In this document: in pieces, positions 1-64,000 of the stretch
Position numbering within the stretch: the stretch's first letter is position 1
Layout of the letters: the number at the start of each line of letters is the position of its first letter
Assembly (NCBI GenBank): GCA_963930775.1
Contig: OZ005689.1
Span: forward strand, 558,001-622,000
Direction: 5' to 3'
DNA from: Cliona cf. orientalis
Taxonomy: Eukaryota; Porifera; Demospongiae; Clionaida; Clionaidae
Length of the DNA stretch: 64,000 nt
The notes under the pieces: generated by a model
Seen by the model: only the letters and a program-made list of their open reading frames with translations
Databases searched by the model: none
What the model was told of the DNA's origin: nothing
Made by a program: the position numbers and the translations under genes

Positions 1-304
1 CTTAAAGTAGCTAGCTATGCCGGTAGCTATATTATAATAGCCAAGGCCAAGGTATAATATACTGGGAAGGTGCAACCACAATTAAAGGATTTTGGCCCAG
101 TGCCCCATATTCTCTACTGCAAAAAAGGAACAATTGTAGTGGCGTAAGCGTTGCATGATAGCTAGCACAAACAAGACCTGCTTTCTTCACCCCAATCCTC
201 TGCAGGATAAACACCCTGCGAATGCACATAGCTACCCGGATCATACAGGAGACTAATTTTATACCCCCAAGCAGTTGTCATGGCGATGGGTACCTCCAAG
301 AAAA

Positions 305-509
305 ATGGCCACACTCTCTAAGTTTAGGGACAGTATAGGACCTGGAGCTGCTATACTGAGTCAGTGGATTGTGGGGGAGAGGGAGGGAGGGAAGAAGACA
401 GCTGCTCCGGCTGTAGAGCTGTCATTCTCATTAGAGACTAACTGCTTTGCAACTGTCTTGCTTAGAGAAATCATGAAACAATAGCTATCCAGATCAGAGT
501 GTACATACT
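305..509 (+). repeat. Dispersed repeat, copy 1, with a coding-like remnant
   Basis: About 200 bp that recurs, diverged, at 27024-27232 in the same orientation. Both copies keep an open stretch reading VELSFSLETN followed by C/S-FAT and LREI. The motif resembles the C-terminus of TruD/PUS7-type pseudouridine synthases (SFSL..YAT..LREI), but the match is short and made from memory. Each copy lies near a kinase-Kelch relic (1186-1460 and 26801-27016), so the two were probably copied together. The repeat relationship is directly visible; the PUS7 suggestion is weak. Confidence 0.5.
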
Positions 510-627
510 CTCTTGCCAGAGCTAGTACAGAACTTGACATTAGAAGAGGTCCGAGTGGAAAAAGGGGATAAGTCACATTTTTATGGTGGCCGAGAGGTTC
601 ACTCCGAGTCCGGGTGATGCACCCCAG

Positions 628-1062
628 GGCCCGGACTCCGCACTCAACAAAACTGGACTCCGGATCCTGGGATCTATGGCTCCGGACTCTGCGATCAGCA
701 ATACCGGAGTCCGGACGAACTTAAAATCCTGGACTCCAGACTCCGGGCTAGGATCAGAGGATAATGGATCACATAATGGGCTTGGCAAAGACTTAGCTTA
801 AGCGTAAATCCTCCTACTGTGGTATCTGCAAGAAAATGGTAGACTACACTGGGAGCGAGCGCCAACTCCAGACTCCGCAATTAGCAATACCGGAGTCTGG
901 ACGAGGTTAAAATACCGGATTCCGGATCCTGCAGTCTTTAAGTCCGGACTCCGGGTGCCACCAATGCGGCAACTTCACACTCCGCAATCAGCAACACCAG
1001 AGTCCGGACGAACTTAAAATACTGGACTCCGGATCTTTAAGTTCGGACTCCGGATCCCAGGA
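628..1062. repeat. Clustered degenerate repeat rich in GGACTCCGG
   Basis: GC-rich block with many copies of the words GGACTCCGG and CCGGAGTC in both orientations. A longer unit (CAATCAGCAA, then ACCGGAGTCCGGACGA, then CTTAAAAT, then a GGACTCCGGATC end) recurs at roughly 690-745, 875-930 and 982-1040. The spacing is uneven, so this is not a clean satellite. No gene was seen in it. Confidence 0.6.
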
Positions 1063-1185
1063 TCATTATATTTTTTTCTGCTTATAGTGTGTTGGCTCAC
1101 TTGTATTGTTGTACACGCTAAGCCAATAGTATCAAAAGATTTAAATATCCATTGTGTGGCTACTCACAAAAATTTTATGCAATTT

Positions 1186-1460
1186 TATGGAAAAGTGTGT
1201 AGAGCAAAATGTGACAACCTCCTCTGTGCTGCTAAACTCATACATGAAACTCTCTTTGATCCAACCGCACATGCAGTAGCTAATAGCACCTCAGAGAGAG
1301 CACAGGCTATCAATGAGGAGGTTTGAGAAAGAGTGTGAGTTCTTGAGCACCGTGAGACACCCAAATATTATCCAATGTCTGGGCATTTGTCGAGATCCTG
1401 ACACTGGCCTCCCAGCACTTCTAATGGAGCTGATGGATGATAGCCTGACCCACTTTCTGG
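1186..1460 (+). pseudogene. 5' kinase-domain relic of a kinase-Kelch gene
   Basis: Matches the N-lobe of the intact kinase-Kelch proteins in this window: YGKVCRAKCDNLLCAAKLIH, then a second frame beginning MRRFEKECEFLSTVRHPNII and ending at DDSLTHFL. A net insertion of about 4 nt near 1275, compared with the gene at 7197-9449, shifts the frame between the two parts. The homology stops abruptly at 1460, where the intact genes continue with ESSP. There is no start codon and no downstream kinase or Kelch part, so this is a dead fragment. Confidence 0.85.
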
Positions 1461-2752
1461 CATGTCATGTGTGTATTATTTTATTGTACTTGCTGTTCAG
1501 AGTGGGTGTGTGCAATAGCTAATTGAATTATTTGCAGCAACAGCATAGCTAAACGATGGTTCCTTGAGGAGTATAGTAAGAGTACTTGAGATAACTGTTA
1601 ATTAATTGTGCACGGAGGGGTGAGCCTGGTTCCAGGCTAAGGGGCATGTGCTCTAAATAGCTCTTAGTTACTAATGTCACTGTTGCACTATCTCCATAGC
1701 AGACACTCCTTAACTGCATGTACTCAACACTACAAAATTAATATCCAAGCAACATCATAACAAACAAGACTACAATGACATAATGAACACCATTGGTGCC
1801 AAACGCTCGGCGGTAGAGCATCTCCATGATCTGGTGCATGGTTTCCATATACAAACATAATAGGAGGTACCCTAGGAAAATTATTCAATTGTTAATTTGG
1901 AACCATCACCCTGCATATACGGTGTGAAAAGTTTTAGTGTGAATTAAGTGTCTGGCGATTATATTCCCTTGTCATGTGAAGTGATTGTCCAATAAGAAAG
2001 CATGCATGTATTCTGCAAAGCAACAAGGTTTTCCCAAGGGCTTATAAGCCCTTGGTTTTCCCAATCAGGAGTGCAGCAAGCAGTGGCTGCAGCCAGCTGG
2101 CTGTGTGCACACATACATATCAAACCAACCACATCCACACTACAGACCTGGTTACAAACCACACTACAGACTTGGTTTCCACAGGTAAGGAAGTGCTATA
2201 TAAGCTCTTGGCAAATGGAGCTAAATTTAACCTAGTGCTATTAATAGACTAACGCACATACGCTAGGGCTATAACTGAAAAATGGCTGACTTTGGTGTGC
2301 TAAAACGAAGAATAAGCTATAACTCGTGAGAGAAAGCTTTTTAACGAAATCCCTTAGTTGAAAACCTTTGGAGTTCGGCGCAAAATTGGCTGGTACGTTC
2401 AATTTTATTCATAAATACCTTACGCACGCAGTAGAGTGGTAACAGACAGACAGACAGACAGACAAACTGAGTACTGTAACGCTCGTGCGCATGCGCCGAG
2501 CGTTAATAATATTATTATGTAGAATTTACTGCCAATAAAGAATTCAAAATGGATACACATTTTTGTATATACTTTACAAGCATCTTGCATTTGCATTGCT
2601 ATACCTCTACTATCTAGCACAAAAAATGTCAATTCATTGGCATAAACTAAAGTTACATTTGTTATATTATGTACACAATCAAAATTACTAACTATAGAAA
2701 GTTCAAACAGTTTCTCCAATTGCAACTTGATATGTCTCTCAGACTACATTTT
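1461..2752. other. Intergenic; perfect palindrome, GACA repeat and GC hairpin
   Basis: No gene recognised. Contents: a perfect 22-nt palindrome at 2034-2055 centred on GGGCTTATAAGCCC and flanked on both sides by TTTTCCCA-like words; two imperfect direct repeats of ACACTACAGACCTGGTT near 2138-2178; a (GACA)n tract at 2442-2464; and a near-palindrome centred on GCGCATGCGC near 2480-2506. The GACA plus GCATGCG combination recurs near 17975-18015, so it probably marks one repeat family. Confidence 0.5.
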
Positions 2753-4489
2753 CTAGTCAAAGTAATAATCATATATGATGTAGCCATGATGACAGTTGTG
2801 TCGCAGGGATAAGTGTGTGCCTGGTGTGATCGTTCTGGACTCGCCATCAGAAAGAGCATCATCTGGATTGTAGTCACTATCCCATACCTTTATATAGAAT
2901 CTACTCCAAGCATCCGTATTAAAGTAGAGCCATTCGTTCCAGTCTGGATTGTGGTCACCTTCTAAATAACGCGTTGACCTAGTAACTGAGCTTCCGTCAC
3001 GATTGTAAGCAATAACCTTCACATAAGGGTCACTGTCATTCAACCACGGATCCGAGTCTGGTAGGTTTCGTCCATAACGAATTTTGAACCTAAGATTCGC
3101 TCGCCTGATGTCGCAGTTAGGACCATCCCAACCATCCGGACACAGTCGGAAGTCAAAAATCATGTACCCACTGCAGCTAGAACTTGTATCAATGCATTGT
3201 CTTATACTTGAGCGGGTGCCTCGTGAAACGGCCACTGATTCCGAGATAGACATGTGGTCATCAGCATCATAGTCACTGTCCCAAATTCCGATTCGAAAGT
3301 ACCGCCAATCACGTACTCCAAAGTCTAGCCACGTATTCCAGTTGGGGTTAAGTGTGCTTTGGTACGACGTCTCCTTATGAACTTTACTGCCTGCAGAGTC
3401 TACACCGATAACCTTGACATAAGCATCAGGATCACCCTGAAATAGCCACGGATCAGTATCTGGCAAATTCCTTGCATACCGCACATTAACTTTCAATCGA
3501 CCCGATACACCTGGACGGGGACAGCTGTACAAGAGCCTTGTCTGTTGGGTATCTTTAGAGCTGAGCTGGTCTAGTTGCCCCAGTGTAGGTCTGCCCTGGC
3601 TTGCATAAACTGTAGGATTGGATACTTCCATTGTGTTGGCCCCATTTATAGACTGAAACGTTCGTCCATAGTGCATAACAGAGTCATAGTCATACTGAAC
3701 ACCGCGAGAATCAACATCATTTGTTGTACGTTTCATGAAATTACCATTATTTCTGCCATCTCTTACATTACTCCACACAATTCTGACGTATGAGTCACGG
3801 TCTGGTCTGGATTGTTCATGAAAGAAACCAAGAGCATGGCCAACCTCGTGTGGGACAAAGCCATAACATCTTTCCGCTCCAAGATTAATATACTGGCTAC
3901 CTCCAGCATTCATTCCAATGCTGTTAGTGTTACAGCGATTGTTACCACGGTCAACAAAATCAATAAAGTTAGTCTCGGTGGTTCTAGGTATGAAACGCAG
4001 GCACGTGCCATCTTCCCAGCGATCCATAGCATCTCGAATGGTATAAGCTCGACTAGTAGAGATTCCAGTACCATATGAGTAGTACACAGTCGCATCCGGC
4101 CAGAGATCCCTGTTTCTTGCAGCACCTCTTTTTTCACGGGATCCAGAATGAAACTTAAATTGCTTTCCAGTTATGTTCTCAAATTTGACAACATCATAGT
4201 AGTGGCGAATCATCTCCTCAGAGATCTCAAGATCGCCTTCAAACAACTCATGCTCAGTTGAATTTGCAGCTGCATCGGTTAAATTCTCAAACTGATTGGT
4301 ATCGTCGTAGAGGTGGGTCTTCTCCTGGGAGGTATCAATTTCGCCTTCAAACAACGTATCATCATTGGCTGACTTTCCACTTGCAGCATTAGAATTCATT
4401 AGTGGCAAACCACTCGCAGTTTCAATGAGGAGGATGCAAGTGAGCGCACCACTCAGCATCAGGATCCCTTCAGTAATGAAAAGAGACAT
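2753..4489 (-). CDS. Secreted astacin metalloprotease with two C2 domains
   Basis: 578-aa single-exon ORF. Predicted layout: signal peptide (about 1-27); acidic propeptide to about 121; a basic cleavage site REKR at 118-121; astacin catalytic domain (about 122-330); C2 domain 1 (about 335-450); an EGF-like linker CPDGWDGPNC; C2 domain 2 (about 460-578). The zinc-binding motif HEVGHALGFFHE is at 214-225 and the Met-turn MHYG at 272-275. In known astacins the propeptide FxGD motif supplies an Asp that blocks the zinc; here LFEGD lies at 82-86, and a second related copy, LFEGE, at 47-50. Both C2 domains keep Asp-rich loops (NLPDTDPW, WDSDYDADD) suited to calcium binding. It probably cleaves extracellular proteins, with the C2 pair binding membranes or matrix. 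A stand-alone secreted C2 protein of the same type is encoded at 43192-43692. The annotated start is the first Met; M11 is a possible alternative. Confidence 0.9.
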   Translation of the reverse strand: MSLFITEGILMLSGALTCILLIETASGLPLMNSNAASGKSANDDTLFEGEIDTSQEKTHLYDDTNQFENLTDAAANSTEHELFEGDLEISEEMIRHYYDVVKFENITGKQFKFHSGSREKRGAARNRDLWPDATVYYSYGTGISTSRAYTIRDAMDRWEDGTCLRFIPRTTETNFIDFVDRGNNRCNTNSIGMNAGGSQYINLGAERCYGFVPHEVGHALGFFHEQSRPDRDSYVRIVWSNVRDGRNNGNFMKRTTNDVDSRGVQYDYDSVMHYGRTFQSINGANTMEVSNPTVYASQGRPTLGQLDQLSSKDTQQTRLLYSCPRPGVSGRLKVNVRYARNLPDTDPWLFQGDPDAYVKVIGVDSAGSKVHKETSYQSTLNPNWNTWLDFGVRDWRYFRIGIWDSDYDADDHMSISESVAVSRGTRSSIRQCIDTSSSCSGYMIFDFRLCPDGWDGPNCDIRRANLRFKIRYGRNLPDSDPWLNDSDPYVKVIAYNRDGSSVTRSTRYLEGDHNPDWNEWLYFNTDAWSRFYIKVWDSDYNPDDALSDGESRTITPGTHLSLRHNCHHGYIIYDYYFD

Positions 4490-4846
4490 TTTAAAATTAG
4501 GTAACCCAATAATTTCGGGCTAATGCAGCCCAGTAGCAAAAGTGCTGTCATAATACATGCACTGTTATCTATATGGGGATTGGAGACCTATAAATATATT
4601 ATTATATAACTGTCAGGAGACTCAGTGGGAAATGACTTCATCCGAGATATTGTATAGCTAGGTACAGTTGGTCTTGCTAGTACCTTTCCAAGCCATCACA
4701 CCTAACAGTTGCAGAATACGTTGCAGAGTCACCAGAAATCTTCAGGACTTTACATGTGCAGGTTCTGACTGCCTATAGCTACAAAGGGAGCCTAGCTGTC
4801 TTTTATAGGAAATTTGTTCCCTTGTTGTTTGGGAATTTTTTTATCA

Positions 4847-5432
4847 GGGTCAAGATGGTTCCCTACCAACACAGCCTTTCCTCATGAACTCAGTGACCTT
4901 GGTAAGTTTGGTAGTAATTCCTGGTAATCATCATATCTTATCAACATTAATGAGGTATCTTCATGGTCTATGCAAACTCTTCTTCATCAATAACCCTGGT
5001 TGCCGATAATCTACCCCATTAAACCATATAGCTAAGTTTAGGGTCAAGATGGTTCCCTACCCACACAGCCTTTCCTCATGAACTCAGTGACCTTGGTAAG
5101 TTTGGTAGTAATTCCTGGTAATCATCATATCTTATCAACATTAATGAGGTATCTTCATGGTCTATGCAAACTCTTCTTCATCAATAACCCTGGTTGCCGA
5201 TAATCTACCCCATTAAACCATATAGCTAAGTTTAGGGTCAAGATGGGTCCCTACCCACACAGCCTTTCCTCATGAACTCAGTGACCTTGGTTAGTTTGGT
5301 AGTAATTCCTGGTAATCATCATATTATCTTATCAATATTAATGAGGTATCTTCATGGTCTATGCAAACTCTTCCTCATCAATCTTCATTGACCCTGGTTG
5401 CAATAATCTACCCCATTATACCATATTATGTA
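4847..5432. repeat. 194-bp direct tandem repeat, three copies
   Basis: Copies start at 4847, 5041 and 5235 with GGGTCAAGATGG, an exact 194-bp period. The first two are nearly identical; the third carries small indels near 5321 and 5375 and decays after about 5430. Each contains ATCATCATAT and TTCTTCATCAATAA words. No coding potential was recognised. The near-identity of copies 1 and 2 indicates recent duplication or homogenisation. Confidence 0.9.
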
Positions 5433-6477
5433 AGTTTGTGCACCAGCATTGTTCTCAGTAGTCTATAAAAACACTTCCTCTTTCTAAACTTCAATTTTCA
5501 TTGAACTCAGAAATTCAACAAGCTGACCTTCCACTCTGAGACAAGAGGCTAAAAAAACTTCCTCCTCTACACTGCTCACCATTTCCTCATAGCTACAAAC
5601 TTTAATTTTCACTGAACCCATGCAGTGTCAGTTTAGGTATATAAGAGATTATACCTGGAGTATAATAACAAACAAGGAAACGATGATCTAAAACAACATA
5701 ATATTATTATACTAGTTACTGTTGAGTTGGTGATTAGTTTAAATTAGTCAAGAGTATATAATACTGACATAGCAAGACCATTTGGCCATTATGGGAATGA
5801 CATCACTATCTATTACTGCTAATCATTAATCACATGCTATCATTAGCTATAATAATATAATACTAAGATTATAGTTGTCCATGTGTAGCTACAAGCGGGA
5901 GGTGACCTAGCTTTGTCCCCAGGCTCTCTGAACTGCCAACCCTCCCATTTCTCCATCTGTGGGATCAAAGATAAGAAAGCCGTCAGGCCCGTCACCACCC
6001 ACCTGGCTTTGGTCAGACATTGGTACCCGTAGGCATAGTAGTAGTTAGTCTGGCAGGCCAGCCCCTTCTGTGAAGGGGCTGGCCCGCCAGACTAAGTAGC
6101 AGTTTGATAGGTGTAAGGCACGCTGCAAAACTTTCCAATTACTGCGTCATATGACATCATTTCAATTTTGTGGGTGTGTCCTTACATGCCGCATACAAGG
6201 AAATCACCATAATTGACGAAGAACTTACCAATGGGCTAGTTCAGGTTTCTTTAAATGAGATTCCAATTTATTCAAGCTTATTGAGTAGCTATTATGTATT
6301 GTGATAGCTCAAAATATTGGTCCGGTGAGTGCCTGACCTAGTGCCGGATTGCCTGCTATGCCTATGGTACCTTTATACATATCATATAGCTACATGTAGA
6401 TTATTACTAAAAAATTAGTATTAAATTTGGTAGATTGAATTTGGTTGCTCAGGACCCCGCCCTCTCAGTATTTGACT
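5433..6477. other. Intergenic DNA with one strong hairpin
   Basis: No gene recognised. A near-perfect inverted repeat spans 6045-6095: 24-nt arms (TTAGTCTGGCAGGCCAGCCC followed by CTTC) with one mismatch and a 3-nt loop. A related hairpin (TAGTCTCGCGAGCCAGCCCC) lies at 61530-61578, so this is probably a small foldback element. Confidence 0.5.
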
Positions 6478-6790
6478 GTTTTGTGCAATAATTAAATTTT
6501 GCTCTTTCCTTGAGATAGTTTGATCCTTCTCTGCCAATTGACTTTTTTGTGATTGAATAATCTGTTGAAGGCCTGAACTTGCTGACATAGTTGATATCTC
6601 AGTAATCTTAGTTCCTTGTCTTTATCCTGCTCTGCTGTGCTTCTTGCTTCAACCACTCTCACTTCTCACTGTACTGTGGACCTACTTTCAGAGCAGCTAC
6701 TCTTTCACAGAGCTGCTGAGCTGAGGGCTGTTCAACATCCCTATCCTTTAGGCAGTCAAGGGCAATTTCTTTGAGGGGATGGTTTGGATT
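6478..6790 (-). pseudogene. Coiled-coil/kinase-end relic of a kinase-Kelch gene
   Basis: The reverse strand matches the segment of the intact kinase-Kelch genes that runs from the end of the kinase domain (the LKDRDVERPSAQQLC region) through the start of the coiled coil (EKDQTIA). Many substitutions and indels are present and no long frame remains. It lies just downstream of the intact gene at 7197-9449 in the same orientation, so it looks like the remains of a tandem neighbour. Confidence 0.75.
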
Positions 6791-7196
6791 ATTGTGCCTT
6801 CATTTTTGCACTTCGTGTATGAGGGTACATATCTCCTTCCCACACCCACCCCTACAGCTGCGTTATCTTCCACCCCCACTCCCCCCAATTTAGAATCCTA
6901 GATAGATCGAACACTGATGGTGTCCAGTGGAAGGTCACCAGTTTATCTACAAAGTATATAGTAAACGTGGGGGTGGCAGTAAGGGTGGAAGTGATGAAAC
7001 TTCCCTACATCATATTTACGAAGTGAAGAAGTGACAACTTAAATGAAGATTTCAAGTATAGTATTGGATATCTCCTAGTATTAGTTTTTATCAGTATCTT
7101 CAATCTTTATACTTGTATAATACAATGCTATTAATTTTGAATGCTACCTTCCTGAACTTAGTATCATAATTTTGATATCACAAATGAATGTCAATA
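6791..7196. other. Intergenic, no feature seen
   Basis: Short spacer between the relic and the intact kinase-Kelch gene. It contains C-rich stretches near 6835-6895. It presumably includes the 3' flank of the minus-strand gene. Confidence 0.3.
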
Positions 7197-9449
7197 TTAA
7201 AAAAAAGCAAATTCTACTGAATTAATCATGATCTCTCCAATAGTGCATCCTCCTACCACCATCAGTTGGTTATTAGGGAGGACAGCTGCAATACAGTCAT
7301 GTCGTGGTGTCCCCATGTAACTAATGATCTCCCAGGAGTCAGTGGTTAGGCTGTACATGTGAACAGCCGAGGTGGGTTTCTGATCCAAATCCTCTCCACC
7401 GATTGCCAGCAGTTGACCATGAATGGACACACAAGTGGTCTCTGTGACTGGTGGTGCAGCAACTTCCTTCCATACTCTAGCACCTCTGTTCCTGAAACTG
7501 GCTAGAAATAACTTACAGGATTGGAGGAGGGCTTGTAAGGAACATGTGTACATGTTAGACCCCCCCAGGATGTAAACCTGATCACCACAGACTGATGATG
7601 GAGCAAACTTCACTGGTTGAGGTAGATCAGCAGCAGTAGACCACTGGTGAGTTTTAGTGTTCATCACTTCAACTGTTCGTAGCATAGATTCATCATTTTC
7701 CCCTCCTGCTACGATTAGAGCTGCTTCAGTGCACAGTACAATAATCCCACAACGCTTCGTTGGCATGGGTGGGAATTTTACACTCCACCTTCTATCATTG
7801 CCCTCCCCAGTGAGGCTGAATAGCTGATTGGTTAGGGTATGTCCAATATAACTACGACCACCAACAATAGTGAGGAGGTTGTTGATTATCACAGAATGAC
7901 AGCTATAAGTAGGGCTATCTGGAAGTTGATCCCAGCTGGAGGTGCTGATAGTGTAACAAAATGCCTGACGTACTGTTACAACATACAGAGTACTGCTATC
8001 CACAGCTGCACAGTATGATCCACTCATCATATATAATGATTTCTCCCCCTCCCTCCATGTCAGCGTGATGGTGGTTCTCTGCTCTTTGCCACTGGATGAT
8101 GCATCTGTGGCTGGTCTCAGTTGCTCTAGTTCAGCAATTCGTCTCTGAAATTGAGCATTAACACCTTCACTCTCTTCCAGCTGCTGGTTGACATGTCCCA
8201 GCAGTCTCTCTAGTCGATCAATCTCCTCAACTTTCTCCGTCAGTTCTCTCTCCTTTTCTCCTAATTGCTGCTGTATTTGTTCTCTCAGCTGATCTATTGT
8301 TTCATCTTTTTCTTTCAGAATTTGATTATTTTGTGCAATAGATTGCTCTTTCTGTGCGATAATTTGTTCTTTTTCAGCTAAGAGACTTGTTTCTGATTGA
8401 ATAATTTGTCGAAGGCCTTGAACCTCTTGACTATGTTGCTGTCTCAGTGATCTTAGTTCCCTGTCTCTCTCATTACTTCTATCCAGCTCCGCTGTGCTTC
8501 TTGCTTCAATCACCCTCACACTCTCACTGTACTGTAGATCTTCTTTCAGAGCTGCTACGCTTCCACAGAGCTGCTGAGCTGAGGGGCGTTCAACATCCTT
8601 ATCCTTTAGGCAGTCAAGGGCAATTCGTTTGAGGGGATGGTCTGGATCAATTTCACCAATGTGGTTCTGCCGTCGCTCTATTTCTGGTACACACAGTTTC
8701 ACAGCACCTTCAGGATAATGTGGATCATCGAGTGTTACCAGCCGATCTCCAGGTTTAGGAAACTGTCGTATTATAATCTGGACAGCGATGACACCAAATG
8801 AGAAGCAGTCAATCTTCTCTGTGTATACTGGGTTATCTTGAACAGCTTCTGGAGGCATGTAGACATCAGTGCCTGGACACATTGTGAAGGTAGGATTAGT
8901 TGCTCGTGGGTTTTGATCTCCCAGCCGTGCCATTCCAAAGTCGGTCACTTTGGCTCTTACGTTACCAATCAGCAATACATTGTTGCTGGAGAGATCTCTG
9001 TGGACGATGCCATTGGAGTGGAGAAATGAGAGAGCGAGGGTGATGTCATGGGAGATGTTGACTTGGATGTGGTAGGGGATTGGCTGTGGGGAACTTTCCA
9101 GAAAGTGGGTGAGGCTATCGTCCATCAGCTCCATTAGAAGTGCTGGGAGGCCAGTGTCAGGATCGCGATAAATACCCAGATATTGGACAATATTTGGGTG
9201 TCTTATGGTGCTTAAGAACTCACACTCTTGCTCAAACCTCCTCATTGGTAGCCTGTGCTCTCTCTGAGTTGCTATTAGCTGCTGTGCGGTTGGATCAAAG
9301 AGAGTTTCGTGTATGAGTTTAGCAGCACAGAGGAGGTCATCACATTTTGCTCTACACACTTTTCCATATGATCCAATACCGAGGTTTTGATCTTTGAAAA
9401 CAATGATACTTTTGAAGCCAGCCTTCTTCTGCTGCTGTTGTCCATCCAT
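7197..9449 (-). CDS. Kinase - coiled coil - Kelch protein (copy 1)
   Basis: Intronless, 750 aa, no signal peptide or membrane segment. Kinase domain about 20-295: glycine loop GIGSYGKV (24-31), ATP-anchoring Lys44 in CAAKL, catalytic HRDLSSNN (150-157), DFG (170-172) and a PPEA activation-segment end near 199-202. All residues needed for activity are present; the overall look is TKL-like (tyrosine-kinase-like Ser/Thr). A heptad-rich coiled coil follows (about 305-455, EKDETIDQL-type repeats). Kelch blades follow (about 475-750), with GG pairs in TIVGGR, IVAGGE, YILGGS, AIGGED and VVGGCT. It probably phosphorylates partners captured by the Kelch propeller, but the substrate is unknown. It differs from the 45-64 kb copies in its N-terminus (MDGQQQQKK), and no DYRK-derived sequence was seen in its upstream flank. 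Confidence 0.9.
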   Translation of the reverse strand: MDGQQQQKKAGFKSIIVFKDQNLGIGSYGKVCRAKCDDLLCAAKLIHETLFDPTAQQLIATQREHRLPMRRFEQECEFLSTIRHPNIVQYLGIYRDPDTGLPALLMELMDDSLTHFLESSPQPIPYHIQVNISHDITLALSFLHSNGIVHRDLSSNNVLLIGNVRAKVTDFGMARLGDQNPRATNPTFTMCPGTDVYMPPEAVQDNPVYTEKIDCFSFGVIAVQIIIRQFPKPGDRLVTLDDPHYPEGAVKLCVPEIERRQNHIGEIDPDHPLKRIALDCLKDKDVERPSAQQLCGSVAALKEDLQYSESVRVIEARSTAELDRSNERDRELRSLRQQHSQEVQGLRQIIQSETSLLAEKEQIIAQKEQSIAQNNQILKEKDETIDQLREQIQQQLGEKERELTEKVEEIDRLERLLGHVNQQLEESEGVNAQFQRRIAELEQLRPATDASSSGKEQRTTITLTWREGEKSLYMMSGSYCAAVDSSTLYVVTVRQAFCYTISTSSWDQLPDSPTYSCHSVIINNLLTIVGGRSYIGHTLTNQLFSLTGEGNDRRWSVKFPPMPTKRCGIIVLCTEAALIVAGGENDESMLRTVEVMNTKTHQWSTAADLPQPVKFAPSSVCGDQVYILGGSNMYTCSLQALLQSCKLFLASFRNRGARVWKEVAAPPVTETTCVSIHGQLLAIGGEDLDQKPTSAVHMYSLTTDSWEIISYMGTPRHDCIAAVLPNNQLMVVGGCTIGEIMINSVEFAFF

Positions 9450-10558
9450 TTCAACTACTGCAGGTGATACACGGGTATATTGTATACATGTGTATCTTGA
9501 AAATGTGTTACCGTATTTCTAAAACTTCAACCGTTCTAATTATTCGGTACCTTTACCGAAATTAGTCTCTAATTTTCGGCAAAGGTCGTCACACGTATAT
9601 GCTATCAATGAATGCGCACGTCGGCGAAGCTATCAACTACGGTTGCTCCAACTGTATGCACTCTTGAAGATACTGTAGCCAAGTGATCTCATTCAGTTGC
9701 TCATGCAAAATTTTTTGCTATAGCTACAAGAGTCTATGATCTGATCATTGTTAAACTTGTAAGCTGACCCTTCTACTGTAGACTCTCTACTTGTCATCAT
9801 CGCTGGTATATGCTGCTTGCATGTGGTTTTAAAACACCACATTTAGTGATAAAAGGAGCTGCACATGCACCCGCTGCCAGGACAAGAAGCTATTACAGTG
9901 TAATTTGTAGTGGTCTTAAAAACACGTTACAATAATTTATTGATCTTATGGAGCCTTTTCAGAGTATAAATTCAGTTGATACCTTTGAGTGTTTGGAGAA
10001 GAGTACCTCATCATCAGTATCTGAACCTTGATCATAGGACCTTCTTCTAGAAATGGACTTTTCTGTGTCAGATCAAAACTATGCTAGTGAGGCATGAAAC
10101 CACAGATATCATTAACATGAACCTCTTCAGCCATGATAATCAGTACTTGAGTGCAGTTGGGAGGTCAAAGGTAGCTACATTGTACCACTGAAAGCTGGGT
10201 CTTGTCTTAGCCTCCGAGGCTTGTCCCCCAGGCCCTTTTTTGAGGGGGAGGACAAGGTAGGACCTCCCCCGGAAATTTCCTCTGGGGGAGAGAATGTCCT
10301 TAGTATGAATTCTCCCCCCAGAGCAAATATCCTAGTAGATAATCTCCCCCTCTAGGATAAAATCTCCCCTCCCCCACTCACCCCCCTTAGACAATGGTTG
10401 TACTAAGGACTAATCTGAGTAATCTCTCCGTGGTGTCAGCACCCTACATAGGATAGGATCTCCTACTTCTTGTTGAATAAACAGAGTCCATCTTTAGCAT
10501 ACAGAATACATAAAGTAATTATTGTGAACACAATGTGAAGGTCAATCATAGCACATTG
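9450..10558. other. Intergenic, no gene recognised
   Basis: 5' flank of the kinase-Kelch gene followed by about 1 kb without a recognisable coding stretch. A C/G-rich block at about 10200-10390 contains imperfect inverted C-run/G-run segments (CCCCCAGG and GGGGGAGG), suggesting a degraded foldback element. Confidence 0.3.
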
Positions 10559-10813
10559 TTAGCAACACTTGGAGCAAAACCAATCACTATCTGGTATAAT
10601 ATTATTTAGTCCAACACAGTCCATATGACTCCAACGATCACAGCTGTGGCAGCATATCATGTCCTGGTATGAATCTGGTCGACCACAGTCACAGCTTACA
10701 TCAATGTTGATGTATTTAAATGTATTCCCCAGTGTTTGACGTCCAGTTGAAGAGACAGGAAATGGTGTGAGTCTACAGTTCTCAAAGCACCTGTTGCACT
10801 GCAACGATTGCAA
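10559..10813 (-). pseudogene. PHD zinc-finger fragment
   Basis: The reverse strand encodes one PHD-type C4HC3 finger: CDCGRP, then CCHSCDRW, SHMDCVGL and WFCSKCC near the C-terminus, preceded by a CNRCFENC pair. The open frame is closed by an in-frame TAG just upstream of 10813 and has no ATG at its beginning. It is therefore a terminal exon, a retroelement ORF remnant or a gene fragment. PHD fingers usually read histone H3 tails. No partner domain was found nearby. Confidence 0.5.
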
Positions 10814-11154
10814 CTAGAAGACCACCATTCACAACTGCATTCCTATATACGCCTGGCAGATCTGCAGCTCCAGGCTTCTCTACAGCTTTCCACTGAATTT
10901 GCTGTCATACAGCTGTACTTATCCATTGGTGTATGAAGTCAGCACTCAATGCTCCCGTTCAGGATCAAAATGGAACTGCAGGTCTTTAGAAAAGCTTATT
11001 ATTTTCATGTGTAACAAGATGTCAGTGGGGTTGCTAAAATACAATGGTTCATGTACAATAATGTAATACTGGGCTAGGATGGTCGAAATTTTGGTGTACA
11101 ATGTGTGTGCATGCTCGGGGCTTTTGTCCTAGGGGCATCGGCCACTATTCACAG

Positions 11155-11575
11155 AAATTCGTTCAATTGATTGGCAAAAGTGACCCAGTTGCAACCTTTT
11201 CCACACTTATTCTAATCTGCTATGCTAAACTGATCTTAATTATAATCATAGTATTTTCTTCTGCTGAGCCTAACTACCCTACAGATGGTGAACCAAGGAA
11301 AGTGTGGTTTTCAGATGCATCTGTTAAGTACTTCGAAGGCAAACACGTTCCCTTAATCATTGTGGCTGTAATGATAACCATTGTTGGTGTACTCTATACA
11401 CTCTTACTTCTTTTTTGGCAGCTTTTCCTCCGAGCACCTGCTTGGAGAATTTTTAGGTGGACAAGAAACACAAAACTCAATGGTTTCATTGGAACATATC
11501 ACACACCGTTTCATGTGCGCCACTGATATTGGCCAGGAATGCTCCTTCTGGTACGATTATGCATTAAAAAGTCTC
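11155..11575 (+). pseudogene. Fragment of a paralogue of the beta-helix/multi-TM gene
   Basis: Plus-strand reading IGKSDPVATFSTLILICYAK, then KVWFSDASVKYFEGKH and FIGTYHTPFHVRH, matches the membrane part of the protein encoded on the opposite strand at 11879-13714 (NPVATLATLILL, VWLPSASVKYLSGRH, FFEPYHAPYSIKHRYW). The frame is cut by TGA at 11524-11526, exactly where the paralogue has Arg. Reading through it gives YWPGMLLLVR, matching the paralogue's YWTGLLLFAR. A CGA to TGA change is the simplest explanation. Homology fades after about 11570. Convergent orientation to the larger gene. Confidence 0.8.
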
Positions 11576-11878
11576 AACATATAAAGCACTCAGCTTCGCC
11601 TCATGCTTTATCAGCCACTGGACCACTCCTCTCGTATTGTAAATTGCATACTGCACTACACGCACGTATTAGCTATAACTTAAAGATTTCACGTCAACAT
11701 GTGTATTCTCTGAATATCATTATGCTTCACTTGTCTGGTGACAAAGTAAAATATACACACAATCATATATAAGTTCACACTTAAATGCATGCTACAAACT
11801 CCGCTATTCTATTGCATATATACCAAAGGTTAAGCACAGGCACACAACTCAAAAGCTAATAGTCTATATAGCTTTGAA

Positions 11879-13714
11879 TTAAATATCACTTTCCATCAGT
11901 ATGGGAGCTGCATTCGTTAAATTCCTTGAAGTAGCACTCTCATTATAATCACGCTGTTCATTAACATTAGCACAACTTTCTGCTTGTCCATCCACAGTAT
12001 GTGGTGGTCCACTAATCTCAGAGTATGTGGGTTCAGGTGTATCATTGTTTGGGGGGTGCTCAATTAGGTTCTCTACTAGCTCATCAACATCAATGTTTCT
12101 TCGTTTGTCCTTCATTTTATCCAAAAGTCTCACACACACTTCAGAAAACATATGGTAGAGTAGAACATACATACAAACAACGAGAAAGATAACTATTGAA
12201 ATGTAGGTAGTAACTGCTTCAATCTTTCCAGATTTGAGTGTGAAGAATGCTGATCCACTGGCTAAGACTATGTTGAAGTAGGTAGTGGTATCTATTATGT
12301 CAATACTCCAATTCTTATATAGTTGATTACAGATCCCCTTATAAAGCGAGAGAACACTGCCCACCACTACATTTGCTAGCAGATTGACTCCAGGGTCACC
12401 ACTCACATTCAGTGCAAATACTAGGTATAGAAGGACGCGTGCAAACAAGAGCAGACCAGTCCAGTAGCGATGCTTGATGGAATACGGGGCATGGTAGGGC
12501 TCAAAGAAGTGACCAAGTCTCTGATTGCTGACCCATTTAAACATTTTTTTGTCTTTGTGATGAAGAAGCCACTGCCAAGAGAAGAGAAGTAATGTATAAG
12601 CAGTACCAATTATCAGGATGATGACTGCTAGAATGAAAAGGATGATATGCCGTCCACTGAGGTATTTAACACTAGCACTTGGAAGCCAAACAGTCTTTGT
12701 GGAATCATCAGGATAATCCAAAGATGCAAAGGAAAACACAGTAATGACAGCACGGAGTAACTTTGTATATGAGAGTAAAATTAATGTGGCCAGAGTTGCC
12801 ACTGGGTTCTTCCTTGCTATTAGACGTGAAAATCGAATTGAATATTCACTTACATGGATCAATGCAATAACCAGAATTATGATATAGATGGGAAATGCTA
12901 AGTCAATCCATGTTTTCCAGTACCTGTCCATTCCTTTGAAGAAGCATGCATCAAATCCTAGTTCAAGATTGAGCCATGATACAGGCATAGATAAGATCTT
13001 CAACACAGGTGATTTAAATATTATGTCACTGTTAGCACCTACTACATTTGCAAAAAAGAGCAATCCATTAAGTGTTCCAACTGCAACAGTTAGGTTGAGG
13101 ATCATAAGCAAAACCACCAGAGCTATACCAGCTAACACACCTCCTATGAGAAACAGAGTACAAACTGCTGGCCAAACCTTGGTACACTGGACACACTTGG
13201 AGCTACCAATTGATAGGCTCAGATCTGCTTGGCAAGCACCACAAAGCACACCAGAACGACCATTAGCACATTGACCATTAGTGCCAGTGTTACTGCTGAG
13301 ATTAATTTCAAGCTTTGAATGTGGAGAGATGCAATAATCAAGAGGACAGTGTGTGTAGCTTAGATAACCATTTTGAGAATCAGTATTGCTAATAGAAGCA
13401 ATCCAGTAGTTGCTGTCTCTTAGTATTGTTCCATTCTCAGCATTGCAGTTGGTGACATATGTAGGAAGTTTGGAATCACACTCACACACACAATTAGTCT
13501 TTTCTGAAATTTTTGGTTGGAAACCAATTGGACATGAACAGTTGAGAAATTCAATAGATACTACAACTTGGGATATATTGGCATTTCCACAAGGACCCTC
13601 AGCATACATGGTGATGTTTTCAAGAGGATAGGGTGAACGCACACTAAACTTTACATCAGTGCACCTATATATCATGATCTGTAGTCTGCAACATCTGGCC
13701 TTCACCAAAACCAC
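11879..13714 (-). CDS. C-terminal multi-TM part of the beta-helix membrane protein
   Basis: 611 aa of open frame, beginning inside the gene: the first codons MVLVKARC are not the true start. It holds a Cys-rich segment (CSCPIGFQP, CVCECDSKL, CANGRSGVLCGACQADLS), then about 8-9 hydrophobic membrane segments with long conserved connecting loops, then an acidic cytoplasmic tail. It continues the upstream ORF at 13811-16867 after two frameshifts; the 13668-13890 stretch between them reads, in a third frame, VRVCFCNSTGQPDCGQ and VAVDQVNHTLMNV, which fits the same extracellular family. A surface receptor or adhesion role is inferred from architecture only; biochemical function is unknown. Could be a recent pseudogene, or the frameshifts could be sequence errors. 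Confidence 0.8.
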   Translation of the reverse strand: MVLVKARCCRLQIMIYRCTDVKFSVRSPYPLENITMYAEGPCGNANISQVVVSIEFLNCSCPIGFQPKISEKTNCVCECDSKLPTYVTNCNAENGTILRDSNYWIASISNTDSQNGYLSYTHCPLDYCISPHSKLEINLSSNTGTNGQCANGRSGVLCGACQADLSLSIGSSKCVQCTKVWPAVCTLFLIGGVLAGIALVVLLMILNLTVAVGTLNGLLFFANVVGANSDIIFKSPVLKILSMPVSWLNLELGFDACFFKGMDRYWKTWIDLAFPIYIIILVIALIHVSEYSIRFSRLIARKNPVATLATLILLSYTKLLRAVITVFSFASLDYPDDSTKTVWLPSASVKYLSGRHIILFILAVIILIIGTAYTLLLFSWQWLLHHKDKKMFKWVSNQRLGHFFEPYHAPYSIKHRYWTGLLLFARVLLYLVFALNVSGDPGVNLLANVVVGSVLSLYKGICNQLYKNWSIDIIDTTTYFNIVLASGSAFFTLKSGKIEAVTTYISIVIFLVVCMYVLLYHMFSEVCVRLLDKMKDKRRNIDVDELVENLIEHPPNNDTPEPTYSEISGPPHTVDGQAESCANVNEQRDYNESATSRNLTNAAPILMESDI

Positions 13715-13810
13715 TTTCAGGATAGTTCAGTGAGTTACGAATGTTGACATTCATCAGCGTGTGATTAACTTGATCAACTGCAACAATTGGTACAGTGAAA
13801 AATTCTCCCT

Positions 13811-16800
13811 TCATGACTTTGATAAATTGTCGTTTTTGCCCACAGTCAGGTTGTCCAGTGGAATTACAAAAGCATACTCGAACTGGTGCAGAACTAAGTT
13901 GTGTATGCCACTTACTTCCTCAAAGTATGTCACACCATACATTCTTTTTGATATGACACCACATCTGTCAAGAAGTCCACCATACAGTGATGATCCCATG
14001 TTAGCAACATTGTCTGTAAATTGAATGCTAGTGATGTTGTGTGATGCAGTTTCATAACGTACTTGCAGAAAGCAGCCACCTTTTATCCAACCACTCCCAG
14101 TGCAAACACCGATGTTAGTTTCATCAGCAACATAAACACCTCCTCCATAATCTGCAAAATTATCTACAAACCTCAAGTTAAAAGTAATTGTATTCTCAAG
14201 TTCAAATTCTACACCTTCTATAACTTCTATAATGTAGTCTGTTGTTACATGTATTTCCGCATTTGATTCCAGATAGAGTCCACCTCCCATATCAGCTACA
14301 TTTTTTGTAAAAAGTAAGGATGATGGTACAGTATCTCCCATCCTGGTATACAATGTGACTAACGAACTAATTGCATGGATTCCACCGCCCCTCTTTGATG
14401 CAAAGTTTTCAGAGAAAGTCAACGTTCCTCCAGGGCGGCAGATGAGCTCGCTATGGTAGAGGTAAGCCCCACCTCCAGTAAATTTAGCATCATTATACAT
14501 CACTGCTGTTTGATTATAGATATTCAGCTTGGTCCTTTGAGCAGTAATTGCTCCACCATTCTGAGCAGTATTATTTGTCAGTCTGCAAATTCCATAGAAA
14601 CTTATCTCACAATTTTCAGCACCTAGAGCTCCTCCAGTTCCTTTGTTTTTCTTGATCTTGATATCTTGAATTATCAGTATGCTATGAAGTGCAAACATTG
14701 CTGCTCCTGAGTTTGCTGCTTTATTTCCTATGAACTGACTTCCGGTTATGATTGCAAGATTCATGTATGATAGCAGAAGAGCACCTCCATCCCCATAAGC
14801 ATTATTATAATTAAATTCACTTTCTGCAATGATCACAGAACTTTTCTGCATAGCTTTTAGAACACTTCCTTGAACAGCTACATTGTTAAAGAATTTACTG
14901 TTATAAATGGTCAAATTTGAATATGTCATGAAAACAATACCCCCTTGTGTTCCAGTGTTATTCCAAAACTTGCTGGTATGTAATACTGCAGATACCTGTA
15001 CATTTAAGCTCAAAACTGTCTCACTATTATTCCAAAATTTACTACCGTTAACAACAATCAAACAATTTGCAGTTGCAGCCAAAACACCTTTTGCATTATG
15101 GTGTACAAGGCTTGCACTGATGGTAACATTACTGGACCATGCTATAGATATTGCACCACCAATGTCTGCTGTGTTGGTGGAAAACTCACTGTTAACAATG
15201 ATCACACTATTTTGTATCACTGCCACTATGGCTCCACCTTGATAAGCAACATTGTTCCAAACTTTGCAACCGTTAATGGTAATAGTACAGTTGTTGAGTG
15301 TAGTCACTACACCACCAGAATCTTTAGCTGCATTGTTGACAAATTCGCTGTCAACAAAATTTGCTGTACTAGAGTTTCTTAGGACAACTACACCACCATG
15401 ACCTGCCACAGTATTGTTAGCAAACCTAGCATTGGTAATATGCACACTAGTTCCCAGCTCTGCAACAATGGCTCCACCAAAATAACTGGTACTGTTCATA
15501 AATTTGCACTTGTTAAGAATAATGGTACATTGTTTCCTTGCAAATAGGATGCCTAAATGATTGGCTGCATTGTGGTGAAAGAGACTACTATTGATAGTAA
15601 CATAGATCGACAGCTCAAAAACAAGTATATTACCGGTACAATTGGCAAACTCGCTGTTAATAATAGTCATGTTGCCATTGTTTTGCACCACCAAGACTCC
15701 ACCACCTTGATTATGGTTATTCAAGAATGAGCACTGGTCAATGAAAATATCACCATGATTTTGTGAAAACAAAACTGCTCCATGAATAGCCACAATATTA
15801 TTATGAAAAAAACTTCCATGGATAATCATGCTACTGAAATTCCCATATAAGGTAATAATAGAGCTACCAAACCTTAACAAGTGATAAGAAAATTCACAAC
15901 TGATAAGCATCACGTCACTTCCAGCAAGAGCCTCCACAATTCCACCTGTCATGAATGAATCTGAATTGTTGGAAAAAAAGCTCAAGGTGATAGTGACAGA
16001 GCTGTTGTGTGCAGCCATAGTCAATCCAACATTGTTACTAATTTCACTTTCACTGATAGTAGCACTGGTCCTAGGCCGTGACATTGTACTTCCTGTCAAA
16101 GAGAAGCCGCTCTCAAAATAAAGAATGCCTCCAAGACAAACTGTTAAACAAGTGACAGCATTTCTCCTGAAGGTGCTATTTTTGATCTTTACAATGGTAC
16201 CAAGAGTAGCAAAAATGGCTCCACCTATTTCTGCACTGTTGCCTTCAAAACTGCTCTCCACAATGGTGACATTGCTCTGATTAGCAATAATTGCACCTCC
16301 AATAAAAGCATAAACATTTGCATCTGTTATTTTCATGGGTCCACGGTAGCTGCCAAAGTTATTCATAAAAGAGCAGTTCTTAATCTCTGCATTTGCTAAA
16401 AGTATATCCAGGGCTGATCCTCCGGGAATGCTTTGCTGGCTAAGAAAAACTGAATCTTGTATCGTACACTGGTTGACAGATATTATTTGGCTGTTAGTAC
16501 ATCCAATAAAATTTAATCCCACGATCAGCAAGTGTTTGATCTCGTGGAATTTTAAGTAAGCCTTATTTTGACAATATATTGTTGCCACAAGGGATGAGTT
16601 TGGTATCATAAATATTACCTTGCTGATATTGGCCACCACAATTTCTGTATCAAGGTTGTGATTTCCTGGGAGAAAAATAAATGATTGATGTTCTAGTGTT
16701 GTATTTTGAGCAAACTGTGAAAGAGTAAGACAGGATTCTGATGGACATTGGGCATTCACTGGCCTGATATAGATCACATCACTTTCTTCTTCGCTGAATG

Positions 16801-16867
16801 AGCTCAACGTTGTGTACAAGCAACTCAAAGTTACAGAAAATAATAGAATGTAACAGTATGACTTCAT
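13811..16867 (-). CDS. Secreted right-handed beta-helix ectodomain (N-terminal part)
   Basis: 1018 aa with a signal peptide (MKSYCYILLFSVTLSCLYTT). It is built of about 20 or more irregular repeats of the type N-N-x-A-x-x-G-G-A-I/V followed by I-x-x-S-x-F/E, the pattern of right-handed parallel beta-helix (pectin-lyase-like, Pmp-like) proteins. It is rich in N-glycosylation sites (NNS/NST). The ORF ends at an out-of-frame stop at 13811; a frameshift near 13885-13895 and another near 13668-13690 separate it from the multi-TM part at 11879-13714. The true gene is probably 11879-16867, single exon, about 1700 aa: a large ectodomain plus a multi-pass membrane domain. Such proteins are multicopy in sponges, to my knowledge, and are suited to ligand or glycan binding at the surface. 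Confidence 0.85.
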   Translation of the reverse strand: MKSYCYILLFSVTLSCLYTTLSSFSEEESDVIYIRPVNAQCPSESCLTLSQFAQNTTLEHQSFIFLPGNHNLDTEIVVANISKVIFMIPNSSLVATIYCQNKAYLKFHEIKHLLIVGLNFIGCTNSQIISVNQCTIQDSVFLSQQSIPGGSALDILLANAEIKNCSFMNNFGSYRGPMKITDANVYAFIGGAIIANQSNVTIVESSFEGNSAEIGGAIFATLGTIVKIKNSTFRRNAVTCLTVCLGGILYFESGFSLTGSTMSRPRTSATISESEISNNVGLTMAAHNSSVTITLSFFSNNSDSFMTGGIVEALAGSDVMLISCEFSYHLLRFGSSIITLYGNFSSMIIHGSFFHNNIVAIHGAVLFSQNHGDIFIDQCSFLNNHNQGGGVLVVQNNGNMTIINSEFANCTGNILVFELSIYVTINSSLFHHNAANHLGILFARKQCTIILNKCKFMNSTSYFGGAIVAELGTSVHITNARFANNTVAGHGGVVVLRNSSTANFVDSEFVNNAAKDSGGVVTTLNNCTITINGCKVWNNVAYQGGAIVAVIQNSVIIVNSEFSTNTADIGGAISIAWSSNVTISASLVHHNAKGVLAATANCLIVVNGSKFWNNSETVLSLNVQVSAVLHTSKFWNNTGTQGGIVFMTYSNLTIYNSKFFNNVAVQGSVLKAMQKSSVIIAESEFNYNNAYGDGGALLLSYMNLAIITGSQFIGNKAANSGAAMFALHSILIIQDIKIKKNKGTGGALGAENCEISFYGICRLTNNTAQNGGAITAQRTKLNIYNQTAVMYNDAKFTGGGAYLYHSELICRPGGTLTFSENFASKRGGGIHAISSLVTLYTRMGDTVPSSLLFTKNVADMGGGLYLESNAEIHVTTDYIIEVIEGVEFELENTITFNLRFVDNFADYGGGVYVADETNIGVCTGSGWIKGGCFLQVRYETASHNITSIQFTDNVANMGSSLYGGLLDRCGVISKRMYGVTYFEEVSGIHNLVLHQFEYAFVIPLDNLTVGKNDNLSKS

Positions 16868-19160
16868 GGTCTACTGCACTCTCTACTTAGTATATAATAT
16901 GGCACTTATCGCAGACTGAATCCATGCATACAGTTAGTTAGCTACAATACAAGGTAAGTCACACATTGCAGCACAGTGTTTATAGCTATTGTGAATTGTC
17001 TTTTTATGCATACTGGTCATAGCTGTTTTATAAACAAATCTTTTGATTTGATCAATTCTATTTTGTGCCTTTCCTTCGGGAGTTACAAGTTCGATTGAGG
17101 TCTGTCATGGTTTAGGATACACATAACACAATTTGATTACAGGTAGTTCATTAGGTGAATTTTTGATAAACCCATAGCAGTCCCAATGTTGCAAACTGAT
17201 GTTTGATGGTAATTGATAATATCAGTACAACTGTTTCAATAACAGTGGATTCATCTGATCTAGTGTAATCCTAACATTAGCTAATTATGCTGTATTGCAC
17301 AATCTAACATAAATGTTTAGGCATATTATAGCTATTGCATGCATGTGGTTCATGTATAATGTATGTGGTTGCTGAATTCAAGCTTGGGCAGTTGTTCAGC
17401 AGTTTGATTAGGTATACGCTCTGTTAACGTGTGCACATGTACAATGCAGTACGTCAGGTCTTAATGATACCTTGGCCTCATTATATTATGGGAAGGAATT
17501 ATTACAGAGTATATGATACAAAGACATTTGGAAGTGACATGGTTGAACTCCCAGGATTTAGACAAAAAAAATGTGTGTGAGAAAGTCATGGTCAAGATCA
17601 CAGATTCAGAAAAACGGTAGAAAACGGTCTCACTAAACTAGAGCTCTAAGAGCACATACCCTGTGTGCGCCTCGCATGAGCTGTATTATTGTGCAACTAG
17701 CTTGGAATATGATGTCGATGACCTTTACCTATATACACCTACGAGGCCAGTTGTGCACATGAGCAGAAAGCACATGCATAATGCATAGTGGGCACGGTCC
17801 ATGGGCGTGGCTACAATGGCCAAGAAAAGGACGCTACTTGTGACGTTTGTGGACTGTGCCAAACAATTCGAAGCATATTCAAGCCAGTTTGTCGCTGATT
17901 TTGACTGATTGGTGACACTTATGAGCTGCTCAGGTGCCTAGATGTCGAGATCTGGCGATTTTTGTGGTGACGACGACAGACAGATCAATTACTTTACCCC
18001 TGCGCATGCGTGCGGGGTAGCTAATAACAACAAGCACATTGTGCTTGATATTGTCATAGTCACAAAATTAATGTCAACATTGAACATACATTTTAGTCAA
18101 CTGACGTGATTACAGTGTAGCATTTTAGCCAACTGATGTGATTACAGTGTAGTGCAGAATTCTAAACTTAGGATCTGCCTAAGAGCTTATACTATGCTAC
18201 TGACTATCATAATAAAACCAAGGGCTTAGCACTTGATAAAAATTATGTTATCGGCATGACACGTACATACTATACTATTTACTTTGACCAAGATGTTGTA
18301 GATCCTCTGTACCATTTTCATTGTGACTATCTAGTGGAAGTGGAGTGGGTAAGCAGTCATAATAAAATGAAAATGTGCATCTACACTATATGTATTTACC
18401 ATAGTAGGTAACTTTGGCAAGCAGTACTGTACTACATTTGGCAAATAGCTCTTAGTTGGAATTTACACTCAGAATACTTCAATGTAGTACTATATAGTGT
18501 AGGTGCACATGCAATAAGTTTGAATTGGTGATTATATTTGGTGATCTTTACCCAATTTGCCAAATCATCAAAGATCTCACCAAAAATTTCAGCTATATGG
18601 TATCATAGAGTTCGTAGACTCTGTAAGTAGCAATGGTCTGGACATTCCCTTGTATGTAATACATTAAAAACACCTAAAAACCGCAAGTAACCTCGTGAAA
18701 TTTCTAACGTGCATAATCTTATAATCTCCAACAAACTTTCCCATCTGTTTTCTTTCGTATTTCCAGGGCTAACTCAGGAACGTCTCAAACTTTTAGTTTT
18801 TACTAAAATCAACTTAGTTTATAAGCAGCAGTGCAGTGCTGCATTGCTGTTGTCATTGCACTTACTACTGGAACGAGATATTTCTGGTAGGACCATGTTG
18901 TTTGTGCTCATGTGCACAACTGGCCTTGTATGTGCATACAGGTAAAGATCATCAACAACATAATATTATAATGTCCAATTTGCATATTGATGCAGATGCA
19001 AGGCACACAAGCTCCCCAGAGCTCTAGTATTTGCTCTGTAATCACATACTAGGTAGCCTTCTATAGCTACACATAGCTAATTATATTCAATGGCATTGAT
19101 CAGAAAGTTATTCATAAGAGTCATGTGATTATAACTTTATGTGAGGTTCTACAGACTGCG
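16868..19160. other. Intergenic; a few repeats and one weak transposase remnant
   Basis: No intact gene. A 32-bp unit (TTTTAGTCAACTGACGTGAT, continuing TACAGTGTAG) is tandemly repeated at 18091 and 18123. A near-palindrome centred on GCGCATGCG lies near 17998-18020 next to GACGACAGACAGA, like the one at 2442-2506. At 18765-18830 the plus strand reads GLTQERLKLLVFTKINL, which resembles the end of hAT-type transposase dimerisation domains; this is weak. Confidence 0.35.
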
Positions 19161-19168
19161 TATAAAGG
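19161..19168 (+). promoter_or_regulatory. TATA box of the FAD oxidoreductase gene
   Basis: TATAAAGG lies about 98 bp upstream of a consensus splice donor (AAG/gtaagt after 19259). Transcription would start near 19190, giving a non-coding first exon of about 70 nt, an intron 19260-19379 ending in ttctgtag, and the coding exon immediately after. Confidence 0.45.
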
Positions 19169-19405
19169 GAAACTGTTTCTGCTACTAGTAGCTAAGCTGC
19201 CAACTATTCCAGCTCAATACTACTATAAGATCAGTATTTATGTATTAGCTATAGACAAGGTAAGTAGATATGTTTGGTAACTTTGTATATCTATAATGTC
19301 ATTAATTTTTAACATGATATGCCATAATATTTAAGCTCTTGTATGAATAATATATTGTGGTTATTCCTTTATTCTGTAGACTGTAGAGGAAGTGTGTGCA
19401 GCGAA

Positions 19406-21148
19406 ATGTACTGTTCAGTAGTTGATCAAGTCTTTTCTAAAATTATTGTGCTAGTACTAACTGTAGTGCTGTGGGCTTCACCAGTACTAGTGCTTTATGA
19501 TTCTCAAGATAACAACAACCCCACTGATAGTGATTATGATGTCATTGTCTTTGCTGCTACTCCTGCAGGGTTAGCTGCTTCATTGGCAGCCAAAGCTGCT
19601 GGTGCCCAGAAAGTGTTGTTGTTGGAGCCAACAGCTCATGTAGGTGGGGTGGCCTCACCTGGAGGCATTGGACTGCGTGACTGTGCAGATAACAGGGTGA
19701 GAACCAACAATGCAACCCAGTATCAATGGGGTATGCGCAATGCCAAATTCTACGGGGTTGATCAACCTGTGTGGCAGCCTGACAACTGGGTTGGAGAACA
19801 ATCATTTTTAGACATGCTAAAGGAGTCAGGTGTGGAACTAAGACTAAAAACAACATTTGTTGAAGGACGTGATGGCATTCAAACTACTGCTGACAGCAAT
19901 GATTTGCGGCGAATAACTGGAATCAAGCTTGAATCTGGTGAATTGCTTAGGTCTAAGTACGTCATTGATGCCAGCTATGAGGGTGAATTGATGAGATCTT
20001 CAGGATATGTGACATACACATTTGGACGTGAATCCCAACAGCAGTACAATGAATCATTAGGTGGAGTAACAAACAAATCAGTTGGCCAATTTAAGTACCC
20101 TGTGAATCCTTACCATTCAGATAACATAACACTGCTGAAATGGATTCAAGATCAACCAGATCCACGAAAGAGACTTGGAGCAGCTGATGACAATTTGATG
20201 GCTTACTCATTTCGTGCATGTTTGACAAAGGATAAGAATAACATAGTACCATTTGCACCACCTCCTGGCTATGACCCAGCAGACTTTGAATTACAAAGAC
20301 GCTACTTATTGTCCGAACTAAAAGCAGGAAAAGATCCTCAGCGTCCATGGCATAATTTTCCATACAGTGGCTATCCTTCAAGTAAAGCCATGAAATTTGA
20401 TGCTTGCTGTGGCCAGAGTCCAGTTGGAATTGATGCTGTTGGACTTGCAGTGGGCTATGCAAATGGAACTCGAGCTCAGAGAAAGGAAATTATTGACAAA
20501 CATCACTACTACGTACAGGGGATAATGTGGTTTTGGGCGTCTGATCCAGCTGTACCAAAAAACATTCGTGATGAAATGAACTCATATGGACTCTGCAAGG
20601 ATGAGTGGCCAGACAATGACCATTTCCCTCTGCAACTCTATATTCGTGAAGCAGCCCGCATTGTTGGTGACAAAGTTTTTACTCAAAATGATAGGGTGCC
20701 TTACACTGAGATGGAGAAATGCTACCGCGACTCTATTGGGATTGGTTCGTGGGCATTTGACATCCATGAGATGGAGCGAGTTGCAGTTAAAAATGAATCT
20801 GGTCAACCAATAGCCTACAATGAAGGCCTCACTTCCTATGACAGTGGGGGGATTGTCTTGTTTGACATTCCTTACTATGTGGTTCTTCCTCAAAGGAAAG
20901 AAATGGTGAACTTGGCTGTACCAAACTGTCCATCAGCAAGCCACGTTGCATTTTCGGCACTTCGTGTAGAACCAACTCTATGGCAGTTAGGTCAGGCTGC
21001 TGGAACGGCTGCTGGAGTTGCCATACAGCATGGTGGGGACATGGCTCTGCAGGATATTGACCATCAGGAGTTGCAGAATGCCCTTATTCAGCAGCATACA
21101 TTTGTACGCTGGCCAGCAGATCAAAACTGTGGGGATGCATCCATGTAA
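19406..21148 (+). CDS. Secreted FAD-dependent oxidoreductase
   Basis: 580 aa from the Met at 19406; the open frame extends 21 codons further 5', but a splice acceptor at 19379 makes the 19406 ATG the better start. A hydrophobic N-terminus (about 5-30) predicts a signal peptide or anchor. The FAD-binding Rossmann fold starts at DYDVIVFAATPAGLAA, with the second Gly of GxGxxG replaced, followed by LLLEPTAHVGG. Downstream motifs are DASYEGELM and, near the C-terminus, SHVAFSALRVEPTLWQLG then AAGTAAGVAI. This pattern fits the FAD_oxidored (PF12831-like) family, which is most common in bacteria. The coding part has no intron. The substrate cannot be told from sequence. An old bacterial origin is possible but unproven; the 5'UTR intron and signal peptide show it is adapted to a eukaryote. 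Confidence 0.85.
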   Translation: MYCSVVDQVFSKIIVLVLTVVLWASPVLVLYDSQDNNNPTDSDYDVIVFAATPAGLAASLAAKAAGAQKVLLLEPTAHVGGVASPGGIGLRDCADNRVRTNNATQYQWGMRNAKFYGVDQPVWQPDNWVGEQSFLDMLKESGVELRLKTTFVEGRDGIQTTADSNDLRRITGIKLESGELLRSKYVIDASYEGELMRSSGYVTYTFGRESQQQYNESLGGVTNKSVGQFKYPVNPYHSDNITLLKWIQDQPDPRKRLGAADDNLMAYSFRACLTKDKNNIVPFAPPPGYDPADFELQRRYLLSELKAGKDPQRPWHNFPYSGYPSSKAMKFDACCGQSPVGIDAVGLAVGYANGTRAQRKEIIDKHHYYVQGIMWFWASDPAVPKNIRDEMNSYGLCKDEWPDNDHFPLQLYIREAARIVGDKVFTQNDRVPYTEMEKCYRDSIGIGSWAFDIHEMERVAVKNESGQPIAYNEGLTSYDSGGIVLFDIPYYVVLPQRKEMVNLAVPNCPSASHVAFSALRVEPTLWQLGQAAGTAAGVAIQHGGDMALQDIDHQELQNALIQQHTFVRWPADQNCGDASM

Positions 21149-22130
21149 TAGATTATTACCTACTTGGAACAAAGTTGTTATTAGTTGTCAAGTTTTGTCC
21201 TTGAATAATATAATTGAGTTCTCAAAGCTTTAAATATAATGCACATGTTTACATGTCATGTCAGCAAACATACATGTATACTGTAGCTCTGAACTACCTA
21301 TAGCTACACAATATCATCTTCTTAACCATTTTTCTCACATAATCAATTGGTATTTTTCTGCATGTTATAATTAAGAGAAATCCTGATGTTTCCTAAGGGT
21401 GGTGGTTAATTCACTTTTGATTGATACTGAGTAGTTATTACCCCATGCGTATGCACAAAGGATAAAGCATGCAATCAGTTTTGTCTGTCATCGTCTGTCA
21501 TCTGTTGTCTTTCGGTACGAAAATTGTCATCTCAATATCTTGGCATCTGAGCAATGGCAAAAAACTTACTTGCGTTTGCTTCGAATCTTATGGTAATTAA
21601 GATGTACAGGCACTACAAATTGTGTTTCCTACTGGCCATGCCTATCAACCATACCTATAGCTCTTTCTACGCATGCACACAAAACTGGTAAGGAACTGAC
21701 AGGTAAAGGTTGCCAATGAATGCATGCTACAGATCTACACATGTAGATAGAGGTATTATATTATATCAGCATTCAAGTCTCAGATAGGATGCAGCACGAG
21801 GTAAAGCGCACGGAGTATGCGCCCTAGAGAAGTCTAGTTGATCCTGCCGTCCCTACTTGCTTTTACTTGTTTTGTAAACTTGCATTATAATAACATGTAA
21901 TTCATACATGATATGAGTAGTCTAGATGACTTACTTCCACTAGGTACATAAATTCCCGTGGCCGGATCAGTGACTATGTGCACATTGTCAATCAGATTTT
22001 TTGGCAGTAGCTGAAGCAAAGAAACAATGCCACATCCAACTTGCTTGCTGCATTGACAGCAATTTTTGGCTCTTGATTAATTAGTGCAACAGTGCTGGTA
22101 AATGTGGAGAACTACACATACCACATCATA
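21149..22130. other. Intergenic, no gene recognised
   Basis: 3' flank of the oxidoreductase and AT-rich spacer. No repeat structure or coding homology recognised. Confidence 0.3.
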
Positions 22131-22338
22131 TACCATATAGCGGAAAACTTTCGTAGGAAAAAATATTCACGAATTTCGTGGTTTGGAGCCACCTGTGAAA
22201 GTTTTCTCCACAAAAATGTGGGCATTCCATACCAACCTATGATTGATTTTAGCATTCCGCAAAAGTTTTCTCTGCAAAAGGTCACCTTTTACCAATCCAT
22301 GAAAGTTTTCTCCCTCGAAAGTTTACCGCTACATGGTA
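22131..22338. mobile_element. Short inverted-repeat transposon (MITE) with TA ends
   Basis: About 204 bp between TA dinucleotides at 22131 and 22337. The ends are inverted copies: left CCATATAGCGGAAAACTTTC, right (reverse complement) CCATGTAGCGGTAAACTTTC. Several internal GAAAGTTTTCTCC words are present. A TA target duplication and non-coding interior fit a Tc1/mariner-class non-autonomous element. Confidence 0.8.
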
Positions 22339-22863
22339 ATACAAGTACATGTACATACATGGTCCGAAGTACAACAATGTTTGGCCCCTGGACATTGGCA
22401 GCTTCAAGTCACTCTACTGTGTAATGTACAATGTGACTGTCCATAGCTTTAAATCAGTATAGCTTAGCCTTGTTTCCAGGCTACCTGATCTTCTTCAACG
22501 CGCTCGTGGGGACGAGACGAGGCTAGTATAGCTGTCATCATACATATATGTAGTTATTATAAATGTACACAGACAGTCAATAGGAAACCACCAAAAAACG
22601 TGGTGAAGTTCATTCTTAGAAATGCTTTGTGGCCTTGAAACCTAACATTAGTGCTCTTATAAGACTTTTTCTTGGACACTTCCCTCAGGCAACAGGCAGC
22701 AGTAAACTATATGTACTTTGAGATAAGGAGGGTGAGCTGCCTAGCAACAGCAGACACCTCCACTGCATGCCACATAAGAACTAGTGAGGACCAATCACTC
22801 TACTCACCCTGTGGGTTAGGCCCTGTCAGTTACGTTGCATAACTAGAATTCAGCAGATCTTAC

Positions 22864-23660
22864 CTCTGATAATTTAACAAATTTCCGAGTGCCCAGATGA
22901 GCCATGCCATGGTCAGAGATGATGATGGTGTTCACACACTCCTTCACACCTCTCCTTTCGAGGCCAGCAAACTCGGATACTTTCCACTATGCCATCTATG
23001 TAGACCAGAGAGTCATTGACCTGTGTGAACATGTGCATGTATGTGAGTGTGTGTACATGTACATTGTATGTGTGTTTGTTTGTCATCGCCTAGCAACCAA
23101 AGTTTTATAGGCAAATTGTGGGGTATGCCTAGCAACCACAGTTTTTATGGGCAAATATTACAAGCCATGGGATGTGTGTAGATGATTGTATATACACAAT
23201 GTTACACAACATTATGTACTTTCAAACATGCATCTCTTGCATACCAATTAATTTTATGTCACGTACGATAGAACCATTTTGTGTGCATGAGCTGGTGCAT
23301 GTACATGCATACATTGTACATGTAGCTACTCTTGGTATCATCGTATCATATACACATGTATGTGTGGTACACTTCAACACAGACAATGAATGGAAGGGTT
23401 AGTGGTGCTCTACTACGGCTTAGCTGCTATCATTACTGACATGAGCAAATGTTATGGCCCCATACATGTAGTACATACCACACATGTTAAGCCTTGAGGT
23501 TGAACACAAATTCAACCACCAAACTATACTGTAGCACCTGTGGATGACAATTACATACTCATAACAAACTAGAGCTTCTATATCATTACCACTTTAGAAT
23601 TTGGTCCACCCTCATGTCCAGCATGGTCCACAGGATAGAAATATCCCACCATGTCTGAGG
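22864..23660 (-). pseudogene. Two relic exons of an ENPP-type phosphodiesterase
   Basis: Reverse-strand exon at about 23590-23655 reads DMVGYFYPVDHAGHEGGPNS, ending at a gtaatg donor. The next exon, 22864-23020, starts after an acacag acceptor and reads VNDSLVYIDGIVES, then, after a one-base frameshift, GLERRGVKECVNTIIISDHG followed by MAHLGTRKFVKLSE and a gtaaga donor. D-x-x-GH-x-x-GP-x-S and SDHGMA are metal-binding signatures of ectonucleotide pyrophosphatase/phosphodiesterases. Flanking exons were not found; a Penelope-like element begins about 10-20 bp upstream of the first exon. Phase is conserved across the intron, but the frameshift says it is dead. Confidence 0.65.
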
Positions 23661-23671
23661 TCTATAGGTGA

Positions 23672-24738
23672 ACACGGAAATCCACGGTCATTAAATGTAC
23701 TCAATGGTATAGTCAGAACAGTCTCCCATTCCTAGATGTAAGAGTAACAAGAGACCCTTCCACCCTCACGATCAAAACTGAGGTCTATCGCAAACCCACC
23801 CACACGGACCGCTACCTGAATTTCCGCTCCTACCACCCTCCTAATGTAAAACATGGCATCATCCGCACCTTGGTACATCGGGCCGAAATGATCTGCAGTG
23901 ACAGTGAATCCCTGGAACGTGAAAAGCAACATCTTGCCACAGTATTCAAAAATAACGGCTACCCAACGGTCAGCATCAGGAAAGGGACGCACATCAGAAA
24001 GAAGAATGACATAGAAGAAGATAACACCAAAGCAGTCACCTCCATCCCCTATGTCAGAGGAGTAAGCGAGAAGATCAAGAGAATCTGCTCCAAGGTTGGT
24101 ATCAGAGTCATGTTCCGATCGGGAAGAACACTCCGATCCCTCCTCACAAAGGTCAAGCCCAGAATGGACCCCACAGATGCCACCGGAGTAGTGTACCGCA
24201 TCCCCTGTATGGACTGTGACCGCTCATACATTGGGGAAACCTGCAGAACACTAAATGTACGACTAAAGGAACACCAACGCTGCTGTAGGAACCTCGAGTC
24301 ACAGAAATCAGCTGTAGCACAGCATGCCATTGAGGAGGATCACAGGATAGACTGGGACCAAAGCACAGTCATAGATAGGGAACAGAAATGGCATAGGAGA
24401 AGACTCAAAGAAGCCCTACACATCAGAACACACAACAACTTCAATCAGGACCAGGGGCTTGCAATAAGTCCCATATGGCATAGTGATATTTCAGCCACCT
24501 GAGTGACAACTTTTAACACCTAGGCAGCCACCTGTCCAGCACTCTAACACCTTAAATACATGCCAACCGCCATTCATTTCCCTTCACACCTATCAATTTC
24601 CTCCTGTCACCCTCACACCCTATCAGTATTTAAGCTGTGTTTTGCCTAATTATTCTGCATTGACCTGATGAAGACCTAGCTATTATGGTCGAAACGTTGT
24701 CATATTAAAGTTTTATTGTCGTGTGACAGTCCAATAAA
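23672..24738 (+). mobile_element. 5'-truncated Penelope-like retroelement (RT end + GIY-YIG)
   Basis: One open frame from about 23672 to 24502. It begins inside the reverse transcriptase C-terminal part (NSLPFLDVRVTRDPS, VYRKPTHTDRYLNF, YHPPNVKHGIIRTLVHRA). It then carries a GIY-YIG endonuclease-like domain (VYRIPCMDCDRSYIGETCRT, LNVRLKEH). RT followed by GIY-YIG is the Penelope-like element order. An untranslated tail with GTCGAAACGTTG follows, ending at CCAATAAA (24731-24738). The catalytic RT part is missing, as in most copies truncated at the 5' end. No stop interrupts the remaining frame, so the insertion is fairly young. Confidence 0.85.
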
Positions 24739-25599
24739 GTGTAGCTCTACTTATAGGCTACAAAATTGTGTGCTAGAATGGCAAAAGTGCTGCAAAGCAC
24801 GCAGAGCATGTGCTCCAGAGAGCTGTAGTAGTCGTAGCGATTCAATCATAATGTAGCGAACCTTTTTTTGTCTGACTCAGCAAATGATGTTTCTAGTATT
24901 CCCTAAAATGGACATGTACTCCTAGAGCTATACTACTCATCAAATTAGCATTTCTAGCCCCCTGAATTTGCAAACTATCCAGAGTTATGACATAAACAGG
25001 TATGTATAATGCCACAATAATGTAGTTGATAAATTATTAGTGAGGCATTATATACATGCATGGGCTATGGGCTGCTGAAGACCGATGAATGATCAATGTG
25101 TAAATATAAATCACACATGATGTTTTAATGCATTCATGCACCCATTTTAATAAAGCAGTGTCAGCATCTCAACTCAGATATTCATCAATTTTAGACTTGC
25201 ACCTCGGGATTTTTAAAGCTTGCATGATGCTCCTGGTCTGCTCTTTGCACTGTTAAATGTAGAGCATGCGCAGGTACAATTTATTGGACCTGCATGTACG
25301 CCACACTCCTCGAGCTCACTGCAGGCAGTAGGTACATTGTAAGAGGGTCAGAAAGACTGGTGATGTTCTTGTTCCACTCGAACGTCGATACTATAGTGCA
25401 GGATGATCTAAATAGGTACGACAGAAAAATAGTTACCCAGTCCAGCTTGCGTAGTCTTGCTGGCCAGTGACGTTCTCGCTTTGCTCCAATGTCGATAATA
25501 ATATATAATATAGTACTGGTCTCTTTAAATTTCGATAAATCAGCAGCTCAGCTGCCATACTCTCCATAGCAGCTTGGCAAAAAAAAAAAAAAAAAAATA
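24739..25599. other. Intergenic, no gene recognised
   Basis: AT-rich spacer between the Penelope-like element and the kinase-flank relic. A 19-nt A run lies at 25579-25597, at the edge of the relic copy. Confidence 0.3.
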
Positions 25600-26800
25600 G
25601 AAAAACAGTGTATTTTGGGAAAATTAGGTATAGTATACAACAAATTTCAAGTCCCAAACTAGAGATACACTGTATATCAACACAATGTCATAATAATTAA
25701 AATTTTATTATAGATTAAATAATAACACAACGTTGCATAAATTCTAATAAAGCAAAAGAAAAACACTACTCAGCGCTATTAAGGCCTGGGTCAGTGTGGG
25801 ATGCATGGTATTTACTGACAACTTGAATGCTGTATATTTCAGCATCAGTACATCCTATGAACTTCTGTTATGCATCAACAGAAAGTTTGATCTTCACCCT
25901 TTCTTGTAATTAAATTATGTTAATTAATTCCGGGCCATGACGTCACAGTGGGCGTGGTCATGAATGTATGTTTGTAAACAAAATCGAAAAAGGCGGCATA
26001 TATGCACGGGTCTGAGGCCGACCTTAACAATTCCATGCAGTTCATATCATAGTGTACTAACATCTCACAGTATAGATTAGCTAGCTATTACTTACGTTTC
26101 GAGAAATGGCGTGAAATGTACATTCTTGGGTGTATCCAACAGCATAGTTCGTATTGAAACTCAGCGATAGTAGGTTCTTTCACAAATCTACACTGTGATA
26201 TTATAAAACTACTTGATCTTAACCTATCTAGCCTCTCAACTTGATCTCCAGTCCTCTCTTTATATGCCGCCTAGCTGTACTACTACTAACTAGCTAACTG
26301 CAGCTCATTCGTCATGTGACCGAGTGGCCACGCCCACTTCAATAATTCAGTTTTTGAACAATTCTGGTCAAAATCGAGCAAGTCAGACGGTCTCTACTGC
26401 TGAAATCAACACAGGTAAGCTACTAAACATAGCGCATGTCACAATAATAGGACAATACAGCTATAAGAGCGAGAATATGATCGCTCGCTATTGTTTACTT
26501 GGCACGGTCGGTCATATGACCACCGTAGTTACCATAGAAACAAGTTCATGAATATGATTAACCCTTGCCCGTACGTGACCCAGGCCTTAACTGCGCTGAG
26601 TACCTTAATCAGAGTTGACAACTACACTTGATCACATAGCTATGTAGCATAAAGAAGTGCAAGTGTAGCTAGCTAGCTATAAGACTGAGCGGAAAACGAT
26701 CTTTATGATAGCTAATTTGTTCTGTAGCTAAATGTGTAGTTAATATGCATAAGCAGATCTAAACAGCACCCACTAGAATCAACACCCCATCCAAAGTATA
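25600..26800 (+). repeat. Inverted copy of a kinase-Kelch upstream flank
   Basis: The plus strand at 25600-25768 and 26601-26800 matches, in reverse, the region upstream of the kinase-Kelch gene at 44827-47283. Shared words include ACAACAAATTTCAAGTCCCA, AATTCTAATAAAGCAAAAGA, GACAACTACACT, TGATCACATAGCTATGT and CAGCACCCACTAGAATCAA. The two halves are separated by a transposon (25769-26600). The coding relic at 26801-27016 continues directly. Confidence 0.8.
25769..26600. mobile_element. 832-bp TA-flanked inverted-repeat transposon
   Basis: Terminal inverted repeats of 25 nt with two mismatches (left begins CTCAGCGCTATTAAGGCCTG, right end is its reverse complement), flanked by TA at 25767-25768 and 26601-26602. 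The paralogous flank upstream of the 44.8-kb kinase gene reads straight through one TA (gcTAccttaatcag), giving an unoccupied-site comparison. No transposase was recognised inside; it is a non-autonomous Tc1/mariner-class element. Confidence 0.85.
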
Positions 26801-27016
26801 GAAGCAGATTACATTCAAACCATCCAACTTTTCAAAGAGCAGCCCTTGGTATTCGATCTTATGGAAAAGTGTGTAAAGCAAAATGTGATGACCTCCTCTG
26901 CTGCTATATACATGAAACTCTCTTTGATCCAACCATCCAGCAGCTAATAGCACTTCAGAGAGATAATAAGTTACCAATGAAGAGGTTTGAGCATTAGTGT
27001 GGATTCCTGAGCATAC
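26801..27016 (+). pseudogene. N-terminal relic of a kinase-Kelch gene
   Basis: Plus strand matches the first 80 or so codons of the kinase-Kelch genes (CAGATTACATTCAAACCATC, TCTTATGGAAAAGTGTGTAA, CATGAAACTCTCTTTGATCC, AAGAGGTTTGAGCA). The ATG region is deleted and the frame is broken by indels and a TAG after the RFE-H equivalent. It breaks off near 27016 and is followed by the second copy of the dispersed repeat. Confidence 0.85.
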
Positions 27017-27023
27017 AAATGAA

Positions 27024-27232
27024 TTGGCCACAGACATAAGTTTAGGGACAGTATAGGACCTGGAGCTGCTACGTATAAAATATTATGCTGAGTTAGCAGA
27101 CTGTGGGGGAGATGGAGGAAGCTGTGGAGCTGTCATTCTCATTAGAGACAAACTCCTTTGCAACCGCGTTCCTTAGAGAAATCATTATAATATTATTATA
27201 GTCATGTTACAGATAGATCGGAGCACATTATC
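27024..27232 (+). repeat. Dispersed repeat, copy 2
   Basis: Diverged copy of the block at 305-509 with shared GTTTAGGGACAGTATAGGAC, CTGTCATTCTCATTAGAGAC and CTTAGAGAAATCAT. It retains VELSFSLETNSFATAFLREI in one frame. It adjoins a kinase-Kelch relic, as copy 1 lies near one. Confidence 0.6.
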
Positions 27233-27510
27233 ATTCACTGAGATTCTTCCCTTCTTGTCCAGCCACCGTGACTTACAGTGTACGTTACTATTGCCTAAAA
27301 TTAATGACATTGTGCAGAAATGTAAAAATATAATAATATAATCATGATATTGATTCTTTTTCATGATTAAGACTTAACTAGCATGGACCAGATGTGCACA
27401 TAACAGGAAAAAATATATTATAAGACATACATGCAGATATCAACAGAGGCAGGTGTTTTGTATGCATGTATAATAATATTATACTGTATTAGAGTTTGAT
27501 TATTTCAAGT

Positions 27511-30500
27511 TCAAGTTTTTGGCTTCTTCACCGGTCTGTATGAGAATAAACATATGCAGTAATATTCATTAAAATGTCTTTAATTTTGCATCATGTCATG
27601 CAAGCTACCGACGACCATTACCAAACATAAGCGACCTTTACCAATTGTGGTACATTCCATGAGAGTATGCTACACCATACCTGTATGTTCCCACGACAAC
27701 AGCGTGGTCTCTTTCATAGGGTTCAAGGGTGAGCTGTTCCTGAGGCTTCAGTTTGTCTGCTTGTAGCTTCTTTATCTCACCAGCAAACACCTTGGCTGGC
27801 TCAGCCGTTGAGTCAATGCAGTTAGCCTGCAGAGAAAGTAGACGGAAATTCAATGTCCACCCTCCCACTTACTCTCTCCTCTTCCTCCCTCCACCATCCA
27901 AGACTAAGCAAAGTGCACATACTTCCCCCACCCCTCATCTCTCTCTTTCTCCCTCTCTCTCCTCTTACCTTGATAGAGATGACAAAATGTCCTTGATTCT
28001 TGAGGAAGTTTTGAGCATTAATGGAGACAATTCTGGCTTGATCTGGTTGTGCCACGTCAGCAAATATGACATCCACCATACCTGCAGTGTCCATAATCCG
28101 TACAGTCAGTATTCAGTATAATGTCACAGTTGATCCCAACAAAGTGTACAAATGCATGTAAGGTGGCTTTATAGCAGTAGAAACTAAGACAAAGCATCTT
28201 GATACACTAGTACAAATTGGAAGTTTTCTTCGATATTGACTTTAGCATACACGTGATTATGCACTTCAATGTTTTGTGAATTAATTGCCATGTATGGCAC
28301 GTTTACGTGACCGACGCATGTACCATTCCATAATCCGTATAGTCAGTATGCAAAATACTACCAACCAAATGCACATAAGATGTCTTTACAGCAGTGAAAG
28401 GAGAAACTAGAATTTGATACACGAGTACAAACTAAGTTTTCTTCGATACCAACATTAGCATGCACGTGATTATGAATTTCGATGTTTTGTACATTACCAT
28501 GTATGGTACGTTTATGTTACTAATGCCTGACTTGCATAATATAAAACTTGCACATAAAAATGATAAAACTCAATACCCTTCGCTTCTAAATACTAATACT
28601 GACTGACTCACCAACAAGCATTCTATACTTGTGAGGGTGTCTTGCATCCTCAATGATGGGGATGATGTTGGTTCTCTTCTTGGCAACATTGATGAGATCC
28701 CGCCCCGAGCGATGGGAGAACTCAACAGCATACACAAGACCATCCTACATTATACAGGGAGGTGAAAGGTCAAATCAAGGACAATCTGAATATAAAATCT
28801 TAGGTATAAAATTCATCATAATCCATGAAACTTGAAATTTTGCTGGAAAATATCTTGTGGGTCATACAGTAGTCTAGCACCAGATTAAACTCGAAGACAA
28901 ATGTGTTTATGCTAATAGAACGGAAGCTAAAAAATAATTACAATTTTAAATTTTGTGCGATTTTCTGGCAAAGGTCATCACATGCTCCATTAAAGGCACT
29001 GTATCGGCATATAGTGGATAAAAATAGAAACCGTGACGTTTTTTGTATTTATCTGGGCCAGGAAAATGGGAAAGTCCGTATATGTGCTCCATGTATTGTG
29101 GTTTTGTGACGTTGGGATCATGCCACTTGCCCATGCCTGACTGGCTGCGCCCGCGATCGGGCGAGAGAGCTAGTGAAATCGACATCGCGAAAATATTGAG
29201 CAAATGTTTCTGAAAATAGTAACACGCAGCCTTATATCCTGATACAGTGCCCTTTAGATACTCTTGCGCTAATTAGATCATGCATTCTATTAGCATAAAC
29301 ACGGTACACACAGGGACAAAGAGAGAGAAAGAAAACATTAATGAGGTGAGAGAGAGGGGGCAAACTTACAGGTCCGACGATATCTGCGACGTGTGAGACA
29401 GTCGTCCCAGAGGCAGCCCCCAGGTAGAGCACCTTCGCACCCGGCTTAATGTGTATCTTGTCAACACCTCCCAATATGGCCGCTGCCAGCTTACTTCTGA
29501 ATGGGTTCCACACTCTGTACTCCACCTTCATGCCAGGCTCTTCTCCCTATATAGGTGCATGCATGCATGCATGCAGGGAATATTGAAGGATTATCAATTA
29601 TTGTTGGTTCTTTAGGAGCAGGGGGGATCAGATAATATGGTCCAGTACTTGTGTGCTATTCACTTAAGAAACAATCTGAGGGATGAAACACCTCTGTGCT
29701 CCCTACCATCTAATGTAAAGGAAGCACACGTTTGCAGTAATAGGTATATATGTGCATTTGAGATTTAGCACAGAGATTTTCCATCCCTCAGGTTGATTCC
29801 CCCTCCATGGAGTTTGTAAGTGTACACAAAGAATAGTACACAAAGCATATCTGATTTATGAAAAGGATTAAGTCTTACGAGTTATAATATCCGAGGGGGA
29901 AAAGGCTAAAGCAGTGCTACTGCTCACAAAATTGTTTGGGTATGGGTGCATTTATAATCAATGTCCAGGTGATGAATGGAAGAATATGAAGATCCCTAGC
30001 GATCCAGAGCTAAATGATTAAACTATCATGTATGAAATTCTCACCTCAACAGATATCTTCTTCTCTCCATAGACGGTCTCTCCAGGTACGAGGTTCTTAG
30101 TGACGAGGGCATCCTCCCTGCCCCTGGCAATAAATACCCCCTCGTGTCGATGGGGCTCAATGATCACACGGCTACCTCCTCTCATTCCCCCTCTCCCCCG
30201 TCCTCCCCCTCGGCCACGACCGGGGCTCTTGAACCCACCACCACGCCCACCACCGCGACCACCACGCCCACCGCCTCCTCGACCAAATCCACCTCTACCT
30301 CCGCCGCCTCCTCTACCGCCACGCCCACCACCACGCCCACCTCCACGACCAAAACCTCCACCTGAAGAGACAAAGACAAAAGCGTAAAAATTCAAGTATT
30401 TGTCAAATGGACCATGCTCAATGAAAAAAAAAAAAACCCAGTGGGATCTCTCTATAGGAAGCATAAATTATATTCCTGGAGCAGATCAAAGTGACTGAAA

Positions 30501-30663
30501 GAAGGTGATCTATAGTTTACAGGAAATATGGCCAGGATTGTGCACATGGAAGCAGCGTTTCTTCAGAGAGAGTCTTATGGAGCCTTTTTGTGGAGATATT
30601 TCCACCATGCAAATCCACAGCAAGCAGGTATCATAAATTTTATTACTTACCTGGCCTTCCCAT
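27511..30663 (-). CDS. FBL: Fibrillarin, rRNA 2'-O-methyltransferase (7 exons)
   Basis: Coding exons on the minus strand: 30663-30651, 30361-30045, 29546-29370, 28744-28612, 28081-27969, 27826-27681, 27535-27511. All introns are GT-AG and phases agree, giving 924 nt, 307 aa. The N-terminus is a Gly/Arg-rich (GAR) domain (about 1-70), followed by [17 protein letters not shown] and the AdoMet-binding motif [15 protein letters not shown] (about 148-162). Further landmarks are [59 protein letters not shown] and the end [10 protein letters not shown]. Fibrillarin is the nucleolar methylase of box C/D snoRNPs, modifying pre-rRNA ribose 2'-OH, and also methylates a histone H2A glutamine. The first coding exon is only 13 nt and the last 25 nt. 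Head to head with the DYRK1 gene. Confidence 0.95.
28090..28530. repeat. 237-bp tandem duplication inside fibrillarin intron 4
   Basis: TCCATAATCCGTA at 28090 and again at 28327 starts two diverged direct copies (period 237). Shared landmarks include TTTTCTTCGATA, CACGTGATTATG and CATGTATGG(C/T)ACGTTTA. The first copy begins 9 nt from the exon 5 acceptor. Confidence 0.75.
28903..29302. mobile_element. 400-bp inverted-repeat element in fibrillarin intron 3
   Basis: Perfect 18-nt terminal inverted repeats: GTGTTTATGCTAATAGAA at 28903-28920 and its reverse complement at 29285-29302. The interior is non-coding. No convincing target-site duplication was found, so the true ends may be slightly different. 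Confidence 0.65.
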
Positions 30664-30950
30664 GTTAGTTCTGCAAGTAAAAAGCCTCTACGATCACCAG
30701 AAAGGCACACGATGTATCGTACACACTTCACTGCTCACCCAGACCATGTGACTTCTACGCATGCGCAGTATACCCAGAATTCATCAGCCGGACGCATTTC
30801 CCGTGTGAGAATTTAGCCACAAGTATAATCTGTTGTGATCAGGACTTTTTGGCGGGCTTTCTCACCTACAAGACCGCCTCTATTTGAACTTTCTATCGCG
30901 TAGAAAGCCACGGAAGGTGCAAAAGAAAGTCCTACTGCCTTCTACGAAGA
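30664..30950. promoter_or_regulatory. Probable bidirectional promoter, fibrillarin / DYRK1
   Basis: Region between the fibrillarin ATG (30663, minus) and the presumed non-coding first exon of the DYRK1 gene (plus). ACGCATGCGCAG at 30756-30767 resembles the NRF-1 consensus common in CpG-type bidirectional promoters, and ACCATGTGAC at 30743-30752 is E-box-like. No TATA box was seen for either gene. Confidence 0.45.
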
Positions 30951-32546
30951 GCCGGGAAACTTCAAACACTCGAAACAAGTACAAGTTTGAGTGAAGAATC
31001 GCTTCGAGCGAACAAGCGTCTCTTTCCCAAGAAGGTAAGGCTTTTGTGTGGTTGGGATAAGCTTAAAAGCTTAATGGTGTGTACCTAAAGCTTAAATAAG
31101 ATGGATCGGGGTCTTATAATGAGTTCTCCGCGTGTCGAAAGACAACTAAAGCTTTGTGAAAAGTTGAAAGTGACATCTGGAGGTCGTTCAGCGACTCGAG
31201 TCAAGGCGCCATCCGCCATCTTGTTTCCCGTTGCCCGAAGCTACTAGGCTTGGATAAGCCTCAAAGCGGTTTTGAAGCTCAGAAGTTACCTCCCACCATC
31301 TACCAGAAGCTGACTTGATGAAGCGCTGCTGACGGGTGATCGTTTCAGCTGGTCTTGGGAACGACCTGTTCAAGAAGACATTTTGAAAAATCATGGCGTG
31401 TTTGTTGGAGTATACTCGACGGACTTGTGGGCTAATGAATGTTGAAATGAGGCTTGTTTCCAATCTCACTGATAAACAAGGAGGAAATAACAAACACCGA
31501 AATGGCCTACTAGAGTAAAAAAATGAAGTTCAAAATTTGAATTTCTAGGAAGGAGTAAGAGAATACCAAAGCTATTATAAACACTTGTATATGTGGGGAA
31601 GATTCAGAGAAAGAGAGAAAGAAGTAGTAATTGATCTGTATCGCTATCAAACAAACAATTGGTTGCCATGACATGCGATTAGAAATAGCAGGGCTTCCCG
31701 GTCCCTGCCACACTTACTTAGCCTATCAAAACACCACCAGAGCCCTTGTCACATAAAAAAAACCACTTCCAAAAAAATTTCGTCAACTCCACTCAAAACA
31801 TGTAGCTACGTATGCAGCCAACCCACTCCAACTAGTAATTTCCTCTCATGGGGCATCAGCTGACACGAGCGAGTTATGGACATACCTACAATCACATGTG
31901 CTAATGGAGTACCTCTCAAATATGGCAATGTTTGGAAATGGCACAACCGATAATTCCAAGTCTATGTACATAAATTTTTACATAACTAGGGCCCACTGAG
32001 TTGAGACTGAGTACCAATTAGTTGGCACGGGGTATTTCCTTTCTGAAGTAGAATTAGAGCAAGCAGGGCCGTTTTGTAAAGTTACCGTTTTTGGATTCCC
32101 TACATAATAATTAGTATGTATGTGCCCCATATTATGTGTGTGTTTGGTGTGGGTTTGGGGAGAATGTGTGGACTTCTATAGCACAGGAAATGCCAACATC
32201 CCAGCGGGAGGAAATGATAAACACACACACACACACACGCTTGACCACGACCACACACACAAAGAAAAGTGGCACACACACATAAGTATACGCTTATTAT
32301 TGTAGTATTCTATGCACTGGGGAAATGGTGGGGAGATATATTTCATGTTGTGTTGATTTAGTGGTTTGAATTTAATTTCCTTATCTCTTTAGACAAAGTT
32401 TACTCTGAAGGTTATACAACTATTGTAAGCATATTCGTACACTTTATCTCCTCCCTCTCTCTCTCTCTTTCCCCCCTCACTCATACACAGGTTCCCCCCT
32501 TGCCCTCTTTATTATTCTTGCTAGCTCCGTGCACAAGCAAGTAGAG
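30951..32546 (+). other. Presumed 5'UTR exon and first intron of the DYRK1 gene
   Basis: A consensus donor (CCCAAGAAG/gtaagg) at 31034/31035 and an acceptor (tacacag) ending at 32490 bracket an intron of about 1.45 kb. A 57-nt untranslated piece then leads to the ATG at 32547. (CA)n near 32220-32240 and no coding homology inside. The exon start is not defined by sequence alone. Confidence 0.45.
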
Positions 32547-39992
<7,446 letters not shown>

Positions 39993-41413
39993 GTAGTAGT
40001 ATTGTGTAGATTTTGTGTGCCCTGTGTGTGTGTGTGTGTGTGCTGTTTTGACAATGTATGTATCACTGAAACTATCACTATTACAATGTCATGATACCGG
40101 AGGTCAATCCATGGGGTTGTGGGGCATCCATCAGCTACTAAAAATATAATTATATCCTGATAAAGGCGTGAGCAAAAGTAGCTCACTCCTTGTATTAAAA
40201 TAATATCTCTGAAGATTAGGACCATTTTTGTAGCTAATCTTGATTACTATCATCTCTCCAGTAGCTATACATGTTGGGGGGGGAGGGGGGGGGGGGCTGG
40301 GATCTATAGCTATACAATAGAGTTGCCAGTACGCCAAGCACTAAATCTTGGGTACCGGTGCCGGTACGGTAGACACAGTGATATTAATTGCTGTGGCCTT
40401 ATTGCTGAAACGATTACCACATCCCTTAGTAGCCTCATTGTATGTGGTAAAGGGTCACTATGTATGTAAGCATGTAATGTTAAGTAATCGTCAATGCCCA
40501 TAACTTGAAAATGAAAACAGATGACAATATTTATAGAACTATTTTCCATACTAACCTGTATCTGTGCCAATTAGTGTCATGATTTGATACCTTTAATTAC
40601 TTTCAGAAAAGTAAATTGCTGCTAAGGGATGTAATTAAATTTTTATCTGCCAGATTTGAGCCTAATTATTATTACCAGTAGCTAGTAATAACAGGAGGAT
40701 AGTATAGCTATAGGCAAAGTAAATAACGTGTTGAGGCCCACTATTGGTGTTATAGTAGCTAATCTATTACGAACCTTTAGATGATAAAATTAATACTGCA
40801 ATCTGATTAGTCATCAGCGGGTAGCTATCTATATGTGATAGAATTCCTACAAATCCGCCCCAGAGAGCACAGTGTGCATGCATTAGAATAATTGAACCTT
40901 GACCCTGGAAACAGGGGCATAATCATACTACAGGCTGTGATGGTTCAGGGACTGCTTGCTAATTAAAATGGTTTTCAGTCACTGGAGGCAGACAGCCATC
41001 AATGAATGTTGGTTCCTCAGGCCTATTACCCGAGCTTGCCTATACCATGATAGGATCTGGAGACATAGATACGTTCATATGGAATTATCATGACCTCAAG
41101 ACATATGCGCGCGTCTCAGAGCACCCAAAATCTCAAAATTTTCTTGGGGGGCGGGGATGGGTGCCCACAGAACCCCCTAGGAGGAGCCACCTTATGGCGG
41201 CTGCCAACTAGGGTTGATAAAGAAAAATCATAGCACCCCCAAATCAAAAATTTTGTCTACGGCCCTTGTGGTAACTTGAAGCCCTTTGTTTCCTGTTTGT
41301 GGTTTAATATGTTTCCCGTTATATTGTATTTATGAACATGTTCTAAAATACTTGTGTCAGTCTATCATTGTTAATATCGTTCTTATGTCTTGAAATTTAC
41401 GATATAAATTGCA
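39993..41413. other. DYRK1 3'UTR and intergenic DNA
   Basis: The 3'UTR begins after 39992 and contains a (TG)n at 40024-40042. The 3'UTR sequence up to about 40090 is also present downstream of the DYRK fragment at 48602. A G-rich run lies at 40272-40297. The rest shows no recognisable gene. Confidence 0.5.
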
Positions 41414-41530
41414 TGGCGACGAGTCGACAGGATTCGATCGCAATGACTAGGGAAACTTGAGCCGTTTGATGCGGACCAGAAGGAATGGCCTCAATACGTA
41501 GACTGAAACGACTTTTAGGATCTACTTAAA
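41414..41530 (+). pseudogene. Gypsy-type retroelement gag start, relic
   Basis: ATGGCGACGAGTCGACAGGA starts a short frame, then, one frame shifted, GKLEPFDADQKEWPQYVD reads as the typical beginning of Ty3/gypsy Gag proteins (FDP.Q.EW..YVERL). A TGA follows at once. The AT-rich 41270-41410 stretch before it may be the end of an LTR. No pol was found. Identification is by motif and is tentative. Confidence 0.5.
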
Positions 41531-42600
41531 AGTCATACACTATGGATCTCTTCTGTTAGGGGTCAGGGGTTTGGGTTTTGGGTAAGATTGTTTGTTAGGG
41601 TTTGTCTCCAGGGCCTGTATGGCAGGGTAAGTCTCAAGGGTTACTCTCCAGGGTTGGTTTCAAGGGTTTGTCTACGCAGGTAGATCCTATAAAAGTCAGT
41701 CTAACCCATATTATTACCCCAAAATAGTGATTTTGAAAAGTTTTGCTCTCTTACTTGGTTGCACTGTAGCAGTTCACAGCTATAGATAGCTACATGTAGC
41801 TACTTTGAGATCCAGCACAAGCCCATGGAGTCCATGGCTCAAACGTCAATACTACTGGACTCTTGAAACAGGTATGATACTATCATAGAGAACAATAATT
41901 AGCTAGCCTGGCCTGCTAGCACGAAGCAAAAGCGCCTCGCGCACATCTTGATCTCTATGGCCAGAATGTTTGTGCACACTATTCTGACCTGGAGGGCATA
42001 AACGATGCACTAGCTTTTGGAACGTTCAGAAAGTGCATCTTTTATGCATCTATATTATATGACATGGAAAATGATCGCTGAAAAATACTTTATAGTAATA
42101 TAATTATGTAGGAACTTGACCAAAACACTGCCGGGCAGTGTTCTGCAGACTACTCGAAGACTACCGAATGTACTACCAACTGTACATGGGGACTAGGAAC
42201 AATAAGCTGCTGCCATGGGCTGTATTTTGCAGAGAAATGGTATCTCCAACACTACCGAACATACTACCATGCATGTCACAACTATACATGTAATTATAAT
42301 AATATAGGAACTTGACCAAAACATACGCTGCCGGGTAGTGTTCTGCAGACAGTAATTAGGTATCCCTGAGACTGCTGAATATTATATATCTATCACCAAA
42401 ATCTTAATTTTAGAGAATCATAATAATTCATGATTATTATAATATATGGCCTGGCCCAGTGCTTGAAAGCATCATTATAGGGAAGTTATGAAACTCTGAA
42501 AGAAACACAGTAACTTGCATGATGAAACTCTGAAAGGAACACAGTTACTGTATAATTCCCTGCCAGCACGAGGCTGTACACATGCAAGTGAACTATTACT
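41531..42600. other. Intergenic with short direct repeats
   Basis: A GGGTTTG/AGGGTT-rich stretch occupies 41560-41685. A direct repeat GGAACTTGACCAAAACA with a following TGCCGGG(C/T)AGTGTTCTGC occurs at 42111 and 42307 (period 196). GAAACTCTGAAAG(A/G)AACACAG is repeated in tandem at about 42490 and 42525. No gene recognised. Confidence 0.45.
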
Positions 42601-42625
42601 AGCCTGTATATAGGCTTGGTTTCTC

Positions 42626-42633
42626 TATAAAAG
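42626..42633 (+). promoter_or_regulatory. TATA box of the secreted C2 protein gene
   Basis: TATAAAAG about 30 bp upstream of a likely start region (TTCACTCAATTG, 42653-42664). A non-coding exon would end at a consensus donor (TTGAAG/gtaaga, 42745/42746), with the intron running to the acceptor ctccacag at 43177. Confidence 0.5.
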
Positions 42634-43191
42634 ATGGGGCATTGAGGTATAACTTCACTCAATTGCAAGTAGCCACAGCACTATTAATAATTATACTGCT
42701 GCTACTTTAAACTATTAAGAAGAATCTCAAGAACTTCACTTGAAGGTAAGAAGTCCATTTAGCACATACAATACAAGGACCAATGACATGTATTATAGCC
42801 TATATTAGTCAGAAGATACTTAGTCTAGATGTGCATGGCTGGAATCTTGACCATGGAAACTTTTTAATTACAAAAATTCTAGGGCTGTATACAGTGCATA
42901 CATTGTACGAGGAATATAGCTTGTATTGTTATACATGCAAGCAGTATACCGCATATAGAAGCCACATCCCATCATATATAATAGCCACCCTCAAATACCA
43001 TAAAGTGACAAATTTATGCGTGAGATTTCGTAATAGCCACAGTTTAGCAAAGCTAAGATTAACAGCAGTTACGGATAGTACTAGCTAGCTATAATAATAT
43101 ATTCCAACAATAGAACATATAATATATCCATGATTGAGTAATGTATTATACATCAAATTTTGTTATCTACTCCACAGGTGTTCAGCTAGTT

Positions 43192-43692
43192 ATGGCTAAG
43201 ACTGCAATGATCTTGGTAGGCATCATTAGTGTCCTCATGATGCAGAGTGTTAGTGGTGCACCAAACATCAATTACAATCAGGATCATGTTGAAATTGCCG
43301 CCACACAACCATTAACAAATACCAAGCTTTATATTAAGGGTCAGGGAACTCATTTGCCAGACCTTGATGGTTGGACGGCTGGTAATAGTGATCCTTACAT
43401 GGAAGTGATCGCAACAGATGTAAATGGTTACACAGAAACGAGGACTACACCAGTCATTGGAGGTACTAATAACGCATACTGGAATGATTACCTGGAATTT
43501 TCACAACGCACATGGGAGGAGCTAAAGGTTAATATATGGGATTATGATGGCGCTAATAGAAAGCCTGACCGAATGTGTCCAGTGAAAAGGATACCTGTGA
43601 ACGTTCTCATCTATGCAGTTAATGACAGAACCTTCCATTGCTATAACGATGGATTAGGATACGTTGAAATCCGTTATAGTCTACCTCAATGA
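43192..43692 (+). CDS. Small secreted single-C2-domain protein
   Basis: 166 aa. The ATG at 43192 is the first after a splice acceptor at 43177; the ORF extends 17 codons further upstream, but that stretch is intronic. Signal peptide MAKTAMILVGIISVLMMQSV. One C2 domain fills the rest: LYIKGQGTHLPDLDGW, SDPYMEVIATD, NNAYWNDYLEF, VNIWDYDG. These align with both C2 domains of the astacin at 2753-4489 (NLPDSDPW, SDPYVKVIAYN, NPDWNEWLYF, IKVWDSDY), including Asp residues that usually bind calcium. C2 domains are mostly cytosolic; secreted ones occur, for example, in perforin. Function is unknown: possibly calcium-dependent membrane binding outside the cell. Confidence 0.85.
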   Translation: MAKTAMILVGIISVLMMQSVSGAPNINYNQDHVEIAATQPLTNTKLYIKGQGTHLPDLDGWTAGNSDPYMEVIATDVNGYTETRTTPVIGGTNNAYWNDYLEFSQRTWEELKVNIWDYDGANRKPDRMCPVKRIPVNVLIYAVNDRTFHCYNDGLGYVEIRYSLPQ

Positions 43693-44826
43693 TCATAAAA
43701 AAAAACAGTTGCAATATGGACTCTTTGAACTATAAAGATAACTACAGTTTTAAATTAGATATTGCTTAGAAGTATGCATGTATAGGTTAGCTTAGCTTCA
43801 GTGTACATGTAGTTTATGTTTCATAGGCCATAATTTTGAGAAATCAATGTTAAAATATGAAATTTTGCTGCAACACTACTAGAACGTGGATTTATCAAGA
43901 AAACTTGATCGGGAAGGGGGGGGGAGGGGTGGGAGCAAATCAGGATTTCCTAAAATTGAGAGGAGTCGGCAACATTAATTTTAGCAAGAGTTTACACTCC
44001 TTCGGGATGATGCATACAGTATAGCTACCTGCAGGTGTAATGTTGCTATAAAATTAAAAGTAGGGTCTGTATAATTATTATAATAACTATTGCAAGGGGT
44101 GGGTGTGGGAAGGGAATGTTCTCTCCCTCGCAAAGTGCAGAAGCTCTAGTGTATCATATTATTATAGTGAGGTACTTTGGTGTAGTTTTACTTTGACAAT
44201 CTAGCAAATTTGGTAAAGATCGACAAATTAAAAACTTGCTAAGATCTAGATGCATAGGCTACTAGGTGATACTTCCCATCACCTTGTTTTTGACTCAACA
44301 CCGCACCCAAACTAACATTCGGAGCAACCAACATAGGGCTGGCATCTTAGTCTATACCAGCAAGATTGGGTCTGGTACGGTGACTCAGAGATCTATAACA
44401 GGTAAATTGTTGTCTGATGCTACTAATGCACCTATCAATGTCAAGCCCCACCACCCACCGCCCCCCCCCCCCCCCCCCCCCCATAGGGGTGAGGGTGGGG
44501 ATTGGATATCCAAGAAGTTCAAAGTCTCCGCTCCCTGGGCCAAAATTACAGGAAATTCCCCTATTTACCAATTCTATAGGTGTTTTGCCATTCACAATTT
44601 ACAAATCATGTATTAAGACTTATCTATTGTGCACAGTATATAGCACTGTAGAAAGCTTAAGAAAAAGAAGTATGCATCAAGGCCCAATTATAGTAAAAGT
44701 CTATCTGTTAGCTATGCTGAAGTTCATGTAGTTATGTGTATGAAAGCCACTCATGACAATACATAAAAGGCTCATAATTACCATCGGCTTAGCTTTCAAC
44801 ATGTCTAATCAAGTTCAAGGTCAACT
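43693..44826. other. Intergenic, no gene recognised
   Basis: 3' flank of the C2 gene and DNA leading to the kinase array. Contains a 22-nt C run (44461-44482). No coding homology was seen. Confidence 0.35.
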
Positions 44827-47283
44827 TCACTCTATGGAAGCAAGTTCTACGGAATCAGTTTTTTCATATGTACTTATGTATCCTCCCACCACCATCAGTT
44901 GGTTGTCAGGAAGGGCAGCTGCTATACAATTACATCGTGGTGTTCTCATGTGGCTAATGACCTCCCAGGAGTCAGTGGCTGGATTGTACATGTGAATGGC
45001 TGTGGTGGATTTATAATTTGAATCGTCCCCACCAATTGTTAGCAGTCGATCGTGAATAGATACACAAGCGGTCAGTATGACTGGTGGTGCAGTAACTTCC
45101 TTCCATACTCTAGCACTTCTGTTCCTGAAACTGGCTAGAAATGATTTGCAGGATTGGAGGAGAGCTTGTAAGGAACATGTGTACATGCTTGAGTTCCCCA
45201 GGATGTAAATTTGATCACCACAGGCTGATGTTTGAGCAAACTTTAGTGGTTGAGGCAGACCAGCAGCAGTGGACCACTGGAGAGTATTAGTGTTCATCAT
45301 TTCGATTGTTTGCAGTCCAGATAGTACCGATTCATTATTTCTCCCTCCTGCTACGATTAGAGCTGCTTCAACTTGGATGCACACTGCACTCATCCCATAC
45401 CGCTTTGTTGGCATGGGTGGGAATTCCTCAGTCCACCTTCTATCACTGCCCTCCCCGGTGAGGCTGAACAGCTGGTTGGTGAGGGTAGATGTACTACGAA
45501 TATAGCCACCAACAACAGTGAGGAGGTTGTTGATGATGACTGAGGAACAGTCGAAGGTAGGGCTGCCTGGAAGTTGAGACCAGCTGGAAGTGCTGATAGT
45601 GTAACAAAATATTTGTCGTCCTAGTACAATATATAGAGCATTGCCATCCACAGCTGCATGGTGTGATCCTGCATTCATCTCACATGGTGCATTCTCCCCC
45701 TCCCTCCATGTCAGCTTGAAGCTGGTTCTCTGATCTTTGCTATTGGACAATGTATCTGTGGCTGGTCTCAATTGCTCTAGTTCAGCAATTCGTCTCTGAA
45801 ATTGAGCAATAACTCGTTCACTGTCTTCCAGCTGCTGGTTGACTCGTCCCAGCTCTCTCTTTAGTTGATCAATCTCGACATTTTCTCTCCCCTTTTTTCC
45901 TAACTGCTGCACTTGTTGATGCAGCTCAGCTATGGTTTCATCTTTTTCTCTCAGTATTCGATTGTTTTGTGCAATGATTTGCTCGTTCCTTGTGATAGTT
46001 TGATCCTTCTCTGCTAAGCGACTCGTTTGTGATTGAATAATCTGTTGAAGCTCTTGATAAATCTCCTCAACTTTCTCTGTCAGCTCTCTCTCCTTTTCTC
46101 CTATTTTCTGTGCTGCGGATTCACTCAGCTCAGCTATGGTTTCATCTTTTTCTCTAAGTGCTTGACCGTTTTGTGCAATGGTTTGCTCTTTCCTTGCGAT
46201 TGTTTGATCCTTCTCTGCTAAGCGAGTTGTTTGTGATTGAATAATCCGTTGAAGGCCTTGAACTTGATGACTATGTTGCTGTCTCAGTGATCTTAGTTCC
46301 CTGTCTCTCTCATCACTTCTATCCTGCTCGACTGTGCTTCTTGCTTCAACCACCCTCACACTCTCACTATACTGTAGACCTTCTTTGAGAGCTACTACTC
46401 TTTCACAGAGGTGCTGAGCTGAGGGGCGTTCAACATCCCTATCCTTTAGGCAGTCAAGGGCAACTTGTTTAAGGGGATGGTTAGGATCAATTTCACTAAC
46501 GTGGTTTTGCCGTCGCTCAATCTCTGGTACAGGCACTTCTACTATTGGTGGCAATCCTGGTTGATTAACTCGAATTTCTTTTCTGCGATCTTTAGGTTTG
46601 GGAAACTGTTGTGTTACAATCTGGACAATGATGACACCAAATGAGAAGCAGTCAATCTTCTCTGTGTACACTGGTTTATCTTTGATAGCTTCTGGAGGCA
46701 TGTAGACATCAGTGCCTGGACACACAGTGAAGGTGAGCTGAGTTGCTCGTGGGTTTTGATCACCCAGCCTTGCCATTCCAAAGTCGGTCACTTTGGCTCT
46801 CACATTACCAATCAGCAATACATTGTTGCTGGAGAGATCTCTGTGGACGATGCCATTGGAGTGAAGAAACGAAATAGCAAGGGCGATGTCATGGCAGATG
46901 TTGATTTGGATGTGGTATGGGATCGGCTGTGGGGAACTTTCCAGAAAGTGAGTCAGGCTATCATCCATCAGCTCCATTAGAAGTGCTGGGAGGCTAGTGT
47001 CGGGATCTTGATAAATACCCAGATATTGGACAATATTTGGGTGTCTTATGGTGCTCAAGAACTCACACTCTTGCTCAAACCTCTTCACTGGTAGCCTGTG
47101 CTCTCTGTGAGGTGCTATTAGCTGCTGTGCAGTTGGATCAAAGAGAGTTTCATGTATGAGTTTAGCAGCACAGAGGAGGTTGTCACATTTTGCTTTACAC
47201 ACTTTTCCATAAGATCCAATACCAAGGGTCTGATCTTTGAGAAGTTGGATGGTTTCGAATGTAATCTGCTCCTGATGAGCCAT
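44827..47283 (-). CDS. Kinase - coiled coil - Kelch protein (copy 2, long)
   Basis: Intronless, 818 aa, start MAHQEQITF shared with its neighbours. Kinase residues are intact: GIGSYGKV, CAAKL, HRDLSSNN, TDFGMAR, PPEA. It is about 68 aa longer than copy 1 because the coiled coil contains a second copy of the RLAEKDQTIARKEQTIAQN to LREKDETIAEL segment. C-terminal Kelch blades have GG pairs (TVVGGY, IVAGGR, TIGGDD, VVGGYI). In the C-lobe it carries the NQPGLPPI form of a variable block, like the 48.9-kb gene and unlike the other copies. Head to head with the DYRK last-exon fragment at 47745. Confidence 0.92.
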   Translation of the reverse strand: MAHQEQITFETIQLLKDQTLGIGSYGKVCKAKCDNLLCAAKLIHETLFDPTAQQLIAPHREHRLPVKRFEQECEFLSTIRHPNIVQYLGIYQDPDTSLPALLMELMDDSLTHFLESSPQPIPYHIQINICHDIALAISFLHSNGIVHRDLSSNNVLLIGNVRAKVTDFGMARLGDQNPRATQLTFTVCPGTDVYMPPEAIKDKPVYTEKIDCFSFGVIIVQIVTQQFPKPKDRRKEIRVNQPGLPPIVEVPVPEIERRQNHVSEIDPNHPLKQVALDCLKDRDVERPSAQHLCERVVALKEGLQYSESVRVVEARSTVEQDRSDERDRELRSLRQQHSHQVQGLQRIIQSQTTRLAEKDQTIARKEQTIAQNGQALREKDETIAELSESAAQKIGEKERELTEKVEEIYQELQQIIQSQTSRLAEKDQTITRNEQIIAQNNRILREKDETIAELHQQVQQLGKKGRENVEIDQLKRELGRVNQQLEDSERVIAQFQRRIAELEQLRPATDTLSNSKDQRTSFKLTWREGENAPCEMNAGSHHAAVDGNALYIVLGRQIFCYTISTSSWSQLPGSPTFDCSSVIINNLLTVVGGYIRSTSTLTNQLFSLTGEGSDRRWTEEFPPMPTKRYGMSAVCIQVEAALIVAGGRNNESVLSGLQTIEMMNTNTLQWSTAAGLPQPLKFAQTSACGDQIYILGNSSMYTCSLQALLQSCKSFLASFRNRSARVWKEVTAPPVILTACVSIHDRLLTIGGDDSNYKSTTAIHMYNPATDSWEVISHMRTPRCNCIAAALPDNQLMVVGGYISTYEKTDSVELASIE

Positions 47284-47474
47284 TGTTGTTGATAGCTATC
47301 CTAATACACTTTGGATGGGATATTGATTCTAGTGGGTGCTGTTTAGATCTGCTCATGCATACATACAGATCTAAGGGGATATTTTTGTAGCTACGGAACA
47401 AAATAGCTAGCTATCATGAGGATCGTTTTCTCCAGCAACTCAAAATAGTTATGTGGCTCGCTAGCTAGCTACGT

Positions 47475-47744
47475 ACGCTTGCACTTCCTTATGCATGTAC
47501 ACATAGCTATGTGATCGAGTGTAGTTGTCGATTCTGATTAAGGTAGCTAAAATGTTTTTCTTTTGCTTTATTAGAATTTATGCAACATCGTGGTATTAAT
47601 TTTAATCTATATACTTAGATTCAGTATTGATATACGGTGTATCTCTAGTTTGGGACTTGAAATTTGTTGTATAGCTAGCTACTAGCCCTAATCTTCCCAA
47701 AATATACTGTTTTTCTGTGTACAGCAAATTTCTCATTTTTTTAC
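47475..47744 (+). repeat. DYRK1 last-intron copy upstream of kinase copy 2
   Basis: Plus strand matches the DYRK1 intron at about 38230-38510: CGCTTGCACTT against cacttgcactt, GCAACATCGTGGTATTAAT against caacattgtggtattaat, TGTATCTCTAGTTTGGGA against tgtatctctagattggg, TTTCTGTGTACAG against tttcctgtgtacaag. It connects directly with a copy of the DYRK1 last exon. Confidence 0.75.
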
Positions 47745-48730
47745 CAAGCCGCTATGGCAGCTGCCGACTCATCAAATGGAGCATCTAACCACACTCTTCA
47801 TTCATATCGAACCATCATCATAGTACCATGATAGCATTGCTTGTGATCATTGACAATATCACATACAGTCGGCACAGTGTAGCACCACAGACATATTTGG
47901 TATAATATTATGGTGCCTCCCTCCACCCTCTGGGGGGCACTCGACCCCCGGGGACACTTCAACTGCAGCCCTGTCCAAGACTGGGCCCTGATGGGTCATA
48001 CTTATATTCCCATGCATCTTCCCCCTGGATCTTTCTCTTTTCATGGACACTTGGACAGTGTGCTTACTCCCCTCTTTCCTCCGCCGGCAGCCTCCCCCCT
48101 ATGTTAGGGGTACCCTACCCATACCACGGCTCAACACTCCCATGATCTTTCCCCTACCATTCATCCGTCTCTATGGCAATGGATACCTCTGCTGTGAACC
48201 TTGCACCCCAGCAACCAGGCATACTCGGGACACAAGTCCACCCCATGCCACTCAAAATGGATCACTGCTTTAGCACTAGTCGACTGTTTCAAGACTCTGG
48301 AACAACAGAACCATTCCAATTTATGTTTGACACATCTGGAGCTGGTGGCAGTGGAGTGGTTCACATACCCAGTGCAGGGGCACTCAACACTAACCCCTTT
48401 CATTTTCAATCATTAACAGCATCAAACGGACTTGGTGAAGCATCAACAAGAACTCGTAGTAAATCAGAACGTAACACTAGATTTCCTAGTTCTGTAGGAC
48501 TATCAGCCCATCACCAAGTTTCGGGTGTGGCGGCAGCCAATCAAAACGGACATAGAGAGTCAAATGACAAATCACCAATGATGGGCGTAGTTATTCAATG
48601 ATAAGAAGTAGTATTATTGTATAGATTTTGTGTGCCCTGTGTGTGTGTGTGTGTGTGTGTGTGCATGCGCGCGCTGTTTTGACAATGTATAATATGTATC
48701 ACTGAAATTATCACTATTAGATGACTGATG
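47745..48730 (+). pseudogene. DYRK1 last-exon fragment A with 3'UTR
   Basis: Copy of the DYRK1 C-terminal tail, missing the splice acceptor and about the first 100 codons of the last exon. It carries frameshifts in its first half. The final part is open from 48173 to 48601 and close to DYRK1 ([47 protein letters not shown]). It ends one residue early because DYRK1's final Arg codon CGA is TGA here. The 3'UTR with (TG)n is copied too. No kinase domain, so no catalytic function. Confidence 0.9.
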
Positions 48731-48884
48731 CAAAAAAAATAAATTCAATCTTACGTATAATCATGGGGCAACTACGAGTATAATATCAGATAGTCGAGAA
48801 TAATGCTGGATAATTTAATTTGCGTGTGCACAATATCAATAATATAACAACCAGATGTAGGGTTCACGTGGCATTGATGGTAAT

Positions 48885-51123
48885 TCATTCAACAGTAGCA
48901 AATTCTACTGATTTAGTTCCTATTTTTAGTACAACTTTACTTTTTGTAGTGAATCCTCCCACGACCATTAGTTGATTACATAAGACAGCAGCAATACATT
49001 CCTTTCGTGGTGTCTCCATATGGCTTATGACCTCCCAGGAGTCAGTGGTTGGGGTGTACATGTGAATGGCTGAGGTGGGTTCCTTGTCTGAATCCCTCCC
49101 ACCAACTGCTAACAGTCGGCCATGAATGGACACACAAGTGGTCTGTATGACTGGTGGTGCAGCAACTTTCTTCCATACTCTAGCACCTTTGTTTCTCAAA
49201 CTGGCTAGAAATGACTTGCAGGATTTGAGGAGGGCTTGTAAGGAACATGTGTACATGTGAAACTCGAGCTCCCTCAAGATATACACTTGATCACCACAGA
49301 GTGATGCTGGAGCATATGATAGTGGTTGAGGTAGATCAGCAGCAGTGGACCATTGAAGACTCCCTATGTCCATTACTTCAACAGTTTGTAGTGTAGATTC
49401 GTCATTTTTCACCTCCTGCTACGATTAGAGCTGCTTCAGTGCATAGTACAATTGTGCCATACCTCTTTGTTGGCATGGGTGGGAATTTCTCAGTCCACCT
49501 CGTACCACTGCCCTCCCCAGTGAGGCTGAACAGCTTGTTGGTGATGGAACGTGCACCACAGATGCGGCCACCAACAAGAGTGAGGAGGCTATTGATGATG
49601 ACTGAGGTGCAAAAGAAGGTAGGACTCCCTGGAAGCTGAGACCAGCTGGAGGTGCTGATAGTGTAACAAAATGTTTGATCAACTAGGACAACATACAATG
49701 AGCTGCTATCCACAGCTGCATGGTATGATCCACTCATCTCACACGGTGCTTTCTCCCCCTCCCTCCATGTCAGCTTGATGCTGGTTCGCTGCTTCTTGCC
49801 ACTGGATGATGTATCTGTGGCTGGTCTTAGTTGCTCCAGTTCAACAGTTCGTCTTTGAAATTGAGCAGTAACTTGTTCAAGCTGCTGGTTAACACATCCC
49901 TGCTGTCTCTTTAGTTGATCAATCCTTTCATTTTCCCCTGTCAGTTCTCTTTCCTTTTTTCCTAACTGCTGCTGTGCTTGTTGTCTTAGCTCAGCTATGG
50001 TTTCATCTTTTTGTACAATAATTTCCTCTTTCCGTGCGATAGTTTGATCTTTCTCTGCTAAGCAACTTGTTTGTGATTGAATAATCTGCTGAAGGATTTG
50101 AACCTGCTGACTATGCTTCTGTCTCAGTAATCTTAGTTCCCTGTCTCTCTCATCACTTCTATCCTGCTCTGCTGTATGTGTTGCTTCAACCACCCCCACA
50201 CTCTCATTGTACTGTGGACCTTCTTTCAGAGCTGCTACTTTTTCACAGAGCTGCTGAGCTGAGGGGCGTTCAACATACCTGTCTTTTAGGCAGTAGAGAG
50301 CAACTTGTTTAAGGGGGTGTTTTGGATCAATTTCACCAATGTGGTTTTGTCGTCGCTCAATCTCTGGTACAGGCACTTCGATTATTGGTGGCAATCCTGG
50401 TTGATTAAATTGAATTTCCTTTCGACGGTCTCCAGGTTTGGGAAACTGTCGTGTTACAATCTGAACTATGATGACACCAAATGAGAAGCAGTCAATCTTC
50501 TCTGTGTACACTGGCTTATCTTTGACAGCTTCTGGAGGCATGTAGGCATCTGTGCCTGGGCACATGGTAAAGGTGAGCGGAGTTGCTTGTGGGTCTTGAT
50601 CCCCCAATCTTGCCATTCCAAAATCAGATACTTTGGCTCTCACATTACCGATCAGCAACACGTTGTTGCTGGAGAGATCTCTGTGAATGATGCCATTGGA
50701 GTGGAGAAATGAGAGAGCGAGGGTAATGTCATGGCTGATGTTGACTTGGATGTGGTAGGGGATTGGCCGTGGGGAACTTTTCAGAAAGTGGGTCAGGCTA
50801 TCATCCATCAGCTCCATTAGAAGTGCTGGGAGGCCAGTGTCCGGATCTCGATAAATACCCAGATATTGGACAATATTTGGGTGTCTTATGGTGCTCAAGA
50901 ACCCACACTCATGCTCAAACCTCTTCATTGGTAGCCTGTGCTCTGTCTGAGGTGCTATTAGCTGCTGTGAGATTGGATCAAAGAGAGTTTCGTGCATGAG
51001 TTTAGCAGCACAGAGGAGGTCATCACATTTTGCTCTGCACACTTTTCCATAAGATCCAATACCAATGGTCTGATTTTTGAGAAGTTGGATGGTTTTGAAC
51101 GTAATCTGCTGCTGATGAGCCAT
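48885..51123 (-). pseudogene. Kinase - coiled coil - Kelch gene (copy 3), one-base frameshift
   Basis: Starts MAHQQQITF and runs intact for 573 codons (51123-49402) through kinase, coiled coil and the first Kelch blades. It then stops after IVAGGEK because an A run has five instead of four bases (T run 49405-49409 on the plus strand; intact copies read GGENDES). The remaining Kelch region continues open in the next frame to 48885 (DESTLQTVEVMDI onward). A single-base correction would give about 750 aa, so this is either a very young pseudogene or a sequence error. Kinase motifs are intact. C-lobe block is the NQPGLPPI type. Confidence 0.85.
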
Positions 51124-51369
51124 TTTTGATAGCTACCCTAATACACTTTGGATGGGGTGTTGATTCTAGTGGGTGCTGTTTAGATCTGCTTGTGCACAGA
51201 GGATATTTTAACTACACATGTAGCTATGGAACAAAATACACTATCATGAGGATCGTTTTCTCCAGTAACTCATAGTTTTGTAGCTAGCTAGTTAGCTACA
51301 CTTTGAACTTGTTTGTGTATGTACTTAATAATATGTGCTCAGTAGTAGTTATCGACTCTAACTAAGGTG

Positions 51370-52112
51370 AAGTGTTTTTGTTTTATATACTTAGATTCAG
51401 TATTGATATGCAGTGTATAATAATATCTAGTTTGGGACTTGAAATTTGTTGTATAACTAGCTACTAGCCCCAAACTAAATATTCCCAAAATATACTGTTT
51501 TTCTGTGTACAGCAAATTTCTAATTTTTTTACTAAGCCGCTATAGCAGCTGCCGACTCATCAAATGGAGCATCTAACCACACCCTTCATTCATATCGATC
51601 CATCATCATAGTACCATGATAGCATTGCTTGTGAAATTGGGTCTCATGCAATATTATATATACAGTCGGCACAGAGTTTAGCACCACAGACATATTTGGT
51701 ACATATGGTGTCTCCCTCCACCCTCTGGGGGGGGGGGGGGGGGGGGGGGGGGGGAGGCTCGATCCCCGGGGACCCTTCAACCGCAGCCAGTCTTATGGGT
51801 TGCACTAATACTTCCACGCATCTTCCCCCCTGGATCTCTCTCTTCTCATGGACACTATTCCAACTTGGATAGTGCGCTCACTCCACTCTTACCCCCATAG
51901 GCAACTCACCTTGGCCTCCCCTACACGAGAGGTACCCCATGGCTCACGATCTTTCCTCCACCATCCATCCGTCTCTGATACCTCTGTCATGAATCTTGCA
52001 CCCAGCTGTGCAACCAGGCATGCTCCTGTTGGAAATGATAGCCACAAGTCTACACTATATGCAACTCAAAATGGATCACTACCGCAACAGTTGTTCGGCA
52101 CTAGTATCAGTT
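51370..52112 (+). pseudogene. DYRK1 intron/last-exon fragment B
   Basis: Begins with DYRK1 intron-like sequence (AGTTTGGGACTTGAAATTTG, TTTCTGTGTACAGCAAATTT) and continues at about 51540 with the last-exon tail (GCAGCTGCCGACTCATCAAA). Many indels. The CTCTGGGGGG stretch of DYRK1 has become a 28-nt G run (51727-51754). Breaks off at TTCGGCACTAGTA near 52110, next to an inverted-repeat element. Confidence 0.85.
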
Positions 52113-52145
52113 GAGACTATTATTAATTTTTAGCAGCACATACAA

Positions 52146-52494
52146 TAGCGATTACAGACCTCCAAATTTCAGGCGGAACTTCTCCCAGTGGGATATCAAT
52201 GTTCGAGCATCAGAAGGTAGCTTTCCACAAGCTCTATCCAACGGCGCTCGTACGCGATCGTAGGCAAAACCGTTACGAAATCATGCCCACCTAAACTTTC
52301 TCCATAGAAACTTAATACAAGCAAAAATGAAGCTAGCGGCGATTGCACGGGACCGATTTGCAAGGTTAAGGCCTCGGTAGATAGCTTTTCATTGAGCTAT
52401 CTACTGCAATTTGTTTCTAAGTCATGAGTGTACTCCTAGCCAGAGCCGAGATATTCACGATCTACTGCAGGCCCTTGGAGGTCTGTAATCGCTA
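52146..52494. mobile_element. 349-bp inverted-repeat element with 7-bp target duplication
   Basis: Perfect 20-nt terminal inverted repeats (TAGCGATTACAGACCTCCAA and its complement). Flanked by identical CATACAA at 52139-52145 and 52495-52501. Interior non-coding. The duplication length excludes Tc1/mariner and does not fit an exact 8-bp hAT duplication, so the class is uncertain. Confidence 0.85.
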
Positions 52495-52705
52495 CATACA
52501 AGTGATCATGCATGAGGTCATCACATTATTAAAATTATTTGCCTTAGTATACACACTGCTCCATGAATTAAATCACACTAGGTTCCGCTGGAAGCTACTA
52601 AGTAATTATGAGCCATTATAAATGAATCAAGCAGTTTTTGTATACATATAGCTACATGAACTAGAGCTTCATAATTATTAGACTCTTGCTATAGGGATTG
52701 ACATA

Positions 52706-53081
52706 CCGTAGAATCCCGCGATTACGCCCCCCTCCCTCGCGCATAAGCCCACCCCCTGCATTTTTAGCTCAAGTTCCTGCATTGGTAGTTTTGTCTCGCG
52801 TATAAACCCCCCTGACTATAAAATGGACTCCATAAGTCAATAAAAACAGTAGCTACGGCTAGCAAACTATCACATGTACATCATGCCTTACTTCGTTGTT
52901 TTTCTTGAGCTTTGCCCATCAAACCGTAGCCAGAGAAAGTACAGAGATCGCGCGACCACGTGGCATTCGATGGTCGGTAATGGTCGTCACACGGAAATGT
53001 AAGAATCCCGCGTATAAGCCCCCTCCCCACTTTTGCCCAATCCAGTATGCACAAGGGGGGCGTATTCGTGGGATTCTACAG
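52706..53081. mobile_element. 376-bp TA-flanked MITE
   Basis: Roughly 28-nt terminal inverted repeats with about three mismatches (CCGTAGAATCCCGCGATTAC at the left; the right end is the complement of CTGTAGAATCCCACGAATAC), followed by a C run. TA on both sides (52704, 53082). GCG(T/C)ATAA(G/A)CCCCCC words recur internally. Tc1/mariner-class non-autonomous element. Confidence 0.8.
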
Positions 53082-53266
53082 TAATATCTTACACAATAAT
53101 ATGCTACTCATCTATTCTGCAATGGAGTATTATAATATTATTTATAATTAGGCTCAAATCTGGCTTGCAAATTAATAAAGAATTGTGTAACAATGATAGT
53201 GACAGACAATACTGGAGAGACAATAATTAGCTACATAATTAATGATCATTTTCATTGATCATACTA

Positions 53267-55540
53267 TTATTCTATGGAAGCGAATTCTACTGAATTAGTT
53301 GAAACACTGCCAATATATCCTCCCACTACCATCAGTTGGTTGTGAGGGACGACAGCTGCAATACAGCTGTATCGTGGTGTCCTCATGTGACTAATGACCT
53401 CCCAGGAGTCAGTGGTTGGGTTGTACATGTGAACGGCTGAGGTGGGTTTCCCATCTGAATCAACTCCACCAATGGCCACCAGCCGACCGTCATGAACAGA
53501 CACACAAGTGGTCAGTACGACTGGTGGTGCAGCAACTTTCTTCCATGACGTTGCTCTGGTTCCACCTAATACGGACCTATATGCTCGGAGTAGAACAGAC
53601 TTCTTGGATACAACAAGGGGTTGTAAGGAACATGTGTACATATTAGACTCCCCCACGATGATGTAAAGTTTATCACCACAGATTGATGCTGGAGCCCGGC
53701 ATACTGGTTGAGGAAAATCAGCAACCGTGGACCACTTAAGAGTCTCAGTGTTCAGCACTTCGACTATTCGTAACGGTACTAACGACCTGTTGTTAGTCTC
53801 CCCTCCAACTACAATCAGAGTTTTTCCAGTGCATAGTGCAGTTGATCCCTGCCGCTTTGTTGGCATGGGTGGGAATTCCTCAGTCCAACTCCTAACATCA
53901 ATGTCCTTCCCAGTGAGGCTGAACAGTTGATTGGTGATGGTATGACTACGATCCAAGCCACCAATAAATGTCAATAGGTTGTTGATGATGACAGAGGGGC
54001 AGCTTTCTGTTGGGCAGTCAGGAAGTCGAGACCATCTGGAGGTGCTGATAGAGTAACAAAATACACAATGAGTCACAGTTTGCCGAACATATAGTGCAGT
54101 ATCATCCACAGCAGCACAGTATGACTTGCTCATCTCACGCGGTGCTTCCTCTCCCTCCCTCCATGTCAGCTTGATGCTGGCTCTCTGCTCTTTGCTACTG
54201 GATGATTTATCGATGCCATGCCATACCTCAAATTCAGCAATATGTCTCAGAAATTGAGCATTAGCTCGTTCACTCTCTTCCAGCTGCTGGTTCACACGTC
54301 TCAGCTGCCTCTCTAGTCGATCAATATCCTCAATTTTTTCTGTCAGCTTTCTTTCCTTTTCTTCTAATTGCTGTACTTGTTCTCTAAGCTCAGCTATGGT
54401 TTCTGCATTTTGTGTAATGGTTTCATCCTTCTCTCTCAGTGTTTCCTCTTTCCGTGCAATAGTCTGATCCTTCTCTGCTAAGCGACGTGTTTGTGAATGA
54501 ATAATCCGTTGAAGGCCTTGAACTTGCCGACAATGTTGCTGTCTCAGCGATCTTAGTTCCCTGTCTCTCTCATCACTTCTATCTTGCTCTGCTATGCTTC
54601 TTGCTTCAACCACCCTCGCACTCTCACTGTACTGTGGACCTTGTTTCAGAGCTGATACTCTTTCACAGAGCTGCTGAGCTGAAGGGCGTTCAACATCCTT
54701 GTCCTTTAGGCAGTCAAGGGCAACTTGTTTGAGGGGATGGTTCGGATCAATTGTACTGATATGGTTTTGCCGTCGTTCAATTTCTGGTACACAGAGTTTC
54801 ACAGCACCTTGTGGATAGCGTGGATCATTGAGTGTTACCTGCCGATCTCCAGGTTTGGGAAACTGTCGTGTGACAATCTGGACAGCAACGACACCAAATG
54901 AGAAGCAATCAATCTTCTCTGTGTATACTGGCTTATCTTTAACAGCTTCTGGAGGCATGTAGACATCTGTACCTGGACACATGGTGAAGGTAAGCTGAGT
55001 TACTTGCGGGTTTTGATCGCCCAACCTCGCCATTCCAAAATCGGTGACTTTGGCTCTCACATTACCAATCAGCAACACGTTGTTGCTGGATAGATCTCTG
55101 TGGATGATGCCATTGGAGTGGAGAAATGAGAGAGCGAGGGTGACGTCATGGCAAATGTTGACCTGGATGTGGTAGGGGATCGGATGTGGGGAGCTTTCCA
55201 GAAAGTGGGTCAGACTATTGTCCATCAGCTCCATTAGAAGTGCTGGGAGGCCAGTGTCAGGATCTTGACAAATTCCCAGATATTGGACAATATTTGGGTG
55301 TCTTACGGTGCTCAAGAACTCACACTCTTGCTCAAACCTCCTCATTGGTAGCCTATGCTCTCTCTGAGTTGCTATTAGCTGCTGTGCAGTTGGATCAAAG
55401 AGAGTTTCGTGTATGAGTTTAGCAGCACAGAGGAGGTCATCATATTTTGCTCTACACACTTTTCCATATGCTCCAATACCAAGGGTCTGGTCTTTGAGAA
55501 GTTGGATGGTTTTGGATGTAATCTGCCCCTGATGAGCCAT
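53267..55540 (-). CDS. Kinase - coiled coil - Kelch protein (copy 4)
   Basis: 757 aa from MAHQGQITS; the reading frame extends four codons further (MLST), but the MAHQ start matches copies 2 and 3. The glycine loop is GIGAYGKV; CAAKL, HRDLSSNN, TDFGMAR and PPEA are present, so it should be active. The C-lobe block is the LNDPRYPQGAVKLC type, like copies 1 and 5. The Kelch part is the most divergent of the set (VRQTVTHCVFCYSISTSRWS, SKKSVLLRAYRSVLGGTRAT). If the propeller binds partners, its specificity probably differs. Confidence 0.9.
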   Translation of the reverse strand: MAHQGQITSKTIQLLKDQTLGIGAYGKVCRAKYDDLLCAAKLIHETLFDPTAQQLIATQREHRLPMRRFEQECEFLSTVRHPNIVQYLGICQDPDTGLPALLMELMDNSLTHFLESSPHPIPYHIQVNICHDVTLALSFLHSNGIIHRDLSSNNVLLIGNVRAKVTDFGMARLGDQNPQVTQLTFTMCPGTDVYMPPEAVKDKPVYTEKIDCFSFGVVAVQIVTRQFPKPGDRQVTLNDPRYPQGAVKLCVPEIERRQNHISTIDPNHPLKQVALDCLKDKDVERPSAQQLCERVSALKQGPQYSESARVVEARSIAEQDRSDERDRELRSLRQQHCRQVQGLQRIIHSQTRRLAEKDQTIARKEETLREKDETITQNAETIAELREQVQQLEEKERKLTEKIEDIDRLERQLRRVNQQLEESERANAQFLRHIAEFEVWHGIDKSSSSKEQRASIKLTWREGEEAPREMSKSYCAAVDDTALYVRQTVTHCVFCYSISTSRWSRLPDCPTESCPSVIINNLLTFIGGLDRSHTITNQLFSLTGKDIDVRSWTEEFPPMPTKRQGSTALCTGKTLIVVGGETNNRSLVPLRIVEVLNTETLKWSTVADFPQPVCRAPASICGDKLYIIVGESNMYTCSLQPLVVSKKSVLLRAYRSVLGGTRATSWKKVAAPPVVLTTCVSVHDGRLVAIGGVDSDGKPTSAVHMYNPTTDSWEVISHMRTPRYSCIAAVVPHNQLMVVGGYIGSVSTNSVEFASIE

Positions 55541-55689
55541 TGTTGATAGCAACCCTAATACACTTTGGATGCGGGGTGTTGATTCTAGTGGGTGTTATCT
55601 GCTCATGCATAGAGGATATTTAACTATACACATGTAGCTACAGAACGAAATACGCTAACAGACTAGCTATTTTCTTCAGCAATTTATGA

Positions 55690-56480
55690 TAGTTTTCTAG
55701 CTCTTCTTTTGAAAATTGTACATGTGATTAGTAGTTGTCAACTCTGATTAGGGTGAAGTTTTTCTTTCACTTTATCAGAATTTTTACAACATTATTAATT
55801 TCAATCTTTAGACGGTATAGTATTCAGTAACTATTGATTAGTGTATCTCTAGTTTGGGACTTGCATGGTTTGGATAACTGTTGCTAGGCCCAGATCAAGA
55901 TGTCAATCTAAAATTATCCTATGTAGCTACACTGGTTTTGTGTGTACAGGAAATTTTACCAGCCACTGTATACGGAGTGTATGGCAGCTGACGACTCATC
56001 AAAGAATGAAACGTAGCAACTAATCATGCCCCTCTTTCATATCGATCTGTCATACACCATGATAACTAGCATTGCTTGTGAAATTGGGCCACAATATCAG
56101 CACAGTATTGACGTATTGGTACCTCCCTCCATCCACTGGGGTCCCGGAGACCCTTCAGCTGCAGCCTGATGGGGCACACTAATATTCCCTAAGATCTTCC
56201 CCCCGGATCTCTCTTTTCTCATGGACACTATTCTAACTTGAACAGTGCGCTCACTCCCCTCTCCGAACTGCCCCCACTCCCTGCAGGCAACTCCCAACAT
56301 CCTCCCCCTACGTCAGCCTCAGATCGAGGTGCCATGGCTAGATGTTCCCACAATCCTCCCCCAACATCCATACACCTCTATGGCAATGGATACCTCAGCT
56401 GTGAACCTTGCACCCAGCAACCAGGCATACTCAGAAAAAATAGCCACCAGTCTACCCTTAGGGCCTGTGCTGCTCAATAC
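55690..56480 (+). pseudogene. DYRK1 intron/last-exon fragment C
   Basis: Intron-like part (TTTACAACATTATTAATTTC, TAGTGTATCTCTAGTTTGGG, TTTGTGTGTACAGGAAATTT), then last-exon tail sequence from about 55980 (ATGGCAGCTGACGACTCATC) through CACCCAGCAACCAGGCATAC to about 56480. Heavily degraded and the shortest in identifiable tail. Confidence 0.8.
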
Positions 56481-56879
56481 ATAGAGCTGAGCAAAACAAG
56501 CTTAGCTACAAGCTAATGACATATAGCTAACTAATATGTGAATTATAAGTTGTAGATATAGCTAATAATAGCAAGACTACAGACTAAACTGTATAATACG
56601 TATGCACTAGAACTTTATTACTGTCCGTGAATAAAATCATGGATTTTTACAAGCTAACACTCATGGATGGATTATTGTATAGTTTAAAATTGCAAATACA
56701 TGATCATGTCCCCCGTTGACCTTTAGTTGATAGCTAAGGCTATATTCCTTGAGACAGCACTGGCCACATGTCCTCCTGTAGTATTATATGAATGCGTGCA
56801 GCACATCTGCTATGATTGCTTCATGTACACAATATTCATGCAGTACGTCGGCTACAATTGCTGAAATTAATGTATACAA

Positions 56880-57560
56880 TATTAAAAACACTCTCTTCGT
56901 GGCATCCCCATGTGGCTCAGGAGTCAGTGGTTGGATTGTACATGGGAACGGCTGAAGTAGGTTTCTTATCTGAATCCTTCCCACCATTTGATCATGAATG
57001 GACACATAAGTGGTCTCAGTGACTGGTGCATGGTACAGCAACTTCCTTCCATACTCTATTCCTGAAATTGGCTGGAAATGACTTGTGGGATTGGATGAAG
57101 GCTAGTAAGGAACATATGTACATGTTACACTTCCCCCGGTCATGCTTATCATGCCAGATTGTGTGTGTGCACTGTCCATGCACAGCTATGATTCCACAAT
57201 CAGTGTTGTTTTTAACACACTGAAGAAACTCTCTTGTCAGTATCAGCAGGATAATCACTCCAAATGTGAGTCGATCAATCTGCAAGAGATCGATCACTAG
57301 ACGAAAATATGGTATAATAGTGCATGTATAGGATAGGGAAATTTTTTTACACATTTCATTTATTTTATAAAATCTGCCCTATCCTCTGACAAACATGTGT
57401 AGGAGAGGTCATGTTTTGGTAAGCATGACATAAGGAAATCTTAGTTTTGGTACGGTGATCACATGAAAGATCGAGGTCATCGCATTTCACCTGCACACTA
57501 CTCCATTATTATTACAATCCAGTACGTAGCGAGGATTTGAGGAGAGAATTAGAGTTATGG
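56880..57560 (-). pseudogene. Degraded kinase-Kelch gene
   Basis: The reverse strand contains, in the order expected for an intact copy but with large deletions, an N-terminal scrap near 57480-57550 (GTAGTGTGCAGGTGAAATGC), a kinase C-lobe scrap near 57210-57290 (QIDRLTFGVIILLILTREF against KIDCFSFGVIIVQIVTRQF), and a Kelch end near 56880-57130 (PVTETTYVSIH, matching PVTETTCVSIH). Stops and frameshifts throughout. A dead array member in the same orientation as its neighbours. Confidence 0.75.
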
Positions 57561-57669
57561 TCATATGGAATGCAAATTTGGTGTAGCATGCAAACCAGCT
57601 TAATATCATTATAAATTAGATGCAACCTAGAGAAATAATCTTCATGCAGCATCTGTTCTGGAATTTTAT

Positions 57670-59919
57670 TTATTCAATAGAAGCAAATTCTACTGAATTA
57701 ATCCCAACATCACCACTAGTGTATCCTTCCACCACCATCAGTTGGTTGTCAGGGAGGAGAGCTGCAATACAGTTGTATCGTGGGGTCCCCATGTGGCTAA
57801 TGACCTCCCAGGAGTCAGTGGTTGGGTTGTACACGTGGATGGCTGTGGTGGGATCCCCATCTGAATCCTCCCCACCAATTGCTAGTAGTCGACCATGAAT
57901 GGACACACAAGTGGTCTGTGTGACTGGTGGTGCTGCAACTTCCTTCCATAATCTAGCACCTCTAGATCTGTTCCTAAAACTGGCTAGAAATGATTTGCCG
58001 GATTGGAGGAGGGTTTGTAAGGAACATGTGTACATGGTAGACTCCCCAAGGATGTAAATTTGATCACCACAGACTGATGCTGGAGCTAACATAAGTGGTT
58101 GAGGTAGAGCAGCAGCAGTGAACCACTGGAGAGTCTCAGTGTTCAGCACTTCAACTTCTTTGAGTCCAGATACATAGTGTAGTACAGATTCATTATTTTC
58201 CCCACCTGCTACAATTAGAGCTGCATTAGTGCAGAGTACAATTGTCCCAGACCGCTTTGTTGGCATGGGTGGAAATTCTTCAGTCCACCTCCTACCACAG
58301 CCCTCCCCAGTGAGGCTGAACAGCTGATTGGTGATGGAAGCCTGTATATCATACCTACGGCCACCAACAAGAGTGAGTAGGTTCTTGATGACGACTAAGG
58401 TGCAGCTGTATGTAGGGCTGCCTGGAAGTTGAGACCAGCTGGAGGTGCTAATAGTGTAACAAAATACTCGAGGTGTTACTGTAACATACAGAGTACTGCC
58501 ATCCGTAGAAGCATTGTATGATCCACACATCTTACACGGTGCTTTCTCTCCTTTCCTCCATGTCAGCTTGATGCTGGTTCTCTCCTCCTTGGTACCAGAT
58601 GATGGTCTCAGTTGCTCTAGTTCAGTGATTTGTCTCTGAAATTGAGCATTAGCTCGTTCACTCTCTTCCAGCTGCTGGTTGACACGTCCCAGCTCTCTCT
58701 TTAGTCGATTAACTTTTTCTGTCAGCTCCCTTCCCTTTTCACCAAATTGCTGTACTTGTTCACTCAGCTCAGCTATGATCAGTGAATTTTGTGCAATTGC
58801 ATCATCTTTTTGTACAATGGCTTCCTCTTTCCTTGTGATAGTTTGATCCTTATCTGCTAAATGACTTTTTTGTGATTGAATAATCTGTTGAAGGCTTTGA
58901 ACTTCTTGACTATGTTGCTGTCTCAGTGATCTTAGTTCCCTGTCTCTCTCATCACTTCTATCCTGCTCTGCTGTGCTTCTTGCTTCAACCACCATCGCAC
59001 TCTCACTGTACTGTGGATCTTCTTTCAGAGCTGCTACTTTTTCACAAAGCTGCTGAGCTGAGAGGCGTTCAACATCCCTGTCCTTTAGGCAGTCGAGGGC
59101 AACTTGTTTGAGGGGATGGTTCGGCTCAATTGTACTGATGTGGTTTTGCCGTCGTTCTATTTCTGGTACACATAGTTTCACAGCACCTTGAGGATAGCGT
59201 GGATCACTGAGTGTTATCAGCCTATCTCCAGGTTTGGGAAACTGTCGTGTTACAATCTGGACTATGATAACACCAAATGAAAAGCAATCAATCTTCTCTG
59301 TGTACACTGGTTTGTCTTGAACAGCTTCTGGAGGCATATAAACATCTGTGCCTGGACACATGGTGAAGGTAAGCTGAGTTGCTCGTGGGTTTTGATCTCC
59401 CAGACTTGCCATTCCAAAGTCGGTCACTTTGGCTCTCACATTACCGATCAGCAACACATTGTTGCTAGAGAGATCTCTGTGGACGATGCCATTGGAGTGG
59501 AGAAATGAGAGAGCGAGGGTGATGTCATGGCAGATGTTGACCTGGATGTGGTGGGGGATTGGCTGTGGAGAGCTTTCCAGAAAGTGTGTCAGGCTATCAT
59601 CCATCAGCTCCATTAGAAGTGCTGGGAGTCCAGTGTCAGGATCTCGATAAATGCCCAGATATTGGACAATATTTGGGTGTCTTATGGTGCTCAAGAACTC
59701 GCACTCTTGCTCAAACCTCCTCATTGGTAGCCTGTGCTCTCGCTGAGGTGCTATTAGCTGCTGTGCAATTGGATCAAGGAGTGTTTCGTGTATGAGTTTA
59801 GCAGCACATGGGAGGTCATCACATTTTGCTCTACACACTTTTCCATAAGATCCAATGCCGAGGGTATCGTCCTTTAAAAGTTGGATACTTTTGAATGCCA
59901 TCTGTTTCTGTTGAGCCAT
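57670..59919 (-). CDS. Kinase - coiled coil - Kelch protein (copy 5)
   Basis: Intronless, 749 aa, start MAQQKQMAFKSIQLL. Kinase core GIGSYGKV, CAAKL, HRDLSSNN and DFG is intact. The Arg following DFGMA in the other copies is Ser here (DFGMASLGDQ), and CD-DLP replaces DDLL before the Lys. C-lobe block of the LSDPRYPQGAVKLC type. Coiled coil about 305-450. Kelch blades with GG in TLVGGR, IVAGGE, AIGGED; the last pair is VVEGY, one Gly lost. The upstream flank retains DYRK1 intron-like DNA, but no DYRK exon. Confidence 0.92.
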   Translation of the reverse strand: MAQQKQMAFKSIQLLKDDTLGIGSYGKVCRAKCDDLPCAAKLIHETLLDPIAQQLIAPQREHRLPMRRFEQECEFLSTIRHPNIVQYLGIYRDPDTGLPALLMELMDDSLTHFLESSPQPIPHHIQVNICHDITLALSFLHSNGIVHRDLSSNNVLLIGNVRAKVTDFGMASLGDQNPRATQLTFTMCPGTDVYMPPEAVQDKPVYTEKIDCFSFGVIIVQIVTRQFPKPGDRLITLSDPRYPQGAVKLCVPEIERRQNHISTIEPNHPLKQVALDCLKDRDVERLSAQQLCEKVAALKEDPQYSESAMVVEARSTAEQDRSDERDRELRSLRQQHSQEVQSLQQIIQSQKSHLADKDQTITRKEEAIVQKDDAIAQNSLIIAELSEQVQQFGEKGRELTEKVNRLKRELGRVNQQLEESERANAQFQRQITELEQLRPSSGTKEERTSIKLTWRKGEKAPCKMCGSYNASTDGSTLYVTVTPRVFCYTISTSSWSQLPGSPTYSCTLVVIKNLLTLVGGRRYDIQASITNQLFSLTGEGCGRRWTEEFPPMPTKRSGTIVLCTNAALIVAGGENNESVLHYVSGLKEVEVLNTETLQWFTAAALPQPLMLAPASVCGDQIYILGESTMYTCSLQTLLQSGKSFLASFRNRSRGARLWKEVAAPPVTQTTCVSIHGRLLAIGGEDSDGDPTTAIHVYNPTTDSWEVISHMGTPRYNCIAALLPDNQLMVVEGYTSGDVGINSVEFASIE

Positions 59920-60059
59920 CGTTGATTCCCTGATGCTATGTTGGATAGGGTGTTGATTCTAGCTATGCTGGTGGATGCAGTCTACTCACGTGTAGAGGAT
60001 ATTTTTATAACACATGTACGAAACAAAATACGCTATTATTTTCTTTAGCTACTTTTTAG

Positions 60060-60400
60060 CTACATACACTTGCGTTCTTTTGAAACTTAGTTACGTGATC
60101 AATCGTAGTTGTTGACTCTGATTAGGATGATTCAGAAGTGTTTTGATTTTTCATACGACATCATGGCATTACTTTTTAGGCGATATATTATTCATTCAAG
60201 TCAGTTTCGATTTGTTTATCTCTGGATTGGGATTTTGTTTTGATGATAATCAATAAACTGTTGTAGCTAGCTATATAGCTATATGAAAATGTTTGTTGAT
60301 CTAGAAAACTTCTCAATCAACAATTTTACCTGTGTACACAAAATGTCTGATTTCTTACTTAGCTACCGAGTGTAGAGAGCGATCTAGAATAAACACACAA
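60060..60400 (+). repeat. DYRK1 last-intron copy upstream of kinase copy 5
   Basis: Matches the DYRK1 intron at about 38230-38510 in order: TACACTTGCGTTCTTTTGAA, GTAGTTGTTGACTCTGATTA, TTTATCTCTGGATTGGGATT, TTGATCTAGAAAACTTCTCA, CCTGTGTACA. Unlike the three units at 47.5, 51.4 and 55.7 kb, no last-exon sequence follows. Confidence 0.65.
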
Positions 60401-60968
60401 TAACACAGTATACCATGCGCAAGGGGTAAAGCAATCGGTCACATCGTCATCGTTAGTACAAAAGTCATGGCCATAATATTATCTTGAGATATTATAGGCG
60501 TTTGACTCATAAGTTCATTGACTATTAATTGAATTGGGTGAAAAATTCACTGGATGAAAATATGGATTTTTGCAAAAATTTTGCCATAGTATCTCTGTCA
60601 AACATAGCCTTCTCCTATATTGGTGTTGCCCAGCTATATAGCTATTGCAACTAATGCTATTGAATGATATATTAGCTAGCTATAAATGATTACATTCCAC
60701 TGAATTCACCCTTAGCTAGTTATTACACAATAGCTCCCAGTCACAAGATATGTTCATAATGTGGCTGCCCAATTCTTAATGAACGTAACTAGGTACAGTG
60801 ATTACACCGTCATTAATTTTGTTTGTAAATTTTTTTTATTACAGCTAGTCCTTATAGTTACGGTATTTACCATAGTTATTAGTAGCTATATCCACAGTCC
60901 CATTCTCAGGTCTTTGTGGTGTGTGCTACACCATTATAAAGCAGAGCACTAATTTAAAAATGCTAAGC

Positions 60969-61425
60969 GCACATTGTTGCTGGAGAGAACTCTGTGGACG
61001 ATGCCATTGGAGTGAAAAAAGAGAGAGCAAGGGTGATGTCATGGCAGATGTTTACTTGGATGTGGTATGGGATCGGCTGTGGGGAGCTTTCCAGAAAGTG
61101 GGTCAGGCTATCATCCATCAGCTCCATTAGAAATGCTGGTAGGCCAGTGTCAGGATATTGGTAAATGCCCAGATATTGGACAATATTTGGGTGTCTAATG
61201 GTGCTCAAGAACTCGCACTCTTGCTCAAACTTCCTCATTGGTAGTCTGTGTTCTCTCTGAGGTGCTAGCGGCTGTGTGGTTGGATCAAAGAGAGTATCGT
61301 TGTATGAGTTTAGCAGCACAGAGGAGGTCATCACATTTTGCTTTACACACTATTCCATAAGATCGAATACTGAGGGTCTCGTCCTTTAAAAGTTTGACTT
61401 TTGAATCCATTCGGCTTCTGAGTCA
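60969..61425 (-). pseudogene. Kinase-domain relic of a kinase-Kelch gene
   Basis: The reverse strand starts with an N-terminus like MTQKPNGFKS, continues (frameshifted) TLFDPTTQPLAPQREHRLPM, QECEFLSTIRHPNIVQYLGI and SPQPIPYHIQVNICHDITLA, then shifts frame before the HRD motif and ends at about 60969. No catalytic loop, coiled coil or Kelch part follows. Truncated array member. Confidence 0.85.
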
Positions 61426-62646
61426 TTTCGATCGAGGAAAAGGGGGTTTGCCATTTTGATTTTCGGTTGACGTGGCCCCCCAGATGACTATTAAATTCAT
61501 GCGCATGCGCAGAGGAGTTGCAGCAGTGGTAGTCTCGCGAGCCAGCCCCTCCTATGCAGCGACCGGCGTGCGAGACTAATTCTTGGCAGTGTGTCAACTT
61601 TCTATGAATGCAAGTTCACTACTGTGGTCTTTTTTATAACTTTATGGAGCAAGTGACGACTCATAGGGACAGCGGAGGAGATCGACCTCTTCAAAATAGT
61701 GACGTGTCCAAATAACTTTACTATCAACTGATGCTCCCTAGTCCGAAGAGTGTGTACACGTTTAATGCACCTGTCAGTGGTATGCCCCACTATCCCCCTG
61801 CCGTGCGAAACCAAGGGATTTTTACAGAAGCTGGACCTAGGGCGGGGCATTTTTTTTCGTGCACAATAACGTATACTATTTATAAACTAGAGGGTCATGT
61901 CATAACAAAAGCAGCATGAATGCAATCAAATCCCCTATGTTCAACTTCCCCTAGGTACTGAATAGGGGATTTGACTTCAAACATTGCTCCGACCTTGGGG
62001 CAATTGATATTGTCAAATCCCCTAGTAGCTATGCCCCTATTTGGAGCGGGAGGGGGATACCGTGACAGGTGCATAATACATAATTATATATTAAGCGTTT
62101 CTCTCTTCCAAAAAATGACAATGACTTTTCTTTTTTTTCGATAGCTAGCTATATTAAAGCAGGGTAGCTAGAGATACTACTGAAGATGAGAGCAGAGGCA
62201 CTGCTAGTGACCAATCTTTTGATGTGTGAGGTGAGTGTGTCTATCTATGCCTAGAACAAATTTTTACCTGATCCTCAATTCTTTTCAAATAAACAGGGTA
62301 GTGATGGAGCACACACACTTTTAGGGACCATTATCAGCAATCCTTTGATGTATGAGGTGAGTGCATGGGGTGTAGGGCCTTTAGGCACTCCGATCTTTTC
62401 TTCAACTGCATACAAGAAAAGAGGGGGAAAAGATCAGTTCAGACAAGCACTTGAGTTCTCATGAAAGTTATTGGACTTAATAGATGGAGAATCTGCAAAA
62501 ATAAAAGTTAGAAAGCTTCATAGTTTATCTGCTCTGAGATACTTGACTTTTTGTAATGTATTATAATACCGGTAATATCATAATAGCCAATTATGGGAGT
62601 GTCCGGCCCATCCCTACTTATAAAGTCTACTGACTCCATGATAATA
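61426..62646. other. Intergenic with hairpins
   Basis: Foldback at 61530-61578 (TAGTCTCGCGAGCCAGCCCC against a right arm ending GTGCGAGACTA). Perfect 13-nt inverted repeat TCAAATCCCCTAT at 61926-61938 and 61962-61974, with a third copy of TCAAATCCCCTA near 62015. At 62205-62235 and 62335-62362 a duplicated CAATC(T/C)TTTGATGT(G/A)TGAGGTGAGTG occurs. No gene was identified. Confidence 0.5.
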
Positions 62647-63109
62647 CAGTGGAACCCCTCTAAAGCAGACACCATTGGACCAAAAGTTTTGTCCGCTATA
62701 GCAAGGTGTCCTTAGCTCAGTAGTTGACCACACCCCTCCTACAATCGTGGCCACTTATGATAAAGCACTACTGGGGACAACGAAAAACACCGTATTGACG
62801 AGATCTGTCAACTGACAGCTCCTTAGTAAGAATGTGGTCATATTTAATTAGGCTTTACTGTAGTTACCGGTCACTGAAACCGACTGATTTAAATGGTGGG
62901 TAGCTATAGTCTAAATGTCCATTATGCAAGGTTGTTCACTACTATGCAGGCTTGAATGGGACCAAAATAAGCGTCTGTTAGCTATATGGAATAGTGGGGT
63001 GTCCGCTGATGAGGGTGTTTGAATATAGCTAGCTATTGAAGTCTATGAAAATACAATCAGGACATCCAGAATTGTCCGTTAATTATCTCGCAGGTGTGGG
63101 GTTCCACTG
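62647..63109. mobile_element. 463-bp TA-flanked element with CAGTGGAACCCC ends
   Basis: Inverted termini CAGTGGAACCCC at 62647 and its complement ending at 63109, with TA on each side (62645, 63110). The left end continues CTCTAAAGCAGACACC. The start CAGTGGAACC-CTCTAAAG-GACACC is the style of pogo/Tigger-like transposon ends. No transposase; non-autonomous. Confidence 0.8.
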
Positions 63110-63201
63110 TAGTAGCTATAGCCAGTGAAATTGCACAGAATAGAGCAAAACAATTATAATTCACTGTATGCTCCATGAAGTATCAATATTCTGACATTAT
63201 T

Positions 63202-64000
63202 TTATGCAACAGAAGCAAATTCTACTAAATCAGAAGCCGATATACAGTCTGTAGTGTATCCTCCCACCACCATCAGTTGGTTGTTAGGGAGGAGAGCTGC
63301 AATACAGTCCCATCGTGGTGTCCCCATGTGGGTAATGACCTCCCAGGAGTCAGTGATTGGGTTGTATATGTAAATGGCAGATGTAGGTTTCTTATCTGAA
63401 CTCATCCCACCAATTGCTAGTAGTCGACCGTGAATGGATACATAAGTGGTCTGTGTGACTGGTGGTGCGGCAACTTCCTCCCATACTCTAGCACCTCGAG
63501 CTAGATCTAGATCTAGATCTGTTCCTGAAACTGGCTAGTAACGGCTTGCGGGACTGGGTGAGGGGTTGTAAGGAACATGTGTACATATTACTTAATGTAG
63601 ACTCCCCCAGGATGTAAATTTGATCACCACAGACTGACGCTGGAGCTAACCACAGTGGTTGAGGTAGATTAGCAGCAGTGGACCATTGGAGAGTCTCAGT
63701 ATTCATCACTTCAACTGTTTGTAGTTTAGATTCATTCCGAGGCTTTCCCCTTCCTGCTATAATTATTAGAGTAGCTTCAGTGCAAAGTGCAGTCGTCCCA
63801 TACCGCTTTGTTGGCATGGGTGGGAATTCCTCAGTCCACTTCTTATCACTGCCCTCCCCAGTGAGACTGAACAGTTGGTTGGTAAGGACATCTCTATGAT
63901 CATGGCCACCAATAAGAGTGAGGAGATTGTTGATGATGACTGAGGGGCAACTGGAGGTGAGGCTGTCTGGAAGTCGAGACCAACTGGAGGTACTGACAGT
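63202..64000 (-). pseudogene. Kinase - coiled coil - Kelch gene (copy 6), 3' part, frameshifted
   Basis: Kelch region of another array member that enters from beyond the window end. Frame 1 runs from the window edge (TVSTSSWSRLPDSLTSSC) through FPPMPTKRYGTTALC to 63488. It ends after RNRSRSRSSSRC, where an AGATCT hexamer is present three times and shifts the frame by 16 nt compared with copy 5. The last blades continue open in another frame (GARVWEEVAAPPVTQTTYVS, then MSSDKKPTSAIYIY) to a TAA at 63202. The kinase and coiled-coil part lie outside the window. Probably inactivated, or produces a protein with a truncated propeller. Confidence 0.85.

Follow-up and report, generated by a model that had tools for sequence, protein, structure and literature searches.

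How did the DNA upstream of several kinase-Kelch genes come to contain pieces of a neighbouring gene, DYRK1? We addressed this question in a 64,000-nt window (positions given as W; coordinates on the window's contig as C1) and in a survey region of 264 kb on C1 around it. DYRK1 heads the right arm of the kinase-Kelch cluster, where it stands tail to tail with kinase copy 2. Its last exon matches human DYRK1A structures (E 7.6e-24). In the genome search its penultimate exon matches at 100% at the home locus, while the next best match reaches 61% identity; judged by this exon, the genome carries one DYRK1. The following parts of the gene are relevant here.

34677..39992, + strand: DYRK1 gene, single copy, source of the intron and exon pieces
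About 34677-34877, 35842-35994, 36195-36482, 37560-37838 and 38808-39992, + strand: the five DYRK1 coding exons, counted from where the kinase part begins
38221..38540, + strand: last-intron stretch homologous to the distal upstreams of kinase genes (profile search, single-query search and alignment)
38527..39096, + strand: stretch absent from the repeated units (intron end, splice acceptor and kinase-coding start of the last exon); limits set by match positions and accurate to tens of bases
39097..40147, + strand: exon tail and 3' end, origin of the dead exon tails

DYRK1-type upstream DNA is found in 12 of the 25 near-complete kinase-Kelch copies of the 264 kb (class A), and ten of these retain the exon tail, antisense to the kinase. 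The pattern extends beyond the window to C1:711 kb. Within the window, the copies and their upstream parts are arranged as follows.

7197..9449, - strand: kinase-Kelch copy 1, shown for contrast; other upstream class, without a DYRK1 piece
25531..27013, + strand: reversed relic of a kinase/DYRK1 unit; two halves of upstream DNA (25531-25768, 26601-26800) followed by an N-terminal kinase fragment
44827..47283, - strand: kinase-Kelch copy 2, open frame of 818 codons
47284..47466, - strand: proximal upstream of copy 2, confined to class A-type copies and absent from DYRK1
47467..47729, + strand: DYRK1 last-intron piece upstream of copy 2 (intron-only query, E=7.4e-9)
47774..48719, + strand: dead DYRK1 exon tail upstream of copy 2, 83% to 39134-40083, with 12 frameshifting indels
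48885..51123, - strand: kinase-Kelch copy 3, broken frame, two ORFs
51123..51562, + strand: upstream of copy 3, 73% to the copy 2 upstream; intron origin via that homology only
51562..52105, + strand: dead, truncated DYRK1 exon tail upstream of copy 3, 73% to W39134-39668
53267..55540, - strand: kinase-Kelch copy 4, open frame
55697..55978, + strand: DYRK1 last-intron piece upstream of copy 4 (intron-only query, E=3.3e-11)
55982..56458, + strand: dead, truncated DYRK1 exon tail upstream of copy 4, 71% to W39097-39621
57670..59919, - strand: kinase-Kelch copy 5, open frame of 749 codons
60054..60381, + strand: DYRK1 last-intron piece upstream of copy 5 (E=5.6e-7), no exon tail after it

The homology to DYRK1 does not depend on DYRK1 being part of the query. 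A profile (nhmmer) built from seven kinase upstreams, including those of copies 2, 3 and 4 and leaving DYRK1 out, matches the last DYRK1 intron at W38514-38242 (E=1.4e-19, 264 kb searched) and, collinear with this, the exon at W39189-39097 (E=3.2e-11). The intron match scores 66.3 bits, compared to a best of 3.8 among 500 dinucleotide shuffles of the intron. With the intron as sole query, copies 2, 4 and 5 are each found; copy 3 does not reach E<=1, and its assignment relies on homology with copies 2 and 4. The exon tail (W39097-40112) is matched at 70-90% in the units, and in copies 2-4 it lies on the + strand, antisense to the kinases. The same profile finds no DYRK1-type match upstream of copy 1 or of the kinase copy that leaves the window at the right (W63171-64000). 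The original prediction, which placed last-intron DNA upstream of copies 2-5 and an oppositely oriented last exon upstream of copies 2-4, always in the order kinase(-), intron tail, last exon(+), is thus borne out. The intron match lies where it had been placed, at about 38.2-38.5 kb, and extends slightly wider.

The units have more in common than the origin of their parts. In the five units in which both pieces can be placed (605283, 613540, 642698, 667538 and 672230), intron and exon are separated by 2-52 bp, compared to about 570-625 bp in DYRK1. The gap relies on separately placed intron and exon matches; our joint alignment of DYRK1 with the units, from which W38531-39080 had been removed beforehand, makes the fit of the ends visible and leaves the gap itself unproven. 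This short, nearly equal spacing makes a single founding unit likely, in agreement with the proposal that the composite was amplified as a unit. The units also contain intron DNA, which a DYRK1 retrocopy would be expected to lack.

We consider a tandem duplication with one end inside the last DYRK1 intron, followed by amplification, decay and exchange, to be the best account of the locus, with a probability of roughly 0.6. DYRK1 (+) and a kinase-Kelch gene (-) would have stood tail to tail, a register that is repeated in the units. The duplicated segment would begin at about W38221 in the last intron, include the last exon with the 3' end, and finish about 170 bp beyond the kinase start on its upstream side; at the new joint, the kinase would have DYRK1 intron and last exon, in antisense orientation, upstream of it. 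Some 570-620 bp would then have been lost from this 5'-truncated piece of DYRK1, which would have decayed into a dead exon; the unit would have been amplified, with block duplications afterwards. Consistent with a cut at this point, no other DYRK1 exons, and no DNA from 5' of about W38221, were found beside kinases in the 264 kb. Most simply, the position of the duplication breakpoint set the composition of the upstream DNA. The tail end and the next kinase stop are only about 165 bp apart in unit T605, and W40290-43030, which follows DYRK1, consists mostly of dispersed repeats or of sequence that has relatives on contig C6; a short original spacing between DYRK1 and the kinase is therefore plausible.

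Several observations weigh against such a duplication. The proximal 170 bp of class A, common to 14 loci at E<1e-20, have no significant match in DYRK1, in the other upstream class or in eight copies from other contigs, so the duplication joint cannot be read. The rightmost kinase is expected to carry the native upstream; C713855 lacks the A-type upstream and is a candidate native only. The reversed relics at W25531-27013 and C1:527718-528642 require extra inversions.

The original prediction had instead placed a kinase-Kelch gene antisense within the last intron of a DYRK1 copy, with the composite then amplified; in this history, which might equally start from DYRK1 itself, the other half of the host would have been lost. 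Such a nest would yield the observed order of parts. However, it should leave host sequence on both sides of the kinase, and across the 264 kb neither the 5' half of the intron nor the penultimate exon was found near any kinase, nor any DYRK1 DNA on the 3' side of the kinases. The 3' flank of copy 2 is an ordinary kinase 3' flank: 169 bp of it match, at 71%, that of a left-arm copy without DYRK1-type upstream. The genome has a single DYRK1, in whose last intron nothing on the expected strand matches the kinase-proximal upstream. A nest also demands an insertion, either a second host copy or a subsequent loss, and disappearance of the remaining half of the host. A simple tandem duplication arrives at this order in fewer steps and is preferred; we regard the nested origin as unlikely. 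What stands of that proposal is that the distal upstreams of copies 2-5 are homologous to DYRK1 last-intron DNA, that the composite was amplified as a unit, and that its order is constant.

It is also conceivable, at a considerably lower probability, that the transfer ran in reverse, with an old kinase upstream entering the DYRK1 intron, so that the shared DNA would be a kinase promoter. One genome alone cannot give the polarity of the intron piece. However, the common stretch and the coding exon plus 3' end of DYRK1 are collinear, with the latter two on the same side, and the ATG-proximal 170 bp are missing from DYRK1. The sequence is lacking from the region's other upstream class and, at E<=1 with the upstream profile, from eight kinase loci of other contigs and 30 kb of the C15 kinase cluster; a non-exhaustive genome search finds none elsewhere.

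Marginally less probable again is that several kinase copies captured DYRK1 pieces independently. Unit 628302 would fit this, as its limits differ slightly (tail homology from W39069) and its intron piece is far more diverged, but the nearly equal gap in five units and the same proximal 170 bp in the 14 loci make independent capture at the same points improbable. Finally, although dispersed repeats are common nearby, for example in the DYRK1 3' flank, it is highly improbable that the matches represent one, since the 12 genome matches of W47284-47774 (itself included, search non-exhaustive) all lie at C1:583-686 kb, the 16 of W38200-40100 all lie at C1:527-711 kb, and the 30 kb of another kinase cluster contain no copies; the upstream sequence is found in this cluster only, and the genome-wide repeat named as a refutation alongside the nested-gene idea is not borne out. 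One candidate match is indeed a repeat: the distal relic at C1:711155-711433 matches the DYRK1 3' flank (W40412-40635) through an element present on many contigs, and thus gives no support to the duplication model.

The upstream and coding parts have not stayed together. The coding sequence rejects class A (12 copies) as one clade, for the kinase part (AU p=2e-7) as well as for the Kelch part (AU p=2e-4). This shows that upstream cassettes and coding bodies had separate histories in the array; kinase bodies would have been exchanged between copies differing in upstream DNA.

Each of nine dead tails carries 8 to 31 frameshifting indels. The tails diverge from DYRK1 by only 10-21%, compared to 35-46% for the intron pieces, in 8/8 units (Fisher p 7e-5 to 9e-28). 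The low divergence of the dead tails suggests that gene conversion with DYRK1 has probably taken place. At the 5' end, the sister tails T643 and T686 differ at 4/129 positions from each other and at 20/132 and 21/129 from DYRK1, whereas at W39860-40010 they are not closer to each other than to DYRK1. Weighing against conversion, of seven tail windows just one has both sister tails closer to DYRK1 than they are to one another, and in the last window T686 differs from T643 at 9/100 positions and from DYRK1 at 12/100. Whether the DYRK1 last exon and 3' end are in ongoing conversion with at least eight dead copies across the array, the DYRK1-derived blocks being the homology that keeps the array recombining, is a speculative and rather doubtful extension. 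If true, a conserved single-copy regulator would be linked with the way a fast-evolving kinase-Kelch family expands, its kinase-Kelch bodies being swapped between upstream cassettes.

Judged from sequence, the DYRK1-derived upstream pieces are most likely passengers. In three close units the intron piece diverges at about the dead-tail rate. Of 28 non-independent pairs, 24 show less divergence in the proximal 170 bp than in the intron piece, three show the opposite and one is a tie. This divergence pattern argues weakly against a promoter role of the fused region. For copy 605283, 3/7 pairs have a proximal region that exceeds the intron piece in divergence, which weakens the passenger argument.

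Building upstream DNA from a duplicated piece of a neighbour is an uncommon way for a gene family, but precedent exists. In the Sdic cluster of Drosophila melanogaster, duplication of two neighbours and deletions gave a unit that was amplified in tandem between its intact parents; its upstream region combines intron sequence from one of the two genes with an exon from its neighbour, and expression from the fused promoter is reportedly testis-specific (PMC3395120). As described there, Sdic resembles the kinase array in that the upstream of the amplified gene comes from intron and exon of a neighbour and in that both parental genes persist beside the cluster (DYRK1 at W34677-39992, with kinase-Kelch genes adjoining). 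In Sdic, however, the intron comes from the coding-region donor, while the kinase units take both intron and exon from the neighbour, in antisense orientation to the kinase. The Sdic copies are described as nearly identical and less than 2 million years of age (PMC3395120), whereas the kinase units are far more diverged from one another. Tandem duplications in Drosophila yakuba alter expression through shuffled regulatory elements and chimeric structures (PMC5460883). The likeness lies in tandem duplication with regulatory shuffling or chimeric structures; the D. yakuba duplications come from a population sample with RNA data, whereas ours is a repeatedly amplified and diverged unit.

The locus thus provides a clear, many-copy case in which a gene family has, as its distal upstream DNA, a truncated fragment of a conserved neighbour in antisense orientation, and in which dead copies of the DYRK1 last exon sit beside the real exon with signs of sequence exchange. 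Among titles on sponge kinomes and Kelch kinases, we recognised none as describing this kinase-Kelch family; sponge immune-challenge tables include Kelch-motif genes (PMC6208332). The original prediction had missed the reversed relic (W25531-26800), whose two upstream halves, within W25531-27013, are split by 832 bp, and a second reversed relic is present at C1:527718-528642.

DNA self-comparison of the window places the last-exon tail of DYRK1 upstream of kinase copies 2, 3 and 4 and finds it absent at copy 5, in agreement with the original prediction. These copies correspond to units 605283, 609123, 613540 and 617919, named by their positions on contig C1 (C1 = W + 558000, where W is the window coordinate; window, C1:558001-622000). 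The genome searched comprises 216.8 Mb in 149 contigs, and the region analysed around the window is C1:478001-742000 (264 kb).

DYRK1 and open-frame kinase-Kelch copies in the window (W)
~34677, 35842, 36195, 37560, 38808: DYRK1 exon starts, from the beginning of the kinase part
~37560-37838: DYRK1 penultimate exon
~38808, stop 39992: DYRK1 last exon, matches DYRK1A structures (7.6e-24)
7197-9449: kinase-Kelch copy
44827-47283: kinase-Kelch copy
53267-55552: kinase-Kelch copy
57670-59919: kinase-Kelch copy

In a whole-genome search, W38200-40100 has 16 matches including itself, all at C1:527-711 kb and confined to the kinase cluster. The intron part yields only short blastn matches of ~50-77 bases because it is too diverged. 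A profile of seven kinase upstreams (605283, 609123, 613540, 642698, 667538, 672230, 685396), built with DYRK1 left out, matches W38514-38242 (E=1.4e-19) and W39189-39097 (E=3.2e-11) in the correct order; the real intron scores 66.3 bits, whereas 500 dinucleotide-shuffled versions of it score 3.8 at best. The profile also recovers non-member copies 617919, 676585, 628302, 638010 and 681112, relics at 664506-665211, 583531-584800 and 710689-710964 and, weakly, 709551-709731. When only the intron is the query, E is 7.4e-9, 3.3e-11 and 5.6e-7 for copies 2, 4 and 5, and copy 3 is below detection at E=1; it was assigned as DYRK1-type because its upstream matches that of copy 2 at 73%.

The shared DNA is not a generic dispersed repeat: in a non-exhaustive DNA search, W47284-47774, upstream of copy 2, has 12 genome matches including itself, all at C1:583-686 kb. 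In the same kind of DNA search the intron (W38100-38804) matches only itself, as expected at 35-46% divergence. The 30-kb kinase cluster on C15 contains no DYRK1 piece or upstream-profile match, and eight kinase loci from C15, C17, C14 and C4 give no profile match.

From the tblastn list of the 264-kb region we chose 25 near-complete kinase-Kelch copies, excluding shorter fragments and three longer broken left-arm copies (511311, 536071, 553974), in which the profile search found no DYRK1-type upstream. That upstream is present in 12 of the 25; a 13th, 709228, has a weak match only (E=1.8e-4), and the rest carry another common upstream or none. The tail lies within ~0.5 kb of the ATG in 8/12. 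Copies 638010 and 681112 have just a 160-180 bp tail fragment, more distant from the ATG, and DNA comparison within the region found no tail at 617919 and 676585.

In kinase orientation, each unit runs from the DYRK1 3' end through the reversed exon tail and the reversed last-intron piece to ~170 bp not found in DYRK1, followed by the kinase ATG. Both pieces are individually placeable in five units (605283, 613540, 642698, 667538, 672230), where they are 2-52 bp apart versus ~570-625 bp in DYRK1; in 609123, 685396 and 628302 the gap is deduced from homology or partial matches. The missing stretch, ~W38527-39096, includes the intron end, the splice acceptor and the first, kinase-coding part of the last exon. 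The joint alignment of unit and DYRK1 was made without W38531-39080 and shows the fit of the ends only. The tails are 70-90% identical to DYRK1. Most units show tail homology from W39097-39134 onward, 628302 from W39069, and the distal limit in the profile is W40147. In 685396 (tail T686) the homology is broken near W39190 by a ~180-bp insert (C1:685861-686045) with a fold-back inverted repeat by eye, which looks like a small DNA transposon. The inner part of the 642698 tail (T643; C1:643590-643847) is inverted relative to DYRK1. At C1:527718-528353, a tail lacking the intron piece is followed by a kinase C-terminal fragment, an arrangement that we interpret as an internally deleted unit.

We favour, at a probability of about 0.6, an origin by tandem duplication with breakpoints in the DYRK1 last intron and ~170 bp upstream of a kinase. 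In a single step, the left end would fall inside that intron and the right end ~170 bp upstream of a convergent kinase. Right-arm units would thus consist of 5'-truncated DYRK1 pieces, tail to tail with kinases, with intact DYRK1 at the head. The observed right arm fits this layout. The duplication joint is unreadable, because the proximal 170 bp has no match in DYRK1 or in copies lacking the DYRK1-type upstream. Between DYRK1 and copy 2, a genome-wide search showed W40290-43030 to be mostly dispersed repeats or C6-related DNA; the spacing in the unit with tail T605 is only ~165 bp. The repeats in the DYRK1 3' flank (W40293-43030) lie near 40293-40396, 40407-40645 and 40857-41267, and W~41790-43030, with 70-77% relatives on C6, adjoins a 183-codon ORF at 43141-43692.

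In the original prediction, a DYRK1 copy held a kinase-Kelch gene antisense inside its last intron, and the composite was then amplified. This is improbable, as the host DNA predicted on the kinase 3' side was not found in the 264-kb region. There, W32000-38240 has only short matches, which lie at repeat-like stretches rather than in register at kinase 3' ends. A DYRK1 kinase protein query of the 264 kb returns one gene and distant kinase-Kelch kinases only, and the best genome match of the penultimate exon after DYRK1 itself has 61% identity. For 169 bp the 3' flank of copy 2 matches that of a left-arm copy belonging to the other upstream class; it is therefore ordinary kinase flank.

PMC3395120 describes a comparable case, the Sdic cluster of Drosophila melanogaster, in which neighbouring genes were duplicated and then fused, promoter elements were built from an exon and an intron, and the tandem copies sit between intact parents. 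Sdic appears to be the nearest known case: the proposed origin works alike and the structural features agree, promoter function being putative here. The kinase-DYRK1 units would be of the same kind; they are numerous, and their layout is antisense. PMC5460883 reports altered expression where tandem duplications shuffle regulatory sequence.

All nine tails compared have frameshifting indels relative to the DYRK1 frame (8 to 31 per tail, the T643 count being inflated by its inversion), and judged by their sequence are dead exons. In 8/8 units the intron piece diverges from DYRK1 by 35-46% and the tail by 10-21% (Fisher p 7e-5 to 9e-28). Unit 628302 differs from three others by 45-50% and 13-16%, respectively; among those three the pieces are alike (12-16% vs 10-14%), with one of three pairs differing (p=0.02). 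If the two pieces arrived as one, part of the tail sequence has been reset, most likely by gene conversion from DYRK1. Sister tails T643 and T686 differ at 4/129 sites in W39110-39259, where they differ from DYRK1 at 20/132 and 21/129. At W39860-40009 both are nearer DYRK1 (6/150, 3/150) than each other (9/150). The last window again has T686 closer to T643 (9/100) than to DYRK1 (12/100). Divergence drops significantly along the tail in two of five tested, T628 (p=1e-5) and T686 (p=0.001), and without significance in T605, T668 and T643. Selection on the tails is unlikely because of the indels.

It is possible that the DYRK1 pieces were captured as kinase promoters. The intron piece, however, diverges at about the dead-tail rate in the three close units, and in 24/28 non-independent pairs divergence is lower in the proximal 170 bp than in the intron piece (higher in three, all including copy 605283; equal in one). 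This pattern suggests that the proximal 170 bp is the core promoter and the DYRK1 pieces are passengers.

A later block duplication (606.8-618.9 + 634.8-643.2 kb vs 665.2-685.9 kb, 88-96% identity) accounts for 10 of the 12 copies forming five pairs. Within C1:611095-618879 (W53095-60879) and C1:669782-677541, a recent block duplication at 94% DNA identity, kinase copies 615673-617916 and 674339-676582 share 99% protein identity. Coding trees are out of step with upstream class. The 12 copies, grouped by upstream DNA prior to tree building, are rejected as a single clade (p-AU 2e-7 kinase part, 2e-4 Kelch part), and well-supported Kelch groups mix classes: 642698 and 685396 with 623590, 609123 and 667538 with 713855, 613540 and 672230 with 634182. 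It is therefore probable that kinase bodies were swapped between upstream types, via gene conversion or crossing over.

By the cut used here, the frame stays open from the ATG in 7/12 copies. In 20 of their 21 pairs (one pair is too similar for scoring), dN/dS is 0.14-0.30 in the kinase part and 0.48-0.77 in the Kelch part; the copies appear to be maintained genes whose Kelch part changes more rapidly. Medians over 90/91 pairs of 14 intact C1 copies are 0.22 and 0.55. Genome-wide, genes that join kinase, coiled-coil and Kelch parts in a single open frame form a large family, several of them in clusters: of 1679 candidates 60 were scored, giving at least 70 matches, on C1, C3, C4, C14, C15, C16, C17 and C18; it could be a recognition-type family. 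A + oriented kinase N-terminal fragment at W1182-1460 is ~87-92% identical to the matching part of other copies. Elsewhere in the window, a large open frame (W13811-16867) matches right-handed beta-helix and chlamydial-type PMP repeats in Pfam; the 611-codon frame beside it (W11879-13714) has no Pfam match and, by eye, several membrane-spanning stretches.
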